A program made the position numbers and the translations under genes. Positions 1 to 44,037 of a DNA stretch of 44,037 nucleotides are shown piece after piece. The notes beneath the pieces were generated by a model. It saw only the letters and a program-made list of their open reading frames with translations. It did not search any database and was not told the DNA's origin. This DNA is from a virus, in the IMG/VR virus record IMGVR_UViG_3300023174_000285, positions 1-44,037 of that record. One strand, given 5' to 3'. Each line of letters opens with the position of its first letter. The stretch's first letter is position 1.

Positions 1-16
1 ATACAGATTTAGTCAT

Positions 17-505
17 ATGTCTTGGCAAAAATACGCTCTCAATTATTATCGCGAGTTTCACACTAAGCACGGCTATTTATGGAAATACTTAGATAAACAA
101 GGTGATTTGGCTACACAAAAAGCCAAAAACAGAATGAGGAAACTTCCTCAAAAACCTTGGCGTACTGGTCGCTTGGCTAGGTCTATTCACAAAAAACATC
201 TAGGATACACCAACAAAACAGGTCAATATCTGATGGTAGGTTCTTGGACTGTTCCTTATGCTCTTATGGTTCACAGAGGTACAAGACCGCACATCATTAA
301 CCCTAAAGGTGATAACCAACTGGTTTTTATGGCTAGTCGTGGTAAAGGTGGAGGTATGCGTTTGGTTAGAACTAAACAAGTAAACCACCCTGGAAGTAGA
401 AGAAACAGGTACTTGTATGACCAACTTAAGTTTTTTAAAGGTGCTGGAAGAACTCCTATGTACACGCCAAATGCTGCTGACCGTGCCAGATACAAACTTA
501 GATAA
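17..505 (+). CDS. HK97 gp10-like neck/tail-completion protein
   Basis: 162-residue basic protein that resembles the HK97-gp10-like family of head-tail joining proteins. These sit at the neck between connector and tail tube. The features I rely on are a TGRLARSI segment (about residues 51-58), a YALMVHRGTRPHII segment (about 81-94) and a later HPGSRRNRY segment (about 122-130), the usual order in this family. It lies just upstream of the tail-chaperone pair and the tape measure, which is where neck and tail-terminator genes sit in siphoviruses. The ATG at 17 is preceded by an in-frame-1 TAG at 10-12 that probably ends the previous gene. Neck/tail completion is assigned from family resemblance plus position; it could equally be a tail terminator. 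Confidence 0.72.
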   Translation: MSWQKYALNYYREFHTKHGYLWKYLDKQGDLATQKAKNRMRKLPQKPWRTGRLARSIHKKHLGYTNKTGQYLMVGSWTVPYALMVHRGTRPHIINPKGDNQLVFMASRGKGGGMRLVRTKQVNHPGSRRNRYLYDQLKFFKGAGRTPMYTPNAADRARYKLR

Positions 506-542
506 AATCACACCTTTATATACATAGTAAAATTTATTTATA

Positions 543-558
543 GATACGAACCCGTATC
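543..558. repeat. Short hairpin between neck and chaperone genes
   Basis: The arms GATACG (543-548) and CGTATC (553-558) are a perfect 6-bp inverted repeat around a 4-base loop (AACC). It lies in the 87-base gap before the first tail-chaperone gene. There is no U-rich tail, so it is not a convincing terminator. It may be an RNA structure or chance. Confidence 0.3.
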
Positions 559-592
559 GACTCAAGACAACACGAGAAAGAACTAAAAACAA

Positions 593-934
593 ATGACCGC
601 TAGATTTAAAGATTTTGGACGTGGAAACGACAAGAACGTTTCAGACCAGCCTTTGACTTTTAAACTATTTGACGAAGAATTCCACTGCTACCCAAGAATG
701 CAAGGTAAGGCTCTACTTGAGTTTGTTGAAATGGCAAACTCTGAAAATGCATCTGAAACCGCAAAGGTAACCAGAGTATTTTTCAAGAAGGTTCTAAAGC
801 CTGAGAGTTACACAAAGTTTGACGCACTTCTGGATGACCCAGAGAAGATTGTTTCAGTTGAAACATTGGCTGAAATTACTGGTTGGTTGCTAGAGCAATA
901 CGGTGACCGCCCGGAAGAGCGACCAGAAGTCTAA
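593..934 (+). CDS. Tail assembly chaperone, upstream product (G-like)
   Basis: 113-residue acidic protein directly upstream of a second small reading frame and the tape measure gene. This is the standard position of the G component of the G/GT tail-chaperone pair, which binds the tape measure and helps tail-tube polymerisation. The middle of the protein (KALLEFVEMAN, about residues 39-49) and the helical C-terminus fit such chaperones, but sequence in this family is poorly conserved. The assignment rests mainly on synteny and on the overlapping -1 frame. The stop TAA is at 932-934. A fraction of ribosomes should shift before it to make the longer fusion. Confidence 0.75.
   Translation: MTARFKDFGRGNDKNVSDQPLTFKLFDEEFHCYPRMQGKALLEFVEMANSENASETAKVTRVFFKKVLKPESYTKFDALLDDPEKIVSVETLAEITGWLLEQYGDRPEERPEV
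905..934 (+). other. Predicted -1 programmed frameshift region
   Basis: The upstream chaperone is read in frame 2 and the downstream ORF in frame 1, so a -1 shift joins them. Frame 1 has a TGA at 904-906 and then stays open to 1314, so slippage must occur between about 905 and 934. The nearest thing to a slippery heptamer in the zero frame is CCCGGAA at 910-916 (C-CCG-GAA), which is imperfect in the A site. The fusion would be about 240 residues. Confidence 0.6.
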
Positions 935-1314
935 TAACTTGGGCGTTAGACCTCTGGTATTACGTAAACGGTAAAGCCTTGATGAGTCAAGTTAACTTGG
1001 CAGAAATGGATGCAGCAGACATGCTTGATGTTATCCATTACATCTATGAAGAAGATATTAACTATCTTTCACAAGAACACGCTCAGATGGTAGAGAACCG
1101 AAGAATTGCAATTTGGAACACTCTATACAGTTCTACTTATAGATACACGGTGTTTAAGCAGGGTGACGACTATATTGACGGGGAAGTTGCAGACTTCACC
1201 CCGTTTGACCCTACTCAGAGAAAAAACGTAAAACCTTATTTCCCACCAACCAATTTTAGTGGCGACGACAATGACCCATTTGGTGGAGTATTGGACTCTC
1301 CTATCGGTGGTTAG
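907..1314 (+). CDS. Tail assembly chaperone, frameshift extension (T-like)
   Basis: Frame-1 extension of the G-like protein. It is open from 907 through LITWALDLWYYVNGKAL, then the conserved-looking segment DMLDVIHYIYEEDI, to the stop at 1314. The first possible independent starts (TTG 979, ATG 982) lack a Shine-Dalgarno sequence, which argues that this segment is made only as a frameshifted fusion. In the known systems the T part recruits tail-tube subunits to the tape measure. The C-terminus (PFGGVLDSPIGG) is flexible and glycine-rich. The overlapping frames and position immediately before the tape measure are directly visible; the function is by analogy. Confidence 0.72.
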   Translation, partial: PPGRATRSLITWALDLWYYVNGKALMSQVNLAEMDAADMLDVIHYIYEEDINYLSQEHAQMVENRRIAIWNTLYSSTYRYTVFKQGDDYIDGEVADFTPFDPTQRKNVKPYFPPTNFSGDDNDPFGGVLDSPIGG

Positions 1315-1337
1315 TAAAGAAGATTAGAAAGTTAGTT

Positions 1338-1347
1338 AGGAGGTGAT
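1338..1347 (+). promoter_or_regulatory. Very strong ribosome binding site for tape measure
   Basis: AGGAGGTGAT is an exact 10-base complement to the 3' end of 16S rRNA and sits 6 bases before the ATG at 1354. It decides the start, because an upstream ATG at 1348 runs into a stop after four codons. Confidence 0.85.
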
Positions 1348-1353
1348 TATGTT

Positions 1354-4300
1354 ATGGCAATAGTCGGTGAAGCGTATATTTTGGTACGTGCTATCACTAC
1401 TGAAATTAAAAAAGATATTGCTAATGGTTTTGACGGTGTAAAAGGTCAGTCAACCAAAGAAGGTACTGCTGCTGGTCAAGCATTTGGTAAAGGCTTTGGC
1501 AATAAAATGCGTGACGAAGCAACCGAGGCTGCTAGGGGATTCCACCAGTTGATGCGTAGGGGTTACGCTATTCAGGCTGGTGTTGGAACTCTTATAAGTT
1601 CTATCTCGGCTTTAGTTGGTGGTTTAGGTGCACTTTCTGGTGCATTGGTAGGTGCGGCAACTTCTGGTATAGCCCTTGTTGGAATAATGGCTCAAATAAA
1701 AATTGCTGGTGCAGTTGGAAAAATGGCGTTTAAAGGCGTCATGGAGGCTGTGCAAAAAACTGGAAATGAAGGAACTAAAAGTCTTCGCGAATTACGTGAA
1801 GAAATGCAACAACTTGCGTTTGATGCTGAAGACGCTGCTTTAAGCGAAGAACAGGCTGCACTTAAGTTAGAAAGTGCACGTGAGACTTTGGCTCGTGTCC
1901 AAGATTTGCCACCAAACAATAGAGCAAGAAGAGAAGCAGAGTTAGCCTATAAGCAAGCAGAACTTTCTTATAGACGTGCTAAAGATAAAAATAATGATTT
2001 ACAAGCAGAACTAGCAAATCCAAATAAAAACAAAAATGGCGGTGCTGGTCAAGACCCGTACAAAGATTTAACTAAAACTCAAAAAGCCTTTGCTATCTAC
2101 CTAAAGAGCGTACAGCCTAGGATGAAAGAACTTAGGGAGGCTGCATCAAGTTCATTCTTGCCAGCATTGACTCAGCAAATGAAAGTTTTGTTTGCTGGCG
2201 GTTACTTTAAAATGCTAGTTCAGGGTTTTAAAGATGTAAGTTCTGGATTAGGTAAAGCAGTTAGCGAATTTGGTGGAACAGTATTTGACCCAAAAACTAA
2301 ATCAAATCTTGCGGAATTTTTTAAATCTACTGGTGGAACTATTGGAACTCTTGGAAGAGTGCTTGGTAACTTCTTTAAGATGTTTATCACTGTGCTTAAG
2401 GCAGCCGACCCATTAATAACTAAATTTACACACTTTTTAGACCAAAAAACTTTTACTTTAGGCGACGCATCTGCAAAAAACTTTGGTAAATTAAATGGAT
2501 TCTTTAAAAATGCTGGTAAGGCTGCAGCAGATTTTGGTAGATACTTAAGTAATATTTTTCAGCCATTTAAACGTTTAGTTATAAGCCAAACTGAGGAAGG
2601 CTCTGCTGGTAGAGAATTTTTAAAGTGGATGAGAGAAAGCACCGAAAGTCTTAGAGAATTTAAGATGGGTGCAGATGGATTAACTCTAGATGACAAACTT
2701 AAACCAGCGGTAGAAAGCACTAAATCAATTTTTGGTGTATTTTCAAATTTTGCAAGCATTTTTATGTCTTTAGGACAAAATCCAGCAGTTAAAGAATTTT
2801 GGGACACCCTTGCAACAGGTAGTGGCGGACTAGAAGAAATTTTAAATAGCATTGTCAGTGCTATAGGCCCTGAACTGGCACAGGTAATTGTGACAATAGT
2901 AGATATGCTTGCAACATTTACTGACGGTGAGCAAATAAAAACTTATTTTGTTGTTTTAAATGAGATTTTTAGGTCTCTTGCTGTTGTGTTTAGTTGGATT
3001 GGTATGGTGCTAAAGGCATTAGGACCGCTAACTGGTGCGATAGGTGCTCTTGTTACTTCTTGGCTTCTTCTTAAAAAAGTAATGATGCTGTTCTATGGAA
3101 CTTATGGAATTATTCGTGCTGCAATGGTTACATTAACAGGTCTTACCTACAAACAAATATTTGCTCAAAAAGCAAAAAATACTGTTGATGGAATTAGTCT
3201 TTTACTACAAAAAAAGACAATAACTGCTAAACAACTAGATGCAGTAATGACCTATAGGCAGACTATTGCCGAGAGTACCAACATGGGCACTCGTAAGAAA
3301 AATCAGGCTTTAAAAGTTATTGACAATATTATTGCTGGAAAGACTTTAACAAAGAAGCAAGCAGAAATTGCTGCCGAAATGCAAGCAACTTTGCAAAAAA
3401 ATCTATATAACGGAACTCTTATAAAGGGTATTTCAACTCAGGCAGGTGCAACTGTAGCAAGTAACACTCTGACTGGTTCAATTAGAGCACAGGGAATGGC
3501 ATTTGCTGGTGCTACCGCACCAACGACTCTTTTTGGTTTTGCACTAAACTCAGCGTTGTGGCCCATAGTCGCAATTGCTGGTACAGTTGCCTTAGCAGTT
3601 GCTGGTATTGCTTGGCTTATTGGTAAGCACAATGATGACGTAAAAAAAGCCACAGCAAAAACTAAAGCCTCTTTAATGGATTTAAAAGACTCTGGTACAT
3701 CTACTTATGAACAACTGAGATATTCACAAACGGCTTGGTCTAACGCACTGGAGTCTTCTTGGGACGGTTCGAAAGAATTAATTAAAGATGTTACTAAATT
3801 AAAAGATGTAAATAAGGCACTTGCACAAAGTCAAAAAGGTGTGTCTATTGGTAGTAAGAAATACTACGACCTAAGTGTAGAAGAGAGAAAAGCCTTTGTT
3901 AAAAACTCTAAAGCATTAGGTCCGTACAAGGAGGCACTAGGAAACCTAGGAACTGCATTAGGTCAAATTGCCAAAAAAGATTTGAAATCCGCACAGCAAG
4001 GATTTATAAGATTTGCTAATGCTACGGAACTTGGTCGTGGGGGACTTGTAGCCCAACTAAAAGAAATGAAGCCGTTCCAAGAGCAACTTAAAAAAACTGC
4101 TAAAAAATATGGTCTTGTCACAGAAGAAATGTCTAATCAAGAAAAGCAAAGCATCTATTTAGACATAGCCTTAAACAGAGGTGCATATGCAGCCGCTAAA
4201 GCAGCAGAGGCTCAAAAAGAATTAGGAAAAGCACTTGCTACTGCAGCATCATCTTTTATTGACGTAAATGCTCCTCTCGAAAAATTTACTAAAAAGGGTG

Positions 4301-5223
4301 TAGTAGACCTTAAGGGGTATCAAGGTGCTCTACAAACTCAACTTGATAGTCAAATAAATTGGTTTAAAAATCTACAAAAAGTTCAAAAAAAGGGAATTAA
4401 AGAGTCCACTTATAAAGCATTGATAAACATGGGTAAAGACGGTGCTAATCTTGTACAAACTCTATCTACATCTAGCAAAAAAGACGTAATGGATTGGGAA
4501 AAAACATTTAGCCAGACTATTCCAGACGTAACTGCTGGATTGGCTGATGCTTTGACCAGCCCAGATTCAGTACTTGCAATAATTGAGCAAAAACTTAAAG
4601 ATAAGGGAATTTACAGAAGAAACTATCTTGCCGACAAAATGAAGGGCATAAGAAAAGACTTTGAAAACGGTAAAACAACAATTGCTACGTTAATGAGTGA
4701 TTACGGAATATCCGTTCAAGACATAATGCAACAAATAGCAAATGAAAAACCAATTCAACAAAGTGTAACTTGGGATAAAGACTCAATTAAACAAGCACAA
4801 AAAGATTTGGCTAAAGATTTAAGTGGTACTTATGTAGTTACAACTAAAGCAGAGCAACGAGCAGACGGTGGCTTTATTTTTAGAAAAAACGGTGGAGCAA
4901 TTTTGAAGAAATTTGCCCTTGGTGGTTCTGTATTCGGTCAGGGCGGTCCTCGCTCGGACAAGATTCCAGCCATGCTTTCTAACGGAGAGTATGTTGTAAA
5001 TGCCGCAGCAACTGCACGTACATTACCATTATTAAATGCTATTAATTACGGAATTACTCAAAGAAACGGTGATGCTGGCACAATGGTCGGCGGAGGTGGT
5101 GGCTCTCTAATGAATAGCGTAAACATCACAATCAACCCATCTCAGGGCATGGATGAGGTAGAACTTGCAGCATTAGTAAGTCGTGAACTTTCTTTCCAAA
5201 TGCGTAGAGGAGCCAGTGCATAA
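1354..5223 (+). CDS. Tape measure protein
   Basis: 1289-residue protein, the longest in the window, placed after the chaperone pair. It should set tail length and take part in DNA ejection. The N-terminus is charged. Hydrophobic stretches occur at about residues 70-125, 540-585 and 725-757, typical of the membrane-active parts of tape measures. Long Lys/Ala/Gln-rich helical regions lie between them (for example 140-230, with a coiled-coil-like heptad character). The C-terminus carries a GG-rich tail with LSNGEYVVNAAAT (about 1210-1222), a motif common at the C-terminus of phage tape measures. No lytic transglycosylase or peptidase domain is evident. The stop TAA overlaps the next start (TAATG). 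A tail on the order of 190 nm would be expected from about 1.5 angstrom per residue. Confidence 0.93.
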   Translation: MAIVGEAYILVRAITTEIKKDIANGFDGVKGQSTKEGTAAGQAFGKGFGNKMRDEATEAARGFHQLMRRGYAIQAGVGTLISSISALVGGLGALSGALVGAATSGIALVGIMAQIKIAGAVGKMAFKGVMEAVQKTGNEGTKSLRELREEMQQLAFDAEDAALSEEQAALKLESARETLARVQDLPPNNRARREAELAYKQAELSYRRAKDKNNDLQAELANPNKNKNGGAGQDPYKDLTKTQKAFAIYLKSVQPRMKELREAASSSFLPALTQQMKVLFAGGYFKMLVQGFKDVSSGLGKAVSEFGGTVFDPKTKSNLAEFFKSTGGTIGTLGRVLGNFFKMFITVLKAADPLITKFTHFLDQKTFTLGDASAKNFGKLNGFFKNAGKAAADFGRYLSNIFQPFKRLVISQTEEGSAGREFLKWMRESTESLREFKMGADGLTLDDKLKPAVESTKSIFGVFSNFASIFMSLGQNPAVKEFWDTLATGSGGLEEILNSIVSAIGPELAQVIVTIVDMLATFTDGEQIKTYFVVLNEIFRSLAVVFSWIGMVLKALGPLTGAIGALVTSWLLLKKVMMLFYGTYGIIRAAMVTLTGLTYKQIFAQKAKNTVDGISLLLQKKTITAKQLDAVMTYRQTIAESTNMGTRKKNQALKVIDNIIAGKTLTKKQAEIAAEMQATLQKNLYNGTLIKGISTQAGATVASNTLTGSIRAQGMAFAGATAPTTLFGFALNSALWPIVAIAGTVALAVAGIAWLIGKHNDDVKKATAKTKASLMDLKDSGTSTYEQLRYSQTAWSNALESSWDGSKELIKDVTKLKDVNKALAQSQKGVSIGSKKYYDLSVEERKAFVKNSKALGPYKEALGNLGTALGQIAKKDLKSAQQGFIRFANATELGRGGLVAQLKEMKPFQEQLKKTAKKYGLVTEEMSNQEKQSIYLDIALNRGAYAAAKAAEAQKELGKALATAASSFIDVNAPLEKFTKKGVVDLKGYQGALQTQLDSQINWFKNLQKVQKKGIKESTYKALINMGKDGANLVQTLSTSSKKDVMDWEKTFSQTIPDVTAGLADALTSPDSVLAIIEQKLKDKGIYRRNYLADKMKGIRKDFENGKTTIATLMSDYGISVQDIMQQIANEKPIQQSVTWDKDSIKQAQKDLAKDLSGTYVVTTKAEQRADGGFIFRKNGGAILKKFALGGSVFGQGGPRSDKIPAMLSNGEYVVNAAATARTLPLLNAINYGITQRNGDAGTMVGGGGGSLMNSVNITINPSQGMDEVELAALVSRELSFQMRRGASA

Positions 5224-8200
5224 TGGTACAAACTCCAAACCAAGGTCAAGAAAATGCAATTGTCAATAGAGCCTTAACTAAGGTTCCAAGACCCCACCTT
5301 ACTGGTGTGGTTCTCGGTAAAGACATCAAACTTGGTGACCTTCAATTAAATGCTATTGACGACAACGACGTTGTGTGGGTGTGCACCGACATTGTTGGTT
5401 GGTGGAATTTACCAGACCCAGAAACTGTAGATTTAGATAAGGGTTGGGGTGATGGTAGTTATCAATCTAAAGGTAGATACAGAACAAGAGTTCTTGAACT
5501 AAAGGGAGTAATCCTACCTCCAGATGCTAGCAAAATTACTGTTGCCAGAGATACATTAGTTAGGGCTGTCGATTTAGTTAGGTCTACTGCTTGGTTAGTA
5601 GTAAATGAGCCTGACTACACAAAGGCTGTAAAAGTTCGTCTAAGCGGTAAGCCAAATATTGACAACGTAAACGCTCGTGGACGTATAGAGTTTTCAATCG
5701 GATTAGTTGCTGTTGACCCAATTAAGTACCAATGGTTTGGTGACTCGCTAACTACTGACTATGCAGAAACTGCACCTAAAAATGCTACTGGAACTCAGGA
5801 TGGCTACGTAACGATTGACAACAATGGCAATTACCCTGTTGGTGCTGTCTATGAAATTGAAGGTCCTATCGTAAGTGGCGGAGCCACAATCTTCAACGAA
5901 ACCAATGGCGACCTTTTAACAATTACTGAAACTACTCGTGGCAAAATGTATCGCTACGCAAACGCTAAGTCTATGACTAATGGTACAGCAACAATTACTG
6001 TCACCAACAAGCATGATTTATCTGTTGGAGATGAAGTAGAAATTACACTTCCAGAAAATTTTAGTGTTGTTAATTTTAGTATTTCAGGTAATCTCGTTGG
6101 TTTCACCTTAAGCAATACTCACAATTTTAGAGTTAATGACGTATTTTCAGTGTCTGGTGTGGATGCAGTTTTAGACAATCAAGAACTTGTAGTTTTTACA
6201 ACTGCAACACATAATACAATGACTGCAACAAAAGTCACTCCAAATGTTTCACTTACTACTGTAAATAATGGAAGCATAGTAAATATAACTAATAAAAAAC
6301 TAAATGGAACTTTTCCTGTTGAGAGTGTAGTCAACTCTTACGCTTTCACTTATGTAACTGACTACAAAGATTCCATAACAAATACTTTAGTAACTTACGC
6401 TAACTCTGCACCAACTGTTTTTAGAGATGCGGACATCATTGAGATTGATACTTCTAACAGAGAAGTAGCGTTCAACGGAGATGCTTCTCAGAAACGTGGA
6501 ATGTTAGATACCATTGTCGACTGGGTAAAGTTAGACGAAGGCAACAATGTTATTCAGTTTGATGACAGCAATGCAGAAACTTTTTGGGTAAATAGATACG
6601 GTGTAGTTGCAAACTCTAGTGCTGGCACTGACACTATTACTATGTATACAACTAATGCCCACGGCTACTCTACTAGCGATACAGTTACCATAAGTAATAT
6701 ATCTAGCAATGTTAATACTTACCTATCTAAAGAAATTCAAACTTACTCAAGTCTTTCAAATGTGGTTACAGTAAATGTAAATGCTCATGGCTACACCACT
6801 GGAAATTATGCTGTAATTTCTGGAATTGGAAGTGCTGTCGATGGCTTGTATGCAATTACAAATGTAAACACAAATTTTTTTACGTTTACAACTTTAGCAA
6901 GTGGAAATTCTTACACTACCTCCGCCCCAGATGGTGCTACTTCTAGAAAAGTATCAAAAGTATCAAGTTACAGTAGAGCAAATGCTTTAGTAACTGTAAT
7001 AGCAAACTCACATGGGTTGTATACAAATGATATTGCTTACTTTACTGGATTAAGCAACGTTGTTGACGGATTGTATATAGTTACAAATGTAAACTCAAAT
7101 GCCTTAAGTTACTCAACTAGGTCTAACGGAACAATTGCAAGCACTAACGTAAACACAGCATACGTTGCTCTTAGGCATCAAATTACTGACGTAGATGAAT
7201 ATAAAATTGTTGTCACTAAGCGTCCTCACACAACTAACGTTGCAGTATCCCCGATTGGTGCAATTGCATCCACAGATGTTTCAAATGAAATTGCAGTATC
7301 CTCAATTTCTACAAATTTAGTTACAAATTTTATTGAACTAACAACTATTGGCGAGCATGGATTTTCTTTAGGTGAGCAAGTTCAAATTGTAGCGGAAGAT
7401 TCATCTTCTTCTGATATGGATAAGTACGCAGTTGGAACTGGTTACCCAATCAGAATAACTAATTGGCAAAGAGCCTCAAATGGTTTAGTAACTGTAAATA
7501 CTATTACCGCAGTTAATTATGCAAATGCTATATCAACTACAGATAATTATGTGACTATTACAAATTTAGATAGTTCAGTAGACGGAACTTACAAAATTAC
7601 AAGCGTAAATGCTACTAATTTTACTATTAGCACTGGAAATATAACTCCTGTTTCTCAGACAACTGTAGATAATGCTTATGCTAAACGTTTACATAAAGTA
7701 ATTTACTATACTAGAAGTAGAGGAAATACTTCAACTTCGACAACTGGTGCGGTTAAAAGTTACAGTCAGAATGGTAATACTTTGACTATTACTACAGAAT
7801 CTAATCACAATGCTTCTAATGGAGACATCGTATATCTATACAACGTAAAAGATGAACTTGATTATAGACCTTTTACGGTTGTAAATACTACCGCTGGTAC
7901 AAAAACATTTAAGGTGAATGCTCAATATTCTGCTACCGATTCAAATGCCAATTCTATTGGTGGGTACTTTAACTCATCCATAGATAGCAGTTTGAATTCT
8001 GTAACTGGAAATCTTGTATATGTAGTTTTTGATAATGCACATAATTTATCAAACGGCGATTCAGTTTTCTTTAGCGGTTTGAGTGCCTCAATTGATGGTC
8101 AACAAAGAGTTATTTATGTATCCACGGATACGGTGGTTTATATTGTAGATAGTAATGCAGTAAGAGTTCCTAGATACGCAAATATTTCCAGAGCCTCTGG

Positions 8201-8588
8201 CTCTAACACAGTGACTGTAACCACACAAACAAATCACAATTTTAGTGTTGGCGATTCTATATATGTAGTTGGTGCTGGAGCAACTGGAAATTTAGACGGT
8301 CAGTGGACAATGTATTCAAACATTAATGCCAAAGCATTTACGTATATTTCTGGTGGAACTACTGCTTGCACCATAACAAACACGTCTGTAAAAGTTCACG
8401 CTAGTCCAGTAGAAAATTACGCTGAACAAAGTTTTCCAATTATTTCTAAGACTAATAACACCTTTACTTACTTCCATTCAAAAACAAATGTAAGTAACAC
8501 TCAGGCTGTGACCGAAACTCCAGGAAAAATTGTTAAGAACAGCGACGGTATAATGCGTGTTTATTACAGGTCTGGCTGGATAGGTTAA
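5223..8588 (+). CDS. Distal tail (Dit-like) protein with long repeat extension
   Basis: 1121 residues. The first about 180 residues look like a siphovirus distal tail component: strands with DNDVVWVCTDIVGWW, a RTRVLELKGVI segment and an R-x-EFSIGLVAVDP segment near residues 145-165. Typical Dit-like proteins are 250-300 residues, so most of this protein is an extension. The extension, from about residue 245, contains roughly nine degenerate copies of a 50-60-residue beta module. Each has a V-TVTT strand, an H-G/N-hydrophobic-x(3)-D motif, a VxIS strand, a DGxYxI strand and a TFTY-like strand. Similar modules in other phages are sometimes matched to E1-FCCH-like or Ig-like folds. The extension is poor in Cys and very rich in Asn/Thr/Ser. 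It could be a virion surface decoration or carbohydrate-binding region. ATG overlaps the tape measure stop by one base. Confidence 0.7.
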   Translation: MVQTPNQGQENAIVNRALTKVPRPHLTGVVLGKDIKLGDLQLNAIDDNDVVWVCTDIVGWWNLPDPETVDLDKGWGDGSYQSKGRYRTRVLELKGVILPPDASKITVARDTLVRAVDLVRSTAWLVVNEPDYTKAVKVRLSGKPNIDNVNARGRIEFSIGLVAVDPIKYQWFGDSLTTDYAETAPKNATGTQDGYVTIDNNGNYPVGAVYEIEGPIVSGGATIFNETNGDLLTITETTRGKMYRYANAKSMTNGTATITVTNKHDLSVGDEVEITLPENFSVVNFSISGNLVGFTLSNTHNFRVNDVFSVSGVDAVLDNQELVVFTTATHNTMTATKVTPNVSLTTVNNGSIVNITNKKLNGTFPVESVVNSYAFTYVTDYKDSITNTLVTYANSAPTVFRDADIIEIDTSNREVAFNGDASQKRGMLDTIVDWVKLDEGNNVIQFDDSNAETFWVNRYGVVANSSAGTDTITMYTTNAHGYSTSDTVTISNISSNVNTYLSKEIQTYSSLSNVVTVNVNAHGYTTGNYAVISGIGSAVDGLYAITNVNTNFFTFTTLASGNSYTTSAPDGATSRKVSKVSSYSRANALVTVIANSHGLYTNDIAYFTGLSNVVDGLYIVTNVNSNALSYSTRSNGTIASTNVNTAYVALRHQITDVDEYKIVVTKRPHTTNVAVSPIGAIASTDVSNEIAVSSISTNLVTNFIELTTIGEHGFSLGEQVQIVAEDSSSSDMDKYAVGTGYPIRITNWQRASNGLVTVNTITAVNYANAISTTDNYVTITNLDSSVDGTYKITSVNATNFTISTGNITPVSQTTVDNAYAKRLHKVIYYTRSRGNTSTSTTGAVKSYSQNGNTLTITTESNHNASNGDIVYLYNVKDELDYRPFTVVNTTAGTKTFKVNAQYSATDSNANSIGGYFNSSIDSSLNSVTGNLVYVVFDNAHNLSNGDSVFFSGLSASIDGQQRVIYVSTDTVVYIVDSNAVRVPRYANISRASGSNTVTVTTQTNHNFSVGDSIYVVGAGATGNLDGQWTMYSNINAKAFTYISGGTTACTITNTSVKVHASPVENYAEQSFPIISKTNNTFTYFHSKTNVSNTQAVTETPGKIVKNSDGIMRVYYRSGWIG

Positions 8589-8634
8589 ACTTATATTAAA
8601 GAAGTATTGACGTCTAAGGAAAGAAAAATAAGAC

Positions 8635-10932
8635 ATGGCAACAAGCGATACAGTATCGTACAAATACATTCTGACTAATCTACTTACTAATAAAGTAATA
8701 GCAGAAGTTCCTTTTGTTGACGTAACTTATGGAAGAGCAATTAAATCTGCTGGAAGTTTTTCTGGAACTATACCAGTAACTACTGAAACTTCATATTTAA
8801 ACTTATACGATACAACTATGCCAGCAAAAACTGGTTTATACGTTATGAGAAATGATTCCTGTATGTGGGGAGGAATTATTTGGAGTAGGTCTTACAACGC
8901 TAAAGAAAGAAAACTTAGCGTATCTGGTTTGGAATTCACAAGTTATTTTGCACATAGAAAAATTTGGAAAACTTACTCAAATTCTTTTTCCGCAAAACTT
9001 TTTGTCCCCAGTGAGGCAAGCGGTGAAGACTCTACAGTCACTTTATTAAACGATAGTTTTGATTTTGAGGCTGGCGGTGATGTATATATTTCATTTACTA
9101 AGGGATACGTCAACCTAAGTAGTTATTTTAAAGTTGGAAATTTTCCAACAACAGAATCTTTTCAGATAGACCCTGCTGCAAGGTCATACATAATCAACAA
9201 CGTGGCGGTAAAAAAAGGCGTTGCCACATTCACAACAAAAACAAACCATGGGCTGTCAATTGGTGATGAAGTGACAGTTAGCGGTATTAGTTTAGATAAG
9301 AAAAAATACCCAAATTTTGCACTTAGAATGAACGTCACTCAAACCGTTGCTAGCATACCGACAAATAACACTTTTACAGCAAAAATAGACGTTGACCAAG
9401 CAATTAAATTAACAAGCAGTAAGCAAACTGCTAGGGCTACTTTTAACGGTTCTTTGCCACCTGGTACTTATGATGTCACTGTAACTTGTTCTTTGGATAC
9501 TTACGAGTTTGCAAGAAGAATGATTAATAGTATTGCAGATGATTTTAGTGGTACAACTTACCCTAACTCTGCAATTGAACCTGGAATTGCATATTCAGTG
9601 GATATAAATGGTTGTAGCAGACAAGGAAATATAGTAACCATAACTACAGAGCAACCTCACGACTTAAGAGAAGGTCAGCAATTTACTGTACAAAATCTTT
9701 CTTCAGATATAGGAGGTAGATTTAATGTTCTAGAAATACTGGACGACAACACTGTGACTTTTGTTTCTGAGGGTGAGGCATTTCCCTACAAACCTGTAGA
9801 AACTAAAACAGTTTATATAACAAAACGTTATAGACGCAACAAAGTAATTACTTATACTACTGGCACCGCACATGGTTTTGATGCTGGAGACTACGTAAAA
9901 ATTACCAATATAAAGGCTACTAAACAACTTGTAAAAGAAGATAAGAAAAAACCAGAAAACAATGTTTATGAAACATATGAATATACTGGTGAATTTCAAG
10001 TAATTGACAACATTGGTACTACTCAATTTGGAGTTAGAGCAAATAGTCAAACCGTAGACAGTAAAAAAACAGAAGTCCTTACTCCTAATGGGTTGGCAGT
10101 ATCTCAGCCTAGGATTAAGGTTGGTTCTTTCGGGCCATTCACTAATAACGCAGACATAGGCATAACTTTTGAAAATGATTTTTCAGGCACTGGTAAGGCT
10201 CCATCTCTGATTAGAGGTGACCAAATGCAAACTCTCAACAAAATTTTAGATGGCTATTCTGATGATATTGATGGATTTGATTATAGAATTGATTGTAATT
10301 ACAACCCAGAAACTTTAAGTTTTGAGAGGGTGTTTAAATTTATACCTAGACAATTTCCAGATGCACCAGTTGATGGTGAAGTGTCACCAATAACTAGATT
10401 TGGTGCAGAAAAAAATGTTTTTGAATTTCCTGGAAACGTAAGTAGCGTAGAACTAAATGAAAATGCTGAAAACGCTGCAACTAGATTTTTCACTATAGGT
10501 GCAAAAGAAGGTTTGGGTGCGGACGCATACGCACCGCACGCTGCGGCTGCAGCGGAAGATTTGCTAGACGATAACTGGCTACTTTTAGACGAAGATGAAA
10601 AAATAGATTCTGAGCCTAGCGAAAATGTTTTATATCAGTGGGCTGAGAGGTACTTGTACGAAAGCAGACCGCCTATGGGAGAAATAACCATATCGGTTAA
10701 TGGAAGTATTGACCCAGTGGTTGGAAGTTATTACCCAGGTGATTGGTGTTCAATTATTATTGACGATGACTTTATTAGACAACGTTTAGCGAGTGGGCTA
10801 GAGCCTCGAACTGATATAATTGTTAGAAAGATTATTAACTACTCTGTAAAAGTAAAAGACGCTCTTGGAGTCCCAGAAGAAGTTTCAATTACATTAGTTC
10901 CAGATTGGGAGGTGGACAGTTTTGCCAAGTAA
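8635..10932 (+). CDS. Tail hub-like minor tail protein with inserted repeat modules
   Basis: 765 residues. The N-terminal part (GLYVMRNDSCMWGGIIWSR, about residues 67-85, then KLSVSGLEFTSYF) and the C-terminal part (GFDYRIDCNY near 545 and FKFIPRQFP near 565) resemble Gp37-like/hub proteins that follow Dit in siphoviruses and form the tail tip. Between these halves lie three copies of the same beta module found in the preceding protein: TNHGLSIGDEVTVSG near 203, EQPHDLREGQQFTVQ near 340 and TAHGFDAGDYVKIT near 410. The modules therefore look inserted into an ordinary hub scaffold. The ATG at 8635 has AAGGAAAG upstream. The C-terminus overlaps the next gene by 11 bases. No catalytic endopeptidase motif is recognisable. 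Confidence 0.7.
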   Translation: MATSDTVSYKYILTNLLTNKVIAEVPFVDVTYGRAIKSAGSFSGTIPVTTETSYLNLYDTTMPAKTGLYVMRNDSCMWGGIIWSRSYNAKERKLSVSGLEFTSYFAHRKIWKTYSNSFSAKLFVPSEASGEDSTVTLLNDSFDFEAGGDVYISFTKGYVNLSSYFKVGNFPTTESFQIDPAARSYIINNVAVKKGVATFTTKTNHGLSIGDEVTVSGISLDKKKYPNFALRMNVTQTVASIPTNNTFTAKIDVDQAIKLTSSKQTARATFNGSLPPGTYDVTVTCSLDTYEFARRMINSIADDFSGTTYPNSAIEPGIAYSVDINGCSRQGNIVTITTEQPHDLREGQQFTVQNLSSDIGGRFNVLEILDDNTVTFVSEGEAFPYKPVETKTVYITKRYRRNKVITYTTGTAHGFDAGDYVKITNIKATKQLVKEDKKKPENNVYETYEYTGEFQVIDNIGTTQFGVRANSQTVDSKKTEVLTPNGLAVSQPRIKVGSFGPFTNNADIGITFENDFSGTGKAPSLIRGDQMQTLNKILDGYSDDIDGFDYRIDCNYNPETLSFERVFKFIPRQFPDAPVDGEVSPITRFGAEKNVFEFPGNVSSVELNENAENAATRFFTIGAKEGLGADAYAPHAAAAAEDLLDDNWLLLDEDEKIDSEPSENVLYQWAERYLYESRPPMGEITISVNGSIDPVVGSYYPGDWCSIIIDDDFIRQRLASGLEPRTDIIVRKIINYSVKVKDALGVPEEVSITLVPDWEVDSFAK
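10907..10915 (+). promoter_or_regulatory. Ribosome binding site selecting a TTG start
   Basis: GGGAGGTGG lies inside the end of the hub gene, 6 bases before TTG at 10922. This strong site justifies the non-ATG start of the next protein. Confidence 0.75.
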
Positions 10933-13900
10933 AAGATATAATTCTAAGCGTAGTTTTGGTACTCGATTTAACGACATCAAAGAAACTTTTGAAGTTGTAA
11001 ATAAGCAGACACCACCAGACCAAATTATCAATGCTGGAGTTGATTACGCTCAACTAGAGGTCAATTCTATTGACTCAACTACCATCAACTATGGTGGAAT
11101 TTCTGCAAGTAATTTTTCAGAAGTTGCAAAAATTGCTTCTGGCGAATCAAATCAGCGTATTCCTTCCGACTTAACCGATGTTTTGTATTGGCAAGAAGTC
11201 GCTTCTGGTCTTCTAGAACTTCACAGGCAAGGATTCCACAACAACGAGGATATTGTTAACGTTGAGGCTACCTCAGAAGGATTGTTGTTTACTCCGACTG
11301 TAGACGAGCCAGCAAGAATATATTTGACTGGTCGCCTACCAATCCCTAAAAGTAAAAAAGTGTACGCCACTTGGGAATCAGACAGGTCATGCAGTTTAAG
11401 ATTAATTTGGTGGAAAAATTCGAATTTAATTGAAGTTACCAATAGTTCCACAATTGCTGGAGTAGCAACTATAACTACTGCAACTCAACATAATTTTGCA
11501 GTTGGTCAAGAGATTAGAGTCACTAATTTAGATTACAACTACAACGGTTATCAAACAATTACTGCTGTTGACACGTATACAATTTCATATGCCAGCCCAA
11601 CTCTCACCGCATTGGACAGCAACATTGACGACGAGCAATGGGAGACCCGTGGTTCTGTAAATTTAGAAGATTACGTATATGAAGAACTAACCGATAAAGA
11701 ACTGTGGAATGCAAGTTATCGTTCTGCAAACGTATCAAACAAGGTTTTAACTAGCAATATTGCTACTCTAACTACCAATGCATCGCACAGTTTTGTGGTC
11801 GGTGACTCTGTTGTAGTTGGGGGAATTGATGATACTTTTAACGGTACCTACAAAATTACTGCTGTCACTGACACTACCCTCAGTTACCAAAAAGAGTCTA
11901 CAAATGTGTCAAGTACTGCCGTCTCTCCAGTAGTTGAAATTACTTCAGATGACTCTATTTCTGCAACAGAGTATGCAATTTATTTAGAAGTATCTGCTGG
12001 CTCAGATGCATTGCTACTAAAATCAGCAAAAGCATTCGAGGTAATTGGTTATGGTGCAAAGGCTCCTTTATATGCAAATGTAAATAATTCTGTTTTGACA
12101 AATAACGTTGCTACTCTAACTACTTCCGAAGTTCACGAATTCAAGGAAAATAGTTCCGTAGTGGTGTCTAATGTAGGTTCTCCTTATGACGGCACTCATA
12201 TTATTATTGGCGGAAATAATGCACCAACTTCAAACACTTTTAGTTATGGTCTTATAAACGCAAACGTTGCATCAGCCGTAGCAAACGGTAAGGCTGTTGC
12301 TTACGATGGAAGACAGCACAGTGAACTTACCCCCGACGGACTACGTTTATATGAACCAAACGGTGCTTTAGCCGTAGATTTAACTACTGCTGGAACTTCT
12401 GTTTTTAATATCTACAAAAACTCGAATGTAGTGGCTTCTATTGATACTGATGGAAATGCAACTTTTGCAAATATTGATGCAGACAAATATGTACTAAATG
12501 GTACTGATTTGGTGGGTACCTTTGCCGACGCTGAGTTTAACGGTTTTGCTTACAATAAATTTAACACAGCAAACGTAGGTGAAATTGAAGTCAACAACTC
12601 TTACTTAAACTGGCTTGCTAGAGGTGTAATTTATGAAGGTTATTCCGTACTTGGAAGAAACTTTACGCTCACTACTTCTAATACTTACTACACACTAGCA
12701 AGTGGTTATTTTAAAGTAGAAGCAAATCGTTCTTACTCTTTGCAGTTGGATTTTGGTAGCATATTCGTTAACAATCAATCAAATGCTGTTGTAAATACGG
12801 TTTTAAAAATGGGCACTGCTCCGTTAATTGTTGGAGGTGTTGAAACTTTTTATTTAAGAAGCATTGTTGGAACTGGCACTGCAACAACACTTGGTACTAA
12901 AGCATCTCAGTTTGACAGTGTTGGCTCTGCACTTCCTCAAGTTAGAGTGATTGGAAAAAGAATTCAATCTAACGTTGTCACTTTGCTTTTAGAAGACAAT
13001 ACTTATAGCGGAGTCAATGCTTCTACAAATAATATAATTGGAGTGACTGGAGTTGGCTACCCGTACGATGGCTATGTAACTGCCACAGCAACTAATTTAT
13101 ATACAAGCAATACAGTTTCATATTCTCTTATTGGCACAAGAATGAATGCTGACAGCACTTCAAATTCTAGAGCGGTAACTACTAACTTAGTTGCTGGTTC
13201 GAAAACAGTGGTCGTTGCAAATACGGCAGGATTGTACACGGGATTCCCACTAACAAAAGTTTCTGGTACAGGTGCATTTGGAAGTAGTGCAGTTGTAAAT
13301 GTCGTTACAAATACGACTCACTTTACTACAAACGTGAATCACGCTACTTCTGGAAGTATGACTTTTAGCGTAGTTCCGTTTATAGATACTTCTTCTTCTA
13401 CAACTGCAAAAGTTGCACCTGAACTTAGTATTACGGCTGGAACATTACCGCCTAATACTCCTATTTATTACACAATTGAAATGTCGTGTATTACTCCAAA
13501 CGTTAACGTTAGCGTTAGTTACAGTTCTTACCCAGCAAACACTTCTACTACTATGTTTAGCGTCATAGACATAGGTCAAGCAAAGCAAAATTCTTGGACT
13601 GCAATGGACGACTTGGGAAGAACTGCTGTAGGCTCTACTGCTTCAGAATTTGGCGGTAGTGGTAGTGGTTATACGGTAAGAGAAACAAAAACCGTAAACG
13701 CAAATGAATCTGCTTACTATGACAATTACGGTAAGGGAACTGGAACATCTGACCCTTATGCATATCGCTATTCTTTATACCAAGGAAATCCAGGAACTGC
13801 TTCTGGCACTAAAAAATCTGCAATTGGATTTCCTGCATTTGGTCTACCTAGTGGTGCTGTTGTAGAAAAAGCAGAGTTATATTTAAGAAATAGGCACTCT

Positions 13901-14227
13901 TATTATTCTTCTGGGCTAACTTGCTACATTGGTGCCCACATTGAGGATACTTTAGGCTCTACTGTACCTACTCAGGTAAGTAACACATTTACAAGTACTA
14001 CAGTTTCTGCTCATTTTGATAAAGGTCAAGGTAAATGGGTTGATGTCACAAACTGGGCTACTCAGATTGCTAGCGGAGCACTAAAAGGTTTCTTAATTGG
14101 TCTTACGTCTGGTACAAATACTTGGTATTCAGCCTTAGCCCAGTACGGTTATTTCGATGGTGTAAACCCCACATCCTCTACTGAAGATTTTCCTAGACTA
14201 AGAATTACTTACAGATACACAGCGTAG
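10922..14227 (+). CDS. Large minor tail/fibre-like protein with DNRLRE-like C-terminus
   Basis: 1101 residues starting at TTG. The basic N-terminus is followed by a region that probably anchors to the tail tip. At least three beta modules of the type seen in the two preceding proteins occur (TQHNFAVGQEIRVTN near 195, ASHSFVVGDSVVVGG near 295, SEVHEFKENSSVVVSN near 402), plus a degenerate one near 690. The last about 200 residues (AIGFPAFGLPSGAVVEKAELYLRN split by loops, ending TEDFPRLRITYRY) resemble the DNRLRE-type beta domain found on cell-surface and phage tail proteins. A receptor-contacting or carbohydrate-binding role is inferred. A GLRLYEPNGALAVDLTT segment near residue 475 is common in phage minor tail proteins. 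It is co-directional and overlapping with the hub gene. Confidence 0.7.
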   Translation: MPSKRYNSKRSFGTRFNDIKETFEVVNKQTPPDQIINAGVDYAQLEVNSIDSTTINYGGISASNFSEVAKIASGESNQRIPSDLTDVLYWQEVASGLLELHRQGFHNNEDIVNVEATSEGLLFTPTVDEPARIYLTGRLPIPKSKKVYATWESDRSCSLRLIWWKNSNLIEVTNSSTIAGVATITTATQHNFAVGQEIRVTNLDYNYNGYQTITAVDTYTISYASPTLTALDSNIDDEQWETRGSVNLEDYVYEELTDKELWNASYRSANVSNKVLTSNIATLTTNASHSFVVGDSVVVGGIDDTFNGTYKITAVTDTTLSYQKESTNVSSTAVSPVVEITSDDSISATEYAIYLEVSAGSDALLLKSAKAFEVIGYGAKAPLYANVNNSVLTNNVATLTTSEVHEFKENSSVVVSNVGSPYDGTHIIIGGNNAPTSNTFSYGLINANVASAVANGKAVAYDGRQHSELTPDGLRLYEPNGALAVDLTTAGTSVFNIYKNSNVVASIDTDGNATFANIDADKYVLNGTDLVGTFADAEFNGFAYNKFNTANVGEIEVNNSYLNWLARGVIYEGYSVLGRNFTLTTSNTYYTLASGYFKVEANRSYSLQLDFGSIFVNNQSNAVVNTVLKMGTAPLIVGGVETFYLRSIVGTGTATTLGTKASQFDSVGSALPQVRVIGKRIQSNVVTLLLEDNTYSGVNASTNNIIGVTGVGYPYDGYVTATATNLYTSNTVSYSLIGTRMNADSTSNSRAVTTNLVAGSKTVVVANTAGLYTGFPLTKVSGTGAFGSSAVVNVVTNTTHFTTNVNHATSGSMTFSVVPFIDTSSSTTAKVAPELSITAGTLPPNTPIYYTIEMSCITPNVNVSVSYSSYPANTSTTMFSVIDIGQAKQNSWTAMDDLGRTAVGSTASEFGGSGSGYTVRETKTVNANESAYYDNYGKGTGTSDPYAYRYSLYQGNPGTASGTKKSAIGFPAFGLPSGAVVEKAELYLRNRHSYYSSGLTCYIGAHIEDTLGSTVPTQVSNTFTSTTVSAHFDKGQGKWVDVTNWATQIASGALKGFLIGLTSGTNTWYSALAQYGYFDGVNPTSSTEDFPRLRITYRYTA

Positions 14228-14238
14228 AAAGAATAAAA

Positions 14239-14580
14239 ATGCCAGAAATAATTATTGAAGTTGGAGACTATGTACATGGTCGCCTATACAACGAAGATAG
14301 AAGTAATGTAGTCGTTCAAGACTTTGCAGTTAAATCAATTGACGGCACCGTCTACACTGGTGGAGTATTGGATTGCGATACGTCCGCTGGATGGTCTATT
14401 GAGTTAATTAGAAAATTTGTTCCAAATTTAAATTTGCCACAGGAATTATCGGAAATTACTGGTTACGATAAATATAATAATAAAATTTACCTTACTGGTA
14501 AGGCTCGCGTATGGAGAGACAGTAATGGTGCTCAAATTGACATAGAAACACTTGTAACTTGGGAAAACGGTCACGTCTAA
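14239..14580 (+). CDS. Hypothetical protein after tail genes
   Basis: 113 residues. The start ATG at 14239 follows the fibre gene by 11 bases and the protein ends in two adjacent stop codons (TAATAA). It is predicted to be beta-rich, with no transmembrane segment and no recognisable motif. As the last gene of the plus-strand tail module it may be a small tail or fibre-associated protein, but there is no direct evidence. It has no cysteine cluster apart from a single Cys in VLDCDTSAGW. Confidence 0.55.
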   Translation: MPEIIIEVGDYVHGRLYNEDRSNVVVQDFAVKSIDGTVYTGGVLDCDTSAGWSIELIRKFVPNLNLPQELSEITGYDKYNNKIYLTGKARVWRDSNGAQIDIETLVTWENGHV

Positions 14581-14630
14581 TAAGTTTTAGATAGTGGTAG
14601 AATTTTTACAAATACTTTGGAAAGATAAAT

Positions 14631-15101
14631 ATGCATGAAGTAAAAGACGGCTCAAGAACCCTACAATTTGAGGGGACTCTTCTAGGAAAATCTTCTTCTT
14701 ATAAAAGAGGTTCTACTAGGTGGATTGAATTTTTTCTATATAAAACCGAAAGTGGCTCTTATGTACTCTCTCGTATTGGAGTATCCCTCGTTTACCATGG
14801 AGCAGCCTGTCCTCTAGTTAAAAGATATGGACTACAAGAAATCAGTTTTGGATTAATTGAAAAAGATTCCTTGCCTTGTGAAGATTGTAGACCTTCTGCT
14901 GGTGCTGATTTAGTTTTTCCAGAAAAGCACAGATATTGGGCACAGGTAAGCGAAGAACCGTCTGCTGTACTAGATGCTTTATATAAGTATGACCAAGGCG
15001 GTGCTAAATATTTGACAAATGTTGCACAAAGACTGCTTGAAACCGCTTCTGACAAAGACTCGGCTATTGAATCTATCTATAGAATAGAAGTGATTCCTTA
15101 A
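14631..15101 (+). CDS. Conserved actinophage-type hypothetical protein
   Basis: 156 residues. The N-terminal half (TLQFEGTLLGKSSS, RWIEFFLYKTESGSYVLSRIG) resembles proteins of unknown function common in actinobacteriophages. Cysteines in GAACPLVKRY and LPCEDCRPS (C-x2-C) could form a metal site with nearby His. It has no known function. A GGAAAG ribosome binding site precedes ATG 14631. The gene sits between the structural and replication modules and may begin the early or middle transcription unit; a TAGAAT-like -10 lies near 14599-14604 but is weak. Confidence 0.6.
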   Translation: MHEVKDGSRTLQFEGTLLGKSSSYKRGSTRWIEFFLYKTESGSYVLSRIGVSLVYHGAACPLVKRYGLQEISFGLIEKDSLPCEDCRPSAGADLVFPEKHRYWAQVSEEPSAVLDALYKYDQGGAKYLTNVAQRLLETASDKDSAIESIYRIEVIP

Positions 15102-15116
15102 TCGAAAAGAGTCCAA

Positions 15117-15371
15117 ATGTCTAGTGACAACCAATTTGATATGTCAATGTTTGAAGATGACTTCACTAATCTAGACATGGTTGCCATTCAGTTTAATGAA
15201 CTGTATAAATCTTTAAAACGCAGTGGGTTTACTGCCGACGAAGCATTAGAAATAGTTGGAATGGTCATGGCAAACAGTATGACTTACATTCCACCAATAA
15301 ACTATGATGATTTTGACGATAGAGAAATTAGAAACGAATTTAACGACGAAGATGGCGATGATTTCGTATAA
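15117..15371 (+). CDS. Small acidic hypothetical protein
   Basis: 84 residues, strongly acidic with a C-terminus dominated by Asp/Glu (EFNDEDGDDFV). The central helix, RSGFTADEALEIVGMVM (about residues 36-52), is similar to helical segments in small actinophage proteins of unknown function. It has AAAAGAG upstream of ATG 15117 and lies 15 bases after the previous gene. It precedes DNA polymerase, so it may be co-transcribed with replication genes. No function can be assigned. Confidence 0.55.
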   Translation: MSSDNQFDMSMFEDDFTNLDMVAIQFNELYKSLKRSGFTADEALEIVGMVMANSMTYIPPINYDDFDDREIRNEFNDEDGDDFV

Positions 15372-15412
15372 GTAGTACAATTTAAAGACAGAATGACAAT
15401 TAAGGACGTAAT

Positions 15413-17230
15413 ATGAGCCTTGCCGATGTGCAACTCAATTTAGTAGACAGCGTAGAAAAAGCCGAAAAGTTTATGACTTGGCTAAGTCAACGTAGACCAA
15501 TGAACGCTATTGCTATTGACACCGAAACTGGCGAACTTCCTGGACGACCTACCAAAGACGCTTTATCCCCTTGGCACGGAAGACTAAGACTTGTCCAAGT
15601 TGGAGATGGCATGACTGGTTGGTCTATTCCTTGGGAAGAGTGGTCTGGTGTTTTTTATGAAGCAATGGATAAATTTGATGGTCAGATAGTCTGTCATAAC
15701 ATTGCCTTTGAAGCCAAGTGGTTTGAGATTCACTCACGTTGGTCTATGCCTTGGCAACGTGCTCACGACACAATGATTATGTCGCAGATTATTGACCCTA
15801 TTGGTTCGGCTGCACTTAAGAAACTAACTGCTCAGTTTGTGGACTCCAAGGCTGCAGCACTTCAATCTCACTTAGACAATTCTTTGCACGAAAACGGTTG
15901 GACTTGGGGGACAGTTCCTGTCAACTTTGAACCTTACTGGGCTTATGGTGCTCTTGACCCTGTGCTGACAATGCGTTTGTTTGAGCAGTTCTGGGAGAAG
16001 TGTGGCACTGGTGGAATTTACTCTGTACCTTATGAACTTGAGATGGCAACTCGAAAGATTGCCACTCGCATGGAACTCAATGGTGCTCGTATTGACTTAG
16101 ATTATTCTCAAAAAAAATTTGATGAACTTACTGCTTATGGAGAAAGTGTACGTAAGTGGGGTCAAGATACTTACGGTATGTCTATTACTAGCAATATTCA
16201 ACTTGTACGTCAGTTTGAAAAGATGGGTGCTGAAATTACTGAAACCACTCCTAGTGGTCAAAAGTCTGCGTCTAAAGACCAAATTAAAATGTTGCTTCGT
16301 GACGGTTCTCCTGAAGTTCAACAGTTGGCTGAAGTTGTTCTAAAGCAACGCAAGGCAGATAAATTGGCAAACACTTATTTTAAGAACTTCCTTGAAGGAA
16401 ATATTAACGGTATTGTGCATCCATCTATTCGTACTCTTGCTGCACGAACTGGACGTATGTCTATCACCGAACCAGCACTACAAACTTTGCCATCTGGAGA
16501 TGCAACTGTACGTCGTGCATTCATTCCTAAGGATGAAGACCACCTAATTATTTCTTCCGACCTTGACCAAGTAGAGTTCCGTCTAACTGCTAACTTTAGC
16601 CAAGACCAAGACCTAATTAACCTATTCAATGAAGCAGACCGCACTGGGGGAGATGTGTTTACCGAGATTATGCGTCAGGTATACCAAGACCAGACTGCTC
16701 AAAAGTCTGACCCTAGAAGAAAACTTATCAAGGGTGTGGTTTATGGGAAATTGTATGGTGCTGGAGTCTCCACTATGGCACTAACTGCTGGAGTATCTGA
16801 CGCTCAGATGAAATCTGTTGTAGACGCTTTTGACCAGAATTATCCTGGTGTCAGACAGATGGCTCAGGCAATTGAAGATGCTGGAATGAAACGTCTCCGT
16901 GCTGAAGGCGTTGGCTATGTAAAAACTAGAACTGGTCGTCGTCTACCTTGCGATGACGATAGAGTTTATTCACTAACCAACTATTTGATTCAAGCAAGTG
17001 CTGCTGAAATCTTCAAACAGAATCTAATCAAACTTGACCAAGCAGACCTAACTGAATTTTTAATTGTGCCAGTGCACGATGAAATTGTATTAAATGTGCC
17101 AAAAAACAACGTTGAGGAAATTATGGAAACTGTGCGTGAATGTATGACAACTCGTGAAGGTTGGCAGGTACCGCTTACTGCTGGCGTTGATGGTCCGTTT
17201 GAGAACTGGGGTTCCAAGTACGATGAGTAA
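15413..17230 (+). CDS. DNA polymerase I (family A) with 3'-5' exonuclease
   Basis: 605 residues, typical of phage family A polymerases that lack a 5' nuclease domain. The exonuclease domain shows DTE at residues 36-38 (ExoI), HN at 95-96 and D119 (ExoII region), and Y178-x3-D182 (ExoIII). The polymerase domain shows motif A around D383 (SSDLDQVEFR), motif B K440...Y444-G445 (KGVVYG), and motif C H555-D556-E557 (PVHDEI). All catalytic residues are present, so it should be active in phage genome replication. Motif A has DLDQ instead of the more common DYSQ, a conservative family variant. The TAAGGA site precedes ATG 15413, and the gene overlaps the RuvC-like gene by 8 bases, suggesting translational coupling. 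Confidence 0.96.
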   Translation: MSLADVQLNLVDSVEKAEKFMTWLSQRRPMNAIAIDTETGELPGRPTKDALSPWHGRLRLVQVGDGMTGWSIPWEEWSGVFYEAMDKFDGQIVCHNIAFEAKWFEIHSRWSMPWQRAHDTMIMSQIIDPIGSAALKKLTAQFVDSKAAALQSHLDNSLHENGWTWGTVPVNFEPYWAYGALDPVLTMRLFEQFWEKCGTGGIYSVPYELEMATRKIATRMELNGARIDLDYSQKKFDELTAYGESVRKWGQDTYGMSITSNIQLVRQFEKMGAEITETTPSGQKSASKDQIKMLLRDGSPEVQQLAEVVLKQRKADKLANTYFKNFLEGNINGIVHPSIRTLAARTGRMSITEPALQTLPSGDATVRRAFIPKDEDHLIISSDLDQVEFRLTANFSQDQDLINLFNEADRTGGDVFTEIMRQVYQDQTAQKSDPRRKLIKGVVYGKLYGAGVSTMALTAGVSDAQMKSVVDAFDQNYPGVRQMAQAIEDAGMKRLRAEGVGYVKTRTGRRLPCDDDRVYSLTNYLIQASAAEIFKQNLIKLDQADLTEFLIVPVHDEIVLNVPKNNVEEIMETVRECMTTREGWQVPLTAGVDGPFENWGSKYDE

Positions 17231-17696
17231 GCGTCTAATTCTGAGCGTTGACCCTGGTAAAGCCAGTGGTATTTGTCTATTTCAATATGACAAAGATAGA
17301 GACCCGAGGTTGGTATGGTCTGGGGAGTATCAACAAGAAGAATATGCCGAGCCAATTAGAAGTGCTCTGCGTTCTTCTATGGATTATGGAATTCCTCTTG
17401 AGATAGTGTGTGAAAGATTTACTATAAATGCTCAAACAGTTCGTAACTCTCAAGCACCATACTCACTTGAGCAGATTGGAATCCTAAAGCAGATTCTTTT
17501 AGACCACAAAATTAATCCAGATACTATTATATTTCAATCTCCAGCAGATGCTAAGGCTATGTTTAGCAACGAAAAGTTGAAAAAATTAGATTATTGGCAC
17601 AAGGGTGGCGAAGGACACGCTCTAGATTCAATAAGACACGCTCTACTTAGACTTGTCAAAACAGGGTGGGTACCTGCTAAACTATTGAAAGATTAG
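17223..17696 (+). CDS. RuvC-like Holliday junction resolvase
   Basis: 157 residues from ATG 17223. A longer frame begins at 17154 inside the polymerase gene, but the RuvC-like fold starts at residue 5 of the shorter form. Acidic residues fit the RNase-H-like resolvase pattern: D10 in ILSVDPGKASG, E64 in IVCERF, and D135 in GEGHALDSIRHAL. The protein probably resolves branched replication or recombination intermediates before packaging. It lies between DNA polymerase and a SNF2-like helicase in an evident replication block. The 8-base overlap with the polymerase stop supports the start. Confidence 0.85.
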   Translation: MSKRLILSVDPGKASGICLFQYDKDRDPRLVWSGEYQQEEYAEPIRSALRSSMDYGIPLEIVCERFTINAQTVRNSQAPYSLEQIGILKQILLDHKINPDTIIFQSPADAKAMFSNEKLKKLDYWHKGGEGHALDSIRHALLRLVKTGWVPAKLLKD

Positions 17697-17735
17697 AGAT
17701 ACTATCAAAAAAAGTTTTTAAACTTTTAAATTTTG

Positions 17736-17744
17736 TGCTAGTAT
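17736..17744 (+). promoter_or_regulatory. Extended -10 promoter upstream of helicase
   Basis: TGCTAGTAT matches the extended -10 form TGnTAnnnT, within a very AT-rich 50-base gap. The hexamer TAGTAT (17739-17744) ends 7 bases before ATG 17752, so transcription would start at or next to the start codon, giving a leaderless mRNA. No clear -35 is seen. Confidence 0.5.
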
Positions 17745-17751
17745 TTATGTA

Positions 17752-19590
17752 ATGACGAAAGGAATCTCCCAAGTGGCGATAAATGTAGAACTCGACGAGT
17801 TAGACAAACACATAATTATCACGTCTGATTGGCGTTTTAAGGAACTCTGTAAGAGTATCCCTGGCTCAACATATGATGCCAAAACTCAGAATTGGAAAGT
17901 ACCAGTATCTTGGTCTGCTTGTTTGGCTTTACGCTCAACATTCAAAGATGATTTAGTTTTAGGCGAAAGAATTAAGAACTGGGCAGTACAAGAACGCAGT
18001 AATCGTATTGACCCTGCCAATGCTCTTCGTGATTTAGAAGTTCTCCCTGATGGTGAGACTGGCAACGAAGATTTATTTCCGCACCAACGTGCTGGTGTTA
18101 AGTTTCTGGCTACTGCTCGACAGGCTTTGCTTGCTGACGAGCCAGGATTGGGCAAGACCGCTCAGGCGATTCGTGCTCTGAAGGCAGTTAAAGATGGGGG
18201 CGAAGACGTATTTCCAGCCCTCATCGTCTGCCCGAATACTTTAAAAAAGAACTGGCAACGTGAATTCAAAAAGTGGTGGCCCGAAGTCAATGTTCAGGTT
18301 ATCAAGGGTTCTGCTACTCAGCGTCGTAAGCAGTTTGACGAAGAAAACGTTGACGTTTATGTAATCAACTGGGAATCTCTACGCACTCATTCACGACTAG
18401 CACCTTATGGTTCTGTTGCTTTGGCAAAATGTCCAGACTGCGGTGGACACGACGAGCGTGTGACTTTGAATCGTTGTGAAGTTCACCCTAGAGAACTCAA
18501 CAATCTTGATTTTAAGGCTGTAGTTGCAGATGAAATGCATCGCTCTAAAGAGCCTAAATCTAAGCAGACTCGTGCTTTATGGTCTGCTACTGGAAAGGCT
18601 GACATTAGATTTGCTCTAACTGGTACTCCTATTGCAAACAATGTTCTTGATATGTGGGCTATCTTGCATTGGCTTGCACCAGAAGAATTCCCAAGCAAGA
18701 CTCGTTGGATTGACAGAATGATTAACACGATGCTTAATGCATTTGGCGGAATGATGGTTCTTGGCGTAAAGCCGCATATGGAAGAAGAGTTCCACGCTGC
18801 AATCAATCCTCGTATGCGTCGTATGTTGAAATCTCGTGTGTTGCCTTGGCTACCTGAGATGATGTTTGAGCGTCGTGATGTTGAGATGTCAACTAAGCAG
18901 AAGAAGGCTTACGAACAGATGCGAGACAATATGATTGCTGAGTTAGAGGGAACTGGAGAATCTGTAGTTGCCCCTAGTGTTTTGACTCAGACTCTACGAC
19001 TACATCAGTTTGCAAGTTCTTATGCAGAAATCTATGCAGATGAAATTACTGGAGAACCTAAAGTACTTTTGTCAGAGCCATCCTGTAAGGTAGATGCTCT
19101 TATGGATGATATTAAAAACGGAGACTTTGGTGAAGACAGCGTTGCTGTCTGTGCTGTATCTAGACAATTGCTGGAGTTGCTAAGTGCAAACCTGACTAAA
19201 GAAGGTATTGCTCACGGAATGATTACTGGTGCTCAGGATGAAGACGAGCGTCAAAAGGCAATTGATGATTTCCAAGCAGGTCGTATCAAGTGGATTCTAT
19301 TCACCGATAAGGCTGGTGGTGTAGGTGTGACACTAACCGCAGCACGCCGTTTGGTAATGCTACAGCGACCTTGGTCGCTTGTAGACCACAAGCAAGCACT
19401 TGACCGTGTTCACCGCATTGGTTCTGAGATTCACGACTCTGTTGTGATTATGGACTATGTGACTGAAGGCACAATTGAAGAACGTGTTATTCAAGTTCTT
19501 GAAACTAAGGCTGAAAACTTTGAGCAGATTGTCAAAGATAAAGCCAAATTATTAGAGTTGCTAAAAGAAGACAAGGCTGGTACTCTTTAA
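17752..19590 (+). CDS. SNF2/DEAD-like helicase
   Basis: 612 residues. Superfamily 2 helicase of the SNF2 type. It shows an HQRAGVKFL motif (111-119), Walker A DEPGLGKT (129-136), Walker B-like DEMH (260-263), LTGTPIANN (289-297), and C-terminal motifs TDKAGGVGVTLT and DRVHRIGS. The first about 95 residues, with DWRFKELCKSIPG and the sequence TQNWKVP, resemble the HARP-like segment of SMARCAL1-type helicases that remodel forks. Between motifs Ia and II there is an insertion with CPDC (227-230) and C242/H245, a possible zinc knuckle. It likely acts in replication fork remodelling or recombination alongside the flanking resolvase and nuclease. It appears to be translated from a leaderless message. 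Confidence 0.92.
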   Translation: MTKGISQVAINVELDELDKHIIITSDWRFKELCKSIPGSTYDAKTQNWKVPVSWSACLALRSTFKDDLVLGERIKNWAVQERSNRIDPANALRDLEVLPDGETGNEDLFPHQRAGVKFLATARQALLADEPGLGKTAQAIRALKAVKDGGEDVFPALIVCPNTLKKNWQREFKKWWPEVNVQVIKGSATQRRKQFDEENVDVYVINWESLRTHSRLAPYGSVALAKCPDCGGHDERVTLNRCEVHPRELNNLDFKAVVADEMHRSKEPKSKQTRALWSATGKADIRFALTGTPIANNVLDMWAILHWLAPEEFPSKTRWIDRMINTMLNAFGGMMVLGVKPHMEEEFHAAINPRMRRMLKSRVLPWLPEMMFERRDVEMSTKQKKAYEQMRDNMIAELEGTGESVVAPSVLTQTLRLHQFASSYAEIYADEITGEPKVLLSEPSCKVDALMDDIKNGDFGEDSVAVCAVSRQLLELLSANLTKEGIAHGMITGAQDEDERQKAIDDFQAGRIKWILFTDKAGGVGVTLTAARRLVMLQRPWSLVDHKQALDRVHRIGSEIHDSVVIMDYVTEGTIEERVIQVLETKAENFEQIVKDKAKLLELLKEDKAGTL

Positions 19591-19592
19591 CC

Positions 19593-20552
19593 ATGAATGA
19601 CGAAAATACACAAGAAGTGAAAAAACCATACACTCTTTCTAACTCCGAGATTCAGGTCTTTAAAGATTGTAGACGTAAGTGGTGGCTTAACTATTACCGT
19701 CGCCTACAGCCAAAAAAGAAAGAATTTACTGGTGCACTTGCTCTCGGTTCTCGTATTCACGAGGCTCTAGACCGTCACTACTCAACTGGTCAAGATTTGC
19801 TTGAGGCTCACGCTGAACTTGTCAAAAAAGATATGGACAAGATGGTTGCTGAGTATAGAGATACTCACGACTTGGAGGCTGAGGCTGAACTTGGTCGCAT
19901 TATGCTTGAAGGCTATCTACAGTGGATGGAAGATGAAGGTATTGATGCTGACCTAGAAATGATTTCTACTGAAGAGATTATCTCAATGCCATTGTTTGAC
20001 GGTGAAGTAGAACTTCAAGGTAAGTTGGATATGCGTGTTCGTAGACGTTCTGACGGCGTTCGTATGTTCCGTGACTTTAAGACTGTTGGTGGTTCATTCT
20101 CAGACTTTGCTAGTCAAGCACAGATGAACGAGCAGATTCTTACCTATATGCTTTTGGAATCTGCTCAGAACAAGAATCCTGAAGAGCGTTCCGAGGGTGG
20201 CATTTTTACTATGCTGAAAAAAGTAAAGCGTACCGCAAACGCAAAGCCACCTTTCTATGAGCAGATTGAAGTTCGTCACAATGTTTTTACAATGCGTTCT
20301 TTTTGGCAACGTATTCACGGAACAATCTCTGACCTGATTGGAGTTAAGAAGGCTCTTGATGCAGGTGCAGACCCTAATTTTGTCGCTTACCCAAGTCCTG
20401 GAAAGGACTGCAAGTGGAAGTGCCAGTTCTACACTATTTGTCCGCTTATCGACGACGGTTCTGCCGCCGAAGCAGCAATTAGTGAGATGTATGAGGTCGC
20501 CGACCCATACGGTTATTACAAATCAGAAGACGAAAAGAAAGGTAGTGAGTAG
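19593..20552 (+). CDS. Cas4/RecB-family PD-(D/E)XK nuclease with Fe-S cysteines
   Basis: 319 residues. The N-terminal SNSEIQVFKDCRRKWW, H56 in RIHEAL, D146 in GKLDMRV, D161-F-K163 in DFKTV, and a later Gln (SQAQMNEQILTY) match the RecB-like nuclease core. C26 plus C273, C277 and C283 form the four-cysteine pattern of Cas4/AddB-type 4Fe-4S nucleases. Phage members process DNA ends for recombination or replication. There is no CRISPR array nearby, so a phage recombination role is favoured over adaptation. ATG at 19593 follows the helicase stop by 2 bases. It is followed by a Sak4-like ATPase, a common pairing in phage recombination modules. Confidence 0.9.
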   Translation: MNDENTQEVKKPYTLSNSEIQVFKDCRRKWWLNYYRRLQPKKKEFTGALALGSRIHEALDRHYSTGQDLLEAHAELVKKDMDKMVAEYRDTHDLEAEAELGRIMLEGYLQWMEDEGIDADLEMISTEEIISMPLFDGEVELQGKLDMRVRRRSDGVRMFRDFKTVGGSFSDFASQAQMNEQILTYMLLESAQNKNPEERSEGGIFTMLKKVKRTANAKPPFYEQIEVRHNVFTMRSFWQRIHGTISDLIGVKKALDAGADPNFVAYPSPGKDCKWKCQFYTICPLIDDGSAAEAAISEMYEVADPYGYYKSEDEKKGSE

Positions 20553-20554
20553 AC

Positions 20555-21313
20555 ATGTCAAATGTACAGCGTTCTCTTACTCTCATGGTCTATGGCGAAT
20601 CAAAGGTTGGTAAATCTACCTTTGCAGTCACAGCACCATATCCTCGCCTTATGCTAGACGTTGAGGGTGGACACAGATTCCTACCTATCAATGTCAAGTA
20701 TTGGGACCCAATGCGTGAAGAGCCACCTGTGGCTGATGGCACTTGGGACACAGTTGTAGTTCAGGTACGTGACTACGACGTCGTAATGAAGGCATTCCAA
20801 TGGCTTCAGAGTGGCAAGCACCAGTTCAAGTCACTTATCATCGACTCAATCTCTGAGTTGCAGGTTAAGTGCATGGACAACATCGCTGGTACAGAGCAGA
20901 TGAAGATGCAGCAGTGGGGCGAACTACTTCGCCACATGGGTGCTCTACTTCGTGACTTGCGTGACCTAACGATGCACCCTACTCAGCCACTTGAGGCTGT
21001 AGTACTTACCGCCATGGCTCGTCGTGGTCAGGATGACCGTATGCATCCTTACCTACAGGGTCAGTTGGCTGTACAGGCTCCATACTTCTACGATGTTCTC
21101 GGCTATATTGCAATCGAGACCATCCAGAATCCAGACCCAACTCAGTTGCCTTACAAGGCACGTCGTATGTACGTGGAACGTACGGATGAAGTTGAGGCTG
21201 GAGAACGCGTACAAGGTCGTCTTGGTCAGATTGTTGAACAACAAAACCTTGGCGTTGAGCGTATGCTCGACATGATTTTCGGTGAAAAGACCGAGAAAAA
21301 GAAGTCTGCTTAG
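20555..21313 (+). CDS. Sak4-like P-loop ATPase (phage recombinase)
   Basis: 252 residues. A RecA-core-like ATPase with Walker A GESKVGKST (14-22), a Walker B-like hydrophobic strand followed by acidic residues (SLIIDSISEL, about 90-99) and a polar segment VVLTAMARR near 148. This matches the AAA_24/Sak4 family of phage single-strand annealing proteins. It probably works with the next gene, a DUF669-like ssDNA-binding protein, and the preceding nuclease in recombination-dependent replication. It is 2 bases downstream of the nuclease stop, so it belongs to one operon. The C-terminus is basic (EKTEKKKSA). Confidence 0.87.
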   Translation: MSNVQRSLTLMVYGESKVGKSTFAVTAPYPRLMLDVEGGHRFLPINVKYWDPMREEPPVADGTWDTVVVQVRDYDVVMKAFQWLQSGKHQFKSLIIDSISELQVKCMDNIAGTEQMKMQQWGELLRHMGALLRDLRDLTMHPTQPLEAVVLTAMARRGQDDRMHPYLQGQLAVQAPYFYDVLGYIAIETIQNPDPTQLPYKARRMYVERTDEVEAGERVQGRLGQIVEQQNLGVERMLDMIFGEKTEKKKSA

Positions 21314-21355
21314 AACCCTAAGCGGATAAGTAAACCCAATCTATAAATTAAGGAT

Positions 21356-21362
21356 AGGTGAG
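21356..21362 (+). promoter_or_regulatory. Ribosome binding site choosing ATG 21367
   Basis: AGGATAGGTGAG resembles the anti-SD complement, with AGGTGAG at 21356-21362 placed 4 bases before ATG 21367. This favours 21367 over a GTG at 21358 that overlaps the site itself. Confidence 0.6.
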
Positions 21363-21366
21363 TGCT

Positions 21367-21906
21367 ATGAGTAGCATTAACTGGGGCGATTTAGTAAAGG
21401 ATGCTGGCGAGTCTGCTAGCGGAAATTACGAGCCGTTGCCCGACGGCGATTACGAACTGAAGGTAATTGAGGCATCTGCCACTGTTTCACAGAGTGGTAA
21501 GACAATGTTCAAGATTACAACTGAAGTGCAAGGCGGACCTTTTAACAAGCGTCGCGTCTGGGATAACCTAGTTATCTCTCCTGAGAACAAGAATGCTCTT
21601 GGTATCTTCTTCGGTAAGATGGCAGCACTAGGAGTTCCTCGTGAGTTCTTCTCAAACAACAACCCAACTAACGCTCAGGTCGAACAGGCAATCCTGAACA
21701 AGACCTTCCGTGCAACTATCGGTAAGCGTACTTGGAACAACGACGTGAAGAACGAAATCAAGAAGTATCACGTTGGTGTTGGACTGGCTCAGGCTACTGT
21801 TGCTGGTGAAGTTTCTACTCCACCTGCTCCACCTGCTCCACCTGCTCCACCTGCTCCACCTGCTCCACCTGTGGCTACTTCAGCCCCAACTGACGCTCCT
21901 TTCTAG
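21367..21906 (+). CDS. Single-stranded DNA-binding protein (DUF669-like)
   Basis: About 179 residues from ATG 21367. The N-terminal about 130 residues (NWGDLVKDAG, LPDGDYELKVIEA, KTMFKITTEVQGGPF, RRVWDNLVISPENKNAL) fit the DUF669-like phage ssDNA-binding family, commonly paired with Sak4-type ATPases. The C-terminus is a flexible linker of six Pro-Pro-Ala-type repeats, ending TDAPF. A terminal acidic-aromatic tip like this is a typical SSB protein-interaction tail. It is the last gene of the replication block and is followed by a terminator-like hairpin. It would coat ssDNA and recruit the upstream nuclease/ATPase. Confidence 0.82.
   Translation: MSSINWGDLVKDAGESASGNYEPLPDGDYELKVIEASATVSQSGKTMFKITTEVQGGPFNKRRVWDNLVISPENKNALGIFFGKMAALGVPREFFSNNNPTNAQVEQAILNKTFRATIGKRTWNNDVKNEIKKYHVGVGLAQATVAGEVSTPPAPPAPPAPPAPPAPPVATSAPTDAPF
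21818..21871 (+). repeat. Six 9-bp tandem repeats in SSB linker
   Basis: Six tandem copies of CTCCACCTG, nearly perfect and in phase, encode the (Pro-Pro-Ala) linker of the ssDNA-binding protein. Such repeats can change copy number by slippage without frameshift. Confidence 0.95.
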
Positions 21907-21924
21907 GTCAAAACACTAATTTAA

Positions 21925-21962
21925 GGGGGCATCGTTTGCTAGTATTAGTGAGCGATGCTCCC
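21925..21962 (+). terminator. Hairpin with U-rich tail downstream of SSB
   Basis: The arms GGGGGCATCG (21925-21934) and CGATGCTCCC (21953-21962) pair over 10 bp with one G-U, around an 18-base loop, followed by TTATTTATT. It can terminate the replication operon. The loop contains an extended -10 promoter for the next gene. Confidence 0.6.
21937..21945 (+). promoter_or_regulatory. Extended -10 promoter within hairpin loop
   Basis: TGCTAGTAT, identical to the element before the SNF2 helicase. Start of transcription would be near 21952, giving a leader of about 30 nt that contains a TGAGGTAA ribosome binding site before ATG 21983. No clear -35. Confidence 0.5.
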
Positions 21963-21982
21963 TTATTTATTGAGGTAAATAT

Positions 21983-22990
21983 ATGTCAAAAATTTTTTTA
22001 ACTGGTATGTCTGCACAGCAAGCATCTCCTTCTTTAAATTCAAAGTCTCTTAGTTTTGCTGGTTTAGTGCATTCAGCACTTATTGATGCTGGTCACGAAG
22101 TTGTCTGGGCTAGCCCAAGCGTGTATATGACTGAAGATGCATTAAATGAATTTGATGCAATATTGGTAGGTGTATCTCCTATTACAAGTATGAGTGCCAA
22201 TAGATTGTATGGTGCACTAAACGTAATAAAAACTATGTGGGGTTCAAGTAAACTTACTCTTTTTGTTGATACACCTACTCCTAGTCAAATAGAAGTTGGT
22301 CTCAAATCTGTAATTACCAATCCTGATAGTTTGATTAAGCCATTTTTTTCTTATCGTAAAGAATACTCAAATGTTGTTGCAGACAAAAAGTTGTTCAATA
22401 ATGCCATAGATTGTATAAACACCCTATACAACGAAGATTGGGGAAAAACCATCTATGCACAACTTCCTTGGAAATCTTTAGATTCTGTAAAAATTTCTAA
22501 AAATGCAAAAAAGACTTTGATTGGCTTAAATTTAGATTCTTATGTTATTTCTGAACTAAATGAAAAAGAGGACAGGGCTAACAAGTGGGTTTATGATGAT
22601 AGTAACTCTCCTTGGTATAAAAATCAGATAAAATTTTTAAATTTGCCTACATCACCAATGAAAATAAATCGTGGAAGTTACGATAATGACGTTATGGGTC
22701 AAATTTTACGCTCGGTTGGTGTCTTCATATCGCCAGATAAAAGAGATGGAACTGGTTGGAACTACAGATATGTTCAATCATTAAATGCTGGCACTCCTAT
22801 AATTACTGACTGGAAAGAAAGCAGTGTTTTGGGTGAAGCGTGGTCTGTTTTAGCGTATAGCATAGAAGAAATGAGCCAGAGTAAGCGTAATCTGATTGCT
22901 CTTGCTCAAAAAGAATCTTATTTGGCAAATATCCCTAATAAGAAAAACGCACTTAAATTACTAGAATTTACACTAGGTATAGGAAAATAA
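21983..22990 (+). CDS. Glycosyltransferase-like protein (GT-B type)
   Basis: 335 residues. The C-terminal part (GVFISPDKRDGTGWNYRYVQSLNAG split over two strands, then TPIITDWKESSVLG) resembles the nucleotide-sugar-binding half of GT-B glycosyltransferases, with the usual glycine/proline turn and a Glu/Asp after it. The N-terminus begins MSKIFLTGMSA with a Rossmann-like strand and continues AGHEVVWASPS. The family is not specific enough to name a substrate. It might modify phage DNA, virion proteins, or host surface glycans. It is the first gene after a promoter/terminator junction and is co-directional with small unknown genes and a methyltransferase. Confidence 0.5.
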   Translation: MSKIFLTGMSAQQASPSLNSKSLSFAGLVHSALIDAGHEVVWASPSVYMTEDALNEFDAILVGVSPITSMSANRLYGALNVIKTMWGSSKLTLFVDTPTPSQIEVGLKSVITNPDSLIKPFFSYRKEYSNVVADKKLFNNAIDCINTLYNEDWGKTIYAQLPWKSLDSVKISKNAKKTLIGLNLDSYVISELNEKEDRANKWVYDDSNSPWYKNQIKFLNLPTSPMKINRGSYDNDVMGQILRSVGVFISPDKRDGTGWNYRYVQSLNAGTPIITDWKESSVLGEAWSVLAYSIEEMSQSKRNLIALAQKESYLANIPNKKNALKLLEFTLGIGK

Positions 22991-22991
22991 A

Positions 22992-23414
22992 ATGTCAAAA
23001 ATTAATGAAGACTGGGTAAGAGAGCAATTTGCTCAAGCACAAGTAAAACTTGGAGTAGGTAATGCTGTCCTTAAATTGCTACAGGCTTGGCGTGACATCT
23101 CTATCAAGGAAAGTGACATCCCAGAAGTAATAACTATTTTTTCCAAGTTGATTAAGGGTCATTCTTTAGCAAAACAGCAGGAAAACAATGGTATATGGGT
23201 TCCAGTAAGACGTGGAGACATAAAAGTAACTGATTATGTCAGAATCAAGGCTGATGCTTTTGATGGAGAACTAGGCATGATTCACAATGGTAGAGAAGGA
23301 GTGGTTACAGCAATACGCTCTGGAGATATCATTGTAAAAACTACAGACGATAGAATTCCGCAATTAGACGGTGCTCATTATTCCCCAGATAAACTAGAAA
23401 AGATGGTTAAGTGA
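22992..23414 (+). CDS. Conserved hypothetical actinophage protein
   Basis: 140 residues. The C-terminal half (VTDYVRIKADAFDGELGMIHNGREGVV, in pieces) is a short beta-barrel-like segment, similar in style to KOW/SH3-like domains and common in actinophage proteins of unknown function. The N-terminal half is helical. ATG 22992 is 2 bases after the glycosyltransferase stop, with GGAAA upstream. Its stop overlaps the next start as GTGA. The function is unknown. Confidence 0.6.
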   Translation: MSKINEDWVREQFAQAQVKLGVGNAVLKLLQAWRDISIKESDIPEVITIFSKLIKGHSLAKQQENNGIWVPVRRGDIKVTDYVRIKADAFDGELGMIHNGREGVVTAIRSGDIIVKTTDDRIPQLDGAHYSPDKLEKMVK

Positions 23415-23614
23415 TTAGAGAAAAACTATATCTAACTGTTCACGGTGCTAATCAAGTTGAGATAAAAAGACGTGTTCTTCAGATTGCAAGTGAGTATTTT
23501 GGAATTGAAGTAGAGCAAGTGGAAAAAAACTTAGACGTAGAACTAGATGTCACTGCTTTAGAAGGTAAGCCAGAATCGTTTTCTGCAAATGCTTATGTGA
23601 GGGTAAGGCACTAA
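23411..23614 (+). CDS. Small hypothetical protein, GTG start
   Basis: 67 residues beginning at GTG 23411, which overlaps the previous stop (GTGA). The predicted fold is one helix plus strands, with acidic residues in the middle (EVEQVEKNLDVELDV). It ends with VRVRH, and its stop overlaps the next ATG by one base. The tight overlaps on both sides imply coupled translation in this operon. No function is recognised. Confidence 0.55.
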   Translation: MIREKLYLTVHGANQVEIKRRVLQIASEYFGIEVEQVEKNLDVELDVTALEGKPESFSANAYVRVRH

Positions 23615-24120
23615 TGCCAAATTCTGACTACACAAACAAGCCTTGGGCTGCTTCTGTAATTAAAAAAATGCAACCAGCAACTGCTATTGATTTTGGTGCT
23701 GGCGAAGGTATTTATGGTCAGATTATAAAAAAGTACTCGCCAAACACATATACAGTTGGCGTAGAAATTTGGGCACCTTACGTTACACAGTTCAAATTAG
23801 ACAAAACTTACGATGAAGTCTGGGTCTGTGATGCAAGAATCTATCCACACTTTAACTATGACTTAGTGATACTTGGAGATATTCTTGAGCATATGAGCAA
23901 AGAAGATGCCATCAATCTTTGGGAAAGGGTCTCGAAGCAAGCGAAGTATGCTTTAATATCTATGCCTATTATCCATTTTCCTCAGGGTCATATTCACGGC
24001 AATCCTTTTGAAAAACACGAAAAAGACGACTGGACTCACGAAGAAATCTTAGAAACCTTTGGTGGAATTGTTGCTCACGAAACTTTTGAAATTACGGGCA
24101 TATATCTTGCAAAATTTTAA
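23614..24120 (+). CDS. Class I SAM-dependent methyltransferase-like protein
   Basis: 168 residues. The AIDFGAGEGIYG motif (about residues 22-33) is the SAM-binding glycine-rich loop. A conserved acidic end of strand 2 (VGVEIW) and a DLVILGDILEHM segment (about 90-101) match class I methyltransferases. The target is unclear: small molecule, tRNA, or glycan are all possible. Being next to a glycosyltransferase-like gene it could modify a sugar. ATG overlaps the upstream stop. It is followed by a promoter-like sequence for the repair glycosylase. Confidence 0.68.
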   Translation: MPNSDYTNKPWAASVIKKMQPATAIDFGAGEGIYGQIIKKYSPNTYTVGVEIWAPYVTQFKLDKTYDEVWVCDARIYPHFNYDLVILGDILEHMSKEDAINLWERVSKQAKYALISMPIIHFPQGHIHGNPFEKHEKDDWTHEEILETFGGIVAHETFEITGIYLAKF

Positions 24121-24134
24121 TTTTTATGTATAAT
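24107..24134 (+). promoter_or_regulatory. Promoter for pyrimidine-dimer glycosylase
   Basis: TTGCAA (24107-24112), 16-base spacer, TATAAT (24129-24134), consensus -10 preceded by TG. It lies at the end of the methyltransferase gene. Start of transcription near 24141 leaves a short leader before ATG 24163. Confidence 0.65.
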
Positions 24135-24162
24135 GGTTATATAACGACAGAAAGACAACATT

Positions 24163-24654
24163 ATGCAAACATTTGTACCGCTTACCAGTTCAGTTGACGA
24201 CATTGCCAAGGTGCTTGACAACAAGCGTCTTAATAAGCAAGCCCTTGAGGGCTGGCAGATTCTTATGACTCTGCTTGAACTAGACCCACAAGGAAATCAC
24301 CGTAAACCAAAAGGCTGGGTAAGTCACCCTGCTGTAAAGATGTGGCGTGGGCACGAGATGGCTTTGTTTATGTACATCTACGCAATGGTTGAAGAATGGA
24401 AGTCTCGTGGCTACAAGTCAACTATTGCTACCAAGGCTTGGAACACTGTTCAAGTTGCTATGGAGAAAAAACTAATTACCGAAGAAATCACGGCACCTGC
24501 TTGGCTTGAGAATAGTCAACTTTTTGAGCAAATAGCGTCTAGCCACAGACTAGCCCTACTTAACAAAGACTACGAGTGGTACTCACAGTTTGGTTGGAAT
24601 GAAGACAAAGGCGTTCGCCCTGAGTCTTACGAATACGTCTGGCCCGTAGTTTAA
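24163..24654 (+). CDS. Pyrimidine dimer DNA glycosylase (T4 endonuclease V-like)
   Basis: 163 residues. It resembles the Pyr_excise family: DNKRLNKQALEGWQIL (about residues 18-33), MWRGHEMALFMYIYAMVEEW (about 60-79), an SSHRLALL segment near 125, and a C-terminal YEYVWPVV. The T4 enzyme uses its N-terminal threonine as nucleophile to excise cyclobutane dimers. Here the N-terminus is MQTFVPL, so processing past Met-Gln would be needed for Thr3 to act. That is a difference from T4 and deserves checking. The gene probably repairs UV damage in phage or host DNA, consistent with a sunlit-water host. It has its own promoter. Confidence 0.78.
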   Translation: MQTFVPLTSSVDDIAKVLDNKRLNKQALEGWQILMTLLELDPQGNHRKPKGWVSHPAVKMWRGHEMALFMYIYAMVEEWKSRGYKSTIATKAWNTVQVAMEKKLITEEITAPAWLENSQLFEQIASSHRLALLNKDYEWYSQFGWNEDKGVRPESYEYVWPVV

Positions 24655-24686
24655 ATAATAAGCGTGTCGCATTAAATTTATTTATA

Positions 24687-24709
24687 ACAATGTATAATTA
24701 ATACATTGT
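24687..24709. promoter_or_regulatory. Operator-like palindrome over a -10 box
   Basis: A perfect 9-bp inverted repeat, ACAATGTAT (24687-24695) and ATACATTGT (24701-24709), has a 5-base spacer. It covers TATAAT (24693-24698, preceded by TG) and ends directly before ATG 24710. Binding of a dimeric repressor here would block transcription. Confidence 0.65.
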
Positions 24710-25054
24710 ATGAAAGATTCACGAATTGGCGAAACCCTGTGGAGTGAATGGACTGGTAATTATTACCCCATCACTTCTAAATCCACTATTGTCTTTTTCA
24801 CAGAAGAGCACGTGGACGTTGAACATGATGTAGTCAAACGTGCATTAGCGTCTACAATCCAAAGGGGCGGTCATACAGACTCTCTTGGTCAAGCATTTGC
24901 AACTTTAGACTCTTGTTCTGTTGAACAAGGCTACGTTGGAATTATTGATGGAGACACGGAATTTTCCCTATGTGACATTAACGGAATGACAATCTATGAA
25001 GACACGGTAGAAAAGGTTATTCCAGTCACTTGGGTGAATATTAATGTCAGATGA
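24710..25054 (+). CDS. Hypothetical protein with a leaderless, operator-controlled start
   Basis: 114 residues. No recognised family. It has a TIVFFTEEHVDVEHDVVKRAL segment (in pieces) that suggests an alpha/beta domain and a negative charge bias. No cysteine cluster or membrane segment. TATAAT ends 11 bases before ATG 24710, so transcription starts within a few bases of the ATG and the mRNA is effectively leaderless. A perfect palindrome overlaps the -10 box and adjoins the start, suggesting tight repression. The WhiB-like gene overlaps its 3' end, so the pair may be a regulated operon with the WhiB protein as a candidate regulator. Confidence 0.6.
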   Translation: MKDSRIGETLWSEWTGNYYPITSKSTIVFFTEEHVDVEHDVVKRALASTIQRGGHTDSLGQAFATLDSCSVEQGYVGIIDGDTEFSLCDINGMTIYEDTVEKVIPVTWVNINVR

Positions 25055-25514
25055 TTTCAAAGATATGTCCTATCAAAAAGATGGGCTTTGTGCTAAAAAA
25101 GAAAATAAAGAATACATGGACTTCTTTTTTTCTGACAATCCAGAAGAAACAAATAAGGCAAAAAATTTGTGTTTTGCTTGTCCAGTAAGGAAAGACTGTA
25201 TTAAATATGCTTTGGAAAGCAAGCAGATTTGGGGTGTATGGGGTGGAAAAGATGAAAATGAAGTTCGTAGAACTTTATCTGTCGATGCTAATGGTGATGA
25301 ATATCGCAGAGGTCGCTATCCTCAGTGTGGCTACTGCTCTGCTCGTACTAGCAAATTAAAAACTTATATTGTTAATCTCACGGGTGGTGGTAGATGGACT
25401 ACTGCTCGTATGGTTGAATGTACCGAGTGTGGATTTAAATGGCGTAGTCGTACCAGTGCTAATGCTGTAAATGCATATCACCAAGAACGTGAAGAAAAAA
25501 AGTTTAAGAAATAA
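25044..25514 (+). CDS. WhiB-like Fe-S transcription factor with C-terminal zinc ribbon
   Basis: 156 residues. WhiB family: C16, C43, C46 and C52 (CFACPVRKDC) ligate a [4Fe-4S] cluster, and GVWGG at 64-68 is the family beta-turn. The protein would bind sigma factor region 4 and alter promoter choice of the host polymerase. WhiB-like proteins are found in actinobacteria and their phages, so this is strong host evidence. Beyond the WhiB domain, C95-x2-C98 (CGYC) and C126-x2-C129 (CTEC) form a four-cysteine zinc-ribbon-like domain, unusual in small phage WhiBs of about 80-100 residues. It overlaps the preceding gene by 11 bases and its tail is convergent with, and overlaps, the cytidylyltransferase gene by 11 bases. 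Confidence 0.9.
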   Translation: MSDDFKDMSYQKDGLCAKKENKEYMDFFFSDNPEETNKAKNLCFACPVRKDCIKYALESKQIWGVWGGKDENEVRRTLSVDANGDEYRRGRYPQCGYCSARTSKLKTYIVNLTGGGRWTTARMVECTECGFKWRSRTSANAVNAYHQEREEKKFKK

Positions 25515-25935
25515 TTCTCTTTTTTAATTCTGTTGTACTAATTCCATTTGTATATGGAAGAAATCCAAAACCTATGCTGTGCTCTTCTAGCCACTCTCTA
25601 GTGAAACCCATTTGTTTCATGTAGTCTCGGTCACACCAGTCTGTACCAGTAACTACAAAATCTGCTTTGCAATCTAGAATGACTTGCCTAGAGTCTTCGT
25701 TCCCGTAATTTTCAACTACTACGTCTACGTATCTACAGGCTGAAACTACTTCCATTCTTTCTTTTAAAGACATTACTGGCTTTTGACCTTTAAATTTTTC
25801 AACAAAACTGTCTGAGTTTACGGCTACTATCAAGACTCCGTTTTCACCAGCCATATCTTTTAATCTCTTTAAAAGTCTTACGTGACCAGAGTGAAATAGG
25901 TCGTAGGTTCCACCACTATAAATTCTTAATCCCAT
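25504..25935 (-). CDS. Cytidylyltransferase-family nucleotidyltransferase
   Basis: 143 residues. Nucleotidyltransferase of the glycerol-3-phosphate/ADP-heptose cytidylyltransferase type: GGTYDLFHSGH (residues 8-18, with the HxGH signature H15/H18) and TNGISTTELKKRI (about 128-140, ISTT-like motif). It activates a phosphorylated polyol or sugar with CTP or a related NTP. It fits with glycan or teichoic-acid-like synthesis, and it lies next to a GT-like gene. The substrate cannot be told from the sequence. ATG directly follows the neighbouring stop (TAAATG). The end overlaps the convergent WhiB-like gene. Confidence 0.85.
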   Translation of the reverse strand: MGLRIYSGGTYDLFHSGHVRLLKRLKDMAGENGVLIVAVNSDSFVEKFKGQKPVMSLKERMEVVSACRYVDVVVENYGNEDSRQVILDCKADFVVTGTDWCDRDYMKQMGFTREWLEEHSIGFGFLPYTNGISTTELKKRIIS

Positions 25936-26742
25936 TTAAATCTCTAATTCTTTGTAATTTGCGTAAAAATCTTCTACGGACAAAGTTTTTGGTTCTCTAA
26001 ATAACTTATTAATTTTTTGAACGATGTCAATGTATTTATCTCTACTGTATCCATGAACTTTTTCTAAGTACATTGAAAAGCCGTTTATAGTTATTGAACC
26101 CTCTTCGGATGCTCTTTGTTTATTATAACTACTTGAAATTGGATGTTCTAATTTAACGTTGGCATCTCTGTAGCAATATTTATTGTTATAGATTGCATAA
26201 GCAGAAATAGCGATATCAATCCCCCACCCACTAAACATTTTTTCTGACTCTATAAGATTGCTATCTATAGATGACCATTGATAGAAGTCATTTAGCACAA
26301 TGCAAACTTCTCTACTAAGTGCAAAATGAATACCGTTAGTGCAAGTAGTCAAATATAAATTTTCATACTTAATTGATTGTCTTATGTAAGAACGTTCCCC
26401 AGACCAGTCGTCGTATGTGGCGTTTGGTGCAAAAGCAACTAAATTTGGATTTTCAGAAAAAATCTTTTCTATGTATTTTGTATATTCAACGTAGTTATCG
26501 TATCTAGCATCTCCAGCACTAAATATAAAAACTTCAGCATCAGTAGATAAAAATTCTTTTACTGCGTTAAAAAAGTGCCTGTAATACCTTACGTCTTCTT
26601 TTCTTTCCCAGTGTTCTGTGACTTCTGGCTGTGCAGACACATTAAAAAACTTATGGTCTATCTCCCCATAAAGTTGTTCACTTATGTTGATGCAATTTTT
26701 TATTGCACCATCCCAAGCGATTATGTAAGTTTTGCTTTTCAC
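25936..26742 (-). CDS. Glycosyltransferase-like protein
   Basis: 268 residues starting GTG at 26742, 2 bases after the previous stop. The FIFSAGDARYDNY segment (near residue 73) and GWGIDIAISAYAIYN (near 172) fit a GT-A-like glycosyltransferase, with an acidic metal-binding motif near 78. This is a fold-level assignment; catalysis is not proven. Together with the neighbouring cytidylyltransferase it suggests making and attaching an activated polyol or sugar. The gene is AT-rich relative to the metallophosphoesterase upstream of it. Confidence 0.45.
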   Translation of the reverse strand: MKSKTYIIAWDGAIKNCINISEQLYGEIDHKFFNVSAQPEVTEHWERKEDVRYYRHFFNAVKEFLSTDAEVFIFSAGDARYDNYVEYTKYIEKIFSENPNLVAFAPNATYDDWSGERSYIRQSIKYENLYLTTCTNGIHFALSREVCIVLNDFYQWSSIDSNLIESEKMFSGWGIDIAISAYAIYNNKYCYRDANVKLEHPISSSYNKQRASEEGSITINGFSMYLEKVHGYSRDKYIDIVQKINKLFREPKTLSVEDFYANYKELEI

Positions 26743-26744
26743 GA

Positions 26745-27944
26745 CTACCTTACTGGCAGTACGCTAATGTTTTCTCGTGGGTCATAATCTCCACCAAGAA
26801 CCATAGTCAATAGTCCAGGTTTTGATTCTAGACCTGCACGGTCACGGAACCACTCTGAACCTGGGTCAGTAGTTGGGCACTGACACCAAAGTCTGTCACC
26901 AATATCCATAGTTCTAAAATTGTGGAAGTGACCAGAGACCCAAACGTCTGCACCTCCTAATGCGGTTTGACCTGCTGCTTGACCAGATAAATATTTAAGG
27001 ACGTTGTTTTGATTTGCTTGGTGTCCGTGAAATAGACCAAGCATACATCCATTTATGTCTACCGTTAGTGTTTGATGACCGTGTGATGGATAACGAAATT
27101 CTACGTGTTGCAGAGCAGGATTCTCAGCACAAGCGTCTTGTACTGACGATGCAATTTCAACGTTCCAGCCATCAGCAGGGTCTGCTGCAACCTGACGAGT
27201 TACCTCGTCGTGGTTTCCGTTAATCACTGGAACAATCATTCGTTCGGCTAAAGGTGCTAGTGCTTTAATCTGTGCCATAAGCAAGCGACGTGCAACACGA
27301 ACTTGCTCGGTAAGTCCAAGGTCAGATGATGCTAGACCTTGTAAACGTCCATTTTGAGAAACGTTACCTTCTACGTGGTCTCCTGGTAGACCTAAAACAA
27401 TAGTTCCAAGAGACAGTCCCATCTTTTGTAGACCTTTGAATCTTGCTACTGATGCACCAGTAAGATATAAAATTCTTTCAATTGATTGCTCTGTACCACC
27501 AGAGCCAGTTTTTTTGCCAATCTGTTGGTCGCTAGGGAAAACTGAAAAAGCACCACTTCCAGTTGAAGTTTTAATTCCAGTTTGAGGACGCCACTTTTTT
27601 ACTTCATCAATTAATTTTTCTGCATCCAATTGCTCTGATTGTGCAATTCCAGATGGAGTCAAACTTACACGAACTGACTCAAGCCACTCTCCAGAATGAG
27701 TTTGCCAACGTGAGCGACGCAGAGAAGTTACTGCCCACGCCAGTGGGTCTAAGTCAAATTCTTTGAGAACTTCTTCTGCATCTGGAATTTGTCCAGCAGG
27801 ACGTGGCTTAGATACAACAAAACCACCCTTAGTGTCGTCAACATCTAAGCGTGGTCGCCATTCTTCTGGAGTATTTAATGCTTTTATGTCAGAGCCAGAT
27901 TTACCTGGTTCTGAAAACTCTTTTAACTTGTCTGAAATTCCCAA
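26745..27944 (-). CDS. Metallophosphoesterase
   Basis: 399 residues, calcineurin-like phosphoesterase. Motifs: SDQQIGK (D-x-Q in place of the usual D-x-H), LPGDHVEGN (GDxxE), VINGNHDE (GNHD), LFHGHQ and VSGHFHNFRTM (GHxH). The first about 150 residues are a separate domain without a recognised family. Related phage proteins are often encoded beside an HTH gene as here. Possible roles are nuclease or phosphatase, and the substrate is unknown. The start is TTG at 27944, 2 bases after the upstream stop. The D-x-Q substitution occurs in related phage enzymes, so it is probably functional. Confidence 0.83.
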   Translation of the reverse strand: MGISDKLKEFSEPGKSGSDIKALNTPEEWRPRLDVDDTKGGFVVSKPRPAGQIPDAEEVLKEFDLDPLAWAVTSLRRSRWQTHSGEWLESVRVSLTPSGIAQSEQLDAEKLIDEVKKWRPQTGIKTSTGSGAFSVFPSDQQIGKKTGSGGTEQSIERILYLTGASVARFKGLQKMGLSLGTIVLGLPGDHVEGNVSQNGRLQGLASSDLGLTEQVRVARRLLMAQIKALAPLAERMIVPVINGNHDEVTRQVAADPADGWNVEIASSVQDACAENPALQHVEFRYPSHGHQTLTVDINGCMLGLFHGHQANQNNVLKYLSGQAAGQTALGGADVWVSGHFHNFRTMDIGDRLWCQCPTTDPGSEWFRDRAGLESKPGLLTMVLGGDYDPRENISVLPVR

Positions 27945-27946
27945 TT

Positions 27947-28213
27947 TTATTTAGCCGTTCTCGTGCATGGACATTCATATCTTCTATGTCTATCTACTGC
28001 ACTGTTTGATACGTCGAATCCTTCTTCTCTAAGAATCCTAGCAATTTGGACATTTGATACCTTATTAGGGTCTGAGTCTGAGACATCTAAAACTGTCTTG
28101 AGACTCTCTCTATCTTCTTTAGAAAGTGATTCTGATACCAGTATTACGCCTATTTTGCACAATCTAGTAGATGTGTTTTTTGACGCACTGTTGAGTTTGT
28201 CAGACAGCGACAT
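27947..28213 (-). CDS. Small HTH DNA-binding protein
   Basis: 88 residues. The C-terminal half, KVSNVQIARILREEGFDVSN then AVDRHRRYEC, is a helix-turn-helix-like segment followed by a C-x-C pair (ECPC) near the C-terminus. It is common in actinobacteriophages as a small DNA-binding or terminase-small-subunit-like protein. Neighbouring genes do not include terminase here, so a regulator is favoured. The gene has its own promoter with a TAGTAT -10 box and tandem 12-base repeats just upstream. A GAAGGAG site precedes its ATG. Confidence 0.7.
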   Translation of the reverse strand: MSLSDKLNSASKNTSTRLCKIGVILVSESLSKEDRESLKTVLDVSDSDPNKVSNVQIARILREEGFDVSNSAVDRHRRYECPCTRTAK

Positions 28214-28246
28214 TTGTACTCCTTCATGTATCTTATGTCTTTACAA

Positions 28247-28252
28247 ATACTA
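28247..28252 (-). promoter_or_regulatory. -10 box for the HTH operon
   Basis: On the minus strand TAGTAT lies 34 bases before ATG 28213, with SD GAAGGAG in the leader. It shares the TAGTAT hexamer with the plus-strand promoters at 17739 and 21940. Confidence 0.45.
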
Positions 28253-28254
28253 CC

Positions 28255-28286
28255 TGTTTTTTTAGAAACTATATTGTTTTTTTAGA
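28255..28286 (-). repeat. Two direct 12-bp repeats at a 20-bp period
   Basis: TCTAAAAAAACA occurs twice on the minus strand (28286-28275 and 28266-28255), with starts 20 bp apart, about two helical turns. The proximal copy ends 2 bases from the TAGTAT -10 box. The distal copy overlaps the end of the membrane protein gene. Confidence 0.75.
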
Positions 28287-28613
28287 GCGTGTCCTTCTTG
28301 GCTTAGTTTCTGGATTTTCTATAGTAAGACCAGCGGAAGCAGTTACTAAGGTTGTAATCAGTTTTACTTCGGCATTTAGTGAGGTAACCGACTTGTCAAT
28401 GTTATTTACTCGGTCAGCAAGCGAAGAGCCACCGTTCTCCCAAAGTTGATGCTCTACTCGGTCAAGACGTTCTGCAATTGTTCTACCGTTTTTATCTAAA
28501 CCGATTGAGTCACTAATTTTTTTAGCGAGTCTATAAATTGCTACCAAGGCACCGACGATTACACCAACTGCTGTAATTACCGCTGCTATTGTGAAAATTG
28601 AATCTTGCAACAT
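28269..28613 (-). CDS. Small single-pass membrane protein (holin-like/DUF2746-like)
   Basis: 114 residues. One strong N-terminal transmembrane segment, IFTIAAVITAVGVIVGALVA (about residues 6-25), is followed by a polar helix (AERLDRVEHQLW, about 47-58) with coiled-coil character and a basic tail (RRTRSKKTI). This resembles the DUF2746-like small membrane proteins of actinophages, sometimes annotated as holins. A holin role cannot be inferred without an adjacent endolysin, and none is seen. It begins a minus-strand transcription unit. Confidence 0.6.
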   Translation of the reverse strand: MLQDSIFTIAAVITAVGVIVGALVAIYRLAKKISDSIGLDKNGRTIAERLDRVEHQLWENGGSSLADRVNNIDKSVTSLNAEVKLITTLVTASAGLTIENPETKPRRTRSKKTI

Positions 28614-28635
28614 CCCTAATCCATACTCCAGATTT

Positions 28636-28660
28636 ACCTTATAATTATAACCTCAGGTAG
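28636..28660 (-). promoter_or_regulatory. Promoter for minus-strand membrane-protein gene
   Basis: On the minus strand TTGCAC is followed by TATAAT and an overlapping TATAAG at 16-base spacing. A GGAG ribosome binding site lies in the leader before ATG 28613. Confidence 0.45.
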
Positions 28661-28727
28661 TGCAATCCTATTTATATAAAGGCACAAAAAACACATTCGC
28701 AAATACAGATAATTTGTCGTCTCTAGA

Positions 28728-28736
28728 TGCTAATAT
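28728..28736 (+). promoter_or_regulatory. Extended -10 promoter for primase operon
   Basis: TGCTAATAT resembles the TGCTAGTAT elements elsewhere in the window. It lies in the 186-base gap between divergent genes. Transcription would start near 28743, 18 bases before a small leader ORF. Confidence 0.45.
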
Positions 28737-28760
28737 GGATTCTCTAACGGAAGGTTTGCT

Positions 28761-28799
28761 ATGCAAAGACAGAAAAAGACAGCGTGGGTGTTTGGCTAA
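28761..28799 (+). CDS. Putative 12-residue leader peptide (MQRQKKTAWVFG)
   Basis: Begins with ATG 28761, 6 bases after a clear ribosome binding site, GGAAGG at 28749-28754. It ends in TAA at 28797-28799, whose last base is directly before ATG 28800 of the primase (TAAATG). The primase start itself has no Shine-Dalgarno. The leader would feed ribosomes directly into the primase start by termination-reinitiation. The peptide has no known function. Confidence 0.5.
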   Translation: MQRQKKTAWVFG

Positions 28800-31436
28800 A
28801 TGTCAGTTTCTCCCAAGTCCGAACACTTACAAAAGATTTTTAATGGTGCAGTCTGGTACGCCAAAAACGGCTGGAAAATTTTACCCTGCTACGGTATCAA
28901 CGACAGTGGTCGTTGTACTTGTAATGGCTCGCACACAGAGCCAAAGGATATTGGTAAGCACCCAGCAATTGGTGAATGGCAACTTCGTGCTACCGATGAC
29001 CAAACCGTAGTCTCTGATTGGTGGACTTCTACTCCTGATAGAAATATTGGAGTTAATTGCAAGCCTTCTGGATTCTTGGTAATAGACATTGACCCACGCT
29101 CTGGCGGTATTGAGTCGTTTGAAAAGTTTGAAGAACTTGTTGGTGCCTTACCTCCAACCGTGGAGGCTCTGACTGGTGAGTATAACCACAATGGTAAAGC
29201 CGTTCGTGGTAGACATCTCTACTACAAAGTAGAAGCAAATGAGCAATTGCTTGGAAATCTAAAATCTGCTGATTTACCTGGTATTGACATTAAGCACAAT
29301 GGTTATGTTTTAATTGCCCCATCACGCCACTTCTCTGGAGTGACTTATGAGTGGGCTGATGGCAAGGCTCCATGGCAAATTGAAATGGCAAATGCTCCAG
29401 AAGAATTACTTAATTCTCTTCGCAAACGTAGTCGTCGCTCAGGCACTTCGCTTGGCTCTACTGACTGGGATTGGATGTCTGAACTTGACTTTGGTGGGAG
29501 TGAAAGAGTTGACATCTCTAAGATGCTTGAAGAAGGAATCAACGAAGGTTCTCGTGCTGTAGACATCTACAAGTTGGCTTGTGCAATATCAAACAAGTTT
29601 GGCGTAGAAACTCCTGAAAAGCGTTTAATGATTGAGACAATGATGATTCGTTTCAATCACGAAAAGGTTCGCCCTCCAATGGATTTGGAAGGACCTAACT
29701 CTTTACTAATGCACACACGTCGTGCAATGGATTTTGTCGCCGACAATCCTGTGACATTTAAGTTGTACCCAGAGTTAGAAAACTGGGTGAATCGCTCTCA
29801 GGCTGAGACTAATGCAACTTTGGCTTCTGCAAATACTCCTGCTGTAAATACTTCTGACCCTGATGATTGGGAAGACTTTAGTAGTCTTCCTGGAACTGTT
29901 GGTGGCTCGGTTGCTGAGGCTACCAAAAATGGAATGTCTATTGCAGATGCGTTTAGTTCTGGAAACATCGACATACCTAGAGACCCTGACGCCATATCCG
30001 AGGCTGAGGGTGGAACTCCTGGTAAGCGTACTCTATCTGATATCGGTAATGGACGTCGCTTAGTTGATTCTTTTGGTAATGCAATTCGCTACACTCCAGG
30101 AATCGGTTGGTTTATTTGGGATGGTCAGTACTGGCGTCCAGATGCAGAAGATTTAGGTATGCATGAACTTGCTAAAAAACTTCCGCCAATTATTGCTACT
30201 GAAGTTGTTCATTACTCAGACCAAGATAAAAAGAATGAAGTAATCAAGTGGGCAAACAACGCTAAGTCAAATTCTCGTTTGAACGGTGCTATTGAGAGTG
30301 CAAACTCAGACCCTCGTATTGTTACTGCTGTTGAACGCTGGGATGGAGATGAATACCTATTCGGTGTGCAAAACGGTGTAATTGATTTGCGTACTGGTGA
30401 ACTACTTCGTGGGCGTCCAGATTTGTACATCACAAAGCGTGCTGAAGTTGCTTACACAGCAGGATTGAGAAATGTTCGTTGGGAGCAGTTCATAGATTAT
30501 GCAACTGGTGGCGACAAGGAACTTCAAGAGTGGATTCAGCGTGCAGTTGGGTACACACTAACTGGTCTAAATAATCAAGACCTTATGTTCCTTGTATATG
30601 GTCCTCCTGGTTCTGGTAAGAACACATTTGTTGAAGCAGTTGTAAAAGCAATGGGAACTCAGCAATACGCATGGCCCTTAGATTCAAGCATCCTTGCTGA
30701 TAACGGTGGTGCTACGAGTAGCACTGACTTGTACCACTGGGCAGAGTTGCGTGGTCGCAGAATGGTTTGGGTAGACGAGTTGCCAGAATCAGAACGTATT
30801 AAAGAGAACGCAATTAAAAAGTTGACTGGTTCATCTGAAATTTCTGCTCGTTCTCCTGGTGAGAAGCCGTTTACATTTAAGGCTCAGGCTAAGTTGTGGA
30901 TTACAACTAACCACCGTCCGATGATTAACGATGATGCTATGTGGCGTCGTATTCGCCCTATTCCTTGGAGCAACGTACCTGAGTCGCCAGACCCTGACCT
31001 AAAGGCATATTTGTTTGACCCTGAAGGTGGATTGCCAGCAATTCTTTCTTGGGCTGTTGAAGGTGCTATCAAGTATTTAGGTTCTTCTGCTCGTGACCCA
31101 TTGGGTTGGTGTACTGCTGTAAAAGATGCAGCGGAGGTGTATCGCAAGAATGAAGACCGTATTGGATTATTCTTAGACGAAGAAACTAAAGAATCTGATG
31201 GAGGCTCTCTATCAGTTAAGGCTTTGTTCTCTGTCTATCGTATGTGGTCTGAAGACCGTGGTGAACGTCCTATGACACAGATTGCATTCAACCGCAAATT
31301 GTCTGACCGTGGATTAAATATTGTTGGTCACGGTTCTAAGGCTATTATAAACGGAATGATTTTACTACCTCGTGCTGTGCCATCGGCTGAAGTTGACTGG
31401 AGCATGGCGACACGATTTGCTAGCAACAATTTTTAG
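28800..31436 (+). CDS. Prim-pol / SF3 helicase fusion (replicative primase-helicase)
   Basis: 878 residues. The N-terminal bifunctional primase-polymerase domain has the acidic pair in FLVIDIDPRSGG (about residues 83-94) and an H/R-rich strand RGRHLYYKV. CTCNGSH (C-x-C) early on could bind metal. The C-terminal D5/SF3 helicase has Walker A GPPGSGKNT at about 601-609, Walker B MVWVDELPE at about 652-660, and sensor/motif C WITTNHRP at about 699-706. The final region looks like a winged-helix-like C-terminal domain. It would prime and unwind the phage genome together with DNA polymerase I. Its start is directly coupled to the leader peptide. Confidence 0.93.
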   Translation: MSVSPKSEHLQKIFNGAVWYAKNGWKILPCYGINDSGRCTCNGSHTEPKDIGKHPAIGEWQLRATDDQTVVSDWWTSTPDRNIGVNCKPSGFLVIDIDPRSGGIESFEKFEELVGALPPTVEALTGEYNHNGKAVRGRHLYYKVEANEQLLGNLKSADLPGIDIKHNGYVLIAPSRHFSGVTYEWADGKAPWQIEMANAPEELLNSLRKRSRRSGTSLGSTDWDWMSELDFGGSERVDISKMLEEGINEGSRAVDIYKLACAISNKFGVETPEKRLMIETMMIRFNHEKVRPPMDLEGPNSLLMHTRRAMDFVADNPVTFKLYPELENWVNRSQAETNATLASANTPAVNTSDPDDWEDFSSLPGTVGGSVAEATKNGMSIADAFSSGNIDIPRDPDAISEAEGGTPGKRTLSDIGNGRRLVDSFGNAIRYTPGIGWFIWDGQYWRPDAEDLGMHELAKKLPPIIATEVVHYSDQDKKNEVIKWANNAKSNSRLNGAIESANSDPRIVTAVERWDGDEYLFGVQNGVIDLRTGELLRGRPDLYITKRAEVAYTAGLRNVRWEQFIDYATGGDKELQEWIQRAVGYTLTGLNNQDLMFLVYGPPGSGKNTFVEAVVKAMGTQQYAWPLDSSILADNGGATSSTDLYHWAELRGRRMVWVDELPESERIKENAIKKLTGSSEISARSPGEKPFTFKAQAKLWITTNHRPMINDDAMWRRIRPIPWSNVPESPDPDLKAYLFDPEGGLPAILSWAVEGAIKYLGSSARDPLGWCTAVKDAAEVYRKNEDRIGLFLDEETKESDGGSLSVKALFSVYRMWSEDRGERPMTQIAFNRKLSDRGLNIVGHGSKAIINGMILLPRAVPSAEVDWSMATRFASNNF

Positions 31437-31446
31437 TGGGTTGATG

Positions 31447-31455
31447 TAGTATAAA
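31447..31455 (+). promoter_or_regulatory. Candidate promoter before leader with terminator
   Basis: TAGTAT (31447-31452) overlaps TATAAA (31450-31455), preceded by TG. It lies 11 bases after the primase stop. Transcription near 31460 would give about 80 nt of leader before ATG 31540. The -35 is weak. Confidence 0.4.
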
Positions 31456-31481
31456 AACGTGTCTTGGGAGAGACGCACATC

Positions 31482-31525
31482 GGGGGGTTAGGTAATCCCT
31501 ATGCCTAATCCCCCTTCTAATTTTT
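31482..31525 (+). terminator. Terminator-like hairpin in leader of glycosyltransferase
   Basis: The arms GGGGGGTTAGG (31482-31492) and CCTAATCCCCC (31504-31514) form an 11-bp stem with one G-U, loop of 11, followed by TTCTAATTTTT. It may end the primase transcript or attenuate the following gene. The AAGGAG ribosome binding site lies at 31530-31535. Confidence 0.75.
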
Positions 31526-31539
31526 CAACAAGGAGAATA

Positions 31540-32499
31540 ATGAAGATTACAATTGCCACCCCAATGTACGGTGGAATTTCTAAAAGTGTTTATGTAGCCT
31601 GTCTAAATGAACTAATGAGCAAACTAAATGCTGCTGGTCACTCTGTAACTCATTCGTCAATTACTAATGAAAGTCTTATTACTAGAGCAAGAAATACTTT
31701 GACTCATATGTTTTTAAAGAGTGACAGTGATGCACTGCTCTTTATTGACGCAGACCATGGATGGATTTCAGACGATATTGTAAAGATGGTCAACTCAGGT
31801 AAAGACCTGATTGGTGCTATCTATCCAATGAAGTCAATCAATTGGGATAATGTCCACGCCGCAGCAATTTCTGGAAAACCTGCTAGTGAACTTTCTCTAT
31901 ACTCTGGAAATTTTGCAATTAACTTCTTGCCAGAAAATCAGGAATTTAGGGGAGACGAACCTTTTAAGGTTCGAGACATTGGCACTGGAATGATGTTTAT
32001 TCGTCGTAATGTATTTGAGACGGTTGCCCCACTATGTAAGAAATACAAAAACAACTCTCCTAGTCAGGACATTGCTATGGGTGAAGAAATGGTTGAGTAT
32101 TTCCCAACAATTATTACTGAGGAGCCAGAAAGTATTTTGCTATCTGAAGACTATGCTTTTTGTCACTTATGGCGTCAGACTGGACACAATGTCTACGCTG
32201 CACCTTGGGTAAGAATTACTCACGCTGGTGAATATAACTTCTCTGGATTCTTCCTTAGAACTCTTGAAATTCAAAATCAAATGGCTGTCGCTCAGGGTGA
32301 TGTAAATCCACTAGATAAGGAAGAGGGGTTTACAGTAAATACCCCTAGCCATCCTGTGGACGTACCATTGAGTCAAGCAGATTCTTTACAGTCGTTGGAT
32401 GCCATTTTCGATGATTCTGAGTCGGAATCTGGTCTCGATTCAGACCATCAGCAATCTGACGAAACGACTGACCAGCAGAACGCTCAAGATAAATCCTAG
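31540..32499 (+). CDS. GT-A glycosyltransferase with an antisense-derived C-terminal tail
   Basis: 319 residues from ATG 31540, which has AAGGAG upstream. An upstream ATG at 31501 lies inside the terminator loop and is not used. The N-terminal ITIATPMYGG, the LLFIDADHGW metal motif (D70-x-D72), and a later GTGMMFIRR segment (about 148-156) match GT-A fold glycosyltransferases. LSEDYAFCHLWRQTG near 208 is the acceptor-side loop. The last about 51 residues are Ser/Asp/Gln-rich, low-complexity, and encoded entirely antisense to the C-terminal end of the recombinase gene. The core enzyme ends about where the overlap starts. The substrate is unknown. Confidence 0.72.
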   Translation: MKITIATPMYGGISKSVYVACLNELMSKLNAAGHSVTHSSITNESLITRARNTLTHMFLKSDSDALLFIDADHGWISDDIVKMVNSGKDLIGAIYPMKSINWDNVHAAAISGKPASELSLYSGNFAINFLPENQEFRGDEPFKVRDIGTGMMFIRRNVFETVAPLCKKYKNNSPSQDIAMGEEMVEYFPTIITEEPESILLSEDYAFCHLWRQTGHNVYAAPWVRITHAGEYNFSGFFLRTLEIQNQMAVAQGDVNPLDKEEGFTVNTPSHPVDVPLSQADSLQSLDAIFDDSESESGLDSDHQQSDETTDQQNAQDKS

Positions 32500-33010
32500 C
32501 CTTTACCTCTTCTGAGGTTTTGTTCTTAGGACCCATATCCACGCCCCAAACGATGCCACGCTCACGGCGGTCTTTATGCACGTCTTTTTGACGGGCAGCA
32601 ATAATGCCTCGTTCCATCTCTGCTAGAGCAGACATAATTGTGACTACGAAGCGTCCCTGATAAGAAGATGTATCTAGGTTTAGGTCTAGCATTACAAGAC
32701 GCCAGCCTTTAGTGTTGGCTCTGTCAATGATGTTCAGAAAGTCCTTCGTAGAGCGTGCTAAACGGTCTATACGGGTCACAAAAAGAGCGTGGGCTTCTCC
32801 GTTATCTAGTCTCTTTAAGGCGTTTGTGAGGGCAGGGCGACCCGAAATAGACTTACCTGAGCGACCCTCTTCCCTCACTAATTCATACTCGGTGAAGCCA
32901 GCCAATTCCGCTGCTTGCTGTAACTGTCGCTCTTGAACATCTAGGCTAACTCCGTCATTTACTTGAAGTTGAGTAGATACTCTGGCGTACAGAAGTGCAA
33001 TCTGTGACAT
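32345..33010 (-). CDS. Serine recombinase (resolvase/invertase type)
   Basis: 221 residues. The N-terminal resolvase domain has YARVST with catalytic S12, SGRPAL near 56, TRIDRLARS near 79 and a helical GRFVVTIMSALAEMERG near 119. The C-terminus carries a short HTH (SFRQIADGLNRDQIPTQ). The size fits resolvases/invertases rather than large serine integrases of 450-700 residues. It could invert or resolve DNA, or serve as a small integrase. No attachment sites are identified. A GTACA-type inverted repeat lies in its promoter region. The C-terminal coding region overlaps the convergent glycosyltransferase by 155 bases. Confidence 0.9.
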   Translation of the reverse strand: MSQIALLYARVSTQLQVNDGVSLDVQERQLQQAAELAGFTEYELVREEGRSGKSISGRPALTNALKRLDNGEAHALFVTRIDRLARSTKDFLNIIDRANTKGWRLVMLDLNLDTSSYQGRFVVTIMSALAEMERGIIAARQKDVHKDRRERGIVWGVDMGPKNKTSEEVKARIYLERSAGQSFRQIADGLNRDQIPTQNHRKWHPTTVKNLLDSMVRPQDG

Positions 33011-33033
33011 AAGGTCTCCTAGTTATATAATAA

Positions 33034-33050
33034 TGTACTATTTTTGTACA
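33034..33050 (-). promoter_or_regulatory. Inverted repeat TGTAC/GTACA upstream of recombinase
   Basis: TGTAC (33034-33038) and GTACA (33046-33050) with a 7-base spacer lie just upstream of the recombinase start, near AT-rich -10-like sequence. It may be an operator or recombination site. CTAGGAG is the ribosome binding site before ATG 33010. Confidence 0.4.
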
Positions 33051-33074
33051 GATTAATTCGCTAAAAATGCTGTA

Positions 33075-33094
33075 TAAACTTAATCCTAAGTTTA
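33075..33094. repeat. 8-bp inverted repeat between minus-strand genes
   Basis: TAAACTTA (33075-33082) and TAAGTTTA (33087-33094) with a 4-base loop lie between the unknown gene and the recombinase. AT-only pairing makes a strong terminator unlikely, so an operator is more plausible. Confidence 0.45.
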
Positions 33095-33114
33095 GACGTT
33101 TTAGGGGAGAGCGA

Positions 33115-33621
33115 TTAAAGGTGGGTTGGTTCTTCGAACGCAGTTAGCGACGTAAGTGGGTAACGCCAGCCACCAATGTAAGAGTCTTCGAACGAGTCAT
33201 TTCCGATAACATCATTAGCCATCACCCAGCCGTAGATTTCTACTTCGGAGAAGTACTCGGAGTCTGTGACTTTACAGCCCACGATTGCCTTGTCAGCATC
33301 CTTACGCCAGATTGGTACTTCGTCATAGGTTCTTACAGTGCGAACTTCAATGTTGCCACCGACGTCTGGTAAGTCCTTACGAAATGGGTGCATCTCATTT
33401 GGATACCAAGGAAGGTTGAATGGCTTTTTAGTTAACTTTGCCACAGCGTACTCGGCAACAATGCTTCGTATGCTTGCTTGAAGTTCGTGCTCTAAGCGAC
33501 CATCCTTCTTGCCTTGAGCATAGTTTGGTCGGTCTGTGCTATTAAACTTCATTAGCCATCGATTGACAGCAATATCCGTACACATTCTTATTTCGTCTTT
33601 TGTCAGTTGTAATTTGTACAT
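33115..33621 (-). CDS. Hypothetical protein, possible PD-(D/E)XK-like nuclease
   Basis: 168 residues. A region around residue 87 (LPDVGGNIEVRTV) looks like the D-x(n)-E-x-K core of PD-(D/E)XK nucleases, with Arg in place of Lys. Helical N-terminal half, and a mixed C-terminal half with many Trp/Tyr. This resemblance is weak, so the function is open. ATG 33621 follows a GGTAGGA ribosome binding site, itself directly after the terminator-like hairpin. It lies between a methyltransferase and a serine recombinase. If it were a nuclease, the adjacent methyltransferase could protect phage DNA. Confidence 0.5.
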   Translation of the reverse strand: MYKLQLTKDEIRMCTDIAVNRWLMKFNSTDRPNYAQGKKDGRLEHELQASIRSIVAEYAVAKLTKKPFNLPWYPNEMHPFRKDLPDVGGNIEVRTVRTYDEVPIWRKDADKAIVGCKVTDSEYFSEVEIYGWVMANDVIGNDSFEDSYIGGWRYPLTSLTAFEEPTHL

Positions 33622-33636
33622 GTTGACATCCTACCA

Positions 33637-33672
33637 GAGAAACAGAAAACCCGCCTAGCGAACTAGACGGGT
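33637..33672 (-). terminator. UUCG-loop terminator upstream of gene 33621
   Basis: On the minus strand, ACCCGTCTAG and CTAGGCGGGT form a 10-bp stem (one G-U) around UUCG, followed by a U-rich stretch ending near 33637. It can end the methyltransferase transcript, and also any RNA from the promoter at 33738-33766. The ribosome binding site of the next gene lies directly after it. Confidence 0.78.
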
Positions 33673-33737
33673 CTTCCACGAAAGGAGATGACAATTAATA
33701 ACCAATTAACAATCAACATCAGTTACCTGACTTTTAA

Positions 33738-33766
33738 AGACTAGCACATATTTCTAGAAATTGCAA
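33738..33766 (-). promoter_or_regulatory. Promoter TTGCAA-17-TAGTCT on minus strand
   Basis: TTGCAA (33766-33761), 17-base spacer, TAGTCT (33743-33738) with an extended TGC directly upstream. It lies just after the methyltransferase stop. Transcription should begin near 33731 and reach the terminator after about 95 nt. Confidence 0.6.
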
Positions 33767-33780
33767 AATATTTTAATAAA

Positions 33781-34632
33781 TTATTTGACAATATTTACTA
33801 TTATATCTCCATATAAGCCAGCCTCTTCAGTAAGCCTCTTTTCGGAGATTAGTGCGTATTCAGGATTTAACTCAATGCCTATGTAGTTTCTGCCATTTTG
33901 TAGTGAAACTACACCAGTAGTGCCAGAACCAGAAAAAATGTCTAAAACTGTATCGTTTGGCTGTGAACCTGCTAAAACGCAAGGCTCTACAAGTTCTGTA
34001 GGGTAAACAGCAAAGTGTGCACCCTTAAATGGTTTTGTATTTACGCTCCACACCGAGCGACGATTACGTTTACCGCTGAGGCTATCTTCACGTACAGCCT
34101 CGTGGTCATAAAAGTATTTAGGACTCTTGCTTAAGAGAAAAACGTATTCGTGAGCCTTAGTTGGTCGGTCTTTTACTGGCTCTGGCATAACGTTTGGTTT
34201 GTGCCAAATAATATCGCTACGCAAATACCAGTCATCAGCCTGTAAAGCAAGAGCAACTCTCCAAGGAATACCAATTAGGTCTTTAGATTTTAATCCTTCA
34301 ACTTTATTATTTAAAGCAATCGATTGACCGTTACGACCATTGGAATATTTAGGGTCTTTGTAGTCTCCCTTGTTTCCAGTTCCAACATAAGAATCCCCAA
34401 GATTCAACCAAACCGTGCCATTGTCTTTTAGGACACGTCTGACGTCACGAAAAATCTCTACTAAATTCTCTATGAACTCGTATGGAGTATCTTCCTGACC
34501 TAACTGTCCTTCAGAACCGTAGTCACGCAATCCCCAGTATGGTGGGGACGTGATGACAGTTTGAACTGATTGGTCTGGTAGTAGGGCTAACGCCTGACGT
34601 ACGTCTCCGTTTAAGATTTGAGCAGTGTTCAT
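33781..34632 (-). CDS. DNA methyltransferase (N4-cytosine/N6-adenine, beta-class-like)
   Basis: 283 residues. The catalytic motif TSPPYWGL at 28-35 precedes the SAM-binding motif DIFSGSGTTGVV at about 235-246, the order typical of beta-class DNA methyltransferases. The SPPY signature is typical of N4-cytosine enzymes but is also seen in N6-adenine ones. It could protect phage DNA from host restriction. No cognate endonuclease is certain nearby, though the 33115 gene is weakly nuclease-like. Start ATG at 34632. Its 5' end lies next to the divergent zinc-finger peptide. The stop at 33781 is followed by a promoter and a terminator. Confidence 0.9.
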   Translation of the reverse strand: MNTAQILNGDVRQALALLPDQSVQTVITSPPYWGLRDYGSEGQLGQEDTPYEFIENLVEIFRDVRRVLKDNGTVWLNLGDSYVGTGNKGDYKDPKYSNGRNGQSIALNNKVEGLKSKDLIGIPWRVALALQADDWYLRSDIIWHKPNVMPEPVKDRPTKAHEYVFLLSKSPKYFYDHEAVREDSLSGKRNRRSVWSVNTKPFKGAHFAVYPTELVEPCVLAGSQPNDTVLDIFSGSGTTGVVSLQNGRNYIGIELNPEYALISEKRLTEEAGLYGDIIVNIVK

Positions 34633-34695
34633 TGGTTAGATGGTACTACAAAACTAAAAAATAACCTAGCAATTGACGTGCGACAATTATTGTAT

Positions 34696-34869
34696 ATGGG
34701 ACAACAAAATAAAGTGCCAGACCCTTACAGGTGTGAATCTTGTAATAAGCATTTTGTCGTCAGTCTTCTCGCTCGTTGTTGCGAAATGAAGCACGATGGT
34801 GCTGTCTTTGAGAGAAGACCTGAGCAAGAGCCTAGACCTAAATCTAATAAAAAAACTAAAGATGTTTAG
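34696..34869 (+). CDS. Small zinc-finger-like protein
   Basis: 57 residues from ATG 34696. In-frame alternative starts exist at GTG 34678, TTG 34690 and TTG 34618, the last overlapping the methyltransferase. CESCNKHF...RCCEMKHDG gives a C-x2-C and a C/H pair that could bind one zinc ion. The C-terminus is Lys/Arg/Pro-rich and disordered. The 11-bp sequence ACAATTATTGT just upstream is a near-palindrome that could be an operator. No family is identified, but such finger peptides are common in phages. Confidence 0.5.
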   Translation: MGQQNKVPDPYRCESCNKHFVVSLLARCCEMKHDGAVFERRPEQEPRPKSNKKTKDV

Positions 34870-34882
34870 TAAACTATTATGA

Positions 34883-35899
34883 ATGAGTACCGATAACCTA
34901 GTTCAAAAATCCGTAGCGTATGGTGGCAAACTTGCACCCTTAGTTATCTCTGATGGTCTAACTTCTGGAACTGGGCTAATGAACCCGTCTGTTTTTGTCA
35001 ATTCTAAAAATGAGATTTTTGTAAATCTGCGTCATGTAAATTACACGCTATATCATTCAGAAAATAATCAACGGTTCAATAGCAAGTGGGGGCCGATGTC
35101 CTACCTACATCCTGAGCAAGACCAAGCACTTCGCACAACTAACTACATTTGTAAGTTAGATGGAAACTTGTCTATGGTCGGACACGGAGTAGTTGATACT
35201 TCAGAACTGGATGTAAAACCCTTGTGGGAATTTACTGGTGAAGAAGATTGCCGTCTTGTTGAGTGGGATGGTAAGTATTACATTATTGGAGTAAGAAGAG
35301 ATACAACAACTCACGGTGAGGGTCGTATGGAACTTAGCGAGATTACTATCAACGAGGAGACTTGGGAAGTAAAAGAAGTATCTCGTATTCGCATTCCTGC
35401 TCCTGGAGCAAACAATTCTTACTGCGAAAAAAATTGGATGCCGATTTTAGATAAACCATTTCACTTTGTAAAGTGGACTTCCCCGACTGAAGTTGTCAAA
35501 ACTTACCCAGAACTTCCTGCTCGTTGCGAGCAGGTTATGTTGAATCAAGGACTTACTCCACCTAAAGACCAGCGTGGTAGTTCGCATGTTGTTCGGTGGG
35601 GAAATGTCTATATTGCTATCACTCACGAAGTTGATTTGTTCAAAAACTATCTTGACCAAAAAGACGGCATTTACAGACATCGCTTAGTTATTTGGGATGA
35701 ACAGTTCAACCTAATTGGGTTATCTCCTAGACCGCTTACATTCTTAGAAGCAAGAGTGGAGTTTGTCGCTGGTGCTGCTAAGTATGGAGACGATTTATTG
35801 ATTAGTTTTGGTGTTCAAGACAACGCTGCTTTTATTTTGAGAACGCCTAGGCTTGTTGTTGAGGAACTTATTTTGGAGGCATTGACTTATGAGTTCTAA
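34883..35899 (+). CDS. Beta-propeller, glycosidase-like protein (paralogue A)
   Basis: 338 residues. Blocks that recur at regular intervals (NPSVFV near 34, EEDCRLVEW near 118, EKNWMPI near 181, RGSSHVVRWG near 232, ARVEFVAGAA near 290, ISFGVQDNAAFI near 306) resemble the five-bladed beta-propellers of GH43/GH130-like proteins. The carbohydrate role is inferred, and catalytic residues cannot be fixed without structure. It is homologous to the protein at 42551. ATG 34883 follows the zinc-finger gene by 13 bases, and the end overlaps the TPR-like gene by 11 bases. It could cleave, bind or remodel a sugar on fibres or the host surface. Confidence 0.62.
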   Translation: MSTDNLVQKSVAYGGKLAPLVISDGLTSGTGLMNPSVFVNSKNEIFVNLRHVNYTLYHSENNQRFNSKWGPMSYLHPEQDQALRTTNYICKLDGNLSMVGHGVVDTSELDVKPLWEFTGEEDCRLVEWDGKYYIIGVRRDTTTHGEGRMELSEITINEETWEVKEVSRIRIPAPGANNSYCEKNWMPILDKPFHFVKWTSPTEVVKTYPELPARCEQVMLNQGLTPPKDQRGSSHVVRWGNVYIAITHEVDLFKNYLDQKDGIYRHRLVIWDEQFNLIGLSPRPLTFLEARVEFVAGAAKYGDDLLISFGVQDNAAFILRTPRLVVEELILEALTYEF

Positions 35900-36467
35900 T
35901 GAGATTATTGAAAGACTTGTTGTTGAGGCTTCTAATGACCCACTCAATCCTAAGAAAAACTTTGATATTGCCGTTGAGTATGAAAAGTTAGGTCAGACGG
36001 CATCTGCTGTTGGATTTTATCTTCGTGCTGCGGAATACGGCTATGAAACTGAACCTCTTATTGCCTATGCTTCTTTACTTAGAATATCTATCTGCATTGA
36101 GGGTCAGAAAGATAGAAGGAATACTGTCTCTAATGTAATTCTTCAAGCAATTGCTCATTTACCAAAAAGACCTGAAGCATATTTTCTTTTGTCAAGATTT
36201 TATGAAAAAGATGGAAACTGGCAGGAGTGCTACACCTACGCAAGCGTTGGCTTGATGGTGTTGGACAATCCTTTAGTTCGACTTCCCGTTGGTATCGATG
36301 GCTATCACGGAGACTATTCTTTAGAGTTTCAAGTTGCTATGAGTGCTTGGTGGATTGGTCGAAAAGACGAAAGCATAAAAAGACTACAAGAACTAAGTCT
36401 TAGGGAAGATTTGAGTGTTGTTTATAGGTCAGCAGTTTTTGATAATTTGATAAAGGTTGGCATCTAA
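35889..36467 (+). CDS. TPR-like helical repeat protein
   Basis: 192 residues. Helical pairs with TPR-like spacing, including DIAVEYEKLGQTASAVGFYLRAA (in pieces, near 26-48) and YFLLSRFYEKDGNWQECYTYA near 98-118. TPR proteins often serve as protein-binding platforms, frequently fused or adjacent to glycosyltransferases. It sits between the propeller-fold protein and the FkbM methyltransferase, with overlapping starts and stops (11 bases and 1 base), so the three genes are probably one functional unit. No catalytic motif is seen. Confidence 0.65.
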   Translation: MSSNEIIERLVVEASNDPLNPKKNFDIAVEYEKLGQTASAVGFYLRAAEYGYETEPLIAYASLLRISICIEGQKDRRNTVSNVILQAIAHLPKRPEAYFLLSRFYEKDGNWQECYTYASVGLMVLDNPLVRLPVGIDGYHGDYSLEFQVAMSAWWIGRKDESIKRLQELSLREDLSVVYRSAVFDNLIKVGI

Positions 36468-37135
36468 TGTTGCTATTTGATATTGGAGCAAATAGAGGCG
36501 ATGCCACTATTGCTGGGATTGAGAAAGGCTACAAAGTTATTGCTTTAGAGCCAGCACCTAGAGTGTTTGCTGAGTTGGTTAGAAATTTTATTTATGAGCC
36601 TAATGTTGTACCACTCAGACTGGCAGTGTCAGAGACTGGTGGGGAGCGTATTGAGTTTTATGAATGCGTAGAAGATGGTCTATCTACTATGGAAAAGTCT
36701 TGGCTGACAGACCCAACGATGCCGTACAACGGTAAAGAATTTAGAACTATCTATGTCAATACCTGCACTATGGATTGGTTGGTTGAACAGTATGGTAAGC
36801 CTGACTTAATCAAGATTGATGTTGAGGGGGCGGAGTGGTCTGTACTTCGTGGTATGACTAAACACTCTGGAAAGATTGCTCTTGAATGGACTCAAGAAAC
36901 AATGGGCGAGCACAACAAACAATTGCAATATTTAAAATCAATTGGATATACAAAATTTAAATTTCAATTTATTGAAGACCACTTGCTAGAGCCAGAAGAA
37001 GACTGGCGACCAATAACTAAAAATGTAAACCTTGAGTTTATTCGCAAAGAGCAAGAAGAGTGGTGGACTTTTGATGGATGGAAGCGTTCTAACCTAAGAC
37101 CAACTGCTGATGTTGGAATGCTTTGGGTTATCTAG
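36467..37135 (+). CDS. FkbM-family methyltransferase
   Basis: 222 residues. DIGANRGD at 4-11 is the SAM-binding loop, VIALEPAPRV near 23 is the strand-2 acidic segment, and LIKIDVEGAEWSVLRG near 118 is the FkbM signature. Such enzymes O-methylate sugars or glycan-linked substrates. Start ATG overlaps the previous stop. The end is convergent with, and shares CTAG with, the fibre assembly gene (stops overlap). Adjacent to the TPR-like and propeller-fold genes, it may methylate a sugar they handle. Confidence 0.85.
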   Translation: MLLFDIGANRGDATIAGIEKGYKVIALEPAPRVFAELVRNFIYEPNVVPLRLAVSETGGERIEFYECVEDGLSTMEKSWLTDPTMPYNGKEFRTIYVNTCTMDWLVEQYGKPDLIKIDVEGAEWSVLRGMTKHSGKIALEWTQETMGEHNKQLQYLKSIGYTKFKFQFIEDHLLEPEEDWRPITKNVNLEFIRKEQEEWWTFDGWKRSNLRPTADVGMLWVI

Positions 37136-37137
37136 CC
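37127..37137 (+). repeat. Direct repeat copy bounding fibre cassette (left)
   Basis: GTTATCTAGCC spans the FkbM stop codon and the end of the first minus-strand fibre gene. An identical 11-bp copy is at 42331-42341, at the other end of the cassette. Confidence 0.4.
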
Positions 37138-37323
37138 TAGAATTGCTTCGATTTCTTCTTCGGTAAGACCGAGTGCTCGCAGTTTTGCTAGGGCAGATTG
37201 TCTAGTTGCTAATGCTTGTGCTTCTTGTTCTGCCGCTTGCTCTCTAATAGCAATTTCTTCTGGTGTTTCATCTCTTTCAATTATTTGACCAGTGGTGCAG
37301 TTTAGTTCGATTATTCTATTCAT
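37132..37323 (-). CDS. Small fibre-associated protein (XkdW-like)
   Basis: 63 residues from ATG 37323. A longer frame upstream is fibre gene sequence read in another frame and is rejected. NRIIELNCTTGQIIERDETPEEIA at the N-terminus (in pieces) followed by an Ala/Gln-rich helix and LGLTEEEIEAILG resembles the small XkdW-like proteins that follow tail fibre genes in many phages, often as fibre assembly partners. Start overlaps the fibre gene stop by one base, implying coupled translation. Confidence 0.6.
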   Translation of the reverse strand: MNRIIELNCTTGQIIERDETPEEIAIREQAAEQEAQALATRQSALAKLRALGLTEEEIEAILG

Positions 37324-40300
37324 TAGTTTATTCCGTATAGATAGGCGGTTCCAGTGGCTGAAGTAAAACTTCCAGCACCAGCCGAAAAGGTTATTGAAGT
37401 AATAGCAGCACTTGTTGATGCGATTCCCCATCTTGAAGATTGTGCTGATGCACCAGTTGAACCTGATATCCACATAGTAGGTCTTGTATTTGCATAATTT
37501 GGTATCTCTATTGTTATCATATCTCCTGCTGTCGGTGCTCCAGAACTTAGTGCAATTGATGTTCCAGCAGTGGCAATAGTTGCTGTTGATGAGCCTGTGT
37601 TGTAGTGAGTGGTTGCCACTGTAGCACCACCATTAACAGTCATCTGTAAGTTTCCAGTAATTGACCCGATGTTTGTAAAAATTATCTGAACAATAAGTTT
37701 TTTGTATGTTCCTGGAATTGAAGTAAATGAAGGTGCTGCTCCAGAGAAAGCAAGTGGAGTACCGCTACCTGAAACAGCATTGTATGTTCCTGTCACTCCT
37801 TGTGCACCAGTTGCACCTTGTGTCCCTGTTCCAGTTAGACCTTGAAGACCAGTGGTTCCCTGAATACCTTGAATACCTTGTACAGAGATGCCTTGAATAC
37901 CTTGTAAACCTTGTAACCCCTGAGTACCTTGTATAGATGTTCCCTGAAGACCTTGAATACCTTGTGAGCCTGTAGTTCCTTGAGTGCCCTTATCTCCATT
38001 TCTAACGAATTCAACTGAAATTGCTTCTCCGTTAGAGAAGACTGCACTTCCATATCCCGAACCAAAATAGAACGGGTTAGAAACCGCTAGTCCAATAGTG
38101 ACTAAAGTAATACCTTCATCTAGATATGAATTTAAGGAATTTACTTGCCAAGTAACTTCAAAATTTCTAGATAAAGATTTTATCTTTACAAAACCCTTTA
38201 CTGTTGATGTTAAGTTAAAAGTGTTTAGGGCTAAAGAGCCAAGTAAAGAAGCCCATGCTGGAATAAGTATTTCTGAAGTATTTAGTGCTGTTGCACCATC
38301 TCTAAATGTGACCAAATCGGAGTAGTAATATTCTGCATAAGTCCAGTCCGTGCTGAAGGTGCTTCGATATCCTGTAACTCCTTGTGCCCCCGAAATACCC
38401 TGTAACCCTTGTGCTCCAGAAGTACCTTGAATACCTTGGACAGAGAGACCCTGAGTTCCTTGAATACCCTGAGTTCCTTGGCGACCTTGGATACCTTGGA
38501 TACCTTGGATACCTTGGATACCTTGGATACCTTGGATACCTTGTGCACCAGTTGTTCCTTGTGAGCCTGTAGTGCCCTGCGTACCGTCAACCCCTTGAGT
38601 ACCAATTAAACCTTGAGCACCTGTAGTACCTTGTGAGCCTGTAGTGCCCTGTGAGCCAGTAAAACCTTGTAAACCTGTAAAACCTTGTAAACCTGTTAGA
38701 CCTTGTAGACCAGTGGCACCTTGTGAGCCTGTTAGACCTTGCGTTCCAGTTAGACCCTGTGTGCCAGTTGTGCCTTGAGAGCCTGTAGTTCCTTGTAGTC
38801 CTTGTGAACCAGTCGAGCCTTGAATACCTGTGAGACCTTGGATACCAGTTAGACCCTGAGAGCCTGTAATACCTTGAGTGCCTTGTAGTGTGTAAGTAAC
38901 TTGAGTTACTGTAACAATTACAGAAGGAACGGCTGGATGCGGTACAGATAGGTTGGCTGCTTGAGCAAATATCCTAATGTTGGTGTCTGGAGTAGCCCAC
39001 ATCAATTGGTAGTAGTCACCAGCATTTGCCTCGAAAACAAAGTTCCAAGCGGCAACCAGTTTTTCGTCTTTAGTTAGAGCAATTTCTGTGTCAGTGGCTG
39101 CCACATCTGCACCATTTTTACGCAGCCAAATGTCTACTTTGTCTGTTCCGTTGTTGGTTTTATCAAATTGAGCAGAAAACTGAAGGTTATAAACTCCAGC
39201 GTTGGCTATCGTAATCCGACTACCTGAAACAACTGTTACACCAATTCCTTCTGCATCAAAACTGTTTAAAGTCATTGCATAAGGGGTGTTTACTAATGCA
39301 GCATTTTGGATTGTTGTATCCCAGAAACTACCCCAGTTGGCAACGGTTCCACCGAGACCTGCGTCTCCTTTATCACCTGTGCGAACGAAAGTGACATTTA
39401 CATCAGTTCCGTTAGCAAAAGATGTTACCGAGCCAGACAGATAAACGATTGGAACAGCAAAGTATCCAGTTGATTGGGTGTGTGCTCCGTTGATGGCGTA
39501 GTACGCAAAGTTGGCTGAGTTGCCAACCTGCTCCATTTTGAAGTGTCCCTTAATGGTTGAAGTTGAGTCATCAATAGTGTCTAGATACGCTTGGTTATCT
39601 ACAGAATTAAGGTCTAAAAAGTCAATGTAAAGTGAAGTAGCAAGTGAAAAGTTAGCGTTGTTTAATTTAAGGTTTCCAGAACCTGGGTCGCTATTAGTCG
39701 TGTTGGTTAAGTAGTTGTAAGTAAATACAGCACCACCGAATGAACCAGTCTCACCTTGAATACCTTGTGTTCCAGTTGCACCCTGTGTGCCTTGAGTTCC
39801 TTGAGCACCTGTTATTCCTTGCACACCTTGCAAGCCAACTAAACCTTGTAGTCCAGTTATGCCTTGAACACCTTGTAGTCCTTGGGTGCCTTGAGAGCCA
39901 GTTGTACCTTGAACACCCTGAAGTCCTTGAACTCCTTGTACACCTTGAATACCTTGGATTCCTTGCAGACCTTGTAATCCTGTTGCACCTTGAGTTCCAG
40001 TTGTTCCCTGTGCTCCAGTAGTTCCTTGAGAACCAACTAAACCTTGAGTTCCAGTTGCACCCTGAGTTCCCGTGATGCCTTGAGAACCTGTAATACCTTG
40101 TGAGCCAACCAATCCTTGAGTTCCAGTTGCACCCTGTAATCCTGTTGTACCCTGTACACCAATTACGCCTTGAGTACCTTGAGCACCAATAACGCCTTGT
40201 ATGCCCTGAGTGCCTTGAGTGCCTTGAACTCCTTGTGTGCCTTGTACGCCCTGAGTGCCTTGTAAACCGACTGCACCTTGTAGTCCAGTTGCACCCTGAG

Positions 40301-40583
40301 TACCTACCGAACCTTGTGTACCAGTTATACCCTGTGCACCTGTAACTCCTTGCGAGCCAGTTGTTCCTTGAACTCCAACGATGCCTTGGATGCCCTGAGC
40401 ACCTTGTGCACCTTGAAGCCCTTGTACACCTTGAGTGCCTTGTACACCTGTAAGACCTTGTGCACCAGTGACTTGAGTTGTGACAACAATATCCCAAGTA
40501 GACCCTGTCCATTTCCAGGTACGCTCGCCTACCGTAAATGTTTCATTTACGGATGGGGAGTTTGGAAAATCAATCGAGGGCAT
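37323..40583 (-). CDS. Collagen-like tail fibre protein
   Basis: 1086 residues. The N-terminus (PSIDFPNSPSVNETFTVG, then RTWKWTGSTW) is a common tail-attachment module. Three blocks of collagen-like G-x-Q triplets follow: about 40470-39745, 38886-38375 and 37990-37787 in coordinates, rich in GTQG, GIQG and GLQG. They form trimeric helices. Between them are globular beta domains. Two have a similar VEFVR[NT]GDKG ending. One between them (NWGSFWDTTIQ... IANAGVYNLQFSAQF) resembles C1q/TNF-like jelly rolls that often accompany collagen-like stalks. The C-terminal beta domain is probably receptor binding. SD GGAGA precedes ATG 40583. The long repeats may vary in copy number between isolates. Confidence 0.9.
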   Translation of the reverse strand: MPSIDFPNSPSVNETFTVGERTWKWTGSTWDIVVTTQVTGAQGLTGVQGTQGVQGLQGAQGAQGIQGIVGVQGTTGSQGVTGAQGITGTQGSVGTQGATGLQGAVGLQGTQGVQGTQGVQGTQGTQGIQGVIGAQGTQGVIGVQGTTGLQGATGTQGLVGSQGITGSQGITGTQGATGTQGLVGSQGTTGAQGTTGTQGATGLQGLQGIQGIQGVQGVQGLQGVQGTTGSQGTQGLQGVQGITGLQGLVGLQGVQGITGAQGTQGTQGATGTQGIQGETGSFGGAVFTYNYLTNTTNSDPGSGNLKLNNANFSLATSLYIDFLDLNSVDNQAYLDTIDDSTSTIKGHFKMEQVGNSANFAYYAINGAHTQSTGYFAVPIVYLSGSVTSFANGTDVNVTFVRTGDKGDAGLGGTVANWGSFWDTTIQNAALVNTPYAMTLNSFDAEGIGVTVVSGSRITIANAGVYNLQFSAQFDKTNNGTDKVDIWLRKNGADVAATDTEIALTKDEKLVAAWNFVFEANAGDYYQLMWATPDTNIRIFAQAANLSVPHPAVPSVIVTVTQVTYTLQGTQGITGSQGLTGIQGLTGIQGSTGSQGLQGTTGSQGTTGTQGLTGTQGLTGSQGATGLQGLTGLQGFTGLQGFTGSQGTTGSQGTTGAQGLIGTQGVDGTQGTTGSQGTTGAQGIQGIQGIQGIQGIQGIQGRQGTQGIQGTQGLSVQGIQGTSGAQGLQGISGAQGVTGYRSTFSTDWTYAEYYYSDLVTFRDGATALNTSEILIPAWASLLGSLALNTFNLTSTVKGFVKIKSLSRNFEVTWQVNSLNSYLDEGITLVTIGLAVSNPFYFGSGYGSAVFSNGEAISVEFVRNGDKGTQGTTGSQGIQGLQGTSIQGTQGLQGLQGIQGISVQGIQGIQGTTGLQGLTGTGTQGATGAQGVTGTYNAVSGSGTPLAFSGAAPSFTSIPGTYKKLIVQIIFTNIGSITGNLQMTVNGGATVATTHYNTGSSTATIATAGTSIALSSGAPTAGDMITIEIPNYANTRPTMWISGSTGASAQSSRWGIASTSAAITSITFSAGAGSFTSATGTAYLYGIN
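38484..38543 (-). repeat. 9-bp tandem repeats encoding G-I-Q triplets
   Basis: At least six in-phase copies of ACCTTGGAT (plus-strand sense) encode a run of GIQ triplets in the collagen-like fibre. Near-identical tandem repeats allow slipped-strand length variation that preserves the reading frame. Confidence 0.92.
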
Positions 40584-40598
40584 GTGTCTTGTCTCCTA

Positions 40599-40805
40599 CT
40601 AACTCAAGTCGTCTAGTTCTTGCTGGTGCGTCTCGATGGCTGCCTGAATTGCTGATATGTTTGCAGTGGCTTGGTCTACTGCGGACTGATTACCTAAAGC
40701 CTCGGCTAACTTTAAATTTAATTCATTCTGGTAGCCCTCAAGGTTGAGTGCCTGAATACGGTCAGTTAGCAACTGAGCCTTTACTTCTGGAGATACATTA
40801 AACAT
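40599..40805 (-). CDS. Small helical protein between fibre genes
   Basis: 68 residues, almost entirely helical (QLLTDRIQALNLEGYQ, then AVDQATANISAIQAAIETHQQELDDLS in pieces). It is probably a coiled coil. Similar small proteins lie between fibre genes in other phages, where they serve in fibre assembly or as fibre adaptors. The start ATG at 40805 lies 8 bases after the upstream fibre gene ends, and the stop is 15 bases from the large fibre gene start. Confidence 0.58.
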   Translation of the reverse strand: MFNVSPEVKAQLLTDRIQALNLEGYQNELNLKLAEALGNQSAVDQATANISAIQAAIETHQQELDDLS

Positions 40806-40813
40806 TTTTTTCC

Positions 40814-41854
40814 TTATGCGTTTGCGATGGTTGTAATAGTTCCCGATGAACCACGATACTTCAGAGCACCTGCTTCAACATACAAGATACCGCCACCAGT
40901 TGGGTTAGATGATGGGACAGTTGTTGAGTTTCCTATAAAGGTGACTGCTTGACCGCCACCATAACTGCCACCCACAGAATTTAAAAATATATTTCTGTTA
41001 GGACTGACACCCATTGAAGTAACACCGCTAGAACTTAAAATACCAGAACTGGTTAATTGAATTGTTGGCACAGATAGATTACCGCCAGAAGAAATGTTTG
41101 CTAAAACTGTTCCTGCGGAGTTTTGCCATTCCTGCAAGTTAGCAGACTGAGAAGCAGCACCACGAATAACAGCACCAATTTGAGTGCTAGAAGCAGCAGC
41201 GATACTTAAGGCAGCAGAGAACTCAATTGGAGTTCTGACTTTTAAATTACCTGTATTACCAAAACCACCAAGAACGGTTGAAGCAGAATTGACAATATCT
41301 AAAATGCTTACGCTTTGACCAGATGAGGCTTGCAAAGTCAATGGAACTGTTGATGTAGAAGCAGCGGTAATCAGTCCTGAGAATCCAAGTTGAGCCGATG
41401 TCGATGTTCCTGAGTTTGTTATAGGTGCGGTGACTGCAATGATACCTGATGGACCTAAATAACTATTTGATGTCTCTACCCAGTAGCCATCGTATCGAAT
41501 ATACATTTGGCTAGTTGTTGAATTGAACCAAGCATCGCCGACATTTGGGTTTAAAGGTGCTGTTTCAGATACGGTGTAAGTTCCTCTAAATCCTTGCAGA
41601 CCTGTAGTTCCTTGGATACCTTGAGTACCCTGTATGCCTTGGATACCTTGTATTCCCTGAGTACCCTGAACACCTGTAAGACCTTGAATACCTGTCGTAC
41701 CCTGAACACCTTGTGTTCCTTGGAGACCTATTGCTCCTTGCGGTCCCCACCCGGTGACTTTTACTTCATTAGTAACTTCTTGAACAATAACTTTGTTAGC
41801 GTCAAGAGGGTTTATTTTTACTGTTGCTCTTTGGTCATTAAATTCGACTGACAT
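40814..41854 (-). CDS. Second tail fibre protein with a short collagen-like block
   Basis: 346 residues. The N-terminal part is a beta adaptor (VEFNDQRATVKINPLD), and a G-x-Q collagen-like block of about 18 triplets follows (about residues 35-90). Then comes a segment, APLNPNVGDAWFNSTT, that is typical of phage fibre proteins, and a beta/coiled region rich in Ser/Thr/Gly ending in IYVEAGALKYRG-like residues (actual ILYVEAGALKYRG). It shares its collagen type and codon repeats with the large fibre, so the two proteins may form mixed or successive fibre segments. Start overlaps the next upstream stop by one base. Confidence 0.82.
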   Translation of the reverse strand: MSVEFNDQRATVKINPLDANKVIVQEVTNEVKVTGWGPQGAIGLQGTQGVQGTTGIQGLTGVQGTQGIQGIQGIQGTQGIQGTTGLQGFRGTYTVSETAPLNPNVGDAWFNSTTSQMYIRYDGYWVETSNSYLGPSGIIAVTAPITNSGTSTSAQLGFSGLITAASTSTVPLTLQASSGQSVSILDIVNSASTVLGGFGNTGNLKVRTPIEFSAALSIAAASSTQIGAVIRGAASQSANLQEWQNSAGTVLANISSGGNLSVPTIQLTSSGILSSSGVTSMGVSPNRNIFLNSVGGSYGGGQAVTFIGNSTTVPSSNPTGGGILYVEAGALKYRGSSGTITTIANA

Positions 41855-42222
41855 TATCTAGTCACCTCAGCCGAAACTCTAAAATTACCTTCAAGCAATC
41901 TAGTTACTACTCCACCACCAGACACCAACTCTAGGTCGTAAACATATTGACCTGCGGTTAGAGCCGCTGTGTTAGTGGCGGAGATAAGTAAATCTACTGT
42001 CCCTGCGATTCCACCTAAAGTAATAGTTCCAGTATTGCCAGCAGTTGTAGATAAAGTCGCAATTATGGTGTTAGAACTGACATTATCTCTAACTTGCATA
42101 CGGGCAGTGTAGCCAGTCAAATTATATGCGTCTCTGGCTGAGTCAGTCCAAGTAATTTGACGTTGGAAAGTAGCACCTTGTTGACAGGTGATGTTGTAAA
42201 GTCCAGCAATTCCGCAAGTCAT
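41854..42222 (-). CDS. Baseplate/fibre-attachment beta protein
   Basis: 122 residues. ITCQQGATFQRQITWTDSA (near 11-29), DAYNLTGYTARMQVRD near 31 and a C-terminal RLLEGNFRVSAEVT resemble the N-terminal beta module of BppU-type proteins that link fibres to the tail. It is first in the minus-strand fibre cassette, which agrees with an attachment role. A candidate -10 (TATACT-like) lies just upstream but the -35 is unclear. The 109-base gap 42223-42331 shows no gene. Confidence 0.7.
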   Translation of the reverse strand: MTCGIAGLYNITCQQGATFQRQITWTDSARDAYNLTGYTARMQVRDNVSSNTIIATLSTTAGNTGTITLGGIAGTVDLLISATNTAALTAGQYVYDLELVSGGGVVTRLLEGNFRVSAEVTR

Positions 42223-42325
42223 AGGGTACCGTTCGGGAGAGTATAGTTACTATTATTTTACAATAAAAGTAGACTAATGACTTATAAAAATAGACGCACT
42301 TCACCTAGGATTCCTAAGCGGAGTG

Positions 42326-42341
42326 GGCTAGTTATCTAGCC
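42326..42341. repeat. Hairpin overlapping DUF7455 stop and 11-bp repeat copy
   Basis: GGCTAG (42326-42331) and CTAGCC (42336-42341) form a 6-bp stem with loop TTAT. The sequence GTTATCTAGCC at 42331-42341 duplicates 37127-37137. No U-tract is obvious. Confidence 0.4.
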
Positions 42342-42535
42342 AATAAACGTTCTGATTCATCCAGAACTTCTAATGCAAGGGCAGATAATAAATCTTTATT
42401 CTCTGTCCAGTGGTGGAGGCAAAATAGTAAGTCTCCTGACTCAAGTTTGACGTAAACATACGCTTGGGAATTACAAGCGTCGCAGCGGTCAGTAGTATTT
42501 AATACGTAGTCGGTATCTTCTACTTTGTTCTCCAT
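42332..42535 (-). CDS. DUF7455-like zinc ribbon protein
   Basis: 67 residues. DRCDACNSQAYVYVKL then LLFCLHHW gives C-x2-C and C-x2-H, the pattern of the DUF7455-like small zinc ribbon common in actinobacteria and their phages. The role is unknown. The -10 TATAAT (42547-42542 on the minus strand) ends 6 bases before ATG 42535, so the mRNA would be leaderless. It is divergent from the propeller-fold paralogue B gene. Confidence 0.75.
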   Translation of the reverse strand: MENKVEDTDYVLNTTDRCDACNSQAYVYVKLESGDLLFCLHHWTENKDLLSALALEVLDESERLLAR

Positions 42536-42540
42536 GAAAG

Positions 42541-42547
42541 TATTATA
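42541..42547. promoter_or_regulatory. Divergent AT-rich -10 region between two starts
   Basis: Minus strand: TATAAT at 42547-42542, then 6 bases before ATG 42535. Plus strand: TATTAT at 42541-42546, 4 bases before GTG 42551. Both genes could be expressed from this 15-base gap, apparently without leader. Confidence 0.5.
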
Positions 42548-42550
42548 ACT

Positions 42551-43516
42551 GTGAACTTACCCGTTGATTATGTGAGTTTTGAGTCGCTTGGCGGAAACGT
42601 CAAAAAGGTTCTTCGATTCATTGACCCTGAAAATAAGCATTGGTCTGCTTTTAATCCTTCTATTGGCATATCTTCAGATGGCTCTATGGCTATGACAATT
42701 AGGTCTAGCAACTACATTCTCAACGCAAAAAATGGAAAATATGAATTAACTACTGGAAACCTTATAAAAAACAAAACGTGGTTTTGTAAAGTAGGGGAAA
42801 ACTTAGAAATTAGTGATTTATCTGAAATAAATTACTATCCAATTTCTTACATTAGCGTGAATGTAAAAATGACTAGAGGTGCTGAAGATGCAAAACTATT
42901 TTGGAGAGACGGGGGTTGGCAATTCACAGCAGTACTAGCAGAACCAGATTTTGGCATTCCTATTCCAAGAATTGGAGTATTTAAATTTGATGGAAAAAAT
43001 GCTCAACTAATTGAAATTGGACATTTTGAACAAGAAAAAATTAACGTTCCTGAAAAAAACTGGATGATGCCTTACCAAAAAAATCCTAATTTTGATTACA
43101 TATACAATGAAAATTCAATTATTAAAGATAACAAACTTTTAAAAGTTAGGGAATCTTCTGAAGCAATTAAAAATTTACGTGGTGGTTCTAATCTGTGGGA
43201 CTTGGGGGATAAGACATATTTAAGCCTCTCTCATAAAACTTTTGTTAAATGGGTAAATTACTATGATGCTAAATCTTTTGGGTATGTAAAAAATCACGTA
43301 AGAAATTATTATCACTACTTTGTTAGATATGACTATTTTGGAAAAATAATTCAAATGTCACCGCCGTTTAAATTTTTAGACTCTAACGTAGAGTTTGGTT
43401 CTGGGTTAATTGTCAAAAATAAAGATGTAATTGTTTCTTTTGGTGAAAATGACCGAACTGCCTATCTTGGTAAAATTGGTTTAGAGCAAGTTCTTAATAT
43501 TATGGAAGAGGTCTAA
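42551..43516 (+). CDS. Beta-propeller, glycosidase-like protein (paralogue B)
   Basis: 321 residues, start GTG 42551. The same ordered blocks as in the protein at 34883: FNPSIGI, GAEDAKLFW, EKNWMMP, RGGSNLW, NVEFGSGLI and VSFGENDRTAYL. These are more diverged and the gene is more AT-rich. It is again a GH43/GH130-like beta-propeller resemblance, without proven catalytic residues. Its last bases overlap the DUF3039 gene start by one. It flanks the fibre cassette on the side opposite to paralogue A. Confidence 0.6.
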   Translation: MNLPVDYVSFESLGGNVKKVLRFIDPENKHWSAFNPSIGISSDGSMAMTIRSSNYILNAKNGKYELTTGNLIKNKTWFCKVGENLEISDLSEINYYPISYISVNVKMTRGAEDAKLFWRDGGWQFTAVLAEPDFGIPIPRIGVFKFDGKNAQLIEIGHFEQEKINVPEKNWMMPYQKNPNFDYIYNENSIIKDNKLLKVRESSEAIKNLRGGSNLWDLGDKTYLSLSHKTFVKWVNYYDAKSFGYVKNHVRNYYHYFVRYDYFGKIIQMSPPFKFLDSNVEFGSGLIVKNKDVIVSFGENDRTAYLGKIGLEQVLNIMEEV

Positions 43517-43743
43517 TGCAAGAACTATTAGAATCTCCAATCAATCACAAGACAGACTTAGATGATTCAAATCAGTTTGCCCATTATGCCGATGCTGCCA
43601 AAGTAACAGAGGGGTATATTATGGGAACTCCTGTAATAGCCCTATGCGGTAAGGTATTTGTACCTCACAGAGACCCTTTAAAACTAAGGGTTTGTCCAGA
43701 GTGTAAAGATATTTTAGATGCACTATTTGTTGATTCTGAATAA
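43516..43743 (+). CDS. DUF3039-like protein
   Basis: 75 residues. HYADAAKVTEGYIMGTPVIALCGKVFVP (in pieces) followed by a C-x2-C (CPECK) is the pattern of the DUF3039 family, a small actinobacterial protein with a probable zinc site. No function is established. It is overlapped by the preceding gene by one base. Its presence supports an actinobacterial host. Confidence 0.82.
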   Translation: MQELLESPINHKTDLDDSNQFAHYADAAKVTEGYIMGTPVIALCGKVFVPHRDPLKLRVCPECKDILDALFVDSE

Positions 43744-43763
43744 TACCCCCTAATTTTTTTCGC

Positions 43764-43769
43764 TATACT
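43764..43769 (+). promoter_or_regulatory. Candidate -10 box for ribonucleotide reductase
   Basis: TATACT lies 38 bases before ATG 43808. A T-run (43754-43760) precedes it. No good -35 or strong ribosome binding site is seen, so this is tentative. Confidence 0.3.
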
Positions 43770-43807
43770 GATATCTCCAATCCCTACAAATCAGAATCGG
43801 TATTTTC

Positions 43808-44037
43808 ATGTCTCTTTTTTCTTTTGAACTTAATAAAGAATTTGTCAACAGTTACAAAGATAAGGAGTCACCATTTGGTTTTAAAGATGCTGGTGGAAAC
43901 TCCGTAGGAGAGATTACATTCCTACGTACCTATTCACGCAAGAAGGAGGACGGCACTAAGGAAACTTGGGCTGAAGTCTGTGAGCGTGTAACTAACGGAA
44001 CTTACTCTCTACAAAAAGATTACGCAAAGCAACAGCG
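43808..44037 (+). CDS. nrdJ: Class II (B12-dependent) ribonucleotide reductase, N-terminal part
   Basis: Partial: 76 complete codons before the window ends. SPFGFKDAGG and ITFLRTYSRKKEDG, then TWAEVCERVTNGTYSLQK, match the N-terminus of adenosylcobalamin-dependent ribonucleoside-triphosphate reductases. The enzyme reduces ribonucleotides to supply dNTPs and uses cobalamin as radical source, with a catalytic domain beyond the window. The ATG is at 43808; no other in-frame start is better. It follows the DUF3039-like gene. The assignment is from sequence resemblance to this family and the partial length, so the class II call is likely but not certain. Confidence 0.8.
   Translation, partial: MSLFSFELNKEFVNSYKDKESPFGFKDAGGNSVGEITFLRTYSRKKEDGTKETWAEVCERVTNGTYSLQKDYAKQQ

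Follow-up and report, generated by a model that had tools for sequence, protein, structure and literature searches.

A candidate fiber glycosylation and O-methylation module with a GH130/GT108-like propeller in a freshwater phage

The gene set described here most likely encodes a cytoplasmic system for glycosylating and O-methylating the phage's own virion fibers, a reading that we favor with modest confidence from sequence and predicted models. It lies in IMGVR_UViG_3300023174_000285, a 44,037-nt stretch from a freshwater phage that was analyzed as a whole and is called the window below. The first-pass annotation had proposed that the phage may glycosylate and methylate its own fibers, and this survives as the best reading because of the GH130/GT108 fold and invariant residues of a propeller protein, its coupling with TPR and methyltransferase partners, and the adjacency of fiber genes.

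Layout of the locus

In the ORF list, three plus-strand genes at 34883-37135 each overlap the next, by 11 nt between the propeller and TPR-like genes and by 1 nt between the TPR-like and FkbM genes, and the trio converges on a minus-strand cassette of collagen-like fiber genes. This arrangement had been noted in the first pass and was confirmed, with the ORFs in place and their families or folds matched as follows.

31501-32499, +: GT-A glycosyltransferase-like protein (phrog_1574); in relatives, a family member lies directly 5′ of the propeller
34883-35899, +: propeller 1, 338 aa; resembles the five-bladed GH130/GT108 propellers and is a putative enzyme, either an inverting sugar transferase or of phosphorylase type
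35889-36467, +: TPR-like protein, 192 aa (TPR_17, E 3.5e-5); putative scaffold or acceptor-binding partner
36467-37135, +: FkbM-family O-methyltransferase, 222 aa (PF05050, E 2.7e-16; TIGR01444, E 1.9e-23)
37323-40583, -: collagen-like tail fiber, 1086 aa, putative acceptor (PF01391, 219.8 bits, E 2.4e-66; tail-fiber PHROGs)
40599-40805, -: small ORF in the fiber cassette, 68 aa (phrog_25083, function unknown, E 4e-4)
40814-41854, -: second collagen-like fiber protein, 346 aa (tail-fiber and collagen-like minor tail PHROGs)
41854-42222, -: fiber-associated protein (phrog_1084, E 1.6e-28; phrog_3304, "L-shaped tail fiber protein assembly", E 1.5e-11)
42551-43516, +: propeller 2, 321 aa, a paralog (BLASTP E 9e-14 vs propeller 1)

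Propeller 2, which flanks the far side of the fiber cassette, was absent from the first-pass annotation. No RNA families or tRNAs were found in the window, promoter and terminator scans stayed at chance level, and phage records held no DNA-level match to 34000-44037.

Three glycosyltransferase-like genes and a cytidylyltransferase had also been counted upstream of the trio, and from this group only 31501-32499 could be retained. Its GT-A family lies within 3 kb of the propeller in 14/80 loci vs 0/80 control loci, and in some relatives a member of this family adjoins the propeller. The protein carries a DXD motif with a C-terminal ED and His, and D83, D85, E216, D217 and H241 were invariant in the 10 sequences compared. 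Its predicted model (pTM 0.72) has a GT-A fold with a best structural match of Z 17.9, and its best VIA match was the viral STIV A197. PF00535 (GT2) did not match the window copy and gave 21.4 bits for the relative in L022, vs a cut-off of 23.3. The gene at 21983-22990 was rejected as a part of the module, being a core gene of the phage group that is also present where the propeller is absent (60/80 control loci and 11/11 long contigs without the propeller). Likewise, 25936-26742 and its neighbor 25504-25935 showed no link to the module and were rarer in propeller loci (3/80) than in control loci (8/80 and 10/80). A sequence search found no solved relative of 21983-22990 or 31501-32499, and one match at chance level for 25936-26742. 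In loci L028, L074 and L077, NDP-sugar epimerase genes adjoin the propeller.

The propeller and its partners

Propeller 1 was predicted (pTM 0.87) to form a GH130-type five-bladed propeller, like those of MPT-1 and MPT-2 (GT108). By Foldseek, the best matches of the model were GH130 and GT108 structures, among them 7fir (E 2.4e-9) and the MPT-2 mannosyltransferase 6q4z (E 1.9e-8). By VIA, the best 21 matches were all GH130-type (Z 19.5-22.6), including 5ay9 at Z 22.6 over 279 residues (rmsd 3.4), while the GT108 structures 6q4w (Z 17.1) and 6q4x (Z 16.9) ranked under these and level with GH43. The GH130 and GT108 matches share 8-16% identity with the propeller, and no family matched propeller 1 over any cut-off. 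Since both propellers scored under the PF04041 (GH130) cut-off (10.7 and 15.4 bits vs 26), they are not classed as GH130. When the propeller was aligned profile-to-profile with four closely related GH130 proteins, the sole match spanned 16 columns around the Asp, at a probability of 2.6%.

The putative active-site residues N34, E121, D122, K183, H248 and D313 of propeller 1 were identical in 117/117 homologs, three of them cellular, and propeller 2 carries the same invariant residues (N35, E112, D113, K169, H228 and D301). D122 and D313 align by HMMER with Asp92 and Asp281 of Teth514_1788, in weak alignments of 10.1 and 1.1 bits; Asp92 and Asp281 have been named as mannose-binding residues (PMC4264767). 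N34 was equated with the -1 subsite Asn by position only. In GH130, three basic phosphate-binding residues denote phosphorylases and two Glu denote hydrolases; R50, K183, R231 and H248 of the propeller are invariant or nearly so, and their putative assignment to phosphate binding was made by spacing, not by alignment.

Conservation of this kind bears on whether the propeller is an enzyme at all. It might instead be a non-catalytic, lectin-like or chaperone-like partner of the fiber, in which case protein side chains would be the substrate of the methyltransferase. Lectins are often propellers, the weak sequence matches that outrank GH130 are to Photorhabdus lectins, and fusions to radical SAM/SPASM and DUF6445 were found, which hint at protein modification. 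We consider this very unlikely, because a GH130-type active-site set invariant in all the homologs goes beyond the needs of binding, and because of fusion or coupling to glycosyltransferases and epimerases.

The TPR-like protein of the window scored 24.2 bits against TPR_17, slightly below the cut-off of 24.4, which three relatives exceed (L050, 31.6 bits; L140, 27.2 bits; L141, 24.5 bits), and in a PHROG search it matched part of phrog_13126, a glycosyltransferase family. Its gene overlap with the propeller was kept in 94/96 pairs from related loci in divergent phages, which exceeds chance. The FkbM protein exceeded both family cut-offs (PF05050, 60.6 bits vs 22.7; TIGR01444, 83.5 vs 37.7), and a sequence search for a solved relative found none. 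The gene that follows the TPR gene varies among relatives, being FkbM, another methyltransferase, GT25, GT2 or ATP-grasp; a methyltransferase fused to the TPR protein was also seen, and on the cellular contig L230, GT2, TPR and propeller form one fusion protein.

Among uncultured viruses the gene set is widespread. A propeller relative is encoded on at least 599 viral stretches, and the propeller fold also occurs in giant-virus proteins named fucosyltransferase, pyruvyl transferase or LicD nucleotidyltransferase. Synechococcus phage S-SCSM2R, whose record gives a WH7803 host, is a cultured carrier of the module. We tentatively raise the possibility that these represent a widespread, modular and self-contained viral system for fiber glycosylation and O-methylation, common to actinophages and cyanophages and partly to giant viruses, in which a GH130/GT108-like propeller on a TPR scaffold would work with finishing enzymes that can be swapped for one another (methyltransferases, GT25, ATP-grasp, radical SAM).

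Fiber adjacency and the likely target

A collagen-like segment was located within 3 kb of the propeller in 41/80 loci vs 0/80 in an SNF2-anchored control. This contrast looked very strong because that control samples another region of the genome, and it counts only as evidence of adjacency to the fiber region. Fiber genes stand beside the module in several arrangements, with collagen adjacency persisting through at least nine rearrangements. In 8/10 loci with useful flanks and no long collagen repeats, fiber-like, glycine-rich or tail-type ORFs adjoin the module as judged by eye, and in L036 the module is apart from any visible fiber gene. A serine recombinase acting on an invertible fiber segment was also considered and rejected, as the two stretches searched gave no convincing flanking inverted repeat.

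The module might decorate another virion protein, such as the capsid or tail tube, or virion proteins generally, its fiber neighborhood then reflecting the clustering of late genes. Reported glycosylation of the mycobacteriophage capsid and tail tube is a precedent, and DSL-LC01 and three other propeller-2 loci have no collagen within 3 kb. However, fiber rather than capsid genes are the neighbors in most loci inspected, and in L040 the module is next to a portal-like ORF (by eye). We judge this possibility unlikely.

Among fiber-anchored loci (n = 80), the propeller was found in 5/38 with collagen and 6/42 without. Since it is equally common in both, collagen is not the determinant, and a collagen-specific association is ruled out by this control. 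The part of the earlier proposal in which collagen is the specific acceptor is therefore unsupported, because many collagen fibers occur where the module is absent. When produced as a recombinant protein without any such module, phage collagen EPclA was stable and carried no glycan (PMC3368898), so collagen fibers do not depend on one. Threonine at the Y position made up 27.8% of 12,020 triplets in loci with the propeller vs 27.1% of 177 triplets in the only four loci without it, and collagen threonine as a marked substrate was rejected on this likeness.

Cargo genes of unrelated function often gather in fiber regions, so the adjacency of the module could be passive. On such an account, sugar-metabolism or defense genes were inserted in a variable fiber locus without a joint function, as the independence of collagen and propeller in fiber-anchored loci and the exchangeable third gene would allow. 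The propeller-TPR overlap retained across divergent phages and the cellular GT2-TPR-propeller fusion make this highly improbable.

It is also conceivable, though rather unlikely, that the module alters a host surface glycan for superinfection exclusion or receptor masking and lies in the adhesin region since receptor and adhesin coevolve. FkbM and glycosyltransferase genes are frequent in polysaccharide loci, and at DSL-LC01 propeller 2 lies near cell-wall genes. The authors of one study propose that glycosyltransferases in related freshwater actinophages act on host-surface glycans in this way (PMC10202952). However, hydropathy analysis of the propeller, TPR, FkbM and GT-A proteins revealed neither a signal nor a membrane segment (KD19 at most 1.26). 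Serotype-converting phage systems, by contrast, usually have membrane proteins. The repeated fiber adjacency, the TPR partner and the fusion of a methyltransferase to the TPR protein likewise argue against a host target.

For the preferred reading, modification of the phage's own fibers, a first sugar would be placed by the GT-A enzyme (31501-32499) and/or a host enzyme, and the GH130/GT108-like propeller would use an activated donor to attach a mannose-like sugar in beta linkage. The enzymes and/or the fiber chain would be held by the TPR protein, a sugar hydroxyl would receive a methyl cap from FkbM, and propeller 2 would add a further or different sugar before the modified fibers are built into virions. 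Likely benefits would be fiber stability, adsorption tuning or shielding. The analysis establishes the order and overlap of the genes, their families and folds, the invariant residues, the recurrent adjacency to fibers and the absence of membrane segments, whereas the direction of catalysis, the donor and acceptor, the sequence of steps and the benefit are inferred. If this is correct, a large family, that of the viral stretches counted above, could be named as virion-glycan enzymes, with two or three compact proteins ready for expression and assay. Stored beta-mannan chemistry would be tied to phage host recognition, and routine sugar-coating of fibers by phages, with its effect on adsorption, would become directly testable.

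Comparison with known systems

In the literature searched, which lay mostly outside subscription journals, we found no account of this gene set, and the main text of the paper assembling DSL-LC01 and DSL-LC02 mentions neither mannosyltransferase, FkbM nor collagen.

LH3, COLGALT1 and Mimivirus R699 share the GT-A fold of 31501-32499 and are among its closest solved structures, at about 9-14% identity; the LH3 and R699 matches span only part of those enzymes. A lysyl hydroxylase-like role in collagen glycosylation was left as a hint only, because generic GT-A folds score just 1.5-3 Z units lower. BclA of Bacillus anthracis is a glycosylated bacterial collagen, and its resemblance to the fibers here lies in a collagen-like repeat that contains Thr and offers possible acceptors for sugar. 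BclA is, however, host-encoded with Pro-rich GPT repeats, whereas in the repeats here Pro makes up 2.1% of X positions and Y is Gln/Thr.

According to papers citing Freeman et al. 2023, mycobacteriophage virions are glycosylated on the capsid and tail tube (PMC12619734, PMC11256854, PMC13313380). In both cases actinophage-encoded enzymes would act on virion proteins, but here a GH130-like propeller with TPR and methyltransferase partners is set beside fibers. The GH130 beta-mannoside phosphorylases and GT108 dual mannosyltransferase-phosphorylases share with the predicted propeller model the five-bladed fold and a Glu-Asp pair. The Asn/Asp/Asp mannose-binding positions (by weak alignments, and for Asn by position) and, on a putative mapping of the basic residues, the conserved Arg, Lys and His may be common to them as well. 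Unlike these enzymes, the propeller falls below the family cut-off at low identity, is virus-encoded, and is coupled to a TPR protein next to fiber genes.

Gene layout of the module

As the first-pass annotation had described, three overlapping plus-strand ORFs in 34883-37135 run convergent to a collagen-like fibre cassette. This minus-strand cassette (37323-42222) holds two ORFs for collagen-like fibres and one that resembles a fibre-assembly gene. The annotation overlooked a second propeller, a homologue of propeller 1 with 23% identity (E 9e-14).

Propeller genes and module of the window
34883-35899, +, propeller 1, 338 aa; first of the three ORFs
35889-36467, +, TPR-like protein, 192 aa; second ORF, overlaps propeller 1 by 11 nt
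36467-37135, +, FkbM methyltransferase, 222 aa; third ORF, overlaps the TPR-like ORF by 1 nt
42551-43516, +, propeller 2; past the far side of the cassette, divergent from the assembly-like ORF

The 44,037-base record is probably a fragment, and its WhiB gene (25044-25514), together with related records, suggests a freshwater actinophage as its source. Between the collagen stretches of the fibre at 37323-40583, residues about 406-562 form a domain that resembles phage proteins carrying a complement C1q-like annotation. A serine recombinase (32345-33010; integrase/invertase PHROGs) lies between a GT-A family gene (31501-32499, +) and the module, with no clear invertible repeat in the two stretches searched; in DSL-LC01, a recombinase family gene is likewise close to the propeller.

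The propeller-TPR pair and its third gene

Propeller relatives are encoded in at least 599 viral stretches, of which the best 80 were kept. A propeller preceded 97 of 101 distinct TPR ORFs, and the two genes overlapped in 94 of 96 measured pairs, mostly by 8 to 14 nt. FkbM followed TPR as a separate gene in 45 of the loci examined and was fused to it in 14 complete ORFs. Scanning covered seven of the longer TPR ORFs that lacked a close match to FkbM (all but L053 and L065); six carried a fused Methyltransf_24 and the seventh, L041, a marginal FkbM match. Methyltransf_24 was a separate gene in a group of six loci (one scanned), while GT25, ATP-grasp or GT2-TPR occupied the third position in single loci or one pair. 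In S-SCSM2R, TPR is joined to DUF6445, and the metagenome-assembled Synechococcus phage DSL-LC02 encodes a 717-aa TPR-FkbM-radical SAM-SPASM protein (L141:12959-15112), with a collagen-like protein and a tail fibre at the flanks of the stretch, which suggests additional protein or glycan chemistry. Given these varied genes and fusions, TPR may thus be a carrier for exchangeable finishing enzymes. DUF6445, fused in S-SCSM2R at L140:12962-14827, is its own gene after the TPR protein in DSL-LC02 (L141:15109-15702).

On a Nocardiaceae metagenome contig, GT2, TPR and propeller form a single 682-aa protein (L230:8813-10861), a direct sign that the three function jointly. The genes next to this fusion resemble radical SAM/HemN and strictosidine synthase genes. 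In a viral structure library, the propeller fold was found inside Solivirus, Satyrvirus and Indivirus proteins, annotated respectively as fucosyltransferase, polysaccharide pyruvyl transferase and LicD nucleotidyltransferase.

Association with fibre regions

Of 80 module loci, 41 had a collagen-like segment no more than 3 kb from the module, compared to 0 of 80 for the control gene. Where at least 8 kb of sequence flanked each side, collagen lay within 8 kb in 11/12 module loci versus 2/22 control loci; p values for this adjacency are overstated because the loci are related. Among 21 long contigs, many of which may be fragments, collagen exceeded the cut-off in 9 of the 10 that carry a propeller and in 3 of the 11 that lack one, two of these three (G018 and G019) looking nearly alike. 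A fibre-anchored control of 80 loci, retrieved via a fibre-assembly-like gene, went against a collagen-specific link. Collagen was present in 38 of these, and the propeller occurred in 5/38 loci with and 6/42 without it (Fisher p 1.0), so the propeller is tied to fibre regions rather than to collagen specifically, and most collagen-like fibres do without it. For the TPR unit this control gave 4/4 loci with collagen, too few to weigh; 10 of the 80 share the arrangement of the window, with a propeller-2-type gene just upstream of the assembly-like gene and transcribed divergently from it. When ten loci with useful flanks and without long collagen repeats were read by eye, glycine-rich, fibre-like or other tail-type ORFs adjoined the module in eight, and L036 and L068 had no clear neighbour of these types.

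Collagen lay within 6 kb of 65 distinct propellers; for these, the fibre was downstream-opposite in 32, downstream-same in 20, upstream-same in 11 and upstream-opposite in 2. A FastTree tree required at least nine switches between these arrangements, and the neighbourhood has therefore been rebuilt repeatedly. Collagen from 92 loci with a propeller had 2.1% proline at X, and 55% Gln and 28% Thr at Y. Thr glycosylation is described as a recognised means of collagen stabilisation, and an E. coli phage collagen as stable without sugar (PMC3368898). Because Thr content was alike in loci with and without a propeller, glycosylation of collagen Thr is speculation.

Predicted activities and known systems

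With an AlphaFold2 model of the propeller built from 32 aligned homologues (pTM 0.87), Foldseek ranked GH130 phosphorylases and GT108 Leishmania mannosyltransferases top; VIA likewise placed the model nearest GH130-type structures (rows 1-21, Z 19.5-22.6), then GT108 at Z about 17, the same level as GH43. In individually weak HMMER alignments, D122 and D313 matched 9fj8 chain positions 93 and 282. With numbering shifted by a constant one, they correspond to Asp92 and Asp281 in Teth514_1788, listed together with Asn28 as its mannose-binding residues (PMC4264767). N34, E121, D122, E182, K183, N184, W185, H248, Y264, H266, E293 and D313 were identical in all 117 distinct homologues (both window propellers and three from cellular contigs included), R50 and R231 in 116, and R148 in 115. 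GH130 hydrolases have Glu in place of phosphate-binding basic residues (PMC4599007); set beside this, the invariant Arg, Lys and His point to a putative phosphorylase- or transferase-type enzyme, with residues mapped by spacing.

Several upstream glycosyltransferase-like genes had been proposed as partners, and 31501-32499 is the one that stood. Among 106 distinct propeller genes surveyed for a same-strand ORF (at least 100 aa) that ends close upstream, 45 had one and 50 had none, with too little sequence in 11. The GT-A family of 31501-32499 supplied 11 of the 45; an NDP-sugar epimerase/dehydratase occurred in two surveyed loci and in a third, L077, found separately, and the remainder read by eye as mostly fibre or tail-like. 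This family lay within 3 kb of the propeller in 14/80 loci versus 0/80 for the SNF2 control gene. The 31501-32499 model (pTM 0.72, low confidence past residue 268) has a predicted GT-A fold with invariant DXD, ED and His. Foldseek's top rows were mainly collagen glycosyltransferases (LH3, COLGALT1) and Mimivirus R699, and VIA ranked STIV A197 first (Z 17.9), then LH3 (16.4), R699 (15.0) and COLGALT1 (14.8), with generic GT-A enzymes at about 13; this modelled likeness to collagen glycosyltransferases is a hint, no more. By comparison, 21983-22990, an ORF without a family match, occurs in all 11 of the long related contigs that lack the propeller and is a core gene of this phage group. A nucleotidyltransferase (heptose adenylyltransferase/glycerol-3-phosphate cytidylyltransferase-like) adjoining an ORF without an assigned family (25504-26742) is a separate small sugar cassette. 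Upstream of another propeller, a 191-aa ORF (L079:1088-1663) looked sulfotransferase-like by eye; a Pfam scan gave no match.

Because the module proteins have no membrane segment (maximum 19-residue hydropathy 1.26), cytoplasmic action on proteins that have yet to assemble is a better fit than a cell-surface change. The GT-A enzyme would set the first sugar, the propeller would extend it with a beta-linked mannose-like sugar and FkbM would O-methylate the product, with TPR as the putative scaffold. The donor and acceptor are inferred, as are the linkage and the benefit.

Our literature search, mostly outside subscription papers, did not find this gene set described. Phage virion glycosylation is known in mycobacteriophages (Freeman 2023, as cited in PMC12619734, PMC11256854 and PMC13313380), as are GH130/GT108 enzymes (PMC8950772). 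The propellers are GH130/GT108-like but score 10.7 and 15.4 bits against a Pfam GH130 cut-off of 26, and because they fall below it we do not file them as GH130. Functionally, the gene set would resemble a virion-glycosylation module that uses a putative GH130/GT108-like enzyme.
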